Shown here piece after piece: positions 1-64,000 of a DNA stretch of 64,000 nt. This stretch comes from Favolaschia claudopus. Taxonomy: Eukaryota > Basidiomycota > Agaricomycetes > Agaricales > Mycenaceae. A program made the translations under genes and the position numbers. The notes beneath the pieces are model-generated. The model did not search any database, was not told the origin of the DNA, and was given only the letters and a program-made list of their open reading frames with translations. The stretch covers positions 372,001 through 436,000 of the forward strand of contig JAWWNJ010000095.1 of the NCBI GenBank assembly GCA_037176885.1, written 5' to 3'. How positions within the stretch are numbered: the stretch's first letter is position 1; every line of letters begins with the position of its first letter.

Positions 1-1344
1 GCTCGGACAAGGGTTCGTCATCTCAGTCGGAGTGAGAGCCTTGAAAAATGCTGCTTCATCCAACCCCACCATATCGTAATCGTCTCTTTTGAGCACTAGG
101 GACAGACGTTCGATATGTGGTAGGGCGTCGAGGCCTTTCACCACAGAAATCATACTCGACCGAATTAACAAGTCCAGATGCAGGTCAGATACCGAGGGAG
201 CCTGATCTCCGAGACGCATGAGAGGGTGCGCCGGAAGAACGGACTCGTCCCAGTCGCTTTCGAGAGTCGTGAGGTGCAATTTGGTCAACTGGGGTAAGAT
301 GAAGTTCCCGAGGAAGTATTTTAGCAATACGAAAGTTGTGCCATGGTTGTGGATGATCAGCGTCTCAAGCGGGTGCACTAGGGGTGGCCGGCGAATATTT
401 TCATCCAAAGGACACACGGGGATCTCAAGTGACTTCAAATTTCGGCACCCTTCTAATACTCGGCAGACATGGGTATTGAACAGCACATCGATATCATCCG
501 TGGGGCCTGTACATGTCACAGTACTTTGCATGAGGGTGAGGTCGGTTATGTGGTCCCAAGTAAATGGCGCAAGCGGCACAATGAGCTTTGGTTTTGGTAA
601 AGCGAGCCTTATCTTCTGTGGCAGCGGTGCAGCAAATATTTTGGCCCTAAGAAGATCGCTCGCCTGCTTGTGGTCGAGGTACTGATCAGACCGGAAGTTT
701 ATCCGTATGTCTGCCAGCTGCGGTGCATCGCGTACTGCCGCTAGCAAGAAAATGTCGGTAGCTGGAGTATCGTAAAGATGAAGGGCAGCCCAGCGGGAAG
801 AGAAATGATTGATGAAGGGGGCGATGGAATGTGTAACGAAGCCGCTGCGATCGTATTGAGCCGAAATGTAGAGGGGAAGCGGAGCTGCCCTCCTCAACCA
901 CTCCACGACAGCAGTTGTGCGCAGATCCGTCGTAAGAAATCCGACAGAAATGTGCAGAGATGCCCAGAGTTTGGGCAGCGCCAATGCAATTGAACGCCAA
1001 CGACTGCAGATGCGGCCCAGAAGCAAAGGAGCTTCACGGGCATCCATCACAGCATTATGAGCGGTCGGAAGACAGTCCAGAAAGATCTCTTCTACGATAT
1101 CTTGTGGAATGCGGCGAGGCTGCGATATCAGAGCTTTGTGAGAGTCTATGTAGCTCTTCAACCGATCCCGCTGAACGGAAAGTGCTTGAATTTGCGCCTC
1201 CAGATGGACTAGTTCCATCTCGTACGGCACAAGATGAGCGCCGATCTGGGCGATTTCAGTGTCTGTTGGAATATAATTGGTGCCAATATATTCTGAGAAG
1301 AGCGATCGAGGAGCAGCAGCACTTTGGGTGGCACCTTTCGCCAT
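1..1344 (-). CDS. F-box protein, C-terminus cut off by the window edge
   Basis: The minus strand is open from the ATG at 1344-1342 to base 1 (448 codons), so roughly the last 80-100 residues lie outside. Order of parts: a variable N-terminus, a TNYIPTD motif, a charged helix of about 40 residues that probably forms a coiled coil, then PRRIPQDIVEEIF..CLPTAHNAVM and LLLGRICSRWRSIA, the F-box core (about residues 75-130), then LRR-like beta/alpha repeats. Family knowledge: F-box proteins bind Skp1 and present substrates to an SCF (Skp1-Cullin-F-box) ubiquitin ligase. The start is the first ATG before TNYIPTD and matches the paralogues. It is divergent to the gene at 1445. The substrate is unknown. 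Confidence 0.85.
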   Translation of the reverse strand, partial: MAKGATQSAAAPRSLFSEYIGTNYIPTDTEIAQIGAHLVPYEMELVHLEAQIQALSVQRDRLKSYIDSHKALISQPRRIPQDIVEEIFLDCLPTAHNAVMDAREAPLLLGRICSRWRSIALALPKLWASLHISVGFLTTDLRTTAVVEWLRRAAPLPLYISAQYDRSGFVTHSIAPFINHFSSRWAALHLYDTPATDIFLLAAVRDAPQLADIRINFRSDQYLDHKQASDLLRAKIFAAPLPQKIRLALPKPKLIVPLAPFTWDHITDLTLMQSTVTCTGPTDDIDVLFNTHVCRVLEGCRNLKSLEIPVCPLDENIRRPPLVHPLETLIIHNHGTTFVLLKYFLGNFILPQLTKLHLTTLESDWDESVLPAHPLMRLGDQAPSVSDLHLDLLIRSSMISVVKGLDALPHIERLSLVLKRDDYDMVGLDEAAFFKALTPTEMTNPCPS

Positions 1345-1444
1345 CGTGGTGGAGGGAAAGCAGCACTGATGATCAGGTCATTGTGGTCAAAATTTGGCAC
1401 TGCCACCGCCTGCGATCTCTTTCTCTTTCCACCACCTCGAAATC
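1345..1444. promoter_or_regulatory. Bidirectional promoter between head-to-head F-box genes
   Basis: Only 100 bp separate the two divergent start codons, so both 5'UTRs and core promoters must lie here or inside the opposite gene. A pyrimidine-rich stretch (TCTCTTTCTCTTTCC) sits just upstream of the plus-strand ATG. I see no clear TATA box. Confidence 0.5.
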
Positions 1445-3073
1445 ATGAATTCCAGCTACGGTCTCAGCGATCTCTCAGATTCCCCGTTCTACGAGTATCT
1501 GAATACCAACTACATCCCAACTGACTCCCAAATCATCGAAATACGCACCCATTTGATCCCGCACGAGGCTGAGCTGGCGCGAATAGAATCACTCATCGCG
1601 GACCTCACAGCTCAGCGGGCCCGAGTCAAGAGCTATATAGCCCCACACAAAGCTCTAGTCTCGTGTCCTCGCCGCCTTCCAGCGGAACTCGTCGAACAAA
1701 TATTTGTTGATTGCCTTCCAACCGCTCACAATGCGGTGATGAGCGTGAAAGAACCGCCGCTACTTCTGGGACGAATCTGTAGCGGTTGGCGTTCGATTGC
1801 GCTCTCTTCGCCGAAGCTATGGAACTCATTGCATATCTATACACCCTTGATCTCAAATGAGGAGATCGAGGGCGGCGTCACAGAATGGTTGACGCGTTCG
1901 GCCCCGCTGCCCATCCTCCTCTCGGCCCAATACAATCCAATCGCGTACCCAAGGACATACCCCGAAAATGACACTGTTCTTCCCCTGCTAATTCCATTCT
2001 CTGCTCGCTGGTCGGAGCTTAGGCTCACCAGCGTTTCGCGTCATGAAGCGTCCTTGCTGGCAGCAGTAAATGCCCCATTGCTTGAGAGAGTCCAGCTTGA
2101 TTTCCGAGATGACCTTGACGAAGAGGACGGAGAACGACTCTTTCGGTCGCAGATATTTTTCGGACACCATGCACAGAAGATTACTATTGTCTCGCCTAAT
2201 CCAAGTTTTGTTGTGCCGAGCACACATTTTACTCGGGAGCACGTCACCAATCTCACTCTCATCTGGAGACCCTCCTATGACAGCTCGTTGACGGATTCAA
2301 TCCTCAGTGGTGCAACGGCCCATCAGCTCATGAGCAGCTGTCGATCCTTAAAATCGCTCGAGCTTCCCATGTATTGCTCTGGACGCGATCCTATATTCGA
2401 TCCTCCTATGAGCTGTCCAACGCTTGAATCATTGAGGCTGTTGAGCTTTGCCAGCACCTTGACGGCCACGATGTTCTTCCTTGATGGTTTTGTTCTATCG
2501 CAGTTGACCACGCTCCACCTTACGATTTCAGATCAAGATCCCTGGGCCGGCTATGACGACCCATCTTTCATTCGATACATCGAGCGTCTCGGGGTTCGCT
2601 CTCCCTTGATAGCAAATTTGCACCTGGAGTTTCAAGATCGGCCAAACACATTGGCTTTTGTGCGAAACCTTCATGTGTTCTCGCGACTGCAGTGCTTGTA
2701 CTTGGCTCTGTGGAAACCCGGAAATGATTGGTGCAATACCTACGATATTTTGGAGACGGATTTCTTCAAAATTCTTGCTCCCACAGATAAATCGAATGTC
2801 TGCCCTGAATTGAGGGAGCTATCGGTATCCTCCCAAGACTTCAGCGAAGAAGTATGGATGGATTTCCTCCAAGCGAACCTCGATCTCCGTACCAAGTTCC
2901 GCCGACTGCATCTCCAACTTTGGTATCTGTACGATGCCTCGGAAATAAATGTCATCGACGTTTCAGAGTTTCAGAGTCGCGGTTTGGAGGTGGTTGTTGA
3001 ATATACTCGGGTCCCTGTGAACAGTGGATATGCCAATTCACTGTCGGCCTGGGAAGGAATCGAGCGGCACTAA
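1445..3073 (+). CDS. F-box protein, intact
   Basis: Single exon of 542 codons. The chosen start (MNSSYG) is the methionine nearest TNYIPTD; an in-frame upstream Met at 1394 would add 17 unlikely residues that overlap the shared promoter. Residues about 20-66 carry the TNYIPTD motif and the charged helix. Residues about 75-130 hold PRRLPAELVEQIF, CLPTAHNAVM and LLLGRICSGWRSIA, the Skp1-binding F-box of this fungal family. The rest is LRR-like with hydrophobic spacing. It ends AWEGIE, the family's usual [SA]PW.GI-type C-terminus with one change. Predicted role: substrate receptor of an SCF ubiquitin ligase; substrate unknown. Confidence 0.9.
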   Translation: MNSSYGLSDLSDSPFYEYLNTNYIPTDSQIIEIRTHLIPHEAELARIESLIADLTAQRARVKSYIAPHKALVSCPRRLPAELVEQIFVDCLPTAHNAVMSVKEPPLLLGRICSGWRSIALSSPKLWNSLHIYTPLISNEEIEGGVTEWLTRSAPLPILLSAQYNPIAYPRTYPENDTVLPLLIPFSARWSELRLTSVSRHEASLLAAVNAPLLERVQLDFRDDLDEEDGERLFRSQIFFGHHAQKITIVSPNPSFVVPSTHFTREHVTNLTLIWRPSYDSSLTDSILSGATAHQLMSSCRSLKSLELPMYCSGRDPIFDPPMSCPTLESLRLLSFASTLTATMFFLDGFVLSQLTTLHLTISDQDPWAGYDDPSFIRYIERLGVRSPLIANLHLEFQDRPNTLAFVRNLHVFSRLQCLYLALWKPGNDWCNTYDILETDFFKILAPTDKSNVCPELRELSVSSQDFSEEVWMDFLQANLDLRTKFRRLHLQLWYLYDASEINVIDVSEFQSRGLEVVVEYTRVPVNSGYANSLSAWEGIERH

Positions 3074-4060
3074 TTCACAGGAGGTCAGTCAAATTACAGG
3101 GTTGATGACTTCTGTACTAACCAAGTCACCATGAACCATAGGGCGCGAAAAAAATCTCTCTGTATCTGCTCTCCGCCGGAATTCAACAGTTACTCTCTAT
3201 TCTTTCGTTCGTTTCTAATTTAATGGCCTTTCCTCAGTGTCACTGGGTATTAAACTCTATGAATTTATAAGTTACTACGAACTCTCATGATAGTTCACAT
3301 TTGTCGAAAGTTGAACCATGTTCATCATTCGTTATTGAGATCGCTTTGGCCGTTAATCTCCCACGCCTGTACAGGCCGAAACCACCATGTCAAATTCATC
3401 GTGCACTTGACTCTGCTTCACTATTTAGTATCGGAAGAAGCAAGATGTAGGAAACGCGTTTTCCGGGTTGGGACGTAGTTTTTTACGGTCCACGGATTCG
3501 TTTAAAGAAAAGTTTTGCACCTGTTTCTCTCCAATCCTTCGTTATTTCACAATAGCTAGAGATCATGTGTGTAATACCAAAGTATTTGGTCGGTATAAAG
3601 ACAAAGAATTTATTTTCTTTGTGGTTGTACAAACCAGACAAGAAAACTCGTCGGTCTTCAGTAGATACCTCGTTTCGGCCGAATGATCCGACGTCCCTCT
3701 TTGACTTCAACGATGAGGTGCCAAGTACAGCAGAGGAGGCTCCCAAAGTCCCAACGAACTCTTCAGCGCCGGCTCCGGTTTCATCGACGACCACGACGAT
3801 ATTCCCCGCGCGAAATGAAGCCCGCTGACGAATGACGGTCGTGATTCATGGCAGCTTACGAGTCGGCACGACTCGCTCCCAGACTGGTCGCGGAGTCCGC
3901 CCAGCACTGGTGATGCGTTTCTACTTCTACTTTGGAGCTCGGAAGACCTGCTTTTTGTCGCCGACCCGAGTTCGTTGCCTGGAACAGCCGAGAGAGGAAC
4001 TTGGGTACATTGCCTTGCTTTTTGATTCGGTGAATCGCGCTTACTATTCCCATTCTCGTC
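3074..4060. other. Intergenic stretch without a recognisable gene
   Basis: This is the A+T-rich 3' flank of the F-box gene. Short overlapping ORFs exist on both strands near 3480-3830, including a Ser/Thr/Pro-rich one, but none has a recognisable domain or a paralogue in the window. Confidence 0.5.
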
Positions 4061-6740
4061 TCCTGCAGTCGTTGGCCCTGTTCCTCTCTTTCTTAGTGTA
4101 TACGCCCAATGCATAAGTGCTACCGACTATGGCATACGGCTTCTCCATATTTGGGAAATGTGTTATCCGCTCCGCACTCAATTTTCTTCACTGCAACATT
4201 GAAGGCATGTCATGATTCCGTGCTGAGACTAAGCGTTATAATTATGCACCCAGCAATGTCCGGGTCATGTGCTCTCGGCATCAGACGGCCATCAATTCCG
4301 GTATGTCAATGTCCTCTTGCCACCGTCTTCGAAGATATTGACTTTACGATGTCGCCGTTGAATATCGGGACTCATATAGCGGTACTAGTTGTATTGTAAT
4401 TGATTTCAGTTTCCTTTCCAAAAGGTTTTCGGCGTATGAAACTTTATTGACATGACATGCCACCGTGTTAAGTATTCCACATACAACTTTGAAACTGAAC
4501 GCAACATACAATACGAATAACGAGCACGGGGGGCGCACCATTGCATTGGCTTCCCATCGTTGGGCCGTCAGAGATCATGGCACTGCCCTCGGCCTATATA
4601 CCCGTCCATCCCGCACCGATATTGACCCTGCGCCGCACCCTCACACCGGATATCCGTCAACTCTCCACAGTGTTTTCATCCTTGTAGACGTGTTGATTCA
4701 AGCTTCCTTCCCTTCTCCAAAATACCAGGTGGCCAGCCAGTCTGTGCACGCGCCCATGGTGTGATCTCAATCCCCTCCACACACGGTCTTGAACGTTCTT
4801 GATCGGTTCGGCGCGTCACGGCTGATGTTGGCTTCGGGCTTGACTCGGTGTGAGCAGACGCCCTTATGCAGCATCGTCGGGAGAGGGAGGCACCGTGGAG
4901 GACCGCAGAACGGTGAAGGGTAAGGATAAGAGGGACTCGGACAAACAACGCGGTGGACAGTTGATGGCCGTTCGATGCCGATGGCACGTGACCCGGACAT
5001 TGCTGGGTATTTTGCATCTCCTCCGTACTGATATTCTCGCCCTCCTCTCAGATCTGTCAGCAACGTGGATTCCGCCTCCTTTGTTTCGGGGGTTCGATGA
5101 TGTGTCTACGCCGATTCCGCATCTTGTCCACCCCACCAATAATGCCTGTCCTAGGGACTCGGGGCCGTCATCTCGCGTGAATCCGGAGAGATGCTCGGGG
5201 ACCCTGTGCCAAGGAGAGGAGGCGTATTCCGGACGACAAGAAGCGAAGATGAAGGATGCCATCCAGGACGCAGGTCCTTTTGTCTGACTCTTCCTCCTCG
5301 ACGCACCTCAGTCACCTTCGGCGCTAACCAAGCTATACTGTATCTGTGTCTTTCTCACCGCGGCCATTCGCCCCTCGACTCCGCTTCCGGCGCGTCGGTT
5401 GCCATTGGAGATACAAGATTGTCTATCTCTTGCTAACACCCACTCGCTCGGCTGGGATTGATCATGAGTGGCATATCACCCACTTCGGCGACCTCAAAGC
5501 AGAAGAGCTCGAACCGATTGTTCTGGTGATATAGACGGGGAGTTCTTGCCACGCCTATCGTCGTTCTTCAGGCGGACTCCCTCTGTCGATATCGGTCTCT
5601 ACCTAGCCGCTGCGGACGGGCGGTACAAGGTTTGGCAGACACTTTGGATCGACGGACCAGTTCCGACCGCTGGTCCTTGAATTTCACCAATCTCCCTCTA
5701 CTCGCATGCACTCGCCGCTATCACCCTTCTCCTGCTCTCCATTGTCGTCCTCATTCCGTCTTCCTCCTCCCGCAAGCACCCGTGTGCTCCCCCTTTCCTC
5801 TTGCTGCAGGGAACACAGCTCTTTGATCTCGACGGACCTGACCATTCGATATGAAAAGCTTGGGCGCCCGTTCTCCGCCGCTACGCTGTATACGACACAC
5901 ATCGAGTTCTCTCCGAAATGTTTTCCGGAAGATAGAGCAAGACGCGGTGGATGACGGGCACGGGGATGAGGAAGGTGATGAGGAGAGATGGATATTCTAA
6001 GAGCGGGAGAGGTCAAGGTAATGAGACGAGGAAGCTGGTGGATTCCATGAAGCTGAAAGGTTGCGCAGGTGCAGCAGAAGCGGCACTCTGTTGACGAGAA
6101 TGGACTACGAAAAGGATTGGAGCAAGGACAATTCTAGGCGGTTGCGAGGGTCTGCCTACGGAGGAGGTGGGATACAAGCGCTGTCAAGAGGGCCTCTGGG
6201 CCGTCAAGAATTAAGCTCATTCTTCATTTCTCCCAGACACAGCACTATCATCACTTTACCCTCCCCACCTTGCACACTCCGATGTTTCCTCCCTCAACTT
6301 TCGACACCTTACCCCCCTTCTCGCACGGTGGCTGTGCTCCCAATCCATATGCACTTTACCTTTTCGCCCTCGTCCCATACACATACTCTCTAGCGGACCT
6401 CCCGGGATGCGTTTCCTGACGGACGGCCCTGCTGCTGCTGCAGTCGCTCTGTCTTCATTCGGTGTGCTGGGCTTGGTGTTGGGTAGCCGGATGGTCGATG
6501 GTGGATTTTGGACAAGACTTGGTCGTGGGCTGTGATATATCTGCAACTGTTAATCTTATAGCGACATTGGACTGGTGTGTTGCCCAGTCTAAGTTTGTCG
6601 CCTTTGATACGCAGGGCACGTTGCTTTGAGATATGTTCTGTGCTAATTCGGCTGAAGGACGAGGGGGCGGATAAGCGTTTGGGATTCTAGGCCAGCTATA
6701 TCTCGTGCGGACTTCTGCGAGGCTGTATTTCATCGTGGTA
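4061..6740. repeat. Degenerate dispersed repeat, copy 1
   Basis: Blocks match 16765-18640 in the same order and orientation: CAGTCGTTGGCCCT near 4067 and 16770, CACTCGCTCGGC.GGGATTGA near 5448 and 17331, GTTTGGCAGA.ACTTTGGA near 5630 and 17542, and AGCGGACCTCCCGGGATGCG near 6393 and 18439. Reading frames are interrupted in both copies, so neither encodes a protein now. It may be an old transposable element or a duplicated multi-exon gene that decayed; the sequence does not say which. Confidence 0.6.
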
Positions 6741-7285
6741 TCGAAGAAAGCATTGTACGGTGAATCGGAGAGAGTAGCCTCACGATAGATCGTCGTACTG
6801 CGAGTCTTGCCGGCTTTCTTCGGACGTATAAATGTTTCGGCCGAAATTGTTCAAGGATCTCGCTTTTCTTGCTGAACGTCGACGACGGTGAATTCGAGGA
6901 GCCATCGCGGGTTTGCCAGCCTTTCCATTCGACGAAAGCCTCAATTCCATCAGCGTTTGGCTGTCAATGGTCCAAGCAACGTTGGTTTTCAATGTACGAC
7001 AGGACAAATTGCACGATTAAAAAATTAAATGTAAGGTACATTACGCGACACCGAAAATTCTAAGCATAAAACGTTCGTTGGTAGCCTCATAATTTCATAG
7101 GGCATAGGCTATTATTTTTGGAAAGCATAGGCGCCGTATCGTCGAAGCGTGTCGCCAGCCAGGTCGTTCTTTACCTGCATGAAGGACTTGGTAGATACCT
7201 TATTGCGCATACCGGCAACTTCATTTGATGTCTCGAATTCGCGAGGTGGGTCAGGCGTCCCATTGCTACACGAGACGAGACGAGC
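6741..7285. other. Intergenic stretch, nothing recognised
   Basis: No supported ORF or repeat. It forms the 3' flank of the minus-strand GTPase-MACPF gene. A weak resemblance around 6840-6960 to the 5' end of the F-box family is too poor to call. Confidence 0.4.
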
Positions 7286-9609
7286 TCAGTTGTTTTTAGA
7301 TCTATTATTCGCCTTCTTGGCTTTTGTTGAGCCACCCAAGGAGCTGAGATAAACTTCCGCAGCCTCCTTCAGGTGCGTCTGCTGTTGGCTACTCAACCCC
7401 GCAAGCGCGTCTAACCGCTCGCATCGCGTCCCAGGGCTATGCGGACAGAAGGTAGGATTGCGATCTATTCCCTTGACCCACTGCATGCGAAGATCGTCGT
7501 TCGGCCAAGCTAGAGCTTGGAGGCCTGACGCAACAAGTGTTGCCGCTAATGTTCTGAAATGCTTTTGGAGCATGAATACGACTTCTTCGGTGGCAGAACC
7601 CCCACCCTCTCGCAGGATAGAAACATTGACCACGTTTGGGACTGCTGGTGCTTTGTTCTTCTTCGACGGCTTCGCACCAGGTGTTTGCAGACTCGGCATA
7701 GTTACGCGGATGGTTCCGCCGAGTGCAATTGCCACAACAATGTGCGTCCCATAGTCCGAGAAGAATTGGAAATAGAGCTGTTTTGTGGCCGGAGACCAGG
7801 GAGGTAAGTCAGAAATGATATTGATCATCTCCTGCGACAGCGCAGGCTTGGACACTGTCTTTATCCCGGTTACGTAGACCGCCGTGTATGTATCGCGATC
7901 TCGCGCGGGGTCACGGCGATCTTGGAGTCGCTCAACAAGCGTCTCCCGATCCCTATCGAAGCGGGTTGCGGGTTCGTTGGGGTTCAAGAGTTGCGCTGAC
8001 GCTTCCTTCAAAGCGCTCGAACGTCCAAATATCTTGGTGACGGGGTTGTACGTTACACCCAGATACAAGTCGGTGAGTTCTTGGATTCTGGCCTTGGTGT
8101 CTACAACAACCGGGGGCTAAGATGTCTAGATTAGATACGACGACCCAGCAATAAACAACAACAGCTCACCCCAACGACATCTACTCGACTCAGCAGAATC
8201 TCTTCTTTGACGTCCCATGGCACCGCGCCGGTCAGAAATTCAAGCGCTTTCATTCCGGCCAAGTCTCGCTTCCCGCGTGGGCCAGGACTCTCTACAAGTT
8301 TACGAATTGCGTCCCACAGATTTTGGTGGCTAAGTTCACCGTTGGGCAGAAAAGGATACGGGTAAGGAACACTATTCCCTCCCCCGTTCTCGATAAAGAC
8401 AATTTGCCACGGAGCCAAGCCAGGAAATACTGCGCGCTGAATTTCCATCAGCAAGTCCATGCGCTTCTGGGACTCGATCTTCCACTGGCGGTCATATTCT
8501 TCCCCTTTGGCCTTCGACAGGTTAGAAATCTGTGGTAGCGACTTCGTGACGACTAGGATAACATTTCCGCGATTGGGATCAACTAGGCATGAATTCGACA
8601 AAGCATATATGGCTTTCCCGGCCGCGGAAGTGAAGTGCTCCGGACTGTTCATGGCATCGGGGGTTATTGTGTCCCAAGCGACAACAACCAGAATGATATT
8701 TGGATAAATTCTGACCTGGCCGGGGAGGGTCTGACGTTCAGCATATTTGTGAAGTAGCGCTGCATTGATTTCTCTGTCATCATAGGTTGTATCCTCGAAA
8801 CCAGGTGTGTCGTCGATCGCCAGTGTATATGAAGATGGTGCACCTTTCACACGGGAGTACAGTTGAATCCGTCGAATGGCCTTCGGAAAGCCGTCAATTT
8901 CAGGTTCAGCACAAGAACGAAATGTTAGTCTGCTTGCCTTGGTCGTTGAGCCCATTGTTTTCTTACCAACGGCCAGGACATTTTGGCCCAGGAGCCTGTT
9001 GATTGTTTTCGATTTCCCGTGTCCAGTGTTTCCGACAAGAAGAATATTCCCTTGCGTCTGGTGCCTTCCCGGGATGGACTGTGCGGCCGGTTGAGCGACA
9101 TCATTCTGTGCTCTGAGTGGCGGTTTCGCGGACTGCAGCTGGCGCACAAAGCTATCTGCCCAGTTCGAGGTACGTTGAAAGTCTGCCACCTGCATGCCTG
9201 CGTTGCATAATTGTGCCCAATTCCGCACCAGAAATTCTCTTGGGGAGGGCAATACGACCCACAATTTGGCAAACAACTGTTGGTCTTTCAATCCGAGAAA
9301 CTGCGTGTTTCTATTGAACGGGAACCCCGTAGATTTGCCGCGCTCGTCGCAATGAGCGAAAACAATGGCGGTAATGTTCTCGGTTTTCCTGCGGTCGCTA
9401 TCAGTGTGAACGTCCACTTCTGGCAGTGGAAACTACCTATTCAATTTCGAAATCTGGTTCCTCGCCCATGCATCAATTTGGCCTACGCTCGGAGCGGAGC
9501 CCGGAAAGAACCACAAGAACCGCTTTGGGAAGTACCAAGAAATGACGCGGGGTGCGGGAGACTTTCCCTTCGCAGTCTTTCCCTTCGCCGAGGACAATTG
9601 GCGGTGCAT
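7286..9609 (-). CDS. GTPase-MACPF fusion protein, paralogue 1
   Basis: Three exons by splice signals and frame: 9609-9437, 9388-8170 and 8116-7286, giving 740 residues. Intron 1 (48 nt, GTAGTT..CTGAT..CAG) contains an in-frame TAG; intron 2 is 53 nt with CTAAT and TTAG. The N-terminal 175 residues are unassigned. A P-loop GNTGHGKS lies at about 177-184, followed by DDTPG (G3-like) and VVTKS in a G4-like position, as in AIG1/Toc-type and related TRAFAC GTPases. Near 580-600, Y..FF.DYGTH followed seven residues later by GG matches the MACPF signature (Y/W-G-T/S-H-[FY]-x6-GG). Inference: a nucleotide switch coupled to a membrane-inserting domain. No signal peptide is seen, so it is probably cytosolic. 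The tail is basic and Asn-rich. Confidence 0.8.
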
Positions 9610-10310
9610 TGCTTTCTCGATCTATAAGACCTCAAGATAATGCAGACCGAATATCTATGTGAAATTAACTCACTGCCATGCCTATCTCCTGTGCGCCTAT
9701 AACACTTACAAAAAAATTTAGCCAAAGCAGAACCTGCTCGAATCTACACGCACATGATGATTCCGTTGCCGATGTTTCCATCTCCACCTTTTGTGGCCAT
9801 GGCTTGCACTGAATGCGTGGTATCTGGCAAGGTCGTCAAGTTTGCTGGACTTTGTGAATTGAGGGTTGAACGGGATGCAAGTATATATTCCCTCGGTTGC
9901 GTGGGTCTGTCGAGCGCCCAGGGCCACTGTGGCTCGCTTCGTACACGAGGGTGGCTGTCCTTGCACACTCTGCACTTCATGACCACGATTCTATTAGATC
10001 CGGTACTTCACGGTCATGAAACCTGGCGGACATGTGCATCACATGAGGTCGCCGATTATCTTGAACCTTAAAGCCCTGCTCATCGAATTTCCTGCACGTG
10101 CTATTGACCGCGCTCGTGTTGGAAGTTCGTTGCAGAAATCAATCCGAACGCCGAAGCGAACTGAACCGGACGCGCGTTCAGCGTTCGAGAAAGTTCAGCA
10201 AAACCGCGAGGTTTTTCGACCACCCGAGATGGCCGACAACGAAAAGGTTCGAGCGAGTTCAAATGCCGCGCCGAACCTGAACGTCGAGTTCAGATTAGGC
10301 TCGAATCCAG
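9610..10310. other. Spacer with GAACCTGAAC-type palindromic repeats
   Basis: There is no gene between the first GTPase-MACPF start and the MITE. Bases about 10145-10300 carry repeated GAACCGGACGCGCGTTC-like and GAACCTGAACGTCGAGTTC palindromes of the type also found at 21.3-22.0 kb. The first part (9610-9760) should contain the promoter of the minus-strand gene. Confidence 0.45.
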
Positions 10311-10311
10311 C

Positions 10312-10663
10312 CTGTGTATGAGGGCGAACCCGTCGATACACAGGCTGGTCGATCTGACTTTGAAATGCCTTGTCAATCGGATTACCAAAAAAGGTTATTC
10401 GCAACTCACCCATTATTCACTCGAATTTGGAAATTTTTGCGCGGTAACTAAGCGGTTTGTATGCCACAATCATTCTGCGCTTATCTGGAGGTCTAATTGC
10501 GAGTTTTGAGAGTGCGGGAGCGAGAATGGTCTATGTTGTTGTTGTTTGTCCGTGACGTCACAGGCTGTAAGCAATAACCTTTTTTGGTAACCGAGATTGA
10601 CGTGGCAATTCAAACTCAGATCGACCGGTCTGTCTATCGACAGGCTTGCCTCCATAGACAGAC
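10312..10663. mobile_element. MITE with long terminal inverted repeats
   Basis: Bases 10312-10400 and 10571-10663 are imperfect inverted copies of each other (about 90 bp). Each contains TTACCAAAAAAGGTTATT or its complement and a GGTCGATCTGA block. Each end also carries a small internal palindrome built around GTCGATA.ACAG. There is no ORF inside, so it is non-autonomous. I could not identify a clean target-site duplication. The arms are too long to be chance. Confidence 0.8.
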
Positions 10664-10680
10664 GGTCACCGGTCTAAGTT

Positions 10681-11580
10681 CAGATTCACGTTCAGCGTTC
10701 GAGGTGCTCGCCTCTCTCCAGCGGCGTGCAGTTATATATTTAGACTTCATTTCCGTGTGCTCGCGTAGAATATTCCCAATGGAACGCAAGCGTTCAGTTT
10801 TGAGATAATTCCGCAAGGCCTGACCTTTCAGGCGCCTTCTCATAGTGACTGAAACCTGGAATCAGTGGAATGCGCGTAAGGTGAGACGAAATGCAGATCA
10901 ATTCACATACCATGCGGATGCGGACCTGTTGCAAGTGCTATCGATCCTGCGCCGGTGAGTCGAGGCGGTGTTCATGGACTAGATTGTTTCATTCCCGACT
11001 CTCCTGAACCTGGATAGTAGTCGGCCGACCTTTCAACCTGCCGCGCCGAAGCCTCGTCTACTAGGTATTGCGAATTGTCAACGGTAATATGTTGTTTATA
11101 GATCAGACCCATCTGATAACCTGAAGTGAAGGTCGTGCAGTTCAAGTGTTAGCGAAGTGGTGACCACCGTCTCCGCCGCGTCTCGATCTGCGGGAACAGT
11201 CGCCCGACTTCCGGAATCACAACTTCTTCATAATTTTGGAGCACCCGCAGTACTATGGCTCGACCTGCGGCCATACTAGCAGTCTCAGGCTCCACGATAC
11301 TCAACACCGCACTTCCTGATTCGGAATTCCCGAATCCTGAGGTACCTAGGTCCTACTGTCTGTCGTCATTCTTCCACCCAGCCTTTGACCTTCAAATGTT
11401 TGGCGCTGGTTGGGTTTTGGCGTTACCTTTGCTTTGCACGTGGTCTGAACATCCCATCAGAACGAAAACCAAATTTCAATTTGAGCTTATTTGGCCTGCA
11501 CGTGTTACGCGTCGTGATGCACTCCCCCAGGTAACCCTTCAAACTACAAGTTGGACTAGGCTTAAGCTCGTCGCTGGAAT
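10681..11580. other. Intergenic stretch, nothing recognised
   Basis: No ORF with a recognisable domain. The first bases (to about 10710) repeat the GTTCAGATTC/GTTCAGCGTTCGAG motif seen left of the MITE. Confidence 0.4.
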
Positions 11581-11587
11581 CCACCCT

Positions 11588-11655
11588 ATGTATGAAGGCG
11601 AGCCCGTCGATACACAACAGGCCTGTCTCCATAGATAGATGGTCACCGGTTCACC
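11588..11655. repeat. MITE remnant: two element ends joined
   Basis: The sequence reads directly from a left end (TATGTATGAAGGCGAGCCCG..CGATACACA) into a right end (CAGGCCTGTCTCCATAGATAGATGGTCACCGG). The outermost bases of both ends of the 10.3-kb MITE are present with no interior. Confidence 0.65.
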
Positions 11656-12157
11656 CTTGAGGCTTGGATGCAACTTGGTTACTTGGATGTCTCGGTCCTC
11701 GCCGGGCTTGACTCCTCAGCCGAGTTACTGCTCTGTCAGTCTGCTCAGTGCGCCATGTACGTACGCGGCCCTCTTTATCGAGATCCTCGACCGTTCGTCG
11801 ACTGAAGAACCCGTGGTACCATGGTGTCTTTCTTTCGCCGGCGCGAGCTTACTTTGACATTGACGCCGGTTTGACGCCCATAACGTTCTCGGAATCTATG
11901 CCTGCTTGGCATGCATGTCGTGCCTGCCCAAACACGCCCTTTGGCAACTGCTATCGATAACCAAAATTATCCTCAACACATTCGCCGCACCGATATGACT
12001 GTAAATCTCGGTTCTACTTTCGCTGAGCTTTCAATTTTTTTGCCTAAATCTTCTAGCTCTTGCGCACGAGTCGACTGTGCAAATTACAACTTACTCAAAA
12101 TCTGGGTATCCACTCCAGATACATACTAATTCATTCTCTGGGTCAGTCAAGCGCTCG
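11656..12157. other. Upstream region of the second GTPase-MACPF gene
   Basis: No gene recognised. It should contain the promoter of the gene at 12158/12287; no clear TATA box is visible. Confidence 0.4.
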
Positions 12158-14405
12158 ATGGATCGATCCTTCAAAAATATATACTCACACGAAGGAGGAC
12201 TTAAGTAAGTCCAGCATGTGTGATGGGGGAGGTGCAGGCAATAGCTGCTAACCCTTCCACTGGCATCGCCCAACTTCACTGTAATAATGTCAACCCAAAT
12301 TTTCAGCAACCAATATGACGACGTAGCCACCGAAACTGGACGGCATGCTGGGCAGGCCGTCGTGTTACTCGTAGGCCATAGCGGTCACGGAAAATCGACC
12401 ACAATAAACCGCCTTGTCGGTACAGATCTCCTTGAGGTCGCTGAAGATGGCTCTGGATCAACGACTAAGGTGCGCAGGATTACTTGAACTGTTTTTTCCC
12501 TTTTTCCTTTTGAGATGTACCATTGCGCCCTAGGTCATACAACGAGTAGAAGTCAAACACACCAGCACTCAAAGTGGCGTAACCGTGAATATCGCCTTTG
12601 ACGATACGCCCGGAGACTCTGATACGGTTTTTGCGGACGGCGTCGTAAACTACAATGTTATGGACGTCTATAAATCCCGCCACTTTCCGGATACAGGCGG
12701 AGCCTCTGGTACTTCAATCTATCCCAACGTGATTCTGCTGGTAGTTTCTTGGGATTCGGTTGTCGAAGATGCCCATAACGCTCCTGGTTATTTCACCTCT
12801 GCCGCTGGGAAGACCATGCAAGCGTTATCATCGTCTGGTCTCGTTGACCACTCGCGACCCAATGTCGTTGTCGTTGTGACGAAGTCCATGTCCTCATGGA
12901 AGGATCTGGTCGACGACACGGAGGACTCCGGACTTGATCCGAGGGACAGCTGGATGCTCCAGGCGCAAACGCGCAAAGACATAATTGTTGGTCTTCAGCG
13001 TAAAATTTCTCCTGCGATACCCACCGCCTGGGATGTCGTGTTCGTAGAGAATGGGTGCACGCGTGAGGCGGCATACCCAAGACTTCCCAATGGTGAATGG
13101 AGCCATCAAAATCTATTCGATGCTATCTCCAAACTAATCCGCCGACCTGGGGCCCACGGGCGAGCTGATTTCGGGGGCATGCATGCGCTGGATTTCCTGA
13201 CTGGCGTTGCGGTTGAGGAAACCCGAGCCCAAATCAAAACTCGAGTCCTCGTCTCTAAAGACGACCTGATTGGTTATAACAGAGCTCACAACCGTCCTTT
13301 CGGAAGCCCCGTTGCGCGGCCCAGTCGATATCAAGCTTTGACTACCAACTTGAAAGAACAGCAGATTGCCGAAGAGTTCCTGGGTGTCACGTACAATCCA
13401 CTATCTGGCACCTTCGGACGATCCTGTGTGCTGGATTTGGGTGACTCGGACGTAAGATTTACAGGCGGACGGGACTGTCAACAAGAGGATTTTGTGAAGG
13501 AGTCTGCAGATGAAAATGCAGTCAAGTCGGCCACTGCGTCAAAACTACAAATCAAGTTTTCTATCCCAGATCTTGTCACACTTGATGCCTATTGGCACGG
13601 CGCAGCGGGCGAGAAATTCGCATCTCACAAACAGTCAATCGTGTATGTAGCCCAACATACCACCCGGGTTATAACGGTTTCTGCTCTGAAGCCTAAGCTT
13701 TCACAGGAAATGCTCGGCATCATTTCTGACCTTGGGAGGTGGACTGGGGGTCCTTCCTCACGAGAAAAATATTATGACTTTTTCTCCAACCATGGAACAC
13801 ATGTTGTTCTTCGACTAGCTCTGGGTGGGAAACTCCGGATTGCTAGATGGGATGACACAAAGAACGCAGGCCAACGAAAAAAGCGGGAATTCGGTGCGGG
13901 AATGAATTTTCCCAAGTTCCCTTTCGGCGGCAATGCGAAGCATACGAAGAATGAAGGGGTAGATGACACTCAGGGTGATATACGTGTCCGCATATCTCGT
14001 GAGGGAGGAGCAGATGTTGCTCAGGACTTGACGGACGTGCTAGAGACCCTAGCCAGATCTTCGACTTCAGCAGATCTCTCCGCCGACAAGCTCGAATGGC
14101 CGAATGTTGACATTCGCAAGAAGTGGATTTCTGCATTGCAGGTGGAGCCAGCCTTCTGTCGCGGCGCTGAAGACACTGGATACATGGAGATTTGTTCCCT
14201 GGGTGGTCTTGAGCTGAGGCAAACAAACGATCTCAGAGATGCCTTGAAATCCTATCTCACGACACGCCATGACAAGCAGAACGAAAGCCCAGCATGGGGA
14301 GCGGGTGGTGGTCAGAAGGATGACATGAACAGACAGCGCAATCATCGGGGCGTCATGAACTGGTTTCACAAGATTTTCACTGGTAGAAAAGGACATAAAG
14401 TGTAA
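12158..14405 (+). CDS. GTPase-MACPF fusion protein, paralogue 2
   Basis: The core model is exons 12287-12469 and 12534-14405 around a 64-nt intron (AAG|GTGCGC..CCCTAG|GTC), giving 684 residues. An alternative 5' end uses exon 12158-12204, donor GTAAGT at 12205 and acceptor TTTTCAG at 12306, which stays in frame and replaces the first seven residues with 16 others. With the short start the P-loop GHSGHGKS is at 30-37, DDTPG at 84-88 and VVTKS around 176-179. Y..FF.NHGTH followed seven residues later by GG (about 475-493) is the MACPF signature with His for Tyr before GTH. The C-terminus is basic. It lacks the roughly 140-residue N-terminal extension of the divergent paralogue at 7286. Predicted as a GTP-controlled pore-forming or membrane-acting protein; target unknown. 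Confidence 0.8.
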
Positions 14406-16764
14406 TGCCGGAGAAACTGAAACAAGGCATATTGAAGTACGCATTGACAAATTGCATGTATCACTCGCATGGACGAGCTGCAGACATATAAACAACTCGA
14501 GTACTTGATAGTTGATCCCTACTTGATGTATAATGAAGCTTTCGGAGATGTCGTCTAGATGTTGCGGGCCAAACACCAATCTTGGACACTGCACAATAGA
14601 GATACCAGAGAATTTAATTTTCAGCTTGTTTTGAACTTGAACGCGGTCACTGCAGGAGTTCTGAACGCAAGACAGCTTCGTCTGTTGATAATCAAACACA
14701 CTTGAGAATTAACTCAACAGTTAAATACGGAAACGCCGTTGATTTTCTACCGGAACGAAGTCGAATTTCAAAAGTTGAACCAAAGTTGAACTCAAGTTGA
14801 ACTCTGCTGCAAAGGGATTCGGCCGAAGAACCATGCGGCCGAAATTCCGACAAGACTTTCCCAGGCTTTGAGACTCATGATCACCGGCACCATTCATGCT
14901 ACGGTTTCACAGCACTGGCGACGATATGGCCGAGGAACCGTTCGATTGGTCTAGGTTCGGAACAAGCCTTCTCCGGTCCGGGCAAGCCGGACTAACTCGG
15001 AGAGAGGCTTGGTCCAAACTACCAAAAAAGGCCAATGTCCTCATGATTGTCTACTGCTCGTAATTCAGCACCAACGCTCATAAAACAAGTTCAGGCTCAG
15101 TTCATGGAACCATGCCCATATGCTCATGCATTTGAATTGATAAAATACCTCAATTCTAGTGTCCTATGCTTGGACTTTGTGCTTGTTTCGGCATTTTGTA
15201 AACCTCTATGGATCACCTTAGTTTTCACCTATATGCATCCAGTTCTGCCTCTGAGTGGCTAATATGATTATATACTACAACTTCTCAACCACAGTTTTGC
15301 TATGAAATTCAATGCTTCGCACAAGGAATGCAAATTTCGCCGCGAAGGGTGAAATGTCACGTATGTGACATGCGTGACAAACGCGCTGGCCAAGCTGCAA
15401 ACCATATTCCTAGGGGGTGCAGAGACATAAAGAGACTCAAAAATTACTCATAAAGCATACTTGACATCCATAGATGTGTCCAGGAAAATTTGGGACCAAA
15501 AAACAAATGTTGACTTCTGAGTGGAGGATTTTTGCAGCCTTTTCTTGCTCGTCGAAGCGTAGCATCAGCGGGCTGTATTGGAGCAACACGGGCTTGAAAT
15601 AATAATCTGAGTAGCTCATGCTGCTCGAATACATCTCAGGTACATATTATACACTTACAGAGAAGGGATTCCGCCAACGGCTGAGCTCCTGGACCGAGCT
15701 CAAGACATCCCTCTTTTTCTTGAGCTTGGCACAAGCCCCTTCTCAGAATCCGTGTGTCCGCACGTGAATGTCATGTGAGTTGAGAAGGCGGCTTGATCCG
15801 AACCTACGATTGGTCTAACATGAAAAGAAGAAGTTCACAGCCTCCGCTCCAAGAAAGGGAATTTACCCCGTGACTTTCTGTCAAAGCCTGAGAATCCCCG
15901 CGGCGACGCGCGCCGGCGAGTGCAGCGAGCGGCAGTGCGGCGCCGTCGGCCTTGAAAGCAGCAAGTGAGTACAGGTCAAAACGATTGAAGGGTCCTGAGT
16001 GGCGAAGGCACGGGTCCCACAGCTCGTTGGTCTAATTAGATTGCCCCGTATAGACATCACGTGATTTACGGACTGCACCTCCGGCAGCCGAGCCGGTCAC
16101 TTCCCGCCCTCCCGCCGCCGCTCTCTGGTCCCGCCACTCAAGCCGCCACTCACGAATGTTCAGTCTGAGAATTTCACTGGTGGAGGTACTTATACCTCAC
16201 ATGAATTGCTGTATGTATTTCTCTGTTGCTTATTTCTGATAAAATAGATTTTTATTTGGCCTTTCTGCCATGTTGTGATGAAGCGCACCAAGGTCGCGCC
16301 ACACGACGGTCCCGACGACTTTACTCACCCACATTGAGAATGGAAATTTGTGACTGCGAATTTGAGGCAGCCGCACTACTTGCCACAGTCAGCCGCAATT
16401 GAGGAACTCACCAGCGCATGGATACTGCCCCGCCGCTTGCTACCAGACAACGTTGGGCAGAAGGCGCCTCCGCGCGCCACTGGATGGCCGACTCCCGGTG
16501 ACGGCGGGAGTGGTGACGGCCGTCCAAGAGTGACTGATCGCTGTGACGAACTCCGGTTACTATAAGTTGCCGGAATCTAATTAGACCAATCGAACTACGA
16601 CTCCGATATGGCCGCCGTCACCGCATGCAATGAGGCGCAGTAACGCACGACGCTGGGCGAAGCTAAGTAATATAGGGATTCGATCTGTAAGTACTTACAT
16701 AACTCGTTCACTGACTCGGAATTGCGCCATACTCATGCCACTCTCGACGCTCGTCTCATAACTG
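14406..16764. other. Gene-free stretch with short dispersed repeats
   Basis: No supported gene. GGCCGAAATTCCGAC near 14840 recurs near 22650, both next to GTTGAAC-rich sequence. CGATTGGTCTA recurs near 14950 and 15803 and, inverted, near 16575, and a TTGGTCTAATTAGATT block at about 16026 is inverted at about 16571. They may mark ends of small decayed elements. Confidence 0.4.
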
Positions 16765-18640
16765 GTACAGTCGTTGGCCCTACTGTTTTCTTTTTTTGCA
16801 AGTCATACGGGCAATAAACTCAGTGCTACTGACTATGCGGCTGCTCTATCTTTGGGAATCTGCTGCGTGTCCTTGTTACGTGCTCTTCGCTCCAATGACG
16901 GTGTCAACGTCGCGTGCTGGCGTACCCGTGAATCGAATGCGTCACCGAAGGCGCCTTCCGTGCTGCTATTTCTTCCCTCCTGCCCCCCGGCGTGGACTCC
17001 GCTTCCTTGGTCTTTGGACATCCAATACTGCCAGTGTGTCTGCGGCGGGCCTCGGCCTCGATTCCGCACCTCGTCTAACCCACCGTGATATCTGTACTAA
17101 GGGAACGGGACCGTCATTAGATCTGTGAAGCTGGAGAGGCTCCTGGATGCGTCGGCGGGACGGCAAGAAGCGATCCAAAGATGAGGGATGCCATTCGGGG
17201 TGTTCCGAGTCGTCGGCCGCCAACCAGTGACACTTCCTCCATGAGCCTCACGATTCAGCTCGGGCACCTTCGACGCGAACAAAGCTATACTAGTGTATTT
17301 GTATCTGCTCCACCCCGACCTCGTTTTAACCCACTCGCTCGGCCGGGATTGAGTAGCATCTCACCTACTTCGCAGGAGACGTCGAGCCCATCGTCCTAAC
17401 AATCCATGTGGAGCATGTGGAGAATCTTTGCCATACCTAGCGCCGTCCTTTTCAAGTTGGCGGATCCCCTCCTTCAACTCAGATATCAGGTGGTCTGTCC
17501 CTACCTCGTCGGTGCGGATGGGCGGTAATCAGCGGTACGAAGTTTGGCAGAGACTTTGGACCGGCTGACCAGCTCCGTCCGCTGGTCCCTCAGCGTTGAC
17601 CGTCTTTTTTCCCTCCCGTCCTCTGCATGTACCTTATGCCGCTGATTTGCCGTATACCCACTTCCTCCTCTCATGGCGGCCACCTTCGATCTCAACAAAG
17701 CTCACCGCCCGATGGAAGCGGAACACGTTCGCATTTACGTCGCAAGTCGGATGGTCGTCGCTCTATGCCGACCTGCCACTTCAATTTCGTCTCCTCATCG
17801 TCAAGCATCCGTCGACGTCGAGCGTGAGGATTCAGTCTTGTTTCCGGTGTCAAGCAGGAGCGTGACGGCGGTGGGGAACTCTTATGGCCGCTGTCTGCAT
17901 CGACGTCCATGGTGGACAAACGATGAGGATATGGTTGGGGACGATGGAGACCTATGGAGACGAGGCAGGGGAAGTAGAACGGTGGAGGGAAGTGGAGGTG
18001 GAGGTGCAGGTGGAGGTGGAGATAAAGTCATGAAGATTCTAAGAGCGCGGTGAAGGCGGTGAGAGGACGAAGGCGAAAAGTCCTAGAGGCGCAGCAGTAG
18101 CAGCAGTTTGAAGAAAAGCTTGCTTGAAGGTGATCTGAATAGGTTTCAAGGGTCCACATACGACGATGCTGGGGATGCGAGAATTTGCAGATCTGCCATC
18201 CAAACCGGCGCGACGGTGACTCATTTCCTGATATCCGACCGACATCAAGAGTCTCTCTCATCCCTTAGTCCATACGCAGCGCTACCATCACTCTACCCTC
18301 CTCACCTCACGCAGTCGTACTCTCCTCGACGTTCGACACCCTACTCCCTCCCCTCCGCCTCTCATGGTGGCTGTGCTTCCTCCACACCCTGTCACCACAC
18401 ATTTCATCTCCTCGCCATCGCGCCTTCCGTTCTCTCCCAAGCGGACCTCCCGGGATGCGTTCCTCTACGGACGGACCTGCTTCTGCTGCCGTCGCTTTTT
18501 GTTGGAGGCTGTTTTGGGCTTGGGGTTTTTAGCCGGGTGGCCCGGATTTTGGATTTTGGAGACGAGTCGACTTTGAGTCGACTTCGCTCTAGTGTGCAAA
18601 GCTGAAGGCTGTATTGCATGCGTCGGAATATATGCCTGCT
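16765..18640. repeat. Degenerate dispersed repeat, copy 2
   Basis: This is the partner of the repeat at 4061-6740, with the same block order. It is shorter, so the two copies differ by indels. The late part holds a GGAGGTGGAGGTGCAGGTGGAGG purine tract near 17990. No continuous frame is shared with copy 1. Confidence 0.6.
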
Positions 18641-18689
18641 GCTTGATTGGCAGCTCATCGACGTCGCTGGCTTAGGCTCTATGGACCAT

Positions 18690-18990
18690 GGGTGGTCGGG
18701 ACTCGACAGGCAGTCGGCGGGGATAGGGTACTAGGTGACAACAGTACACTAGACTGCGGAACCGCGTGCAACGTCCTCGAATGCTGCACCAACCTACTGC
18801 TGCTATCGAAATGATGCCATGGGGGGGATAGGTGAATTTCTTTGCTATGATAGGTGAACCGTATTCTGTAAATATGCTCTTGATGAGTCTGACGCTTGCC
18901 CTGTTTCCTTTCCAGCAATTGCCCTTCTAACATACATGTCGAATCGAATGTTAATACCCTATCGCACACCCGAGGTATCCGCATCAAAAT
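18690..18990 (+). pseudogene. 3'-end remnant of an F-box gene
   Basis: Bases about 18805-18832 read IEMMPWGG then stop, matching the family C-terminus (VEMTPWEGVE at 56.2 kb). The following 100 bases (GTGAA.CGTATTCTG..ATGAGTCTGA.ACTTG..CAGCAATT) match the 3' flanks at 28606-28700 and, inverted, 56130-56210. Nothing upstream of the last few codons is recognisable. Confidence 0.6.
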
Positions 18991-19286
18991 TAGCTCTGAC
19001 TATTCGAAGAAAACGTCATATTGTATGAGAATTGTAATGGGACTTATGCACCTGTACAAACTCTGATGATCCCCAGAATTTAATTCAACAAGAGCTCCTC
19101 GCCCTTTTTTACCATAAATTCTGGAAGATATACTAGAAATTACATGACACAGGACGGAAAGAAATAGAAACCATCTCGAAATTTCGGCACACAGTCTGTG
19201 TGGGTCCTTGCTATGTGAAAGATTCTGTCTGCTCGAGCTGACTGTCAGCTGCTCGACGAATCAATAAACGCGCACTCACGGGCTGC

Positions 19287-20934
19287 CTACTCGATACCAT
19301 CCCACGGCGTAACATTTGGTGTCTCAATTAGACCGTAGTTCACCACCACGTCGAGACCCTCGGCCAGGAACTCAGATACATCGGGATATTCCGATACAGG
19401 CTCTTCACGCCAAAGATGAAGCCGAAGGCGACGGAAACAAGTTCGCTGACGAATATGCGATTGAAGATAATTCTCCCACACGACCTCTGGAAAATCTTCC
19501 GTTTGCAGGGATAGCTCCTCTAGTAAAGGGACAGGTTGGGGACAGGGTTCGTTTCGAAGTCCATTCCCGGGTCCGGATCAAGAATGCTGAATAGATAGTC
19601 AAGTTCGAATTCGCCGTCGTCCGTGTAACGCTCTTCCATGGGTGTGAGTCGTGTCCACAACACAATGCCGAGTGTTCGAACATGGTGGAAGGAATGGAGG
19701 GCACAAGGAGGGCACGGATAATGGAAATTGTGGACGAGATGTCGGAAAGGTCCAGGTGGATGTCGCTGATGCTCGGAGAACGAGCTGCAAGACGATCAAG
19801 GACCAATATATCCAAGGGATCTGACTGCCAGGAATCATTAGTATTGACGAGTTGCAACGTTATCAACTCGGGCATGGCCACGTGGTCGATGAAATTCGAA
19901 ACCAAGTCAGAAAACCGAGTTCGGTTTTTGAGGCTCAAGGATTCAAGACATGGTGCAATCAGCAGATCGTTAGCCGCTTGTCCCTGCCCTTCAAATTCGG
20001 CAACCACGGAGAGTGCCAGCACTTTCAATCGCGGACAGCCTTTTAACAATCTGATTGTTGCGTCCAAGTTCAAAGGCCCAATCCCGCCTCTCAATTCCTT
20101 CAGTGTCAGACTCGTGATATGATTCCAGATGAATGATGTGACGGGCACGAGCAATGAAGGCCATTTAATGGCTATTGAGATCTTTTGTTGGTTTCCTCCA
20201 AGCAATATTTTTGAATGCAGAATGCCAGTGGAGACTGGGTGACGATCGCCTTGCACGAAGTCGTCGCTCCCAAAGTTAATCTGCACGTCCGATAACAGAG
20301 GTGCATCTACATTGGCCACCCGCCAAAACACTCCCTGCCGAATATTGGAAAGTCGCAGTATGGACCAACGCGAGGAGAATGGAATCAAGGTATCGATCAG
20401 AGTGGCAGCGTAAAAATCGAAATCAAAGTCGTATGGATCAGGGTCGTTCCAGTGAGCTGAGATTGCGAGTGGAAGCACCGAGGCCCTCGTCAGCCAATCG
20501 GTGATGGCGGTGGGCATCCCTTCGCGATCCACCAGATCCGCAGATATGTGCAAGGTATTCCAAAGACCGGGCAGTGAGAAAGCAATCGACCGCCATCTGC
20601 TACATATCCGTCCCAAGAGCAATGGAGGTTCACTCGCACTCATCGCTGCGTTGCGCTGCGTAGGAAGACAAGCAAGGAATATTTCTTCGACAATATCCTG
20701 CGGTAGGCGTCGAGGATGTGAGATCAAAGCTTGATGAGACGCTACATAGCGCTTGACCCGGTCTCGCTGAGAGGATAGGTCTCGAATGAGTGCATCGAGG
20801 CGAGCGAGCTCTGCTTCATGCGGTAGCAGATGAGCACGGATCGCGCCGATCTCAGCGTCGGAGGGAATATAATTCGTATGGAGGTGTTGGCGAAACGGGG
20901 AAGGGTTCAGGTTTTCTGCGTCGAGGGGGTCCAT
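19287..20934 (-). pseudogene. F-box gene broken by two 11-bp tandem duplications
   Basis: The start MDPLDAENLN, TNYIPSD, charged helix, PRRLPQDIVEEIF, CLPTQRNAAM and LLLGRICSRWRSIA are intact. The frame then breaks twice. GGAGGGCAC is repeated with an 11-bp period at 19696-19715 and GGGACAGG with an 11-bp period at 19528-19549 (plus-strand sequence). Mentally removing each 11-bp unit restores family-like sequence across the site, and the proper C-terminus (LRLHLW..., ending PWDGIE) is found in another frame ending at 19287. As it stands translation would run out of frame to 19405 (509 residues). The N-terminal F-box could still be made. Confidence 0.85.
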
Positions 20935-21336
20935 GCAAGATTGTCAAATAGCGGTTTCTTGGACAGTGATGGGTGGGAACGAGGAGCGATTTCCTCTTTT
21001 GGACGATGACTGTGCTCCTCCGGTTTGCGAGCTTTAGATGGAAAACATGCGACTGGCCAGCATAATTAGCATGTATGCAATTCGAGGAGCGTGTATTCAT
21101 AGTTCCGAATGAGGCGACTCGGACGACACACCGTGACATTGTGAAGTAATCTGGAGATATTATCGGTAGACATACTCGTCTGATTTGCTGCAAAGAACGG
21201 AGGGAACAGTCGCGGAGAATGTGAAAACTCGAAGTTGGAGCAGTTTCAATCCCAAGCTTGACGACGCGGTTGGGATCTGGATGTCTCGGACCGGGAATCG
21301 AAGAGATCATGTCCAAAGCGAGGATCAAATCATTGT
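20935..21336. other. Upstream flank of the F-box pseudogene
   Basis: Should hold the former promoter; no gene or repeat recognised. Confidence 0.4.
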
Positions 21337-21986
21337 AGTGATGTCAAGGTCCGGTTCAAAAGTCGGTTCGAACCTGAACCGAACCGGACCGAACGCGACG
21401 TTCAGGTTCAACGGCCGTTAATCTCTGAACCTGAACGCCGCGTTCGGGTTCGGGGTTCGCCCAAAAGGGTGGCGTTCGAACCGCGTTCGAACGCTGAACG
21501 CAAAATCCATCAATCACCTATCAAATACGGTGATTTTGACACAAAACTCGCGCCTTGTGGCCTTGATCCGAGGAAGACATTCCCGTCGCTACAGTGCTCG
21601 GCAGTGGTGGACCATTTTGCCGCTGTTGATCACGAATTAACAGTGAAATGATGGCCCATCAGTCATGTTGGAATACCTCGTGAGTATTTACTCTGCACAT
21701 TCTTGAGTTGTATCGTGTCAAATCCCGGCAGAAGGGGAAGAATATATCTTGAGAACATGTTAGGGATCAGAGAAAAGCTGCAAAGAAATTTATTCCGCCC
21801 AATTTTTGACTCCCCGAAGTGGCCGAGCTGCAAAAGGTTCGAACGCGTTCGAACGCCGAACCGAACCTGAACGCGCGTTCAGGTTCAAGGTTCAGCAATT
21901 CGCTGAACCGAACGCGACGTTCAGGTTCAGGGTTCACAGAAAATCGCCCCGAACCTCAACCGAACCGAACCTTGACAACACTAATT
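21337..21986. mobile_element. hAT-like non-autonomous element with GAACC palindromes
   Basis: The ends are inverted: TAGTGATGTCAAGGTCCGGTTC at the left and GAACCTTGACAACACTA at the right. Next to each end is 130-150 bp of overlapping GAACCTGAACGCG/CGCGTTCAGGTTC palindromes; the centre (21500-21830) is unique. TAGTG.TGTCAA-type termini resemble hAT elements, which make 8-bp target duplications. ATCATTG occurs beside both ends but not at the exact expected place, so the duplication is not proven. No transposase is present. Confidence 0.6.
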
Positions 21987-23019
21987 ATTATCATTGATGC
22001 AGTTCGCAGGGCGAATCTGTCAGAACGGTGCTGTAGCTAGTATAGCGAAGAGACCAGCATTGTTCCTTTGTTTTGAGTTTGTAACGGGGTGGTTTGAGGA
22101 CAAGATGATAATTCCGTCGGAGTTGATCGACGTTGATCCGGGATGTCGAATCGGTCCGGTCAATCCGTCCTCTAGTTTGCGCAAAGTTTGCGCGACTCTG
22201 TTTGGGGGAAATCAGGTTACCTACCTGATGCAGACCTACTCCATAGAAGGCGTGAGTAGACAAAATATTGCATAGTTACAAGGATGGTCCAGATTAGAAA
22301 CTGTCGACAGTAGCAGTCGCATTCTCACTGAGTCACTCCTGTCAGTGGTCATCGTTGATTCGGAGTGCTTTAGCCTTTATCTATTATACAGGTACGCTGT
22401 GGCACTATCTACACTACATCCAAGAGCTCCCAAAACAAGTTCAATAATTGGTTCAGATTCCTGAACGAATTGAAAGTTTGTTCGAAAATCTACTTATAAT
22501 TATAACATGATCATTGAGGACTTAGTTCTGAGATTCAGTCATTGACTTATCACTCAACACACGAAGTTAATGGGACGGTCTAGATGAGCTGAACTTTAAA
22601 TTTCAACAGTTCAACTCTGGTTCGGAATTCGGCCGAAATCTAACATCCGGCCGAAATTCCGACCAACGCAGCTTACTCCCAACCACATCCTCCCGTCTTT
22701 CCCGTTCAGCCTGTGAAGCAGCTGGACAGCCCTTTATCATTGCGGACCCTCTGGCGCCGCTCAATACAATATTGACATTACTTCCATGCACCAACAGGCT
22801 ACTTTTATCTCGAAGTGCGGGATACGGAATTCCATCGAGCTTCGAAAAATTCACAGTGCCGCCCATCGAGAGCTTCGCAGAGCTCAATTGGCTGTTAAAT
22901 AAAGCTATAAGTTGCATCCCGGCCCCTCGCTGCCGACGTACTGGTCACAATGCTCTAACGCCACCCTTGTACAATATGTTCTATCGCGCTTCCGAATCGC
23001 GTCATTCGGCGCATTGGGT
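21987..23019. other. Intergenic stretch upstream of the carboxypeptidase
   Basis: No gene recognised. A GGCCGAAATTCCGAC repeat lies near 22650. Confidence 0.4.
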
Positions 23020-23028
23020 GTATAAGAA
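23020..23028 (+). promoter_or_regulatory. TATA-like box of the carboxypeptidase gene
   Basis: GTGTATAAGAAGG lies about 60 bp upstream of the ATG at 23083, a normal distance for a fungal core promoter with a short 5'UTR. Confidence 0.45.
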
Positions 23029-23082
23029 GGTAGGTTCGTATTTGTGGGGAATAGATAAGCCCTTTATAGTTGTGCGCTGTCG

Positions 23083-25660
23083 ATGTCGTCGACGGTCTTC
23101 AAGTTTCCGACCAGCCTTCTCGTCTGCCTTGTCCTGTTCGGGGCTTCAGTCCTCGCTCAAGGCTCGAGCAGTATCCCGAACTCATTTCCCCATGCATGGC
23201 CAGGTCAACCTCACGATGATTTTAGTTCCGAGTGGCAAAAATGTCAGTTCTATCGATCTCTATGTGCGTTGAACAATTTGAATTCCGACGACACAGATTT
23301 TGAAGTAACCGAAAAACTACCCAACATAACCGGTACCCTATCACGCAGTTTCGCGGGAAATATTCCCGTCAATCGCGCCGGCCATCCAAATAACACCCTC
23401 TTCTTCTGGGCATTTGAACATGCAGGAAATAATGGCTCGCTCACGGCACCGGCAGAGTCGAATAATACAGATCCGTGGTTTATCTGGTTGCAGGGCGGGT
23501 GAGTGCTGGTTTCATACAAAAAAAAAGTCAATCTATTGACTGCAATTTTTCAATCCAGTCCGGGCTCGTCTGGAATGATAGCTCTGACCACAGAGGTACA
23601 TAATATCGCAAATTTTTCCACTTAACATTCTGGGTAATTCGATGATAGAACGGTCCTATCCACATACAACCGAACGGCACTTGGTTCATCAATCAGTTCA
23701 GCTGGCATACTCTAGGAGATGTAATTTGGGTTGATCAACCGGTCGGTGAGTTTTTCCCTTCCGCGATCCTGATTGGATTTTTTGCTTGATTTCTACTAGG
23801 TACTGGATTCTCGACGTCAGATTCGAAAGGCTATGGTAAGTCGTTTTTCCTATAATGTTAATCATACTGAAGGCTGCCTATACAGTTCCTGACGAAGATC
23901 AGACTGGTGAAGATTTCGTATGAGATTGTCATAGCATATACAATGCTCCCACTCAGAATACTGCCTCGTAGGTCGGTTTTCTATCGAACCTCATCAAAGT
24001 ATTCCCGAGCCTGGCAACCCGACCGCTTTTCTTGACGGGAGAGAGCTATGCAGGGACATATATCGTGGGTTGAATAGGTTTGAACCCGCAGTTCGAATTG
24101 GGCAAGCTTACGTTCGTCTAGCCCTACATCACAAAGCACATCTTCCAGACTGCGAAACCACCTGTCAACCTGAGGAAAATCGCTATCGGCGATGGTTCGC
24201 TGGGATCACAAGCCACAGTCGAACATCTTCCCGTCGTAAGTTTTCATCCACACTATCTTCTTCCACACATCTCCAACTAAACCGTCAATAAGGTGAATGT
24301 GATCGAAACGTACCCAGTTCTCATAGGCTACGATCCTGAAGTTTTTGATTTTTTCCGAGAGCAGTGAGCATCTTCTCTATCAATCGCCATTGTACGGCTC
24401 ACTGACTCGATATACATTCCTTTAGAACTCATCTATGCGGATTTGATTTAAATCTCACGTATCCTCAAACTGGCGGAACTTTTCCTACGCTCAACCTCGT
24501 CAGACCCACCGGAAATTCAGCACTTCTCAACCCGACGGAGGATCGGGCCAAGACACTGCGGGACTCTGTTTCCGCTAAATTCGTGGGGACTCACAGTGAA
24601 GACGCATTCTCCAAGCGAGACAAACTGTTCGAAAGACGGGAAGCCGGAATACAGAAATGGAAGCGGGATTTGGCTGGACGCGCAAATGGAACGATTGACC
24701 CGTTCTACGGCTGCTCTTTGTTGGACGAGCTGATCGATTACGCGGTCAATTTCACCTTCCCTTGGAGTGAGCATCTGCTCAGATGTAAAGAAATCTCCGC
24801 GCTCACCGACTCCTTAACTTCTAGCGAACGGAGAGTTCGACGTATATGACATTCCGGACGCGACCAACCCCGAGCCCTTCAAAAACGCCTCGACATTCTT
24901 CAATGACGACAGAACCCGCGCAGCGCTGCACGCTCCAACGTCCAAGGACTGGATTCGAAACTTCAATTACCCATTCGGCTCGGTTCACAACCGCTCGATT
25001 GGAAACCAGTACGGTGACCCCTCCGTCGAGCCGATCGCCTTCCTTTCCGAGCTCGCAGCAAACGCAACAGCAAAGAATGTCTCGATTGTCTTTTACTCGG
25101 GCAACGATGACTCGCTCGTTCAGCATCGCGGGACGGAGGTCATCATCCAAAACATGACGTTTGGAGGCATACAGGGTTTCACAAGAAAGCCATCGACTCC
25201 CTGGTTTGATGACGATGGAAATTTTGCGGGGATCGTGCACCAAGAACGCAATCTGACCTACGTACTTTTTGACGGGGCGGGTCATCTTGTGCCGATGTGG
25301 AAGCCCGCGCAAGCGCTAGTGTTTTTGAGAGAGTTTGTGTTGGGGTCCAATCCAAATGGCACGGTGTTGGGGAATAGCACCGTGGTTGGAGGAGAGAATG
25401 CAACGCTTGCGAACGATTTTTTGCCGGGAGGGGACGAGGTATTTTTCGGGAACTCGACGACCGCTGGGACTTCAACTATCCCTGCGGCGACGAGATCCGC
25501 GTGGGCTTCATTCATTGCCACGGCGACTGCTTCGGTTCCCGTTAGCGCGAAGGCAGATGCTAATGATGCTACGCGATTAATAACGCGAAAATTGAAATTG
25601 ATGGATCTGGCGGCGGGATCTGTGCTGGTGTGCCTGATTGCAGGAGCCATGATACTGTAA
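23083..25660 (+). CDS. Secreted S10 serine carboxypeptidase, probably membrane anchored
   Basis: Ten exons by splice signals and frame: 23083-23498, 23559-23595, 23649-23745, 23800-23835, 23886-23917, 23972-24064, 24122-24235, 24293-24363, 24426-24766, 24825-25660; 690 residues. S10 enzymes remove C-terminal residues from peptides. Residues 1-25 are a signal peptide. FIWLQGGPGSSG, WVDQPVGTGFS and GESYAGTY (nucleophile Ser at about 231) are S10 hallmarks; the acid is in YSGNDD (about 507-508) and the His in GAGHLVP (about 566). Many N-x-S/T sites suggest glycosylation. A Ser/Thr/Ala-rich stretch and a hydrophobic end (LAAGSVLVCLIAGAMIL) suggest a GPI signal or C-terminal membrane span. It looks fully functional. 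Confidence 0.9.
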
Positions 25661-26231
25661 CTGTGTACGTACATTAAACGAGGTTTTGTATAGTTCATCT
25701 CTGAAGCCGCAAATACAGTTGTCTACTTGATTCTCTCATATCTCACGTTGAGCGTAACGATGATTTTTCTCATGAGCTCACAGGTGCTTCAAGATGCATT
25801 TGAATCACAGTACCACTTTCCATCTTCGACTTCCTGTAGTCTCGTGTGAATCTGTGGTCAAATCCCGGCAGCAGGATTATGTGTCTCGGTTTGGCGAAGG
25901 CCCTTAGATGTAAGGACAGGCAATGGCCGCAGCTGCGTAGATACGCTTTCGATATAGAAATGCATGATTTGAGGGAGTCTATTGGATGTAGACATACATA
26001 ATTGAAACCTTGTTGGGATTTCTTCGAGTCGGATACAACGTATCGAGAATCTCTTGTCGGATTTCCGCCAATCTTATTCGAGACATAATCGTACCTAGAC
26101 TAGCAGTATCTGTAGAATTCTTCGTATAAATCAGGGAGAGCGCCCCGGGTCTCGACAAAGGATATAACGGCCTAGCACAGGGTCATCAGCAACCAAAAAA
26201 TTTCACAAGAAGTGTAGATCCCCTACAGTAA
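25661..26231. other. Intergenic stretch between convergent 3' ends
   Basis: Nothing coding. A TCAAATCCCGGCAG motif near 25858 also occurs near 21718. Confidence 0.4.
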
Positions 26232-27873
26232 TCATCTATCCTTGATCCCCTGCCACGGTGACCCTTTAGACGGAAGCCGAATGCAATTCTCGACGGAAAC
26301 ATCGAGACCGCGAGTGAGGAATGGGTCGACATCCGGAAAGGCAGGCGGCGGTTCAGAAGTATCGCAACGATGGGGAGACCACAGTTTGAGATGAAATTTG
26401 CTGAGTCTGCTGTGGTGGTTTAGGTGCTTCCATAGAAACTCCATCCATAACGCGTCCGGTACGTATTCCAGATCCAAGGACAATTCCGTCAGGTCAAGCC
26501 CTGGAATCACGACGCCGTCCGGAGCAAGATTTTGAAACAGCTCATCTGCTCTGAGAAACTTGGACACATATGGGTAAGCCTCGCCGGCGAGCCCGAGTGA
26601 AAGTTTTTGAAGATGCGGGGAGAAATTGGCGAGAACGGTGTGAAGAGTTTCGACAGTGTCGTCATGTGGGAGATGGAGCCTGAGGTCTGATATAAGAGGG
26701 AAGTTTTCAGCCAGGAGTTCGAGTGACTCGACGGTGGCAGGGGACGTATAATCCAGAAATTCGAGGTTTATCAGATGAAACTTCGTCAGCTTGGGCATCA
26801 CAAGCTGGTCAACGAGCTCTTCTAGGCCTTCGCACTCCGAACCGGCCACGATGAGGGTCAACGATTCGAGAGCCGGAACTTCGAGAGTCTGGGTCAACGT
26901 GTCTCCGAGCGCAATCGGGACCGTGAGCGAGCGTAAATTGATGCAGCACTCTAGAAGCCGGTACACCGTTTCGTAGTCCAGGTATCTGTAGGTATTGTGG
27001 TCGTCCCAGTCTGGCTCACTGGGTCCCAGCAGATCCAGGGTGAGATCTGTGAGATGTTCCCATCGATAACTGGGATCTTGCAAACGCTCTAGAACTAGAG
27101 ACGCAGGATCCAGTGAAGTGACACTGACTCTGGTGCCGCTGAAAAGTTTAGAATCGAGGATGTGGCCGTGTCCCACAACAGAGCCTGACGATCGGCAGGT
27201 GATGTGAACATCTCTGAGAAGCGGTGCGTCAACCGTTTCTTCGAGTTGTAAAAATGACTGTATCGGAAGATCGATGTACTGGAGCGAAGTCCAACGCGCC
27301 GAAAATTGGGTCAAGAGGCGGAGGGAGGCCTTGCAATAAGCGTGTGCATAGCCCAGTGGATCACGGCAGGAGATGGACAGCGAGAGTGGAAGGGGGGCTG
27401 AGCGTGTTAACCAGTCAACGATGGCGGCTGACTTGTTTTTCGTATGAATTATGTAATTTTCCACGGAGACGTGGAGGGAGGCCCACATTTTTGGCGTATC
27501 AAAGGCAATGGCTCGCCAGCGGCTGCATATGTGGCATAAGAGTAGCGGTGCTGCTGCGACGCTCATGACAGCGTTATGAGTCGTCGGAAGGCATTCAACG
27601 AATATTTTTTGGAGCAGTTCGGGAGGGAGGCGACGGGGATGAGATACGAGAGCTGCATGCACGTCGATATAGTGTTTTATTCGATCCCGTTTTGCATTGA
27701 GGTCTCGAATCAGCGCGTCCAAACGCAAGCTCTTCTTCGTGTGGCGCGAGATGACTGCGGATTTGGGCTATGCCAGCATCTGTGGGTATATAGTTGGTGT
27801 GGAGGAGCTCGTTGAATGGTGACTCAGAGACGACGGGCTCAGCGCGGACGCCCGGGCCGTTTGTCGACTTCAT
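26232..27873 (-). pseudogene. F-box gene with an early 2-nt frameshift
   Basis: The N-terminal frame starts at MKSTNG (27873) and reads through SESPFNELLHTNYIPTD to APHEEELA, then breaks at about 27725-27729. The remaining roughly 495 residues (LDALIRDLNAKRD.., PRRLPPELLQKIF, CLPTTHNAVM, HICSRWRAIA, C-terminus PWQGI) continue in another frame to 26232. Comparison with the family suggests loss of two bases (a CG or GC) between GCTTG and CGTTTGG. The downstream part is otherwise clean, so the lesion is recent, or a downstream start is used. It is divergent to the fragment at 27972, 98 bp away, like the other head-to-head pairs. Confidence 0.8.
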
Positions 27874-27971
27874 CGTCGTCGAAGAGGAAGGAGGAAACTT
27901 ACGACCTGGATTTGATGGCATCTACAATTTCGGCCGAAGATCATTGATGTTTCTTCCTCGACGTTAACGAC

Positions 27972-28605
27972 GATGAGCTCGAGCTATCGTGAGCCCGGTC
28001 TCTCGGAATCCCTGTTCCATCGAATTTTCAACACCAATTACATCCGCACCGAGGCCGGGATAGCGTAGATTCATGGTCATCTCACTCCGCATGAAAGTGA
28101 GCTCGAGCTCCCAAGTTTGAAGCTCGGAAATCGCATAAAAGTCTGACGAACAGCTCACCCCTCATATCCGGCTTGCGCTTGCATCTTCCTGACAACAACA
28201 TATTGTCGTATCCCTCCATACAATCTTAGCTGCATTCTTCCCCCGTCTTAAAAAAACTCTCACTTGGTCTCTGCACCGGTACCGAAACTTCCGAGCCACA
28301 CTTCCCTGGTGCCCACAATATATTCCGCATGCTCGCTCCTGGGTTAGGTTTGAAGAGGATCCGGAGCTGGTAATCTCCTGTATATGGGACGTATCATGGT
28401 TGGAGGATCTCTGGAAGCATATACATGGCGGAGGCAATCTGCGTAGAATCCATCTCGCAGCCGGAGAGAGGACTGTCTCGATGCCCTGGCCCCGGTTGAG
28501 CCTGACCTCGATCGTTTTCTTACCCGCGGTCTCGAGGTATCGGTCAAGCGTCGGGTACATCCTGTTGTCGAAATGACGCCTTGGGAGGGGGTCGAGATTA
28601 GATGA
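27972..28605 (+). pseudogene. F-box gene with a large internal deletion
   Basis: The 5' end reads MSSSYREPG..SESLFHRIFNTNY, then an in-frame TAG inside the region equal to IPTDAxIAQIHG. After about 28120 the sequence jumps to the C-terminal quarter: SLHTILA.FFPRL, ISCIWDVSWLE.LWKHI..G.NLRRIHL, and the VEMTPWEGVE equivalent near 28570, with several frame changes. The closest match is the minus-strand gene at 56211-57822, including its 3' flank. About 1.1 kb of the middle, including the F-box, is missing. Confidence 0.8.
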
Positions 28606-29191
28606 ATTTCCTTTTCATGATGGGTGAGCTGTATTCTGCAGATGCTTTCAATGAGTCTGATACTTGTCTTGTTTTTTTTCAGCAATTATCTCTTTCGGAG
28701 ATAAATGTCGACGCAAATATCCAATCGCCCAAGAACGGAGGTGTGCGTATTCAGATTACCTTTGACTGCTTGGTAAATTTTTGAGTTCCAGCTAAATCGC
28801 CTAAACCATCTCTCAACCGCACGATTCAATGTGTATCTTACATTAGGAATTAGAATCACTCGAAAGGATAGGGTGGGACACAATTCGGAAATTCGTAGTT
28901 ACTTGAGTCTAAGCTGCGTTGCACCGACTCACTTTTGACTTTAACGCGCTAAACTAATTACACTTGGTTTCAACCTGTCGCCTACAGTTACCGCCGGCCC
29001 GATCGTAGCAGCAGTGAGTCTGATTTCGGTGTACGAGACCGACTGATAATATTCTTTATAATACTCCTCCTCCGCCGATTCTTGGCGTCCGCCCCAAACG
29101 CTGATTACACCGCGTCACCACAAATGTACTGGGGATCCGGAATCCCCCAAAATTCGGACAATCTTGCAATTCCAGCTCTGCCTCTCATACC
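28606..29191. other. Shared 3' flank and hydrolase promoter
   Basis: 28606-28840 is the inverted counterpart of 55990-56210 (flank of the paralogous F-box gene). A+T-rich TATAATATTC..TTATAATA around 29045-29065 may serve the hydrolase gene at 29192. Confidence 0.5.
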
Positions 29192-30027
29192 ATGTCGAAC
29201 CCAACCAAACCCACAATCATAATAATCCCCGGCTCTTTCTGTGCTCTCTCCCAATACGAGTCCGTGATCAATCAACTCAAGTCCCATGGCTACCCGGTTG
29301 AAGGGGTAGAACTCGAAACCATCGGGCCGCGGGACAACGCTCCGACCCTGTACGATGACGCCGCAAGTGTTGCAGCGCTGGCGACTCGACTCGCGGATGA
29401 AGGCAAGGACGTTGTCCTAGTTCCGCATTCGTACGGCGGGCTCGTAGCGTGCGAGGCATCGAAGGGCTTAGCAAAAAGCGTGCGCGAGAAGGAAGGGAAG
29501 AATGGCGGCATTTCGAGGATCGTTTTTGTGACCTCCGTCATTGGGCGGATTGGGGAGAGTCTCAAGGATATCATGGCCGGCGAAAATGACTTGAACTATA
29601 TTCGTGTCGAGGTGCGCAACTCTACTTTCTATTACATGTTCAACAACTCATCCAATGTGTTTATAATTATCCCAAGGGCGAATACATGTTCATGGACCCC
29701 GCCAGCTGCGCCCCGGTCGTCTTCTCAGATTTACCCTTAGACCAGGGAATATTCTGGTCGGCCCAAATGCCCTGTCACTCTGCTATTAGCTTTGCGCAGA
29801 AATTGACTTACGCGGCGTACAAAGACATACCGACGTCTTATCTTCAAGTTTGTGAAAGGGACAAGTGCATTTCTCCCAGGCTGCAGAACAAGATTATTGC
29901 AGCGCTGGATAGCCAGAGTGATTTGAAGGTGGAGAGGCATTCGGTGCAGGCTGATCATGCAATTCATATAACGCAGCCGAAGGCTGTCGTTGATGTCGTT
30001 CGGAAAGCTATTGGGGACGTGGAGTAG
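29192..30027 (+). CDS. Alpha/beta hydrolase of the methylesterase-like type
   Basis: Two exons, 29192-29611 and 29677-30027 (intron 65 nt, GTGCGC..CCAAG), giving 256 residues. The N-terminus IIIIPGSFC is the first strand and oxyanion loop. PHSYGG holds the nucleophile Ser at about 80. PTSYLQVCERDKCISP is the penultimate strand and acid region, and ADHAIH carries the His at about 234. Size and layout fit small fungal hydrolases related to AB_hydrolase_6 and plant methylesterases. No signal peptide, so cytosolic. Substrate unknown. It sits inside the left duplication arm but has no copy at the corresponding place near 55.9 kb, so it was inserted here or lost there. Confidence 0.8.
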
Positions 30028-30438
30028 AGCATGGGTGGATATATGTAGCTGAAGCACTCAGAATCAATATTTTAACCACTACAAATTTCGATCTCTAGAA
30101 TCACTTGCTCCGTTTCTGCAATTCGGCTTATACTTAGTTTGAGTCTTGAAACTCTGCTTCTCATGCATGCCTCGCCAGATCATCTGGCTTCGAACTTACC
30201 CCTCTCCGCGTCTGATGAAAGGATTCAAATGAAGTTCAACTCTGATTAGACAGAAATCATGCGATGAGAATTGATTTCTCTGCTTACGACGCGTACAGAC
30301 GCGTCCACTTGCAATTTACGCGCCAAAAACGCGTAAAAAACGCGTGAACACGTGGTGCCGGTTTAGCCAAATCGACTTTCGTAAGGCGTGGGAAAATTAA
30401 GGCTCTCACCTCTGAGCCTGACTCGTCCGACCTCTACC
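30028..30438. repeat. ACGCGT-rich repeat and upstream region of the next gene
   Basis: Around 30286-30345 there are several ACGCGT or CGCGTA/CGCGTC motifs within 60 bp (GACGCGTCCACTTGC, AACGCGTAAAAAACGCGTG). The block matches 55858-55935 in inverse orientation, with the shared text CTCTGCTTAC.ACGCGT. It immediately precedes the F-box/LRR-like gene and could be promoter-proximal there. Confidence 0.6.
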
Positions 30439-31545
30439 ATGGCGCCACAAAACCCTCTCGAAATTCAGGAGCTGCTAGATCATTGTATTGGATTTCTAGC
30501 TGGATCGACCTCAGCTCTCCTCGCATGCGCTTTGGTAGCCCGCTCTTGGGCGCACACATCACAGTCGCATCTCTTTCGATCTCCGTCTGACACGAACCCC
30601 AAGTTCCCTCGTCGTGGAAAACTAATTCTTGGGTTCCACAATGCATTATGCACCTCTGACCACCTCGTTCGGGAGGTCCTAGAGCTCAGTCTCGAGGTTG
30701 GACAGCTTGGTTCCGATACAGTCGATGCAATCTGCAGCATCGGCTTCACACACTTGGTGAATCTGAGGCTTACCATGCCATGGGAGGAGCATCTGCTCCC
30801 CGGAAGTGCTCTCGAAAGACTCGTCAATCTCCCCACCCTCCGCCGACTTTCGTTCACCGCCAACCTTCCCTTATCCAAATGCACGCCGTTATGCAGTCAT
30901 TGCTCTCGCACAATTCGACATTTCGAGTTTGAATTTTATGAGCCTGCTGCATTACCATGGGAGGCAACTCTAGCCGCCACTCCCTTCCCATTTCAGCTTG
31001 AATCCCTCCGAATCTACGTCTACGGAGAAAATCCACACGAAGTGCTGGAGCTCTTTGATTTTTCGCAATCAAAAGCCGTCAGCCTGGACATTGGGGTATA
31101 TATCCCATGGGAGAGCATATCTCTGTCTCAAAGTAGGATACGGATCCTGGATCTGGATGTCGTGGTTCGTGCGCCCACCTACGCATTTCGCATAACTTAT
31201 ATTTTAAAACAAAATTTTCAGGAAGAATCTGATCTACTCGATCTTTCGCAATACAGCGAACTTCAGTATCTCCGTCTTCACTTTAACGATGTAATGCCTC
31301 CAATGGTGCTCCCTACGCTCGATTCTCTGAGAAGGTGCAAGAATCTTTTGGAGCTTGTACTATCGGGGCCATATCACACCCTGGTCGAGGAACACTGCTT
31401 GCAAATAGATGCAGTTCTATCATCTCTTCCTTCACCCCCCCTTGCCGCCGTGGAAATAGAACAGAGAGACGGATTCGATTCATCCATTTGCGCTCATTTT
31501 CCCACTCTGCTCTCGCAAGATACGTCTGGGAAGGTTTGTTTTTGA
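30439..31545 (+). CDS. Short F-box/LRR-like protein of another subfamily
   Basis: Single exon, 368 residues from MAPQNP; an upstream in-frame Met at 30388 is less likely. The N-terminus IQELLDHCIGFLAGSTSALLACALVARSW..SQSHLF is the degenerate F-box seen in a common agaricomycete family (usually LP.EL.D.IIDFL..D..AL..CALV.R.W). The rest has LRR-like spacing (LRLTMPW, LRRLSF, LESLRIY, LQYLRLHF). The end VEIE..D.FDSSI..HFPTL matches how these proteins finish. It is unrelated to the TNYIPTD family except for the inferred SCF role. A possible spliced tail via donor 31534 and acceptors at 31583/31700 cannot be excluded. A scrap of its 3' end (GGATCCCATTAGCGCC) remains inverted near 55850. Confidence 0.75.
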   Translation: MAPQNPLEIQELLDHCIGFLAGSTSALLACALVARSWAHTSQSHLFRSPSDTNPKFPRRGKLILGFHNALCTSDHLVREVLELSLEVGQLGSDTVDAICSIGFTHLVNLRLTMPWEEHLLPGSALERLVNLPTLRRLSFTANLPLSKCTPLCSHCSRTIRHFEFEFYEPAALPWEATLAATPFPFQLESLRIYVYGENPHEVLELFDFSQSKAVSLDIGVYIPWESISLSQSRIRILDLDVVVRAPTYAFRITYILKQNFQEESDLLDLSQYSELQYLRLHFNDVMPPMVLPTLDSLRRCKNLLELVLSGPYHTLVEEHCLQIDAVLSSLPSPPLAAVEIEQRDGFDSSICAHFPTLLSQDTSGKVCF

Positions 31546-31900
31546 GAATCGAATCGAACGTTTCGTTAATTTAAGCTGTATAGATCGAATTCCGCACGGT
31601 GAGGGGCTCCTCAGCTTTGGCGACCAGTCGGTGGCGCGTATGTATCTTTTGTGGCTGCATGGAAATACGCAGCTCACGCGTGAAATATTTTTTCTCGCAG
31701 GATGTCATTAGCCGCCTCTAAGTCAATATAGCAAGACAGATCTGCGATTACATGTGTGCAAGGTACTACCGACAATATCAATTTTTTGAAGACTACTCCG
31801 AAATGTATATATTGTTTTTTCCTCTTCCTAGACTCCCGCCCCACTTGCTCGTATTTGACACGGTGTATTACTGCTTAGACAGTTCTTGAATGAAGAAAGC
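31546..31900. other. Shared 3' flank between convergent genes
   Basis: 31680-31880 is the inverted counterpart of 55715-55860, so the flank was copied together with the F-box gene. Confidence 0.5.
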
Positions 31901-33505
31901 TCACTGATCTCTGCGATCAATGCCTCCCCACGGTGTCGCCCGAAACAAGTCCTCATCGACCTCATAATCGACGGAGACGACAAGCCCAGCTTCTACAAAC
32001 TCTGCCAAATCAACTGCTGGAATCTCATCCGCAGAATCAACCCAAAGCCCAAAGCGCACTCGGCTCAGACTAGTACGGTGATCTATATGTCCACGAAGAA
32101 ATTGTGACCATGTTTCCTCGACGATGAATCGTGTTTCCAGAGAAAAGTCTCGCAGTGCAGGAACTGGGTTCGATGGCGAGCCTGCGGCAATGACAGCGAA
32201 GAGTTCATCCTCGTCATAGTCTGTGATGAACCCATGGTTGTCGGGCGTCCATAGGACTATGCTGAGCTTCGATATGTGAGCCAAGTGTCTGAGGCCGCAT
32301 AACACATCAACTGTGCTCGAGCAGCTTGGCAGTTCCAACTCGATCTCAGATATGAGAGGTGAACGGCCAGTAAGCCGCTCAAAGACCGAGAGTTCCACAG
32401 GATTCGAGTATAAGTACCGAGGGGTGTTGACAAGATGGAACCTGGTCAGCTGCGGCATGACCAGGTTGTCAATGAAGTTGTGGAATACCTCCGATGTCGT
32501 GGAATCGTTTCTGATGCTCAGCACTTCGAGAAACGAGAGCTTGAGCGGTTCAATCTCGGGTTCAGCGACCCCGACGGATATGGGGACCCGAAGCGATTTC
32601 AAGCGCGGACAGCCTTCGATGAGCCTGTGAGCTGTAGCCATGTCAAAGTATCCCTCCTCAGCCGCATACGAGTCGGATGAATCTGCCCGCGCAAAGCTGA
32701 GATCCGTGATATGACTCCAGGTAAATCGTGTCGTTGGCACGAAGAACGGTGGATTTACTGTAACCACAGATATATGACATTGCTTTTGGCCCAATAAGAA
32801 CCTAGAACCCAGGAAAGGCCGTTCTGGGTCTTCCTCAAAATCATCTCGGAAATGGATTTCTACATCCGATAAAGCAGGGGCGTCTTCCGCTGCTAACGAG
32901 CGCAGTGCCGATTTTGAGGGCTTGTAGAAACACAGGGTAGACCAGTATGAGGAGTGTTGAGTCAGAATATCGACGACAGCCTCGTCGTAAAAGCCAAGCC
33001 CATATGCATCGCTGCCGCGAATGGAGATCGAGAGGGGGGATGGGGATGCTCTGTTCAGCCACTCATCGATGGCAGCCACCCGCTCTTCATACAAGCAGGC
33101 GTAGCCCAGATGAACGTGTAAGGACGACCAAAGCCTCGGAAGAGCAAACGCGATCGACCGCCATCGGCTACAGATGCGTCCCAGAAGCAGTGGAGGCTCA
33201 GTGGAGCTCATGACGGCGTTATGAGCAGTCGGAAGGCACGCATTCAAGATCTCCTCAAGGATCTCCTGCGGGAGACGGCGGGGGTGAGAGATCAAAGCTT
33301 TGTGCGAGTCTACGTAGTCTTTCATTCGGTCTCGTTGAGCGCAGAGATCCTGGATGAGCGTATCGAGACGGGCGAGCTCTGCCTCGTGTGGAAGGAGATG
33401 AGCACGGATCTGGCTGATCTCTGGATCTGTAGGGATGTAGTTCGTCTTGAGATGACTTTGGAAGGGCGATTCGGGCGAGATTTGTGCGTTTTCGCTGGGA
33501 TTCAT
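31901..33505 (-). CDS. F-box protein, intact (cassette A)
   Basis: 534 residues from MNPSENAQIS at 33505. The frame is open further upstream, but that part overlaps the SDR 3' end and is not conserved. Features: TNYIPTD, a charged helix, PRRLPQEILEEIL, CLPTAHNAVM, LLLGRICSRWRSIA, an LRR-like body and the C-terminus TPWGGID. The N-terminal type MNPSENAQ..SPESPFQSH groups it with the cassette C (54102) and D (63248) genes. The SDR pseudogene ends 147 bp upstream on the same strand. Confidence 0.9.
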   Translation of the reverse strand: MNPSENAQISPESPFQSHLKTNYIPTDPEISQIRAHLLPHEAELARLDTLIQDLCAQRDRMKDYVDSHKALISHPRRLPQEILEEILNACLPTAHNAVMSSTEPPLLLGRICSRWRSIAFALPRLWSSLHVHLGYACLYEERVAAIDEWLNRASPSPLSISIRGSDAYGLGFYDEAVVDILTQHSSYWSTLCFYKPSKSALRSLAAEDAPALSDVEIHFRDDFEEDPERPFLGSRFLLGQKQCHISVVTVNPPFFVPTTRFTWSHITDLSFARADSSDSYAAEEGYFDMATAHRLIEGCPRLKSLRVPISVGVAEPEIEPLKLSFLEVLSIRNDSTTSEVFHNFIDNLVMPQLTRFHLVNTPRYLYSNPVELSVFERLTGRSPLISEIELELPSCSSTVDVLCGLRHLAHISKLSIVLWTPDNHGFITDYDEDELFAVIAAGSPSNPVPALRDFSLETRFIVEETWSQFLRGHIDHRTSLSRVRFGLWVDSADEIPAVDLAEFVEAGLVVSVDYEVDEDLFRATPWGGIDRRDQ

Positions 33506-33651
33506 GATTGTGTCGTTGTGGTGAGAAGAAAGATGGATTACTATTTTTGGCAATTGTAAACGTGTCGCGATTGCGTAGATCCGCCGCATTTCGTCGATCT
33601 CGTTCCCGCATATCGTACAATAATACATCGTGGCCCCGTACGCATTCGCAT

Positions 33652-34634
33652 TCACGCCATTCCCTGCACGAAAAACACGTCAGCCATGTCCAAGCAAGCA
33701 AACACAGTCCACTCACCCCATTAACCCTCAAATTCTGTCCATTCACCCACCCCGCCCCCTCACTCGCCAAAAACCCCACCACCTCCGCCACCTCCTCCGC
33801 CCGCCCCAGCCTCGCCGCAGGAGTCGCTTTGACAAATCGCTCGATAACCTCCTGCATCTGCGCCTCGTACAAATGAGGTACATCGACGGGGCCGGGGGAG
33901 ACGGTGTTGACGGTGATACCTCTAGTGCCGAGGTCCTTGGCAAGGATGCGCGAGAGCTGCTCGATGGCGCCTCGCGTGGCGGTGTATACAAGACTGTTGG
34001 CGGGGATGCCTAAATCGATGGATAGATGGGCTTTGGTGAGGTGAAGAAAAAAGAAGATTGAAACGTACCACTATCGGCAGTATTACTGGTCGAGAAGAAT
34101 ATAATCCGCCCACCTGCTATGAGCAAATCACGCCATCAGCCCCCACCCAGAGACACGAACGAATTCAAAGAAACACGCACGACTAGGCAACAACGGCGCC
34201 GCCGCCTTCGCAAGAAACAGCGGCCCCTTGACATTCTCCGCAAAATGCGCATCAAAGAACTCCTCCTCCACATCCTTCAGCACGTTCATACGCATCACCG
34301 CGTGATACAACACCAGCACGTCGATCCCGCCGAACGCCTTGACAGCTTCGTCGACGAGGTGCTTCCCGCCCCTCGACGGTGGATACGTCAGCCTTGACGG
34401 CGACGGCGGTACCACCGGCGGACGTGATGACCGAGACGACCTCACCGGCGGCGGGGGCGTTGTCGACGTTGGCGTAGTTGACGATGACTTTTGCGCCTTG
34501 ATAGGCCATGTGCTTGGCGGCGGCGGCGCCGATTGAACGGTAGGCGCCAGTAATGACCACCACCTTTCCTGCAGAGAAGTGTTAGATTCGGTTCTTTGGA
34601 GGAACGGAAAGGGAAGCGTGCCGTTGAGAGACAT
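33652..34634 (-). pseudogene. SDR (short-chain dehydrogenase) with one frameshift, cassette A
   Basis: Five exons are readable: 34634-34622, 34568-34181, 34116-34068, 34009-33717 and 33663-33652. Joined, they start MSLNGKVVVITGAYRSIGAA (Rossmann glycine motif) and end LRVNGGMA, as SDRs do. One extra base at about 34363-34375 in exon 2 (GAGGGGCGGGAAG) breaks the frame compared with cassette B. The active-site Y-x-x-x-K is Y-T-A-T-R in both copies, and the usual NNAG is LYHAV, so catalysis is doubtful even before the break. Intron 1 has a GC donor (GCACGC). Confidence 0.8.
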
Positions 34635-37600
34635 ATGGGCAGCCTCAGCGTTTGCGGAGTGTGAGTACATGGGACGGCTTTTCCTGTACGAAATAACCAT
34701 CCACCGTTTATATCCTGAGCTGCCGCCTTCGGCATGCTCGCATCCCGCAGCCGCAACGGCGGGGTGTATTCATGTCGAAGAATGGGTTTTGAAGGAATGC
34801 CGAGAAGGCGGGTACCAGGATTAGCGCATGGCGGGGTCGGAGAAAGACAGCGAGTCCTTCCTCTAGAAGGAAACGCTCAAAGGATGCAGGAGCGGACAGA
34901 CCAACGACTCCCTCGTCCGGATGTCTACTTTTCGCCCCGTTCTCGATAACGATATTGCAAGCGTCAAGATTCGCCTTCCAAAATAACCTGGTACGCGTCG
35001 CAGTCTCCCGTTTTGACCAGTCACGTCCATCTTCTACAAGGAAGCCGCTTGAAGATAGACGCGGGGAGGTCATGGCGTACGCCACAGGAGGAGAGAAAGT
35101 AGATGTGCTTCCCCCTCCTGATCGCGCTGTGCGGGAGCAAGAGCACCTTCCAATTGCTCTTGTCGTGCTTCTCGTACTTGACTGTGCGAATGTCTCCGCA
35201 CGCCTCGGCGCTGTCGACGCAGCACCGGGGTTTGATACGGGTACAAGTCGCTGCGTCAATATTCGAGAGGTCGATGGCGCCGGACTCCGACTCGTAGCGG
35301 TATCGAATCGACTAGGCACAACGTGAGACTGGAATTGAGCTGAGTTAGGCGGGCACCAATCGTCGTCCCGTCACGAAGAGGAAGACGGGGACGGCGGTAT
35401 AAGGTGAGACGCTGATACACGTTTGTATCGGCCGAGCCGGCGACGCGAGAGCCAGGATGACTGATTCCCAGTGGTGTATGGTTTCATCCTGTGCGCAGAG
35501 TGAGACTCGTTTCGTTCTCTGTAAAGGACGAGTGTAATCCGCCTACCCAGCATACACTCGGCTCTCCGCACGCATCGGTCCACCAATTCGAACGCAAGTT
35601 ACGTCTTGAGGAGTGGTATAGCATGGGCGCGGGAACGAGAGAGAACGCAGATGCGTGTAATACCCGGCCGCGATCGCAGCGTCGGCAGGCGCAAGAGGCA
35701 TGACGCGTACCACCTGGAGCTATATTCAGAACGAGAAAATGCATATCGAGAGCTTGGCGGACGGACCTTGACACTTCCGCCGTGCCCTTGCTTTCGACGT
35801 CGTGATTTTACGATAGATGCGCTTCTGGTCACAGAGGCGCGCGAGAACGCCAGCGAGAGCATGCCCAACGGACACATTGGATTCTGGATGCATCAACGAA
35901 CGTTAGCCTCGAGAGCATATGCATGATGTCTCATCGACAACTGTGAATTGAGGACGTCCGCAAGAGATGCCTAGCGCCGTACTCTAGACGTCCTCGCCGC
36001 TGTCAGATTTTATGCGCCGCTAGTCACACGATGCAGGACGTAGAGTTAGTACACACGCCATAATTTCGGCTTGACGAGGGCTGCCGGTATCAGATACGCT
36101 GGGATTGTGAAGAGAGGGGAGGGGGTGGAGGCCTGTCAAGCGACAGACATCTGGGTATCATGAGTACGAGCTGGGTACGTCGTCTCGTGGGCCAGCATGA
36201 GCTGAAAGACCAGCGGGATGACTCGATGAATGGCATCGTTTTGCTAGCCGACATAGTGTGCTAACGCCCCGACGGCGGTGAGAGCACAACTCGTCAACGA
36301 AGGGCGGCGCGAGCAAGGACGACGGAAACACTGAGGTACAAATTTGAGAGTAAGATTTGCGCTGCTTCACATCAAGGACGAAATCGAGCTCACCTTCGAA
36401 TGGTTAGTTATGAGTTCAGCTGCACACGAGGAGCATTCGAGGGATACGCGCTGGCAGCAAGGAGAAGCTACAGCGATCTGTACCGCCGAGGCGGCGCTTT
36501 GGGCAAGCGGGACGTCAAAGCCAAGATCGTCGAATTGCGTGCGGTGAGGACACCAAATGATCGGGATCGCAGTTCTAGAGAAACGGAGGAGATTCTGTCA
36601 TAGACTCGCGACCTAAGAAACGTCAGCATAGAAATTTTAGAAAAAGACCTAGAGACAGACGCACATGGAGGCCTGCTTCTACGACTTGAAGCGCGGTGAG
36701 GCGTTGACGCAGAGAAAGAATCTTCGACATAACGAGGCATTTGCGCTAGCCACCCAAGAAGAGAGGGCGGTGGCGAAGAGCAAGATTTTCACTGCTTGAT
36801 CTTGACAATAACAGAAAGGGTCAGTCAGAATGGGAAAGAAAGTACGACGGTCAAGACATGCACCATAATTATGGACTCCGATAGCCATTCTCCGGTGGTC
36901 GAAGGATACGGCGTCAATCGGTGCGTATGAAGAGTACACACGAGGTAGCGGCGGCATCGGGCATTTAGTCGATAAGCCGAGCGTTATTGAACGCCTATCG
37001 AGCAGGGAATCCGTGTGATCTACACTTTTGCCACTGTGCTGAGAGATACGTGCTCTCCCTCAAGTTATGAGCCGATTCGAACAGGCGTGCACGCTAGGTA
37101 GCATATGTGCCGGGGCTGGCGCTAATAATATTAACATAGTTAAGCCAGATATCGTGGTACGCCTCGCCGGAGTCGACGAGTCCGTGAGTTTGTAGATGAA
37201 GGAATTGACGAACGGTTTGTTTGGCAGCACCAGCATCACTGAGCAAACAACCGCTCGCGGCCTAAAAAGGAAGTTTTTTATACTTAGGGCTGGTCCAGGC
37301 TGCGGCTGGTCTCCCTTTCCGGAATTGCCGAGGCTCAAACTTTGCAAACCGTCAAGAGCAAAGCGACAGCCTCCGCCTCTATCGTGGCATCCGGATATTT
37401 TGAAACGAACCCGCAACGGCTGTATCACCTGAACTTGACTTGAACAGCGCTACAAATTTCCGGAGAGACAATTACAGAAACACTGGCCGTCTGTAGGACG
37501 GCAATTTTCTGCTTGGCTCAGCGAAATTTAAGCGGGAATTATAGGACCCAGTCAATTTCACCCTCACAAACGATTGACGAAGGGTACGAATCGAGATTTG

Positions 37601-37800
37601 TTAGAGCATGAATGCAATTGAAAGACTACGGACTATGAGGCACACGAAAAGGGATAGTATCGTGAAAGAAGAGAAGAACGCCATGAGCAAAGCCCTCAAT
37701 TCACTAGCTTCCCTCCTCACGGCCCTTGCGAGCACGCAAAGAGAACAAAACCAAGCGTGAGTCAAGTCTGACACAGTGAGGCAAGTTGGATGCCATGGTT
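34635..37800 (-). repeat. Cassette A non-coding repeat (minus orientation)
   Basis: Inverse counterpart of 44430-47305, and related to 50775-53106 and 60062-62700. Shared landmarks include the hairpin at 37214-37252, the GTCGGCTAGCAAAACGAT-type block (near 36240), the GCATCAAGCTAA.GC.. block and ACACCGCC..CCCGTC. No continuous frame is kept between copies, so any original gene is dead. The repeat precedes the SDR in the direction of the minus strand. Confidence 0.7.
37635..37760 (+). other. Short conserved ORF in cassette A (41 codons)
   Basis: Encodes HTKRDSIVKEE...ALNSLASLLTALASTQRE. The opposite-strand counterpart in cassette B (44591-44470) reads YTKSDRIVRE...TLDSLASLLAALSSTQRE. The amino acids are better kept than the surrounding bases, which suggests a former exon. 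I do not recognise the family. Confidence 0.4.
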
Positions 37801-37952
37801 GAGCAACATGCAGTCACGGGCTTCTCCTAGTGATTAGTGTATTAAGACTGCATATACATGCATTCGTCAAAAAAGGTAGAGCTGTTTGAAACTGAGCGAA
37901 ATCTCCGGATGAGAGGTGATTTGAAGCTCACCGCCGCGGCGAACGTCCCTTG

Positions 37953-39539
37953 CTAGTCGTTTTCGGAAGTTTCCACTTCATCGGGGTAGATAGTGTAATC
38001 AATGGACACATCGAGGCCGGTCGCGAGAAACTGAGTTACCCTGTCTTTCCGATTTCGGTCTACGGGATCCGCATCCGGTCCACGCCACAGGTGAAGATGT
38101 AGACGTCGAAACTTGGTGCTGTGATCCACCTGGTATTTAAGAAAACTCATCCACTCTCCCTCCATCATATCTCCCATCTCAACCGACAACTCCCTCAGCA
38201 AGGGGACAGGGAGCATGTTGTCAACATCAGGAGTGGTGAGAGTGCCAAAAAGTTCGATTACATCCCCGTCGAAGACGTCATACTGCTTCGCGTATCTGGG
38301 TGCCCAGACAACGACGCTGAGTTTCTCGAGGGAGGTGAAAGCACGAAGACTCCGTATGTTGGGGGCAGTGTGCTCGAAGCTCAATACGTTGAAACAAAAG
38401 TCGGAAATGAGGGGCGAATGATTTGCCAAACGATCGAAAGTGATGGCTTCGCCAACGCAAGGGTAGAGGTCAATGAGATGCAACTTGGTCAGCTGCGGCA
38501 TACGAAGGTCGTTGTTCAGGTATTCGAGGAGGGGATCGAGTTTAGTGCCACTCTTGATGATCGTGAGTTCCCGAAGAGACGACAGCAGAAGCGGCGCTCC
38601 AACGCTCAGTGCCCCGGTATCATCAGTAAGCTGGACCTGTATCCTGAGAAACTGCAAGCGAGAGCACCCCTGCATTAGACTATGCATCGTGTCTAACCCA
38701 AGCTGCCGAGTCCGTAGCGAGAGTACCGGATTACCTTCTAAACAAAGATCGGTGATATGATCCCATGCGAAGTCGGTACTCGGTATCAGGGATCGTGGAG
38801 TTGCGCTGGTTATCGCAATGCGTTGTATGTTCGTTCCAAGGAAGATTTTTGAGGCCAGGATTCGAGTACCGTCTTCCGGTGGAATCTCCTCTCTGAAATC
38901 GATGTGTACGTCGGTCAGGAGCGGGGAATTCACCGAGGCTAGAGCGAGAAACTCTTTCGATAGGATATTGGAGAGTCGGAGCGCAGTCAAGCGCGAGGCG
39001 AAGGGAATGAGGATATCAAGTGCAGCGGGATATTGATTGGACACACGGGAATGAACAGAGATGGTCACGGGCAGTGGGTCCGACCTCACGAGCCACTCGA
39101 CAACGCCTGACTTGCCCTCTGGACTCCGGAAAGTTTCCACAGCGATGTGCAGAGAAGCCCAGAGCCTACGCTGCGCAAACGAGATTGCCCGCCAGCTGCT
39201 ACAAATGTGTCCCAGAAGCAGCGGAGCTTCCCTGGCGCTCATCGCCGCGTTGCCACCTGTCGGAAGACAGGCAAGAAAGATTTCTCCAAGAATATCCTGC
39301 GGAAGGCGGCGAGCTTGCGAGATCAAAGCCTTATGAGAGGCCAAGTAGTTCTGTACTCTATCACGTCGGGCTGTAAGATCTTGAATCAGGGAATTGAGAC
39401 GCGCTAGCTCTGCTTCGCAGTCGGGGAGGATATTCCCGCGAATTTGGTTAATTTCGGCGTCGGTTGGGATGTAGTTGGTGCTGAGATACCGTTGGAAAGG
39501 GGATTCAAGAGAAATGTTATTGAAACGATTACGGTCCAT
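37953..39539 (-). CDS. F-box protein, intact (LESPFQRY type)
   Basis: 528 residues from MDRNRF. It has ISLESPFQRYLSTNYIPTD and a helix containing DCEAELARLNSLI in place of PHEAELARLD. The F-box core is ARRLPQDILGEIF, CLPTGGNAAM, LLLGHICSSWRAISFAQRRLW, where HIC and SSW replace the usual RIC and SRW. It ends in an acidic tail (PDEVETSEND) without the usual PW.GI. The paralogue at 57962 shares this subtype but is frameshifted. Likely an SCF substrate receptor. Confidence 0.9.
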   Translation of the reverse strand: MDRNRFNNISLESPFQRYLSTNYIPTDAEINQIRGNILPDCEAELARLNSLIQDLTARRDRVQNYLASHKALISQARRLPQDILGEIFLACLPTGGNAAMSAREAPLLLGHICSSWRAISFAQRRLWASLHIAVETFRSPEGKSGVVEWLVRSDPLPVTISVHSRVSNQYPAALDILIPFASRLTALRLSNILSKEFLALASVNSPLLTDVHIDFREEIPPEDGTRILASKIFLGTNIQRIAITSATPRSLIPSTDFAWDHITDLCLEGNPVLSLRTRQLGLDTMHSLMQGCSRLQFLRIQVQLTDDTGALSVGAPLLLSSLRELTIIKSGTKLDPLLEYLNNDLRMPQLTKLHLIDLYPCVGEAITFDRLANHSPLISDFCFNVLSFEHTAPNIRSLRAFTSLEKLSVVVWAPRYAKQYDVFDGDVIELFGTLTTPDVDNMLPVPLLRELSVEMGDMMEGEWMSFLKYQVDHSTKFRRLHLHLWRGPDADPVDRNRKDRVTQFLATGLDVSIDYTIYPDEVETSEND

Positions 39540-40041
39540 GGCGCCTGGGACCGCTATGGATGTTGTGTTCAGAGAGAGAAAGTGGAGTTGGTCACCGCCC
39601 GACTAAACCCGACTGTCGGAATAATCGGTGATACCATCAGCTGGGGCGGGAATTGATGATATACAAGAGCAAGCAACCGCGACACGCTTCGCGCTCGTTC
39701 TTTTTCGACGCGTTTTCGCGCGTGATTCGTGAAGGATCGGGTAGCCCGATGAAACTGCACAATTTTTGCTTATCACGCGCCCCTCTCTTCTTACTACCGC
39801 TTTGCAGCTGGCTCTTACTCAGGATCAGTCGCCTCTTCAAGTGAGTCAATATATACAGATTTCGTTGCTCGATTCTAACATCAAATGTACAGGTACTATC
39901 AAGAATAGCAATCTTTCGAAAACCTCGTTTAGAGTCCAAGATATGTCAATCATTTTCCTCTTCCGAGCCACCTTCCTCGCTCATAATATTCGACACAGTG
40001 CATTTTACCTTGCCCGAATTGTTGACAGAGCCCGCTACTGC
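39540..40041. other. Spacer between two tandem F-box genes
   Basis: 39540-39640 resembles the promoter at 57823-57961 (CGGGTTTAGTCGGGCGGTG..). 39800-40040 is the inverted counterpart of 50293-50510, the 3' flank of the cassette B F-box gene. No gene is seen. Confidence 0.5.
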
Positions 40042-41631
40042 TCACCGTCGATACCTCCCCAAGGCGTCCCTTGCCACGACTTCTGGTAGTCCCCCGTAAT
40101 CGACCAACACGTCAAGCCCAGCATTCAGAAACTCTGTAAAGTCGTGGTTTGGAATGTCATCCGGGGATTCAACCCAGAGATGAAGGCGAAATCGGCGTAG
40201 AGTAGTGCTGTGGTTTATATGTTTTCGAAGGAATCCCCTCCATGTTTCCTCGAGGATGGATCGTGTTTCCAGAGTCAAATCTGCCAGCGCAGGAACAGGA
40301 TTCGACGGTGAGTCCGGGGCAAGAATGGTGAAGAGTGCTTCATCATTGTCTGTGTCGAATCTGTAGTCATCGGGCGTCCATAGGACTATGTCGAGCTTAG
40401 AAATATGATCCAGATACTTGAGGCCGCGTAAGACATTGACTGTGCTCATGCCGCTTGTGAGTCTCAAAACGATTTCGGTTATTAATGGGGAACGGTCTGC
40501 AAGCCGCTCAAATACTGAGAGCTCCACCGGATCCGAGTATGAGTAACCGTCGTTGGAGTTGTCAAGATGTAACTTGGTCAGCTGCGGCATGACGAGGTTG
40601 TCAATGAAATTCTCGAATGCGTGTGCTGTCGTGGAACCGTTGTCGATGCGAAGCATCTCGAGAGAGGATACCATAAGCGGTTCAGGCTTTGGTTTGGCTC
40701 GGCTGACCTCGACGGAAACAGGGAGCCTGAGTGATCTCAAGCGTGGGCAGCCTTTGAAAAGTCTGGTAGCTGCAGCCATGCGAAAAAATCCCTCCACCTC
40801 ATACGGCGATGGGTCTATCCGTTTGAGGCTAAGATCAGTGACATGACTCCAGATAAATGGCGTCGTTGGCACAAAGCACAGCGGATTCTTTATAGCCAGG
40901 GAAATACGGCGTTGGCTTGGACCCAGTAGCAACTTGGATGCGAGGAAGGGCCTTTCGTTGTCTTCGTCAAAATACTCTCGGAAATCAATTTCTACATCTG
41001 ACAATGCTGGGGCGTTCTCCGCTGCTAAGCGAAAACATGCGGCGTCTGGCAGCTTGTGGAGATGCAGCTTAAACCAGTGCGAGGAGAGCCGGGTCAGAAT
41101 ATCGACGACAGCTGTATCATTTTTGAAAGGGCCGTCGTCACCGTGAACAGAGATTGAAAGAGGGAGTGGCGATGCTCTCTTCAGCCACTCATCGACGGCA
41201 GCCACCCGCTTCTCATGCGAATCGATGAAACGCAGATAAATGTGCAAGGACGACCAAAGTCTCGGAAGAGCGAACGCGATGGACCGCCATCGACTACAAA
41301 TGCGTCCCAGGAGCAGTGGAGGCTCAGTGGGACTCATCACAGCGTCATGAGCAGTCGGAAGACACGCGAGGAAAATTTCTTCGAGAATGTCCTGCGGAAG
41401 TCGGCGGGGGTGGGATATGAGGGCTTTGTGCGAGTCTACATAGAATTTGACTTGGTCTCGTCGAGCGCGGAGGTGTTTGATGAACGCATTGAGCTTGGCC
41501 AGCTCTGCCTCGTAGGGAAGGATATGAGCACGAATCTGGCTGATCTCCGGGTCTGTAGGGATGTAGTTCGTGTTAAGAATACTTTGGAAGGGTGGGTGGG
41601 GCGAGGATTGTGCGTTTCCGCTGGGGTTCAT
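40042..41631 (-). CDS. F-box protein with an altered C-terminal tail
   Basis: 529 residues from MNPSGNAQSS (41631). Features: ILNTNYIPTD, PRRLPQDILEEIF, CLPTAHDAVM, LLLGRICSRWRSIA and LRR-like repeats. The paralogue at 48685 ends YKKSWQGTPWGGI. Here one extra base in a G run (about 40094-40098) shifts the last 18 codons so that PWGGI is lost. The F-box and most of the substrate-binding region are unaffected, so it may still work. Confidence 0.85.
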   Translation of the reverse strand: MNPSGNAQSSPHPPFQSILNTNYIPTDPEISQIRAHILPYEAELAKLNAFIKHLRARRDQVKFYVDSHKALISHPRRLPQDILEEIFLACLPTAHDAVMSPTEPPLLLGRICSRWRSIAFALPRLWSSLHIYLRFIDSHEKRVAAVDEWLKRASPLPLSISVHGDDGPFKNDTAVVDILTRLSSHWFKLHLHKLPDAACFRLAAENAPALSDVEIDFREYFDEDNERPFLASKLLLGPSQRRISLAIKNPLCFVPTTPFIWSHVTDLSLKRIDPSPYEVEGFFRMAAATRLFKGCPRLRSLRLPVSVEVSRAKPKPEPLMVSSLEMLRIDNGSTTAHAFENFIDNLVMPQLTKLHLDNSNDGYSYSDPVELSVFERLADRSPLITEIVLRLTSGMSTVNVLRGLKYLDHISKLDIVLWTPDDYRFDTDNDEALFTILAPDSPSNPVPALADLTLETRSILEETWRGFLRKHINHSTTLRRFRLHLWVESPDDIPNHDFTEFLNAGLDVLVDYGGLPEVVARDALGRYRR

Positions 41632-41869
41632 AGCCTTTGTTGTCGTTGTGAGAAGGAAGAAAAAAATTACGTACCATTTCTGGCAATATGTAATCAAGTG
41701 CATGTTGGAAACTGTAGACAATACCAGGCGACAGGAAGACTGGAGCCGCAGCACTGAATTCTCTTTGGATATGTTCACCTCGCTTTCTCTACAGATACCC
41801 TACATACATTTAGACGCAGCATCAACAACTTTCGACTTTTACCTCACCAAATTACAATTACATTGCAAA

Positions 41870-43385
41870 TCACACCATCGTCTCTGAACCCCAACTCTTC
41901 TCCCTCTCCCTTCCTCCCTCCTCCATACTACTCATAGTGGTATTATGCTGGTCGAATCGAACGGGAAACCTCGGACTCCTTATCTCTATCACGTCCGGGC
42001 TGCTGATCTTGCTCAGGTGCATGGAAGGTTGAGCAACTAGGGTTGAGTTGCTTGTACCGCAGGTGGCGGAGGCGGAGGCGGAGGACGGGGAGTCGCCGGA
42101 GCTGACGCCGAGCCCGACGCGGACGATTATTAGGGTTGGGACGATCCCCTGAAAATGTACGCGGGGTTGAATTAGCAAGTCAGATAGAAGGAGTGGAGGG
42201 AAGCGAGACGCACGACTATTTGTCCGAGAGCGGCGAAGACGACCTGGATAGATAAATAAGTATTCAATGAAAAAAGACTCACGATGACAAAGCGGTAGAA
42301 ACGTACCTGATCCCTGGGGTCATTGTAATGGAAGAAGGCCATGTGGATGGATACGACGGCGGAGTATATCAAGCCAGATTCCAGGCTAACGTCCAACATC
42401 AGTTGACTATTCGAAAAAAAACGAGGCAGACAAAAACGCACATAATAATCATTGCATTCCTGCCCTTCCTCCGCGTCGCGGCACCCCCGGGACCACGAAG
42501 GCGTCGAGTTACCCACCAGAGACGGGCGGCTGCAAGGCAAGTTCCATCAGTTCGATATGATGCAGGTTTGCAATTGAGTACGAGTAAGATGGCTTGCTTA
42601 CCGACGAGGGTGGGGACGAAGAGGTTCACGGTGAGGGAGAGGATGAAGAATAGTTTGAGTTGGATCATGTAGCCGAGGACTGCCGAGTGGGGTTTATTGT
42701 TAGGTTAGTCGGATTTGAATAGAGCGCGGAATTGAATATAAACGTACTCATGGTTGCGATGAGGAGGATGACGGGCGCGATGATAATGTAAATCGTGTTC
42801 CAGATGACATAGCAGCGGTAAATTAGCAGTCCGTCCGCGATGATGCTGAGTTTATTTTATTCGAGTGAGCGCCCCAACGAAATGCGGAGAGAATCGTTCG
42901 AGACGCACTTATTCGTCACATAGACAACCACCTCCGCCGTTTGAAGACTCTCCACGTCGAGCCCGAGGGTGCCGTAGAGGCTTGCGCCGAGGAGGAGGAA
43001 TATGACGACGATGGTGGTGGAGAGGAGGAACATGATGATGGCGGTGACGAGGAGGGGGGTTTGCGGTTTGCCGTGGTAGAAGATGGAGAGGCAGCGGATG
43101 AAGAGGATTAGGTACATGCCTGTGTGGAAGGAATTTGAGATTTTGAGGAGGAAGTGCGCAGGGATTTGGGTGGAGGAACAGGGACGCACCGTAAAGGAAT
43201 GTGGAGACCTGGGAGGGTGGATGGAAGGTGAGTAAATCAATTTGGACGCGAAGATGGAGACGGCGCACCCATAAAGTCGATACTCCGACCCACAGGCCTG
43301 CCTATATTCCCGAATCAATACGTGTACCCAGCCAACAACTTCCGACTTTGCGTTGAAAGATGCCTTGAAGCACAGAACTTACCAT
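41870..43385 (-). CDS. Polytopic membrane protein of an agaricomycete-specific family
   Basis: Ten coding exons by signals and frame: 43385-43383 (ATG only), 43301-43269, 43208-43190, 43119-42909, 42845-42748, 42679-42602, 42529-42517, 42385-42307, 42243-42214, 42148-41870; 280 residues. Several hydrophobic spans are clear: STFLYGMYLILFIRCLSIF, LLVTAIIMFLLSTTIVVIFLLL, NTIYIIIAPVILLIATM, FFILSLTVNLFVPTLV and IVPTLIIVRVGLGV. NNIIADGLLIYRCYVIW is typical of a large uncharacterised fungal family, often given as about seven spans. The C-terminal 75 residues are hydrophilic and probably cytosolic. Function unknown. Confidence 0.8.
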
Positions 43386-43699
43386 GTGGAAAAAGTCGCA
43401 CAGCGGGGGGAGAAAGAGAAGAAGGGAAGAGGACTGTCGAACCGATGAGATCGTATACTTATGCCCGACGGTTATGCATCCGGAGGCGGGCACAGACCCG
43501 GGTACAGTGCATTAAAATCGGTCGTCACGGTGAGCGCAGCTTGATGAGATCGACGAAACGTCAAAAGCGGTGTGATTATCAGGGAGGCGATTTTGATTGA
43601 CGTCGCAGATCATTCTTGCGATGAGTTGCATGGGCGGAACGAATGGAATCCATGGATTGAGAGGGAGGGCGATGAATGAGTTTTAACTGTGAGCAAGCC
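43386..43699. other. Upstream region of the membrane protein gene
   Basis: Its promoter should lie here. No other feature, except the left target-site copy CAAGCC at 43694-43699. Confidence 0.4.
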
Positions 43700-44135
43700 C
43701 AGGACCTCGGATAATTGACCCAAATGCCTGGTCCGAATCCTGACAAATTTAGGAAAATTTTGACGATTTGCCTGGGTCAAATCCTGACAAAGTCGACCCA
43801 AAGTCCCAAAATGCCTGGGTCAGATCCTGACAAATTTCGGGTCGGCGAGGGGACATTTTCGCCAGCAGGCAACCGGCAGGTGTGTAATTTCGCTGTTTTT
43901 GCGTCAATTTCGATGCAACGAGCGCAAAAACGACGCAAAAAACCGCGTTCTGAGCGAAAAATGACTGTTTACAGCCAAAAAAATGGATTTTCGACTCAAT
44001 TCCCAGGATTTTGATGGCAAAATCCGGCGCAGGCCTGTGTCAATCCTGACAAAATCGTCTCGAGCCGAAAATTTTTGTCCTGACAAATTTGGGCCCATGC
44101 GGAACAGGCATTTTGGTCAGTTGTCAGAGGTCCTG
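43700..44135. mobile_element. MITE with about 36-bp inverted ends and a target duplication
   Basis: The left end CAGGACCTCGGATAATTGAC..AAATGCCTGGTCCG and the complement of the right end CAGGACCTCTGACAACTGAC..AAATGCCTGTTCCG match along about 36 bp. CAAGCC flanks both sides (43694-43699 and 44136-44141). The interior has no ORF but repeats TCCTGACAAATTT or a close variant at least five times. Non-autonomous. The transposase superfamily is not clear; if the duplication is read as CAAGCCCAG it would be 9 bp. Confidence 0.8.
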
Positions 44136-44429
44136 CAAGCCCAGAAGGCTAATATCTGACCAGTTTCGACTTGACAAGCCTCACGCAAGGATCTACAGGT
44201 CCTGACAGCGACAATTTCGCCGGACCAATCGGAGCAATCACTTCACGTGTAGCCCGCGCACGGACCGCCTCCTCACCATATAAAAGCCACCCTCGGGCAT
44301 CCAGATTTCCTCAGATACATACTCATCAGGATCTTTTTATAGAAACTGACCGAGTTCCGCATTTTTACAAATGCCGCATCCTTCAATTCCACTCGATGAC
44401 TTTCCGCGCTCGCTCGTATAACCGAGAAC
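44136..44429 (+). promoter_or_regulatory. TATA box and E-box with no assigned gene
   Basis: TTCACGTGTAG (CACGTG) at about 44242 and CATATAAAAGCC at about 44277 are spaced as in a promoter on the plus strand. No convincing downstream coding region follows; the next recognisable sequence is the cassette B repeat. Confidence 0.4.
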
Positions 44430-47305
44430 ATGGCTGGATTTACTTCCGGTCTCGAGGACGTTTGGTTTTTCTCTTTGTGTGCTCGAAAGGGCTGCGAGGA
44501 GGGAAGCCAGCGAGTCGAGCGTTTGTCTGATGGAATTTTTTCTTTTTGTTTCTCGTACAATACGATCGCTTTTGGTGTACCTAGTCTTCAATATATTTGC
44601 TTCACAAATCTTACTTTGAGAACCTGGATCCTAAGTTGGCCCCATATCTAACTTCGTCCTTTGTCAACCCTCGGTGAATTCGAGATCTGAGATCGAGTTT
44701 GTCCAGTCATGTTGTATTGTGAATGAGCGAAGTGGAAAGTAGAAAATTGCATTGCCGTGCTACAGAGGCCATGCCTTTCTAATTTCCTCTTCGGAAATTT
44801 ACTGTCCAACGCATGATACAGCTGTTGGGATTTCGTTTCAGGATGTCATTATAAAGGGGAAAGATTTCCTTTGCTCTTGATCTTTTGCAAAGTCTGAGCA
44901 ATAGCAATTCCAGAAAGCGCGACCGTTTCTCAAAAACTTCCTTTTTGGGCTGCGAGCGGTTGTTTGTTCAGTGATGCTGGTGCTGCCAAACAAACCGTTC
45001 GACAATTCCTTCATCTACAAACTCACGGGCTCGTCCATGCCGGCGAGGCATACCACGATATCTGGCTCAAACACCTCGATATTATCAGCGCCAGCCCGAC
45101 ATACGGATCAAGTGCCTCTGCAAATCGGCTCATAACTTCGGGGAAGTGGCAACCTGAAAAATGTAGAACACACGAATCTGCCATGAGGCCTCGAATAAGG
45201 CTCGGGTTATCGACTAAATGCCCGACGCCGCCGCTACTTCCCCCTGTACTCTTCATACACACCGATCTGCCTCGTTTCGATACTACGCGGCGACGGATAT
45301 GCTGCTCGACTCGCACATTGAGCTTCTACCACCAGAGCATGGCTATAGGAGGCCACAATCAGGGTGCGTTTCTTGACCGTCTCACTTTCTTTCCCAATCT
45401 AACCCTCTTTATCAAGGTTTGCGCCGCTTTGCACTTGACCGCCGCCCTCTCGTTCTCGAGTGGAATGCTGGCGATGCTGTCGAGCGCCTCTTCAGTTGGA
45501 CGATTCTTTCCCTATGTCAAGCTCACGCCACGCACTTCGAATCGGAACGCCAAGGATCCGTTTCTTAGGCTCGAGTCCCAAGATTATGATTTCCTCATCC
45601 AACCCATTCTGACGGTCCTGGCTTTGCATGTCCCGTCGCTCCCGCCCGTTCGCACTGCCGGCCCGTGTACCCCAGAAAACGACCTCTCATTGTGCCCCGG
45701 TCCTCGGGGCGTTCGTGGCGCGCCATGTCGGCTAGCAAACCGAATTCATCGATTGATTCATACCGCTGGTCACTCAGCTCATCTATACACAATGTATACA
45801 TGTGTGCTGGTCCCCTGCTCGTCCTTATGTTGCGCAAATGTCGACCGCTTGACCTGCATCCACCGCCTCCCCTCCTCTTGTCTATCCCAGCATATCCGGA
45901 CTTCGTCAAGCCAGAATCGGTCCCGAGTCGACCCCAGGATTTACCCTCCATCATGGCTCGTATTCTTTCCGATAGCGGCGAGGATAGCGGTTTAGGTGTG
46001 AAACAAATACGACGCACGCCGAACAGAGGGTATTTACTGTCGCTGGTGTTGTGCGAGACTCTGTGACAGAGTGGTTCACATAAGCGCGCTTGGGGTGATA
46101 CTGGCGTCGAAATGAAGGGTCCATGGTGGCCTGCCAATCTCCCAGTATCTAGTTTCTTATTCTCAATCCGGTACAGCTGCCACACACGAACAACGGCAGC
46201 ACGCTCGCATCTCAAGGCATCAGGGTCGAGAATCCGTTTCGAGCGCGAGGCCGGGAGACCATCTCTTGCTCCTGCATCTGCACGACGACCGCGAACGCCG
46301 GGGAAAGAACTGCACACCATACCGCCCTCGTCCGCATTCCCATCCACCGGGAATACGCATCTCCTTTCGGTCAGGTTCCGTCCCACAGTCCCCCTCCCCA
46401 TTGTGTCGAATCGACAAGGCCTTCAAGCCAGCTAGCCGCCCTCTGCAAGATGTTCGGTATCTTCGTCAAGACGCCTTCGAATCGGTTAGACCGAGCGTAC
46501 GCAGAGTGTACGCTACGTGATCAAGGTACATGGCGTTCTCGATCTAAATCGGGATGAGTCTCACCTTCTCGCACAGGATAGAACGTCAAGTCGCCTGGAA
46601 TGTCCTTCTGGCTCGCGTCGCCCGCTGCGGATGCGGATGCATGCAGTGGGTTGTCTAAGCGTGCATAAGCGTCTCACCCTACACCGCCGCCCCCGTCTCC
46701 CTCCTCGTGAGCGGGGCGACGATTGGTGCCCGCCTAGCTCAGGTCAATCCCAGTCTCACATTCGGCGTGGCCTATTTGATACTTTTGCCACCGTTCTGAG
46801 TCGAGGAGAAGCGCGATAAAGGAAGGTGTATATCAGGCTCTCTCTCCCCGCCTGGTACACCACGACCTCCCGGCGTCTGTCTTCAAGCGGGATGCTTGTA
46901 TAAGACGCCGCGAAAACGTGATTGGTCTAACGGGAGACTACGACGCGTACCAGTCTTGGAGGGATTGTTGACGTTTGTAATATCATCATCGAGAACGGGC
47001 GACAAGCATACATCTGGACGAGGGAGTCGTTTATTTGTGCGTCCCTGCATCGTTCGAGCGTTTCGTTCCAGAGGATGGATTCGCTTTCTTGCTCCGACCC
47101 CACCATGCGCTAATCCTGGTACCCGCCTTCTCGTCATTCCTTTAGAACCCATGCTTAGACATGAATACACCCCGCCGTCGCGGCTGTGGGATGCGAGCAT
47201 GCCGGAGGCGGCGGCTCAGGAGATAAACGGTGGATGGGCATGTCGTATATTACAGGAAACGTTGCTCCATGTACTCACACCCCGGCAGACGCTGCAGCGG
47301 CTCAT
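44430..47305 (+). repeat. Cassette B non-coding repeat
   Basis: Matches cassette A in inverse orientation and cassettes C and D in the same orientation. It starts with the TLDSLASLL mini-ORF (minus strand, 44591-44470) and then has the hairpin GGTTGTTTG..CAAACAAACC at 44958-44996. A 343-codon open frame at 44964-45995 has no domain and is not kept open in the other copies, so I do not call it a gene. It leads into the SDR pseudogene. Confidence 0.7.
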
Positions 47306-48284
47306 ATGTCTCTCAAAGGCATGCTCAACTTTCCGTCCCTCTACAGAAATGAATCTCACACTTCTCTGCAGGAAAAGTGGGTGGTCATTACTGGCGCCTA
47401 CCGTTCAATCGGGGCCGCCGTCGCCAAGCACATGGGCGCAAAAGTCGTCGTCAACTACGCCAACGTCGACAACGTCCCCGCCGCCGTTGAGGTCATCTCG
47501 GTCATCACGTCCGCCGGTGGTACCGCCGTCGCTATTCAAGCAGATATGTCGACCGTCGCGGGTGGGAGGCACCTCGTCGACGAAGCTGTCGAGGCGTTCG
47601 GCGGGATCGACGTGCTGGTGCTGTATAACGCGGTGATGAGGATGAACGTGCTGAAGGATGTGGAGGAGGAGTTCTTTGATGCGCATTTTGCGGAGAATGT
47701 CAAGGGCCCGCTGTTCCTTGCGAAGGCGGCGGCGCCGTTGTTGCCTAGTCGTGCGTGTCTCTTTGAATTTGTTTCTGTGTTTGGATGGAAGCTGATTGCG
47801 TGATTCGCTCGTAGCGGGTGGGCGGATTATATTCTTCTCGACCGGTAATATCGCCGATAGTGGTACGTTGCAATCTTCCTCTTCTCGCCTCGCCTTACCA
47901 AAGCTCAATTATCCATCGTTTTAGGCGTCCCCATCAACAGCCTCGTATACACCGCCACGCGAGGCGCCATCGAGTAGCTCTCGTGCATCCTTGCCAAGGA
48001 TCTCGGCGCTAGAGGAATCGCTGTCAACACTGTCTCCCCCGGCCCTGTCGATGTGCCGCATTTGTATGAGGCGCAGATGCGGGAGGTTATCAAGCGGTTT
48101 GGCAAAGCGACGCCTGCAGGCAGGTTGGGACGGCGGAGGAGGTGTCGGAGGTGGTGGGGTTTTTGGCAGGTGAGGGGGCGGAGTGGCTGAATACGCAGAA
48201 TCTGAGGGTTAATGGGGTGAGTGGTATTATATTGTGTTTGCTTGCTACATGGCTGACGTGTTTTGTGTGCAGGAAATGGCGTGA
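47306..48284 (+). pseudogene. SDR (short-chain dehydrogenase), cassette B, multiply broken
   Basis: Same exon layout as the cassette A copy, from MSLKG (47306) to GEMA-stop (48284). Lesions: one extra base just after the first acceptor (GAAAAGTGGGTGG at about 47370-47382); a 9-nt shorter KHMGAKV region; a nonsense TAG at 47975-47977 where cassette A has CAG; and one base missing at about 48130-48135. The Rossmann motif, FFSTGN and YTATR are still visible. The lesions differ from those in copy A, so both copies decayed after duplication. Confidence 0.85.
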
Positions 48285-48378
48285 TGCGCGTGCTAGGCCA
48301 CAGTGCATTAATGTACGATAGGGACCAGAAGGCTTCCAGCGACATTTGTGTCTCAGGTCCAACCGCGCTACAGGTCCT

Positions 48379-48558
48379 CTAGTTCTTCCACAAGTACCTT
48401 TCTCCATCGGACGCATCATCTCCGGCGAAAGAAATTTCGTCAAAGATGTTTTTGAGTACCAGTGCCCCCCATTTGCTCTCGGAAGCACCAATGAGTAGCT
48501 CGCCATCCATAATTTTTCGGTAGTCTTTTCGTATGCCGTCCCCCACAAATACTGTGCT
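48379..48558 (-). other. Orphan terminal-exon-like ORF
   Basis: After a possible acceptor (GCACAG) the minus strand stays open for about 58 codons to a TAG: VFVGDGIRKDYRKIMDGELL, then IGASESKWGALVLKNIFDEI and ERYLWKN. The composition is that of a folded protein's C-terminus. No upstream exon is found nearby, and I do not recognise the family. Likely a fragment of another gene left between the SDR and the F-box gene. Confidence 0.4.
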
Positions 48559-48684
48559 TTACTCCCGTGTAGTTTACAATAATGAGCCTCTGTATCCACT
48601 GTCTTCCATGATTAGTAGCACGCAATCAACGATTGCCAAAAATAGTAGCCGTTTTTTTTCTTTCTCACAACGACCACAAAGGCT

Positions 48685-50292
48685 ATGAACCCCAGCGGAA
48701 ACGCACACCCCTTACCTATACCACCCCTCCACAGTATTTTCAACACGAACTACATCCCTACAGACCATGAGATCAGTCAGATTCGTGCTAATATCCTTCC
48801 CTACGAGACAGAGCTCGCCAAGCTCAATGCGCTCATCCAACGCCTCAGCGCTCCACGAGACCAAGTCAAAGACTACGTAGACTCGCACAGAGCCCTCATA
48901 TCCCACCCCCGCCGACTTCCGCAGGACATCCTCGCAGAAATCTTCCTCGCGTGCCTTCCGACGACCCATGACGCCGTCATGAGCCCCACCGAGCCTCCAC
49001 TGCTCCTGGGACGCATTTGTAGTCGATGGCGGTCTATCGCGTTCGCTTTTCCGAGGCTCTGGTCCTCCTTGCACATTTATCTGCGCTTCGTCGATGCGCA
49101 TGAGAAGCGGGTGGCTGCTGTCGATGAGTGGCTGAAGAGAGCATCACCACTCCCTCTGTCGATCTCCGTTCGCAGTGATGACCCGGGCCTCGGCCCTGAC
49201 TACAAAACTGAAGCCACTGTCGTCGATATTCTGACTCGGTTCTCCTCGCGCTGGTTCAAGCTGCGTCTTCACAAGCTGTCAGATGCCGCATTTTCCCGCT
49301 TAGCAGCGGAGAACGCCCCTACATTGTCAGATGTAGAAATCCATTTTCGAGAGGATTTCGCGAGATACGGGACAAAGCCCTTCCTCGCATCCACGTTGCT
49401 ACTGGGTCAGAGCCAACGTCGCATCTCCCTGGCTATAAAGGATCCGCTGCGTTTTGTGCCAAGCACACCATTTACCTGGAGTCATGTCACTGATCTTAGC
49501 CTCGAACGAATCGACCCATCGCCGTACGAGTTGGAGGGATTTTTTGATATGGCCGCAGCTACCAAACTCTTCAAAGGCTGCCCACGCTTGAGATCGCTTA
49601 AGCTCCCTATAGACGTCGACATTTACGGAGTCATCCCGAAGGTTGAACCGCTCATGGTATCCTCTCTCGAGATGCTTCGCATCGACAACGCATCCACAAC
49701 ATCAAGGATATTCGAGTCTTTCATTGACAACTTCGTCATGCCGCAGCTGACCAAGTTACATCTTGACAATTCCAGCGGTTACTCCGACTCGGATCCGGTG
49801 GAGCTCTCAGTATTTGGGCGGCTTGCAGACCGTTCCCCATTGATAACCGAAATGGTTTTGAGACTCACAAGCGGCACGAGCACAGTCGATGTGTTACGCG
49901 GCCTCAAGAATCTGGATAATATATCTAAACTCAACATAGTCCTATGGGCACCCGACGACTACAGATTCGACACAGCCAATGATGAAGCACTCTTCACCAA
50001 AATTCTTGCGCCGGATTCACCGTCGAATCCAGTTCCTGCGCTGGCAGACTTGACTGTGGAAACGCTATCCATCCTCGAAGAAACGTGGAGGGAATTCCTT
50101 TGGAAACATATAAATCACAGCACTAGTCTTCGCCGATTTCGCCTTCATCTCTGGGTTGATTCCTTGGATGACATTCCAGATCTTGACTTTACAGAGTTTC
50201 AGGATGCCGGGCTTGACGTGTTAGTCGATTACGGGGTCTACAAGAAGTCGTGGCAAGGGACGCCTTGGGGAGGTATTGGTGGTGAGCAGTAG
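48685..50292 (+). CDS. F-box protein, intact (cassette B)
   Basis: 535 residues from MNPSGNAHPL. Features: IFNTNYIPTD, a charged helix, PRRLPQDILAEIF, CLPTTHDAVM, LLLGRICSRWRSIAFAFPRLWSS, an LRR-like body and TPWGGI at the end. It is the closest paralogue of the minus-strand gene at 40042, including the 3' flank, so the two are arms of an inverted duplication. A pyrimidine-rich tract (CGTTTTTTTTCTTTCTCAC) lies just upstream of the ATG. Confidence 0.92.
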   Translation: MNPSGNAHPLPIPPLHSIFNTNYIPTDHEISQIRANILPYETELAKLNALIQRLSAPRDQVKDYVDSHRALISHPRRLPQDILAEIFLACLPTTHDAVMSPTEPPLLLGRICSRWRSIAFAFPRLWSSLHIYLRFVDAHEKRVAAVDEWLKRASPLPLSISVRSDDPGLGPDYKTEATVVDILTRFSSRWFKLRLHKLSDAAFSRLAAENAPTLSDVEIHFREDFARYGTKPFLASTLLLGQSQRRISLAIKDPLRFVPSTPFTWSHVTDLSLERIDPSPYELEGFFDMAAATKLFKGCPRLRSLKLPIDVDIYGVIPKVEPLMVSSLEMLRIDNASTTSRIFESFIDNFVMPQLTKLHLDNSSGYSDSDPVELSVFGRLADRSPLITEMVLRLTSGTSTVDVLRGLKNLDNISKLNIVLWAPDDYRFDTANDEALFTKILAPDSPSNPVPALADLTVETLSILEETWREFLWKHINHSTSLRRFRLHLWVDSLDDIPDLDFTEFQDAGLDVLVDYGVYKKSWQGTPWGGIGGEQ

Positions 50293-50774
50293 CGGGCTAT
50301 GCTAACAATTCAAACAGCGGTGTGAAATGCACTGCGTCGAATATGAAGGAGGAGGAAGGTGTCTTGGAAGAGGAAAATGCCTGACATATCTTGGACTCTA
50401 AAGAGGCTTTCGAAAGACTGCTATTCTTGATCGTACCTGTACATTTGATGTTAGAATCGAGAAACCTGTATATATTGACTAACTTGAAGATGCAACTGAT
50501 AAGAGCTAGCTGTGATAATGATTATGTTCTTCATGCATACATGTTATCGTCGGGCCATGGAGCCCCTCAGCACTACGAAGTGAAGATAAATTCAAAGAAT
50601 TCTAGAAGCTTAAGGAGTACGGGCTACTGCCAGTGTATCCAATGACTACGTCCCTCATTCTGGACCGTCCTAATTTTTTTTCCGATGGCGGGACAAATTT
50701 CTACGTGACTCCTGGCGCTCTGAGCGTCAGCAATTTCAGCATCCGCCCATTATTCTAAAACCTTCCTTCCTTTT
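50293..50774. other. 3' flank of the cassette B F-box gene
   Basis: Inverted counterpart of 39800-40040; no gene. Confidence 0.45.
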
Positions 50775-53106
50775 TAGGCCGCGAGCGGTTGTTTGCTCGG
50801 TGATGCTGGTGCTGCCAAACAAAGCGCTCCTCAGGACCTCATCTACAAACTTTCACTCATGGACTGGTCGACTCTGACTCCGGCGAGGCATACCACGGAA
50901 AGTTCGACTTATCTTTATTCTCAATGTCATTAGCGACAGCCCAGTACCCAGCGTGCACGGGTCAAGTGCCTCTGAGTCGAATCGGGTCATAACTCGAGGG
51001 AAAACACCCAGTACTAGTAGCACAGCGGCACGATTTCAGCGCTTCTCTCAGCGATGACCTTTGCGCGATGCGAGGTGCCCCTGCCGAGGAATTGTGATGG
51101 GATTGAGGTGCGTCAGCACCGTCGTACTTGTTTTGCCATTCTGAATTAGAATTCCTGTCAAGATCTTTGCTTGCTTCGTTACGCCGCCTTGTACTTTGCC
51201 CCCGCTCTCTCAATCTTGGGTGCGATGCTTTCGTCATGTCAAAGGTTCTGTTTCTGCGTCAAGCTAAGGCGGCGACGCACTTCGATTCCAATGACCATGC
51301 GTCTGTGTGTAGGCTGTCTTTGCGTCCCTTTACAAGGTCCATGCTGACGTTTCGTAGAACTTGATTCTCGATCTTCTGCGTACCCCGAACCCCTCCTCTC
51401 TATGTTCACCATGGTCCATCCTCTTTTCCTCACCGAACGCAAAATCGACGGTCTTGACTTCTCACATCCCGCCTCCCACACCACTGGCCTCAGCCGTACA
51501 ACCCATTTGTGGTTTGTTCTCGCTGCCAGCGCGTATGCCTTGAACGCTCCTCTCCTACCACTGAACGCATATCTGACCATTCGAACGTGAGCTCGATTTC
51601 ATCTTTCATGCCCAAGCGCCCAAATCTCACTTTCAAGTTCGTACCTCAGTACTTCCGGGATCCTGGCTCGCGCCGCCCGTTGCGTCGTCGATGTCATTTG
51701 CGCTCCACTTGCCATCGGGGCTTCCGCACGCCATGTCGGCTAGCAAAACGATACCATTCATCGACGCTGGTCACTCAGCTCAGCCATCTACGCGTGCTTG
51801 TCCTTCAGACGAGGTACTCAACGCTCGTACTGATGATACACAAACGTCGACCGCTCGACTAGCACCCGCCGCGTCCCATCCTCTTCTCAATCCGAGCGCA
51901 TCCGATACGACCGGTGCAGCCCTCAAGCGTGTTCGACGTCGGTCTCGGGGGATTGACTCTCCGTCATGCCTTGTGTGACTAGGCCATGCTTTATCCGGCA
52001 GCGGGTAGGTGGTTAGTCTATGCCGCACGAAGCAAGTACGACGCTCGCGGAAGCGAGGTGTATTCTCGAGACTATCCTTCGTCGATGCACTCAACATGCC
52101 GATCTCGTTGTTATTCTCGCGCGCCTCTGTGACCGAGTCCTTCATACGAGCGCACTGATCGTATATCGGAATCCTGACGTCGAAATAAAGGTGCATGCCT
52201 ATGGTGGAAGTGTCAAGGTCTGTCTGCCAACCTCTGAATATGCATTTCATCGTTCTGAATACAGCTCCAGGTGGCACGCGTCACGCCGCCTGCGCCTTTA
52301 CATGCGATGCGGGGTATGTACGTACGTTGCGTTCTTTCTCGTTTCCGCGCTCACGCTATACCCCTCAGGGTGTAGCTCCCGTTGAAGGGGTAGACCGACG
52401 TGTGCGGAGAGTCTAGGTAGGCGGATTATACTGGTCGTTTAGAACGAAGTGGATCTCACCGTGGGCATAGGATAAAATGCTAAACCACTTGGCACCTTTC
52501 CTGGCTCGCGTCGCCCGCTCGGCCGACCTCATCGTGCATCAGCTTCTCACCCTACACTGCCGCCACGCCCTCCTCTTCGTGAGCGATACCATAATTGCCG
52601 CCTAACTCAGCTCTATCCCATTCCCATTCGGTACTCGAAACCTCTACCGCCGTTCGTCGAATGGAGTCCGGCGATGTCGACCCTCCGAAGATTGACAGAG
52701 CACGCCTCGACTTGTACCCGCAGTCGCCCATGCGTCGGTGGTGCGGCGGCGATCTATAGCAACAGCTGCGAGGTCGTCCGGATGTGTTCGCCTATCAAGT
52801 ACAAGAAGCACGACGAGAGTAACTAGAAGGTGCTCCTACTCCCGCGCGGCGCGATCGGGAGGAGGATCCACACATCAAGCTCTCTCTGCGCCCCTGCGGC
52901 GTATACCACAACCTCCCGGCGTCTTTCTTCAGGCGGCATGCTCTTAAAAGATGTCCGAAAACGTGATCGGTTCAACGAAAGACGTATTTCATTACTGCCA
53001 CTCGCTCCCGGTGCTCCCGGACGGCGACGAACGAAACCTTGACGCACCCCGTGCCAGCCTCCTTGGAGCCATTCGTGCGCTCAAGATTCGCTGCCTGCCT
53101 CTCCTT
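50775..53106 (+). repeat. Cassette C non-coding repeat
   Basis: Begins with CTTCCTTTTTAGGCCGCGAGC and the hairpin at 50787-50825, then follows the same landmarks as B and D (CATGTCGGCTAGCAAAACGAT near 51731, TCTGAATATGCATTTC..TTCTGAATACAGCTCC near 52230, ACACTGCCGCC near 52555). All frames are interrupted. Confidence 0.7.
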
Positions 53107-53343
53107 CCACCGCGCATCTAAGCCTTGTCGATGCCGCGTTTGTATGAGACGCAGATGCGGGAGGTTATTGAGCGGCTTGTGATTGCGACACCTGCGGGGC
53201 GGTTGGGGAGGGCGGAAGTGATGGGATCTTTGGTTGGTGAGGCGGCAGGGCGGGTGAATGGGTAGACATTGGGGGTGAGTGGTGTTGTATGCATTGGCTT
53301 GCGTGGACATGGCTGACGTGTTTTGTGCGCAGGGAATGGCGTA
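53107..53343 (+). pseudogene. SDR C-terminal remnant (cassette C)
   Basis: Readable pieces correspond to VDVPHLYE.QMREVI, ATPAGRLGRAE, the VNGQNLRVNG region, an intron (GTGAGTGG..GTGCGCAG) and the last exon GGAATGGCGTAA, where TGA of the other copies is TAA. Upstream SDR exons are absent. There are several frame changes. Confidence 0.7.
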
Positions 53344-53378
53344 AATGCGAACGTATACGGTGTGCAGGCCACGGTGCA

Positions 53379-53663
53379 TTAATATACGATATCCACGATG
53401 CCGAAAGCTTCAAACATTTCCTGTCTTGAGTCCGACTGGAAGACTACACCCGTATTGTCCGTCAACTCGTCAGCATACACGACACACGAGCTTTCCTCTA
53501 CTGCGAATCCGCGGAAGCTTACAACGGCTGGTAAGCTTGTAGACGCCGCTGTGCAAGTAGGTTCGCGAGCATAGCCTGGAGAGACGAGGTCAGCTAATGA
53601 CGAAGGCGGCGGTGGCGGGATTGAGATGACGGTCTCGGGTTCCTGGAACGATATGGAGGTCAT
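53379..53663 (-). other. Unassigned 94-codon ORF
   Basis: MTSISFQEPETVISIPPPPP followed by a mixed, protein-like composition (VVYADELTDNTGVVFQSDSR). The counterpart in cassette D (near 62640-62810) keeps MASISFQ and part of the frame but then breaks. It may be a fragment of a duplicated gene. No family recognised. Confidence 0.3.
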
Positions 53664-53689
53664 GGTGCCTCTGAGAGCGAACGGGGGGC

Positions 53690-54050
53690 AGAGCCACTCA
53701 CAAACGTGTTGGACGAGGTTTCTGTCGGCGGAGATGACCCGTCTAATTGTTTATCGACGTGTCCATCCTGCTTGACGTGTCCTTTGATCTCTCTCTTCCC
53801 ACTCTTCTCTCTAGACCGAAACTCTACTGCAACAGCCTTATGAAGGTAGTCTACGACGACTTTGATCTCAATCGCCTGCAGAAACTTGGTTTTTGTGCTT
53901 TCGTCCGACTCGTGTGAGCGAGAGGGAAATCAATTTACTCAATTTACTCAGTGCTGACTAGAGGGGTTAAGAACCATTCGGCGCGGCTGGCCTAAGGGCA
54001 CTTTGAAAATATCTCAGCTCAGTTCTTGACGGAATGCGGCGGATTCACGA
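53690..54050 (+). repeat. Near-identical block, copy 1 (cassette C)
   Basis: From CTCTAGACCGAAACTC (about 53810) to GGAATGCGGCGGAT (about 54043) it is identical by eye to cassette D (about 62952-63187). It contains a possible terminal exon (LMKVVYDDFDLNRLQKLGF..) after a TCTCTCTAG acceptor, ending in TGA at 53915. It lies directly upstream of the F-box gene and so includes its promoter. Confidence 0.65.
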
Positions 54051-54101
54051 GAATTGCCAAAAATAGTCATCGATCTTTCTTCTCACCACGACGACACAAT
54101 C

Positions 54102-55711
54102 ATGAACCCCAGTGAAAACGCGCAAATGTCGCTCGAATCGCCCTTCAAAAGTCATCTCTACACGAACTACATCCCTACAGACCCGGAGATCAGCCAGATC
54201 GGTACTCATCTCCTTCCGCACGAGGCAGAGCTCGCCCGTCTCGATGCGCTCATACAAGACCTCTGCGCTCAACGAGACCGAGTCAAAAACTATGTAGACT
54301 CGCACAAAGCCCTTATATCCCACCCCCGCCGACTTCCGCAGGACATTCTCGAAGAAATCTTCCTCGCTTGCCTTCCGACTGCTCATAACGCTGTGATGAG
54401 CCTCGCTGAGCCTCCACTGCTCTTAGGACGCATTTGTAGCCGATGGCGGTCGATCGCGTTCGCCCTTCCGAGGCTTTGGTCTTCCTTGCACGTTCATGTG
54501 GACTACGTGCAGTGGCATGAGGAGCGGGTGGCTGCGATTGATGAGTGGCTGAAGAGAGCATCCCCAGTCCCCCTCTCGATCTCTGTTCACGGCATCGACG
54601 GTCCTGGCTCATTTGATGATGCTGTTGTCGATATTCTCACTGGGCTCTCCTCATATTGGTGCACCTTACATCTCTCCAAGCTGACAAACGAGGCAGTTTC
54701 CTCCTTAGCAGCGAAGAACGCCCCTGCGTTGTCGGACATAGCAATCCATCTCCGAGACGATTTTGAGGAAGACAAAGAAAGCCCCTTCCTCGCATCCAGG
54801 TTCTTATTGGGCAAGAACCAACCTCGTATTTCTGTGGTTACAGTGGATCCGCCGTCCTTCGTGCCAACAACACCATTTATGTGGAGTCATATCACCGATC
54901 TCAGCCTCGAACGGGCACACTCAGCATCTGAGCCCTGGGACGGATTCTTCGACATGGCCACAGCTTACAGACTCTTCAAAGGCTGCCCATGCTTAAGGTC
55001 ACTCAAGCTCCATATATCCGCCACATACCCGGTCCGAGTCGAACCCAACGTGGGACCGCTTATCGTATCCTCTCTCGAGACGCTAAGCATAGAAAACGAT
55101 TCCACAACGGCGGCTGCATTCGAGAACTTCATCGACAATCTCATCATGCCGCAGTTGACCAAGTTTTGTCTTGTCAACTCGAATAATGATAACTCCTACT
55201 CAAATCTTGTGGAGCCCTCAGTCTTTGAGCGGCTTACAGACCGTTCCCCTCTCGTATCTGAGATCACTTTGAAACTTTTGAGCAGTAGGAGCACAGTCGA
55301 TGTCTTATGCGGCCTCGAGCACATGGCTCATATGTCGAAACTCACCATAGTCCTATGGCCGTCTGACGACCACGGTTTCGATCCAGAAATAGACTACGAC
55401 CAATACGCACTCCTCGCCATTCTTTCCCCGGGTTCACCATCGAACCCAGTTCATGCACTGGAAGACTTTTCTCTGAATCACGATTCACTCTTGAGGAAAC
55501 ATGGACGGAATTCATTCGGGAACATATATGTCACGGCAGTCGCCTTCGCCGACTTCACCTCAAACTTTGGGTTGATTCTCCCGATGACATTCCAACACAT
55601 GACTTGACAGAGTTTCTAGATGCCGGGCTAGACGTTTCCGTCGATTACGAGGTCGATGAGAACTCGTTTCAAGCGACGCCGTGGGGAGGCCTTGATCCCA
55701 CCGAGCAGTGA
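54102..55711 (+). pseudogene. F-box gene with a late 1-nt frameshift (cassette C)
   Basis: Starts MNPSENAQMS; SPFKSHLYTNYIPTD, PRRLPQDILEEIF, CLPTAHNAVM and LLLGRICSRWRSIA are intact, as is the LRR-like body. At about 55476 (TCTCTGAATCACG) one G is missing relative to the family. The frame then closes at 55607 (501 residues) instead of the family-type C-terminus (TPWGGLD), which remains readable in another frame to 55711. A truncated but F-box-containing protein is possible. Confidence 0.8.
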
Positions 55712-56210
55712 AGAACAGCACAAGCAATAGTATGAAAGCACCGTGTCAAATACGAGCGAGTGGGGCAAGATTTTTGCTATTGTTGGTATTAGTCCCCTTC
55801 CGCGAATGTAATCGCAAAGCCGTCTCACTATATTGAGTCAGAGGCGCTAATGGGATCCTGCGAACGCGTCTTGAGCGCGTAACTCGCAAGTGGACGCGTT
55901 TTTACGCGTTGTAAGCAGAGAAATAATTTTTCGTTGCATATTTGATATCGGCCGAATTGGACCAATTGAAGTTGGACTTCCTTTCATCAAACGGGAAGAG
56001 TCGGAAGTTCGAAAGTCGAGAAATTTCACCGGAACTCGAAAATTTACAAACAATTAGAGATAATTCAGTACGCACACCTTCGTTTGCGGCGATTGGATAG
56101 TTAAATCGACATTTATCTTCGACAAACAATTACTGAAAAGACAACAAGTATCAGACTCATCGAAAGCGTCTTCAAAGAATACAGCTCACCATCCATCATA
56201 GAAAAGAAGC
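55712..56210. repeat. ACGCGT-rich repeat and shared flanks
   Basis: 55715-55860 mirrors 31680-31880, 55858-55935 mirrors the ACGCGT block at 30286-30345, and 55990-56210 mirrors 28606-28840. The three left-arm blocks, which are 1.5-3 kb apart there, are adjacent here. No gene. Confidence 0.6.
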
Positions 56211-57822
56211 TCATTTCTCAACCCCCTCCCAAGGCGTCATTTCGACAACAGGTTGTACCCGACGCTTGACCGATACCTCGAGCCCACGGGTAAGAAAAGG
56301 ATCGAGGGCAGGCTCAACTGGGGCCGGGGCGTCGAGGCAGTCCTCTCTCCACAGCTCGAGATGGATCCTACGCAAATTGCTCCCGGCATCTATATGCTTC
56401 CAAAGAAACTCCAACCACGACACGTCCCATATACAGGAGATTCCCAGCTCCAGTTCCTTCAAATCTAAGCCAGGGACTATGCCGGGAGCGAGCATGCGGA
56501 ATATATTGAAGGCACCAGGGACGTGGGGCTCGGAATCTTCGGTGCAGAGACCAAGTGAGAGTTTTTCGAGACGGGGGAAGAAGTCGGCTAGGATCGTATG
56601 GAGGGACTGGGCGATATAGGCGTCTGGAAGATGCAAGCGCAGGTCGGATATGAGGGGTGAGTTCAACGCCAGCAGTTCAAGTGCCCCGACTGAGGCCACA
56701 AAGGAATGGTCGGAAACGTCAAGGTTGATTAAATGAAATTTTGTCAGCCGAGGCAGCTCGAGATAGCTAACGAACCCATCTAGCGCTTCGCAACATAGCG
56801 AGCGATTGAATAACGTCAACGATTCGAGCGCCGGATGCATCAAATCTTCCGTGAACGGGTCGGCGCTGGCCTCGATGGGAACTGTCAACGATTGCAGTTG
56901 CGTGCAGCGTTGCAGCAGTAGGTAGACGGTTCCGAACGACAGAGATTTAGAGACCACATCGGGATCGGAGGTTGGCGGCAGTAGGCTGAATGTGAGGTGC
57001 GTGAGATGGTCCCCATTTTGAGTGATACTCCGAATTTTGTAACCGGGATACGATGAACACGGCGGGATCGAGGGAGGTGATGTGGACCTTGGCGCGATGG
57101 AAGAGGTTGGAGCTGAGGATGCGGTCGCGTTCTCCGGGTATGGGAAGCCCAAATTGGCATTTGAGGTGGACATCTGTGAGCAATGGTGTGTTGAGCTTTT
57201 CTCCCAGTTGGGAGAACGACGTTATGGGGATGTCGCCAAACTCCACGCTACGCCAACGCGACGAGAATGGAGACAAACAGTCCAGCACTCCCTCGTATTC
57301 GGAGAAAAAGGCGTGCGGATCGCTACATGCGATTGAAAGTGAAAGAGGACGTGGTGCTGCCCGCGTTAGCCAGTCGGCGATGGCAGCATGCGCAATCTTG
57401 GCTTCGTTGAATAGGGTAAATACCACGGAGATATGCAGGGAATCCCAGAGCTCCGGCGTGGAGAAGGCGACTGATCGCCAACGGCTGCATATCCGGCCAA
57501 AAAGCAGCGGCGCCTCTGCGACATCCATGACGGCGTTGTGAGTCCTCGGGAGACACCAGACGAAGATTTGTTGGAGGATTTCGGGAGGAAGACGACGCGG
57601 GTAGGATGTGAGAGCTTTGTGTGCGTCTATATAGGTTTTTATGCGATTTCGCTTCACAGTGAGCTTCTCAATGAACGCTTCCACGCGCGCGAGCTCAGTT
57701 TCATGTGGAGCGAGATGACCATGAATCTGCGCTATTGCAGCGTCGGTGGGGATGTAGTTGGTGTCAAGAATTCCATGGAACGGGGATTCCGAGACACTGG
57801 GCTCGCGATAGGTCGAGCTCAT
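56211..57822 (-). pseudogene. F-box gene with a mid-gene frameshift
   Basis: Starts MSSTYREPSVSESPF at 57822; an upstream in-frame extension overlaps the divergent gene and is ignored. DTNYIPTD, PRRLPPEILQQIF, CLPRTHNAVM and LLFGRICSRWRSVA are intact. At 57011-57014 a C4 run (G4 on the coding strand) appears to carry one extra base: the frame ends at 56947, while the rest of the protein, ending VEMTPWEGVE, continues in another frame to 56211. The first half alone would be an F-box protein of about 290 residues. It is divergent to the gene at 57962. Confidence 0.8.
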
Positions 57823-57961
57823 CGTCGTTGACGTCAATGAAGAGACAATCCTTGGCTGAGGCGTATCACCGATAATTCCGATACAGTCGGGTTTAGTCGG
57901 GCGGTGGCAACTCCTTCTTTCTTCTTCACTCGACACCACATCCGTAGCGCTACCAATATCC
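57823..57961. promoter_or_regulatory. Bidirectional promoter of the third head-to-head F-box pair
   Basis: 139 bp between divergent start codons. Part of it (CGGGTTTAGTCGGGCGGTG) recurs upstream of the gene at 39539, inverted, so promoter and gene were copied together. Confidence 0.5.
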
Positions 57962-59600
57962 ATGGGCTCTAATGTTTTCGAAGACATTTCCCTTGAATCC
58001 CCTTTCCAAAGGTATCTCAGCACCAACTACATCCCCACCGACGCCGAAATTAAGCAAATTCGCGAAAATATCCTCCCCGACTGCGAAGTAGAGCTAGCGC
58101 GTCTCAACTCGCTGATTCAAGATCTTACGGCCCAACGCGATAGAGTCCAGGATTATTTAGCCTCGCATAAGGCTCTGATCTCTCAGGCTCGCCGCCTTCC
58201 GCAGGATATTCTCGGAGAAATCTTTCTTGCCTGCCTTCCGACAGGTGGCAACGCGATGATGAGCGCCAGGGAAGCTCCGCTGCTTCTAGGACACATTTGT
58301 AGCAGTTGGCGGGCAATCTCGTTTGCGCAGCGTAGACTCTGGGCAGCTTTACACATCGCTGTGGAGATTTTTCCAGAGTCCAGAGGGCAAGTCAGGCGTC
58401 GTCGAGTGGCTCGTGAGGTCGGACCCACTGCCCATCACCATCTCCGTAGACTCCCATAAGTCTACACCATATTCCGGTCCGATTAATACGCTCAATCTAT
58501 TCTCTTCGCGCTTGTCCACACAATATTCCGCTGTGATTAATACTCTCATTCCACTCTCCTCGCGCTTGACTGCGGTCCGACTCTCCAATATCCGAAGCAA
58601 CGAGTTTCTCGCTCTCGCCGAGTCGGCAACTGCCCCGCTCCTGACCGACGTACACATCGATTTCAGGAATGATATTCCGCGGGACGAAGGTGCTCGGATC
58701 CTTGCCTCAAATATCTTCCGCGGAAGGAACACACAACGCATTGCGATAATCAGCGCAACTCCACGATCCCTGATACCGAGCACTGACTTCCTATGGGATC
58801 ATATCACTGATCTATGCATAGAATGTGGACTGGGATACTCGGAACGGAATCTTGGGTTGGACTCGATGCATAGCCTAATGCAGGGGTGCACTCGCTTGGA
58901 GTTTCTCAGGATTCAGGTCCTTCCTGCTGTCAACGTGGCACAGAGTGTTGGAGCGCCGCTTCTGCTGTCGTCTCTTCGGGGACTCATAATCATAAAGCGT
59001 GGCCCCAACTTTAATACCCTTCTCGAATACTTGAACAACGACCTTCGTATGCCGCAGCTGACCAAGTTGCATCTTATCGACCTCTATCCTTGCGTTGGCG
59101 AAGCCATCACTTTCGATCGTTTGGCAGATCATTCACCCCACATCTCCGACTTTTGTTTCAACGTATTGAGCTTCGAAAGCCGCGCTCTTATCATACGAAA
59201 TCTCCAACCTTTCACTTCCATGGAGCAACTCAGCGTTGTCGTCTGGGACCCTGAATCCGCGCCTGAGGAGGACTCTTGCGACGAGGAGGATGTAATTGGA
59301 CTTTTCAAGACCCTCACAACTCCAAATGCTGACGGCAAGCTTCCTTTTCCATTACTGAGGGAGTTGTCTGTCGAAATGGAAGATATGGCAGAGGGAGAGT
59401 GGATGAGCTTTCTCCAATACCACGTGGATCACAGCACTAGGTTTCGACGTCTACATCTTCGTCTGTGGCGTGAATCGGATGCGGGTCCTGTAGACGAAAA
59501 TCGGAAAGGCAGGCTCGCTCCGTTTGTCGCGGCCGGCCTCGATGTGTCTATTGATTATGATATTTGCCCCGAGGAGGAAACTTCCTCAGAAGACGACTAG
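57962..59600 (+). pseudogene. F-box gene (LESPFQRY type) with frameshift and internal duplication
   Basis: MGSNVFEDISLESPFQRY, TNYIPTD, ARRLPQDILGEIF and HICSSWRAISFAQRRLW read in one frame. At about 58366-58372 a T run has one base more than in the paralogue at 37953, and the frame closes at 58459. The remaining roughly 410 residues follow in another frame to 59600. Just after the break, 54 bp (58471-58524) are tandemly duplicated (58525-58578), adding 18 codons (YSGPINTLNLFSSRLSTQ beside YSAVINTLIPLSSRLT). It ends in an acidic tail like its paralogue. Confidence 0.85.
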
Positions 59601-60061
59601 CAATCGACACTCGAGGCGAGCTTCAAAATCACCTCTCATCCGAAAATCTTTGCTCAGCTTTAAATAGGTTCAGATTCTTGGAGAACCAATTTCATGTCAT
59701 CTTTTGATTTACTTCGAGAAGCCTTGTATGTTGCTCAACTATGGCATTCAACTTGAATGCTTCACTGTGCCAGTGTTAGATTTGAGTGTTAGATTTATCC
59801 CGAATATTAGCTCGTATTCTTAATCAAATTGACAATCTCTACCTAGCACCGTTCTCGATTATAATCCGAGAATTCGAAGTAGAAAATTACAGCGCTGGGG
59901 CCCTACCTTTCCCTTTCCAGAACTCTTGTTATTCGATGCGTGATACAGCCGTTGAATTTGTCTCAAAGTTTTTGTTTCTTTTGATACGGTTCCAAGCTTA
60001 TATTCGTCTCTCGACGCTCTGAGGATCAGGAATTACAGAAAACGAGACTGGTCCTATGATA
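59601..60061. other. Spacer before cassette D
   Basis: The last 160 bases (GCGTGATACAGC.GTTG..) match 44810-44935 before cassette B. No gene. Confidence 0.45.
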
Positions 60062-63000
60062 ACTTCCTTTTTAGGCTGCGAGCGGTTGTTTGCACAGTGA
60101 TGTGGTTGCTGCCAAACAGACTATTTTGGTTCCCTCCAACCATCTCCAACCATCCACTTCTCTCAATGACTCTCATGCTCAACGCGACTCCCGGCAGGGT
60201 GCGATACGCCCTCACTGAAGCCACAAGCTAGGGTGCTCATGGTGTAGAAACTACGAATCTGCCGGTCGTCAGGCGTCGAATACTTAAGGCTCGGGGGTCG
60301 CCGACTCTCAACTTATCCGCGGCCGCCCGTTCATACGCACCGAACTATCTCGTTTCGATACGCTGCTGTGCTGGGAGGGATGGGCTGCTTTGCTCGCAGA
60401 CTGAGCCTGGACCAGCGGTGAACTGTTACGGGAGAACGCGTTCAAGGTGCGTCCCGTCACCGTCGTACCGTTTCTTTCTCATTCTGACCCTTTCTATCAA
60501 GGCTTACGCCGCTTTGCACTTCACCGCCGCTCTCCTTGAGTGGGCTGTCGTCGGATTACTCTTTATGAAGATTATGTCTCTGCATCAAGCTAACGCCACG
60601 GCCCACTTCGAGTCAGAGGAACAAGTATCCATGTACGCGCGTCTCAGCGCCTTTCCTTATAAAAAAAAACTCCCATTCTGACGTTTTGTAGATTCAGGTC
60701 TTGACTCTTGATTTCTCCACACATCGAAACTCTCCCTGAGCCATGATGCCAACTGTTCTGGTTTGCTCCAACGCAAATCAACGGTCTTGGCTTTGCAAGC
60801 CCGCCGCTCCAAAACTCCGCCTCAACCGTACCACTCACTGCAGCCTGCGTTCGGTATACTTTGAATGCTCCTCGTGTACCGCTGTATGTATCAATGATTT
60901 GAAGGTGATGTGCATTCATCTTTTCATGCGAAGGAGCACAAATCTTACTTTCGTTTTTCGTACCTCAGTGTTTTCGTCATCCTGCCTCGCGCCTCCTGCT
61001 GCGTCGTCGACGCCACTCGCGTGCCCTCGCCGTCGGGGTGTTCGTACGTTATGTTGGCTAGCAAAACGATGACGTGCGAAGTATGGTGGAATGCGCGCCG
61101 AACGGAATCGAGAATGGAGACGGTTGAGAAAACTCATCATGAGAGGACTTAAAAAGCTGGATATGGTTCGATGCCGTGGGACTCGGATGCGAGGATGCCA
61201 TTCATCGAGCCATCCCGCTGGTCACTCAGCTCATCTATACATGTGTGCCGGTCCTTGAGACGACGTACCCAGCTCGTACTTATGATATCCGAATGCCGGC
61301 CGCTTGACAGGCCCCCACCGCCTCCCCTCTTCTCAATCCCATCGCATCCGACACAGACAGGCTTCATCAAGCCGGAATCCGTTCCGAGTCGACCTCGGGA
61401 GATTCACCCGCCGTCATGCCTCGTGTTGCTGGGCCGTGCCTTCATGCGGCAGCGGGGAGGTCGTCAGTCGATGCCTGAAACAAGGACGACGCTCGACGGA
61501 CGCGGAACAGAGGGTGTTTATGTGGGGGATCCTCACTGGCGCTACACGCCAACCGACGCTTTCGATGTGCATATATGCTCCGAGTCTCGAGACTACGGTA
61601 CCCAATGCGTCCGTTGGGGATGTCAATATCGCTAGTGTTTTTCCGCGAGTCACGCGAGCGCGCTGGGCGTAATCCCGACGTCGAAACGACGGTGCATGGT
61701 GGGAGTGTAAAGGTCCGTCCCTGGCGGTCTCCAAGCATCTAGTTTCTTGTTCTCAATCCCGTACAGCTACCACACACGAACAACGGCAACACGCTCGCAT
61801 TTCAAGGCATCAGGGTCGAGAATTCCTTTTGAGGTCTCCGGCGCGAAGCGGAGCGGCCATCTCTTGCTGTTTTGCACGACGATCGAGAACGCCGGGCACA
61901 GAACCAGTTACTGCACACCATCCACCGCCCTCGTCCGTATTCGCATCCACTGGGAATATGTCCTTGCTATGGGCCAGATCCCGTGCCACAGTCCTCCTCC
62001 CCATGATGTCGAATGCGCAAATATATTCAAGCCCGCTAGCCGCCCTCTGCAAGATGTTCGGTCCCTTCATCACGACGCCTTCGAATCGGTAGACCGATGC
62101 GTACGCAGACTGTATGCTAGGTAGGTGGATGGCGTCCTTCATCCGAAAGGATACGAATCTCACGTTGCGCACAGGATAAAACGATACATTCCTGGGAATC
62201 GGTCATCTTGGCTCTCGAGTCACCCCTCGGCCAACCTAAACGTGATCAGGGTCCCACCCTACACCGCCGCCCCCGTCTTCCTTTTCGTGAGCGGGACGAC
62301 AATTGCCCACCCAGCTCAAGGGCAATCTCACGCTTGGCCTGGCGCAGTCGGCTTCTACCACCGTTCTGCGTCGACCCTTCGAAGATTGACGCAGAACGCC
62401 TCGACTTGTACATATGTCGACCATGCGTTGGCGGTGCCGCCGCGGTACACAGTGGACAGCGGCGAACTGCCGATGTGTTCGCACAATCAAGTACGAGAAG
62501 CACAAAGACGGTGCTTCTGTTCTCATGCGACACGATTCAGAGGAGGGTACACCTCTCCTTTCTTTCCTCCTGCAGCGTACGCCACGACCTGCTGGCGTAT
62601 CTTCAAGCGGCATACTTTTACAAGATGTCCGAAGACGTGACGCGGCAGCTTACAACGGTTGGTAAGCCTGCGGACGGCGGTGCGCAAGTAGATTCGTGAG
62701 CATAGCTTGGAGAGACAAAGTCAGGCGGCTTGTGTATGTAATGAAGGCGGCGGCGGCGGGATTGAGATGACGGACTCTGGGTGTCTGGAACGATATGGAG
62801 GCCATGGTGTCTCTCAGAGCGAACGGGTGGCAGGGCTACTCATAAACGTGTTGGACGAGGTTTCTGTCGGCGGCGATGACCCGTCTAATTGTTTACCGAC
62901 GTGTCCATCCTGCTTGACGTGTCCATTGATCTCTCTCTTTCCTACTCTTCTCTCTAGACCGAAACTCTACTGCAACAGCCTTATGAAGGTAGTCTACGAC

Positions 63001-63247
63001 GACTTTGATCTCAATCGCCTGCAGAAACTTGGTTTTTGTGCTTTCGTCCGACTCGTGTGAGCGAGAGGGAAATCAATTTACTCAATTTACTCAGTGCTGA
63101 CTAGAGGGGTTAAGAACCATTCGGCGCGGCTGGCCTAAGGGCACTTTGAAAATATCTCAGCTCAGTTCTTGACGGAATGCGGCGGATCCACGACGAGGAT
63201 TGCCAAAAATAGTGATCGATCTTTCTTCTTACCACGACAACACAATC
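60062..63247 (+). repeat. Cassette D non-coding repeat and near-identical block copy 2
   Basis: Starts CTTCCTTTTTAGGCTGCGAGC with a weakened hairpin (60084-60120). It follows the same landmarks as B and C up to about 62700, lacks recognisable SDR exons, and joins at about 62810-63187 the block that is almost identical to 53690-54043, including the LMKVVYDDFDLNRLQKLGF frame ending at 63060. No intact gene. Confidence 0.7.
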
Positions 63248-64000
63248 ATGGACCTCAGCGTAAACGCACAAATGTCGCCCGAATCACCCTTCAAAAGTCA
63301 TCTCAACACAAACTACATCCCTACAGACCCGGAGATCAGCCAGATCCGTGCTCATCTTCTTCCACACGAGGCAGAGCTTGCCAGTCTCGATGCGCTCATC
63401 CAGGACCTCTGCGTCCAGAGAGACCGAGTCAAAGACTACGTAGACTCGCACAAAGCGTTGATCTCCCACCCTCGCCGTCTTCCGCAGGACATCCTCGAAG
63501 AAATCTTCCTGGCGTGCCTTCCGACTGCTCATAACGCTGTCATGAGCGTTACCGAGCCTCCACTCCTTTTGGGACGCATTTGTGGTCGTTGGCGGTCGAT
63601 CACGTTTGCTCTTCCGAGGCTTTGGGCCTCCTTGCACATTCATGTGGATTACGTGCGGTGGGATGAGGAGCGGGTGGCTGCGATCGATGAGTGGCTGAAG
63701 AGAGCATCCCCGTTCCCCCTCTCGATCTATGTTCACGGCAGAGACGGTCCTGGCTTCAACGATGATCCAGCCGTTGTCGATATTCTGACTCGGCACTCCT
63801 CATACTGGTCTACTCTGCATCTTTACAAGCTCTCACCGGAGGCAGTTTCCTCATTAGCAAAGGAGAACGCCCCTGCGTTGTCGGATATAGAAATCCATTT
63901 CCGAGACGATTTTGAGGAAGACAAAGAAAGCCCCTTCCTCGCATCCAGGTTCTTATTGGGCAAGAACCAACCTTGTATTTCTGTGGTTACAGTGGATCCA
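63248..64000 (+). CDS. F-box protein, C-terminus beyond the window (cassette D)
   Basis: Open for 251 codons from MDLSVNAQMS to the window end. SPFKSHLNTNYIPTD, a charged helix, PRRLPQDILEEIF, CLPTAHNAVM and LLLGRICGRWRSITFALPRLW are seen; Gly replaces Ser in CSRW. The last 120 bases (from about 63890) are almost identical to 54745-54864 of the cassette C gene, while the part between is more divergent. Confidence 0.9.
   Translation, partial: MDLSVNAQMSPESPFKSHLNTNYIPTDPEISQIRAHLLPHEAELASLDALIQDLCVQRDRVKDYVDSHKALISHPRRLPQDILEEIFLACLPTAHNAVMSVTEPPLLLGRICGRWRSITFALPRLWASLHIHVDYVRWDEERVAAIDEWLKRASPFPLSIYVHGRDGPGFNDDPAVVDILTRHSSYWSTLHLYKLSPEAVSSLAKENAPALSDIEIHFRDDFEEDKESPFLASRFLLGKNQPCISVVTVDP

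Follow-up and report, generated by a model that had tools for sequence, protein, structure and literature searches.

A divergent pair of genes joining an AIG1/Toc-like G domain to a MACPF domain, from a large mushroom protein family: a candidate nucleotide-switched membrane system

MACPF proteins are familiar chiefly as attackers that cells export; in the products of two genes in the window analysed here (the whole stretch of DNA, 64,000 nucleotides), the domain lies behind a switch domain, in proteins that lack a hydrophobic N-terminus. A preliminary description had read the locus as a divergent pair of GTPase-MACPF fusions, and both genes were recovered where it had placed them, with the motifs in the order claimed. 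They are intact, intron-bearing, and divergent, with gene A on the minus strand (7286..9609), gene B on the plus strand (12287..14405), and 2677 bases between the two predicted starts (9610..12286).

Gene A encodes an AIG1/Toc-like G domain-MACPF fusion of 721 aa in four exons (9609-9437, 9388-8938, 8880-8170, and 8116-7286, minus strand), spliced by comparison with the relative P0029 and with an uncertain start codon; its stop codon ends at 7286. Three introns were predicted, namely GT-AG (48 nt), GC-AG (57 nt), and GT-AG (53 nt). The GC-AG intron (8937-8881) is in frame if unspliced and is considered probable from its position, which is that of the intron in B, directly after the motif GSTTK (8952-8938). 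P0029 lacks the 19 residues that it would encode, the stretch 143-165 overlapping this insert has pLDDT <50 in the model of A, and the AIG1 score of A increased from 25.2 to 31.0 bits once the intron was removed. The switch domain carries the P-loop GNTGHGKS (9033-9010), G3 DDTPG (8814-8800), and a G4-like VVTKS without the Asp (8553-8539). The MACPF domain and C-terminus extend from LGVTYN to the stop (7286..8062), including the signature GTHIVVAIALGG / YFQFFSDYGTHIVVAIALGG identified by pattern scan (within 7774-7715). The TMH2 position (7601..7714) holds just a short, basic linker of 34 residues ahead of REGG, and TMH1 displays no alternating run. An N-terminal alpha/beta region (9063..9387, minus strand), common to A and its long relatives, was delimited by tblastn with relatives, alignment, and the strands and helices of the model; no counterpart was found upstream of B. 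In many relatives a strand and a Gly-containing loop lie at the very start, an observation that had prompted a reading of this N-terminal region as a second, degenerate P-loop domain; profile comparison of this region from A and the long relatives with the family's G domain gave a probability of 1.7 and the reading was rejected.

Gene B encodes a fusion of the same type (684 aa) in two exons (12287-12469 and 12534-14405, plus strand) separated by a single 64 nt GT-AG intron, with a stop codon ending at 14405; the 61 residues of exon 1 are 100% identical to Favolaschia claudopus P0001. Its switch domain contains the P-loop GHSGHGKS (12374-12397), GSTTK (12455-12469), G3 DDTPG (12600-12614), and the G4-like VVTKS, again without the Asp (12873-12887). 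The MACPF domain and C-terminus (LGVTYN to stop, 13380..14405) include a TMH1 region with the alternating strand KLQIKFSI in the full-class pattern described below (13527..13628), the signature GTHVVLRLALGG / YYDFFSNHGTHVVLRLALGG from the pattern scan (within 13770-13829), and a TMH2 region before REGG (13830..14009) that contains FGAGMNFPKFPFGGNAKH (13890-13943). This TMH2 region has 56 residues compared with 60 in Mycena relatives and is mostly modelled at pLDDT <50, i.e. with low confidence. Toward the C-terminus, the basic segment MNRQRNHRGVMNWFHKIF (14325..14378) is predicted as a helix (600-616 of the exon-2 model) and, from this model and its net charge, represents a possible membrane contact. 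The claimed spacing of the signature, GTH and then GG after seven residues, was correct in both proteins.

The spliced proteins passed the Pfam cut-offs for MACPF (PF01823; A 39.6 and B 30.1 bits against 21.5, with 42.2 and 30.3 bits, respectively, on the exon pieces) and for the GTPase profile MMR_HSR1 (A 27.2 and B 26.2 bits against 21.9); A also passed AIG1 (31.0 bits against 27), which B missed by 1.4 bits (25.6). These scores indicate that the motif combination is not a chance occurrence. Sequence searches of the PDB were weak: for the MACPF part the hits were unconvincing (three chains at E ~0.86), and for the G domain there was GIMAP4 alone (E 0.015), so that structure comparison was needed. 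The proposal of a MACPF fold after the GTPase domain was borne out in the exon-2 model of B, which matched perforin, TgPLP1, C8, and pleurotolysin B over approximately residues 272-588, while the model of the first part of A matched Toc34 and GIMAP2, assigning it to the AIG1/Toc/GIMAP fold. The A/B family shares the Pfam family, the GTH-x7-GG signature, and, in the model of B, the MACPF fold with perforin, TgPLP1, C8/C9, and pleurotolysin B; it differs from perforin-type MACPF proteins in the P-loop switch domain in front, the lack of a hydrophobic N-terminus, and TMH regions that are strongly variable and often absent.

Although a P-loop and a DxxG-type G3 are present in A and B, the family differs from the AIG1/GIMAP and Toc34/Toc33 GTPases in its MACPF domain, in the sub-threshold AIG1 score of B, and in the G4 motif, where the Asp of NKxD was found in 0 of the 96 proteins (out of 107) that displayed the pattern (TK-x followed by L, M, or another residue). 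Guanine specificity is therefore not given by the motif. Fungal STAND/NLR and gasdermin systems couple a switch to a membrane effector, and the likeness to STAND systems suggested earlier holds in this logic only, as the switch domain differs and the effector fold appears to differ. NACHT and NB-ARC were not listed at E up to 1 for spliced A or B, and no gasdermin fold was among the matches listed for the B model; nSTAND_NTPase5 scored 13.4 bits in B against a cut-off of 34 (E 0.07) and was identified at E up to 0.01 in 9 of 60 aligned rows.

The claimed lack of a signal peptide agreed with a plain hydropathy test, in which no hydrophobic N-terminus was identified (highest 15-residue Kyte-Doolittle mean near the start of 0.85 for A, subject to its uncertain start codon, and 0.77 for B). 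This argues against secreted cytolysins that attack other organisms, like pleurotolysin B with its aegerolysin partner, and in which the G domain would be a decoration. A switch domain that binds nucleotide should function where nucleotide is plentiful, in the cell interior, which also makes secretion improbable.

At least 105 related database proteins from at least 19 species were identified, of which 101 came from Mycena and Favolaschia and 20 from Mycena rebaudengoi alone; the protein searches scored approximately 8000 candidates sharing most words, and both family size and taxonomic range are lower bounds. A pattern scan of 107 proteins (these 105 plus A and B) detected a relaxed MACPF signature in 94, a P-loop in 98, and both in 87, with the P-loop first in all 87. 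This shared order, together with the single uninterrupted 623-codon frame that holds G3, G4, and the MACPF signature of B, renders it very improbable that a gene-model or assembly artefact caused two genes to be read as one. An alignment of 60 rows (58 relatives and two window pieces) contained MACPF in 58 rows and AIG1 in 56 at E up to 0.01. Extra domains in P0084 (kinase) and P0076 (DDE transposase) may reflect merged gene models; MACPF occurred without a G-domain match in P0067, P0104, and P0105, and a G domain without MACPF in P0042 and P0101. Several relatives are named ‘protein hedgehog’, a name rejected for want of Pfam backing, as no Hint or hedgehog profile was among the 20 Pfam families matched by the 60 rows. 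This also separates the family from the CARD-AIG1-HINT proteins of lancelets and a few fungi, which likewise fuse an AIG1-type domain to other domains and for which the available text of the source mentions no MACPF fusion (PMC12373286). A description of a fungal GTPase-MACPF fusion was not found in the open-access papers searched, in line with the earlier statement that no characterised protein of this architecture was known. A and B are thus members of an extensive family of mushroom proteins for which no description was found in those papers.

The membrane-inserting regions varied across this family and were classified by TMH2 segment length as full (≥55 residues), mid (30-54), or none (<30, including a group with 26-27), giving 24, 22, and 39 rows, respectively, for 85 of the 107 proteins. 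Lengths were taken from the pattern scan and corrected by eye where the match ended too soon or too far along (P0005, P0008, P0028, P0068, P0079, and P0091, with P0093 changed by one residue), and the classes do not include P0046, P0067, P0104, or rows without a value. In full-class proteins the segments are long and TMH1 has an alternating amphipathic strand, whereas TMH2 is shortened or missing in the other classes; judged from sequence, B is a full-class protein and A is reduced, without the TMH1 strand. Column-averaged hydropathy alternation in full-class TMH1 was reached by 0 of 2000 column shuffles, but that of TMH2 by 139 of 2000, which is not significant (21 of the 24 rows, excluding P0001, P0060, and P0094). 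For alternating runs, shuffles were as high in 0/200 (full), 104/200 (mid), and 199/200 (none), and a run of at least 8 was identified in 20 of 24 full, 3 of 22 mid, and 2 of 39 none rows. The Mycena A-type proteins P0020 and P0021 are among the non-full rows that reached 8, and the loss of the A-type TMH1 strand is consequently seen only in A of the window and P0029. The last 50 residues were basic, with a mean net charge of 6.1 (full), 5.2 (mid), and 2.9 (none) against a background of 0.15 (sd 3.2). The C-terminal helical moment peaked in the none class (1.84), and the full-class value of 1.58 was close to the background (1.48, sd 0.29), which does not demonstrate a membrane-binding helix; an amphipathic C-terminal helix of this kind is kept only as a possibility for the family.

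These data divide the earlier claim of a pore former. B, with its alternating TMH1 strand and 56-residue TMH2, is compatible with it; A fits it poorly, and TMH2 segments below 55 residues in 61 of the 85 classified proteins (below 30 in 39) imply that the family as a whole cannot be one of pore formers. Toc, GIMAP, and mitofusin-type proteins are membrane-organising or signalling switches, and the family-wide MACPF domain might similarly be a non-lytic platform for oligomerisation or membrane docking, with the TMH of B as a relic. This explanation, considered rather unlikely, would account for the shortened segments, the missing TMH1 strand of A, the poorly modelled TMH2 of B, and the presence among the structure matches of B of Astrotactin-2, which has a MACPF domain but is not known to form pores. 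It is opposed by the retention of the full-class TMH1 strand beyond shuffled expectation and by full-length TMH2 segments outside the Mycenaceae in Phlegmacium P0016 (60) and Dendrothele P0060 (59), although the alternating run of P0060 falls outside TMH1 and its alignment shows no TMH1 strand.

Phylogenetic analysis of the G domain alone revealed that the TMH2 classes cluster (5 changes in the second of two trees, against 32.3 on average when the labels were shuffled). The first tree contained 89 of the 107 rows, skipping 18 without a complete G piece, and the second contained 86 after the long rows P0057, P0060, and P0064 were also removed. In the 86-row tree, the A-type and B-type clades (support 100/99) each comprised the window and a single row per named genome, the three genomes being identical in both clades. 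In two Mycena genomes the A-type and B-type relatives probably lie on one contig, since their longest contigs are equal in length. It is nevertheless a possibility of some weight that A and B are merely members of a clustered, expanding family whose adjacency has no functional meaning. Contigs are often shared between family members and, given this clustering, contig sharing in the two Mycena genomes would be expected by chance at ~0.09, a hand count over seven C8R45DRAFT proteins (M. sanguinolenta) and six of M. capillaripes that left out two MSAN proteins from another assembly; the A-type and B-type matches of F. claudopus lie on contigs of unequal size, and the clades would hold three genomes instead of four if the window is itself F. 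claudopus. The matching composition of the two well-supported clades is the evidence against a meaningless adjacency.

The reading preferred here, with a probability of approximately 0.48, is that A and B form a probably cytosolic, nucleotide-switched MACPF system in which B might form pores and A would be its non-inserting partner. The two would be old paralogues from a family of mushroom proteins that probably reside in the cytosol, and the P-loop switch domain of the AIG1/Toc34/GIMAP type, observed in front of the MACPF domain, would control it within the same chain. Relatives of this type pair or oligomerise on nucleotide binding; binding would similarly cause the switch domains of A and B to pair or oligomerise, which may align the MACPF domains. 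The basic C-terminus of B may help it to dock on an acidic inner membrane leaflet and, having kept TMH1 and a near-full TMH2, B could then enter the bilayer as a beta-barrel and render the cell, or a compartment within it, permeable. With a basic linker for TMH2 and no TMH1 strand, A would not insert in the usual manner and may serve as partner, regulator, or sensor of B, like paired immune receptors. The formation of a pore, the use of nucleotide, and the role in the organism are all inferred from sequence and models. The stronger proposal of a conserved two-gene intracellular system, with B as TMH-bearing executor and A as TMH-less co-subunit or regulator, in a large Mycenaceae family in which membrane-inserting hairpins have been lost or acquired more than once, is more tentative and perhaps doubtful.

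NLR-HeLo and gasdermin systems in fungi couple a switch to a membrane executioner and, if this stronger proposal is true, an intracellular GTPase-gated perforin would represent a further coupling of this kind. The size of the family suggests that it serves in recognition, conflict, or defence. As TMH regions on one scaffold form a natural series from full through shortened to absent, it can be tested both what a hairpin-less MACPF domain does and whether a beta-barrel pore can be gated by nucleotide binding.

Two divergent genes, A and B, whose predicted starts lay 2677 bases apart, each encoded an AIG1/Toc34/GIMAP-like G domain followed by a MACPF domain; the GTPase-MACPF fusion is present in the DNA, both profiles were matched, and the predicted folds agreed with the domain assignments. 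The splice model of A on the reverse strand (exons 9609-9437, 9388-8938, 8880-8170, and 8116-7286) gave a protein of 721 residues (start uncertain), while that of B on the forward strand (exons 12287-12469 and 12534-14405, with a GT-AG intron of 64 bases) gave 684 residues. The middle intron of A (57 bases) was of GC-AG type and, like the single intron of B, was directly preceded by the motif GSTTK. Removing it raised the Pfam AIG1 score of A from 25.2 to 31.0 bits, and the 19 residues gained by reading through it were missing from the F. claudopus relative P0029 and overlapped a stretch of the predicted model with pLDDT <50. Hydropathy revealed no hydrophobic N-terminus in A or B. The closest relative of B among the matches listed was P0001 from F. 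claudopus, in which the first 61 residues of B were identical, a match that would place the window in Favolaschia or a near relative and possibly in F. claudopus. The P0001 model lacked the G3 motif and the TMH1 strand, so this protein is either a decayed duplicate or the product of a faulty gene model.

Three protein searches identified at least 105 distinct related proteins (P0001-P0105) in at least 16 Mycena species, F. claudopus, Phlegmacium glaucopus, and Dendrothele bispora (names in the search tables). By hand count of the matches listed, 101 of the 105 came from Mycena or Favolaschia and at least 20 from M. rebaudengoi. In an alignment of 58 relatives and two window pieces, MACPF was matched by 58 and AIG1 by 56 of the 60 rows (E up to 0.01), and a pattern scan found the P-loop and a relaxed MACPF signature together in 87/107 proteins (A, B, and the 105 relatives), invariably P-loop first. 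Most database names read "hypothetical protein," "MACPF domain-containing," "G domain-containing," or "protein hedgehog," and no description of this architecture was found in the open-access literature searched. Two records carried extra domains, a protein kinase in front (P0084, Mycena venus) and a DDE transposase behind (P0076, Mycena latifolia), representing real fusions or merged gene models.

The membrane-inserting segments varied within the family. TMH2 length, taken as residues from the signature GG to the next GG (pattern-scan values after corrections), fell into groups of ~14-20, 26-27, 34-50, and 56-62 residues; in the shortest, one beta-strand seems to turn directly into the next, leaving nothing for insertion. 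The family is real and its TMH2 classes clustered on a tree of a separate part of the protein, the G domain, with 5 changes against a shuffled-label mean of 32.3 (86 rows) and 6 against 33.5 (89 rows), a clustering expected among related sequences and from which change counts cannot separate loss from gain. The main rival reading, judged less probable than the best explanation, is a MACPF domain that is now a non-lytic platform across the whole family; the class-specific TMH1 pattern opposes it for B-like members, and the many members without TMH segments favor it elsewhere. In the full class (TMH2 of at least 55 residues), hydrophobic and polar columns of the TMH1 strand alternated across eight positions (0/2000 shuffles equal; 21/24 rows) and the longest alternating runs exceeded shuffles, but not in other classes; TMH2 alternation was suggestive only (139/2000 shuffles as high; 21/24 rows). 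For scale, residues 128-147 form the TMH1 hairpin that crosses the membrane in pleurotolysin B (PMC4318580). B was assigned to the full class, with a TMH2 of 56 residues and the alternating TMH1 strand KLQIKFSI. A had a 34-residue basic linker at the TMH2 position and no TMH1 run in the alternating-run scan; since its Mycena relatives P0020 and P0021 keep the run, it was probably lost in the Favolaschia lineage.

Nine long ORFs resemble an expanded F-box-like family and have an RRLP-type motif at the N-terminus in common (1373-3073, 19405-20943, 26232-27767, 31901-33679, 37953-39602, 40042-41799, 48649-50292, 54030-55607, and 56947-58026); of five scanned, only one had a Pfam F-box-like match (26235-27767), below the cut-off (E 0.0001). 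ORFs at 34128-34769 (reverse strand) and 47165-47803 (forward strand) begin with the same residues and resemble each other on visual inspection; they are apparently two copies of one short-chain dehydrogenase region, and 34131-34769 had a weak adh_short match, under the cut-off. A serine carboxypeptidase S10 fragment (24818-25657) and an alpha/beta hydrolase (29105-29737) were also identified.

A and B were 34% identical over 628 alignment positions and fell into separate clades of the 86-row G-domain tree: P0029, P0020, and P0021 joined A, and P0001, P0002, and P0003 joined B (support 100/99 for each). Both clades draw on one set of three named genomes (F. claudopus, M. sanguinolenta, and M. 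capillaripes). A shared contig is probable for P0002 and P0020 and likewise for P0003 and P0021, because the longest-contig sizes match within each pair (1,477,733 and 2,490,782, respectively); those of the F. claudopus proteins P0001 and P0029 differed. As the family is clustered in genomes, sharing in both Mycena genomes has a chance probability of ~0.09 (7/15 x 4/21 same-contig pairs; hand count), and the A-B pairing therefore counts as a lead rather than a result.

The best explanation, at a probability of about 0.48, is a cytosolic nucleotide-switched MACPF system with B as potential pore former and A as non-inserting partner; that it is a novel, conserved two-gene system with B as executor and A as co-subunit or regulator is a tentative, rather doubtful extension. 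The last 50 residues of the full class were basic (mean net charge 6.1 vs. background 0.15, sd 3.2; B 6, A 4) and the C-terminal end of B was predicted to be helical by the structure model. Confidence in both readings was lowered slightly because the helix was unsupported above background, full-class C-terminal helical moments being no higher. In such a nucleotide-switched system, nucleotide would drive assembly, the assembled protein would dock on the membrane, and B would insert under regulation by A, with a possible role in cell death, recognition, or defense.
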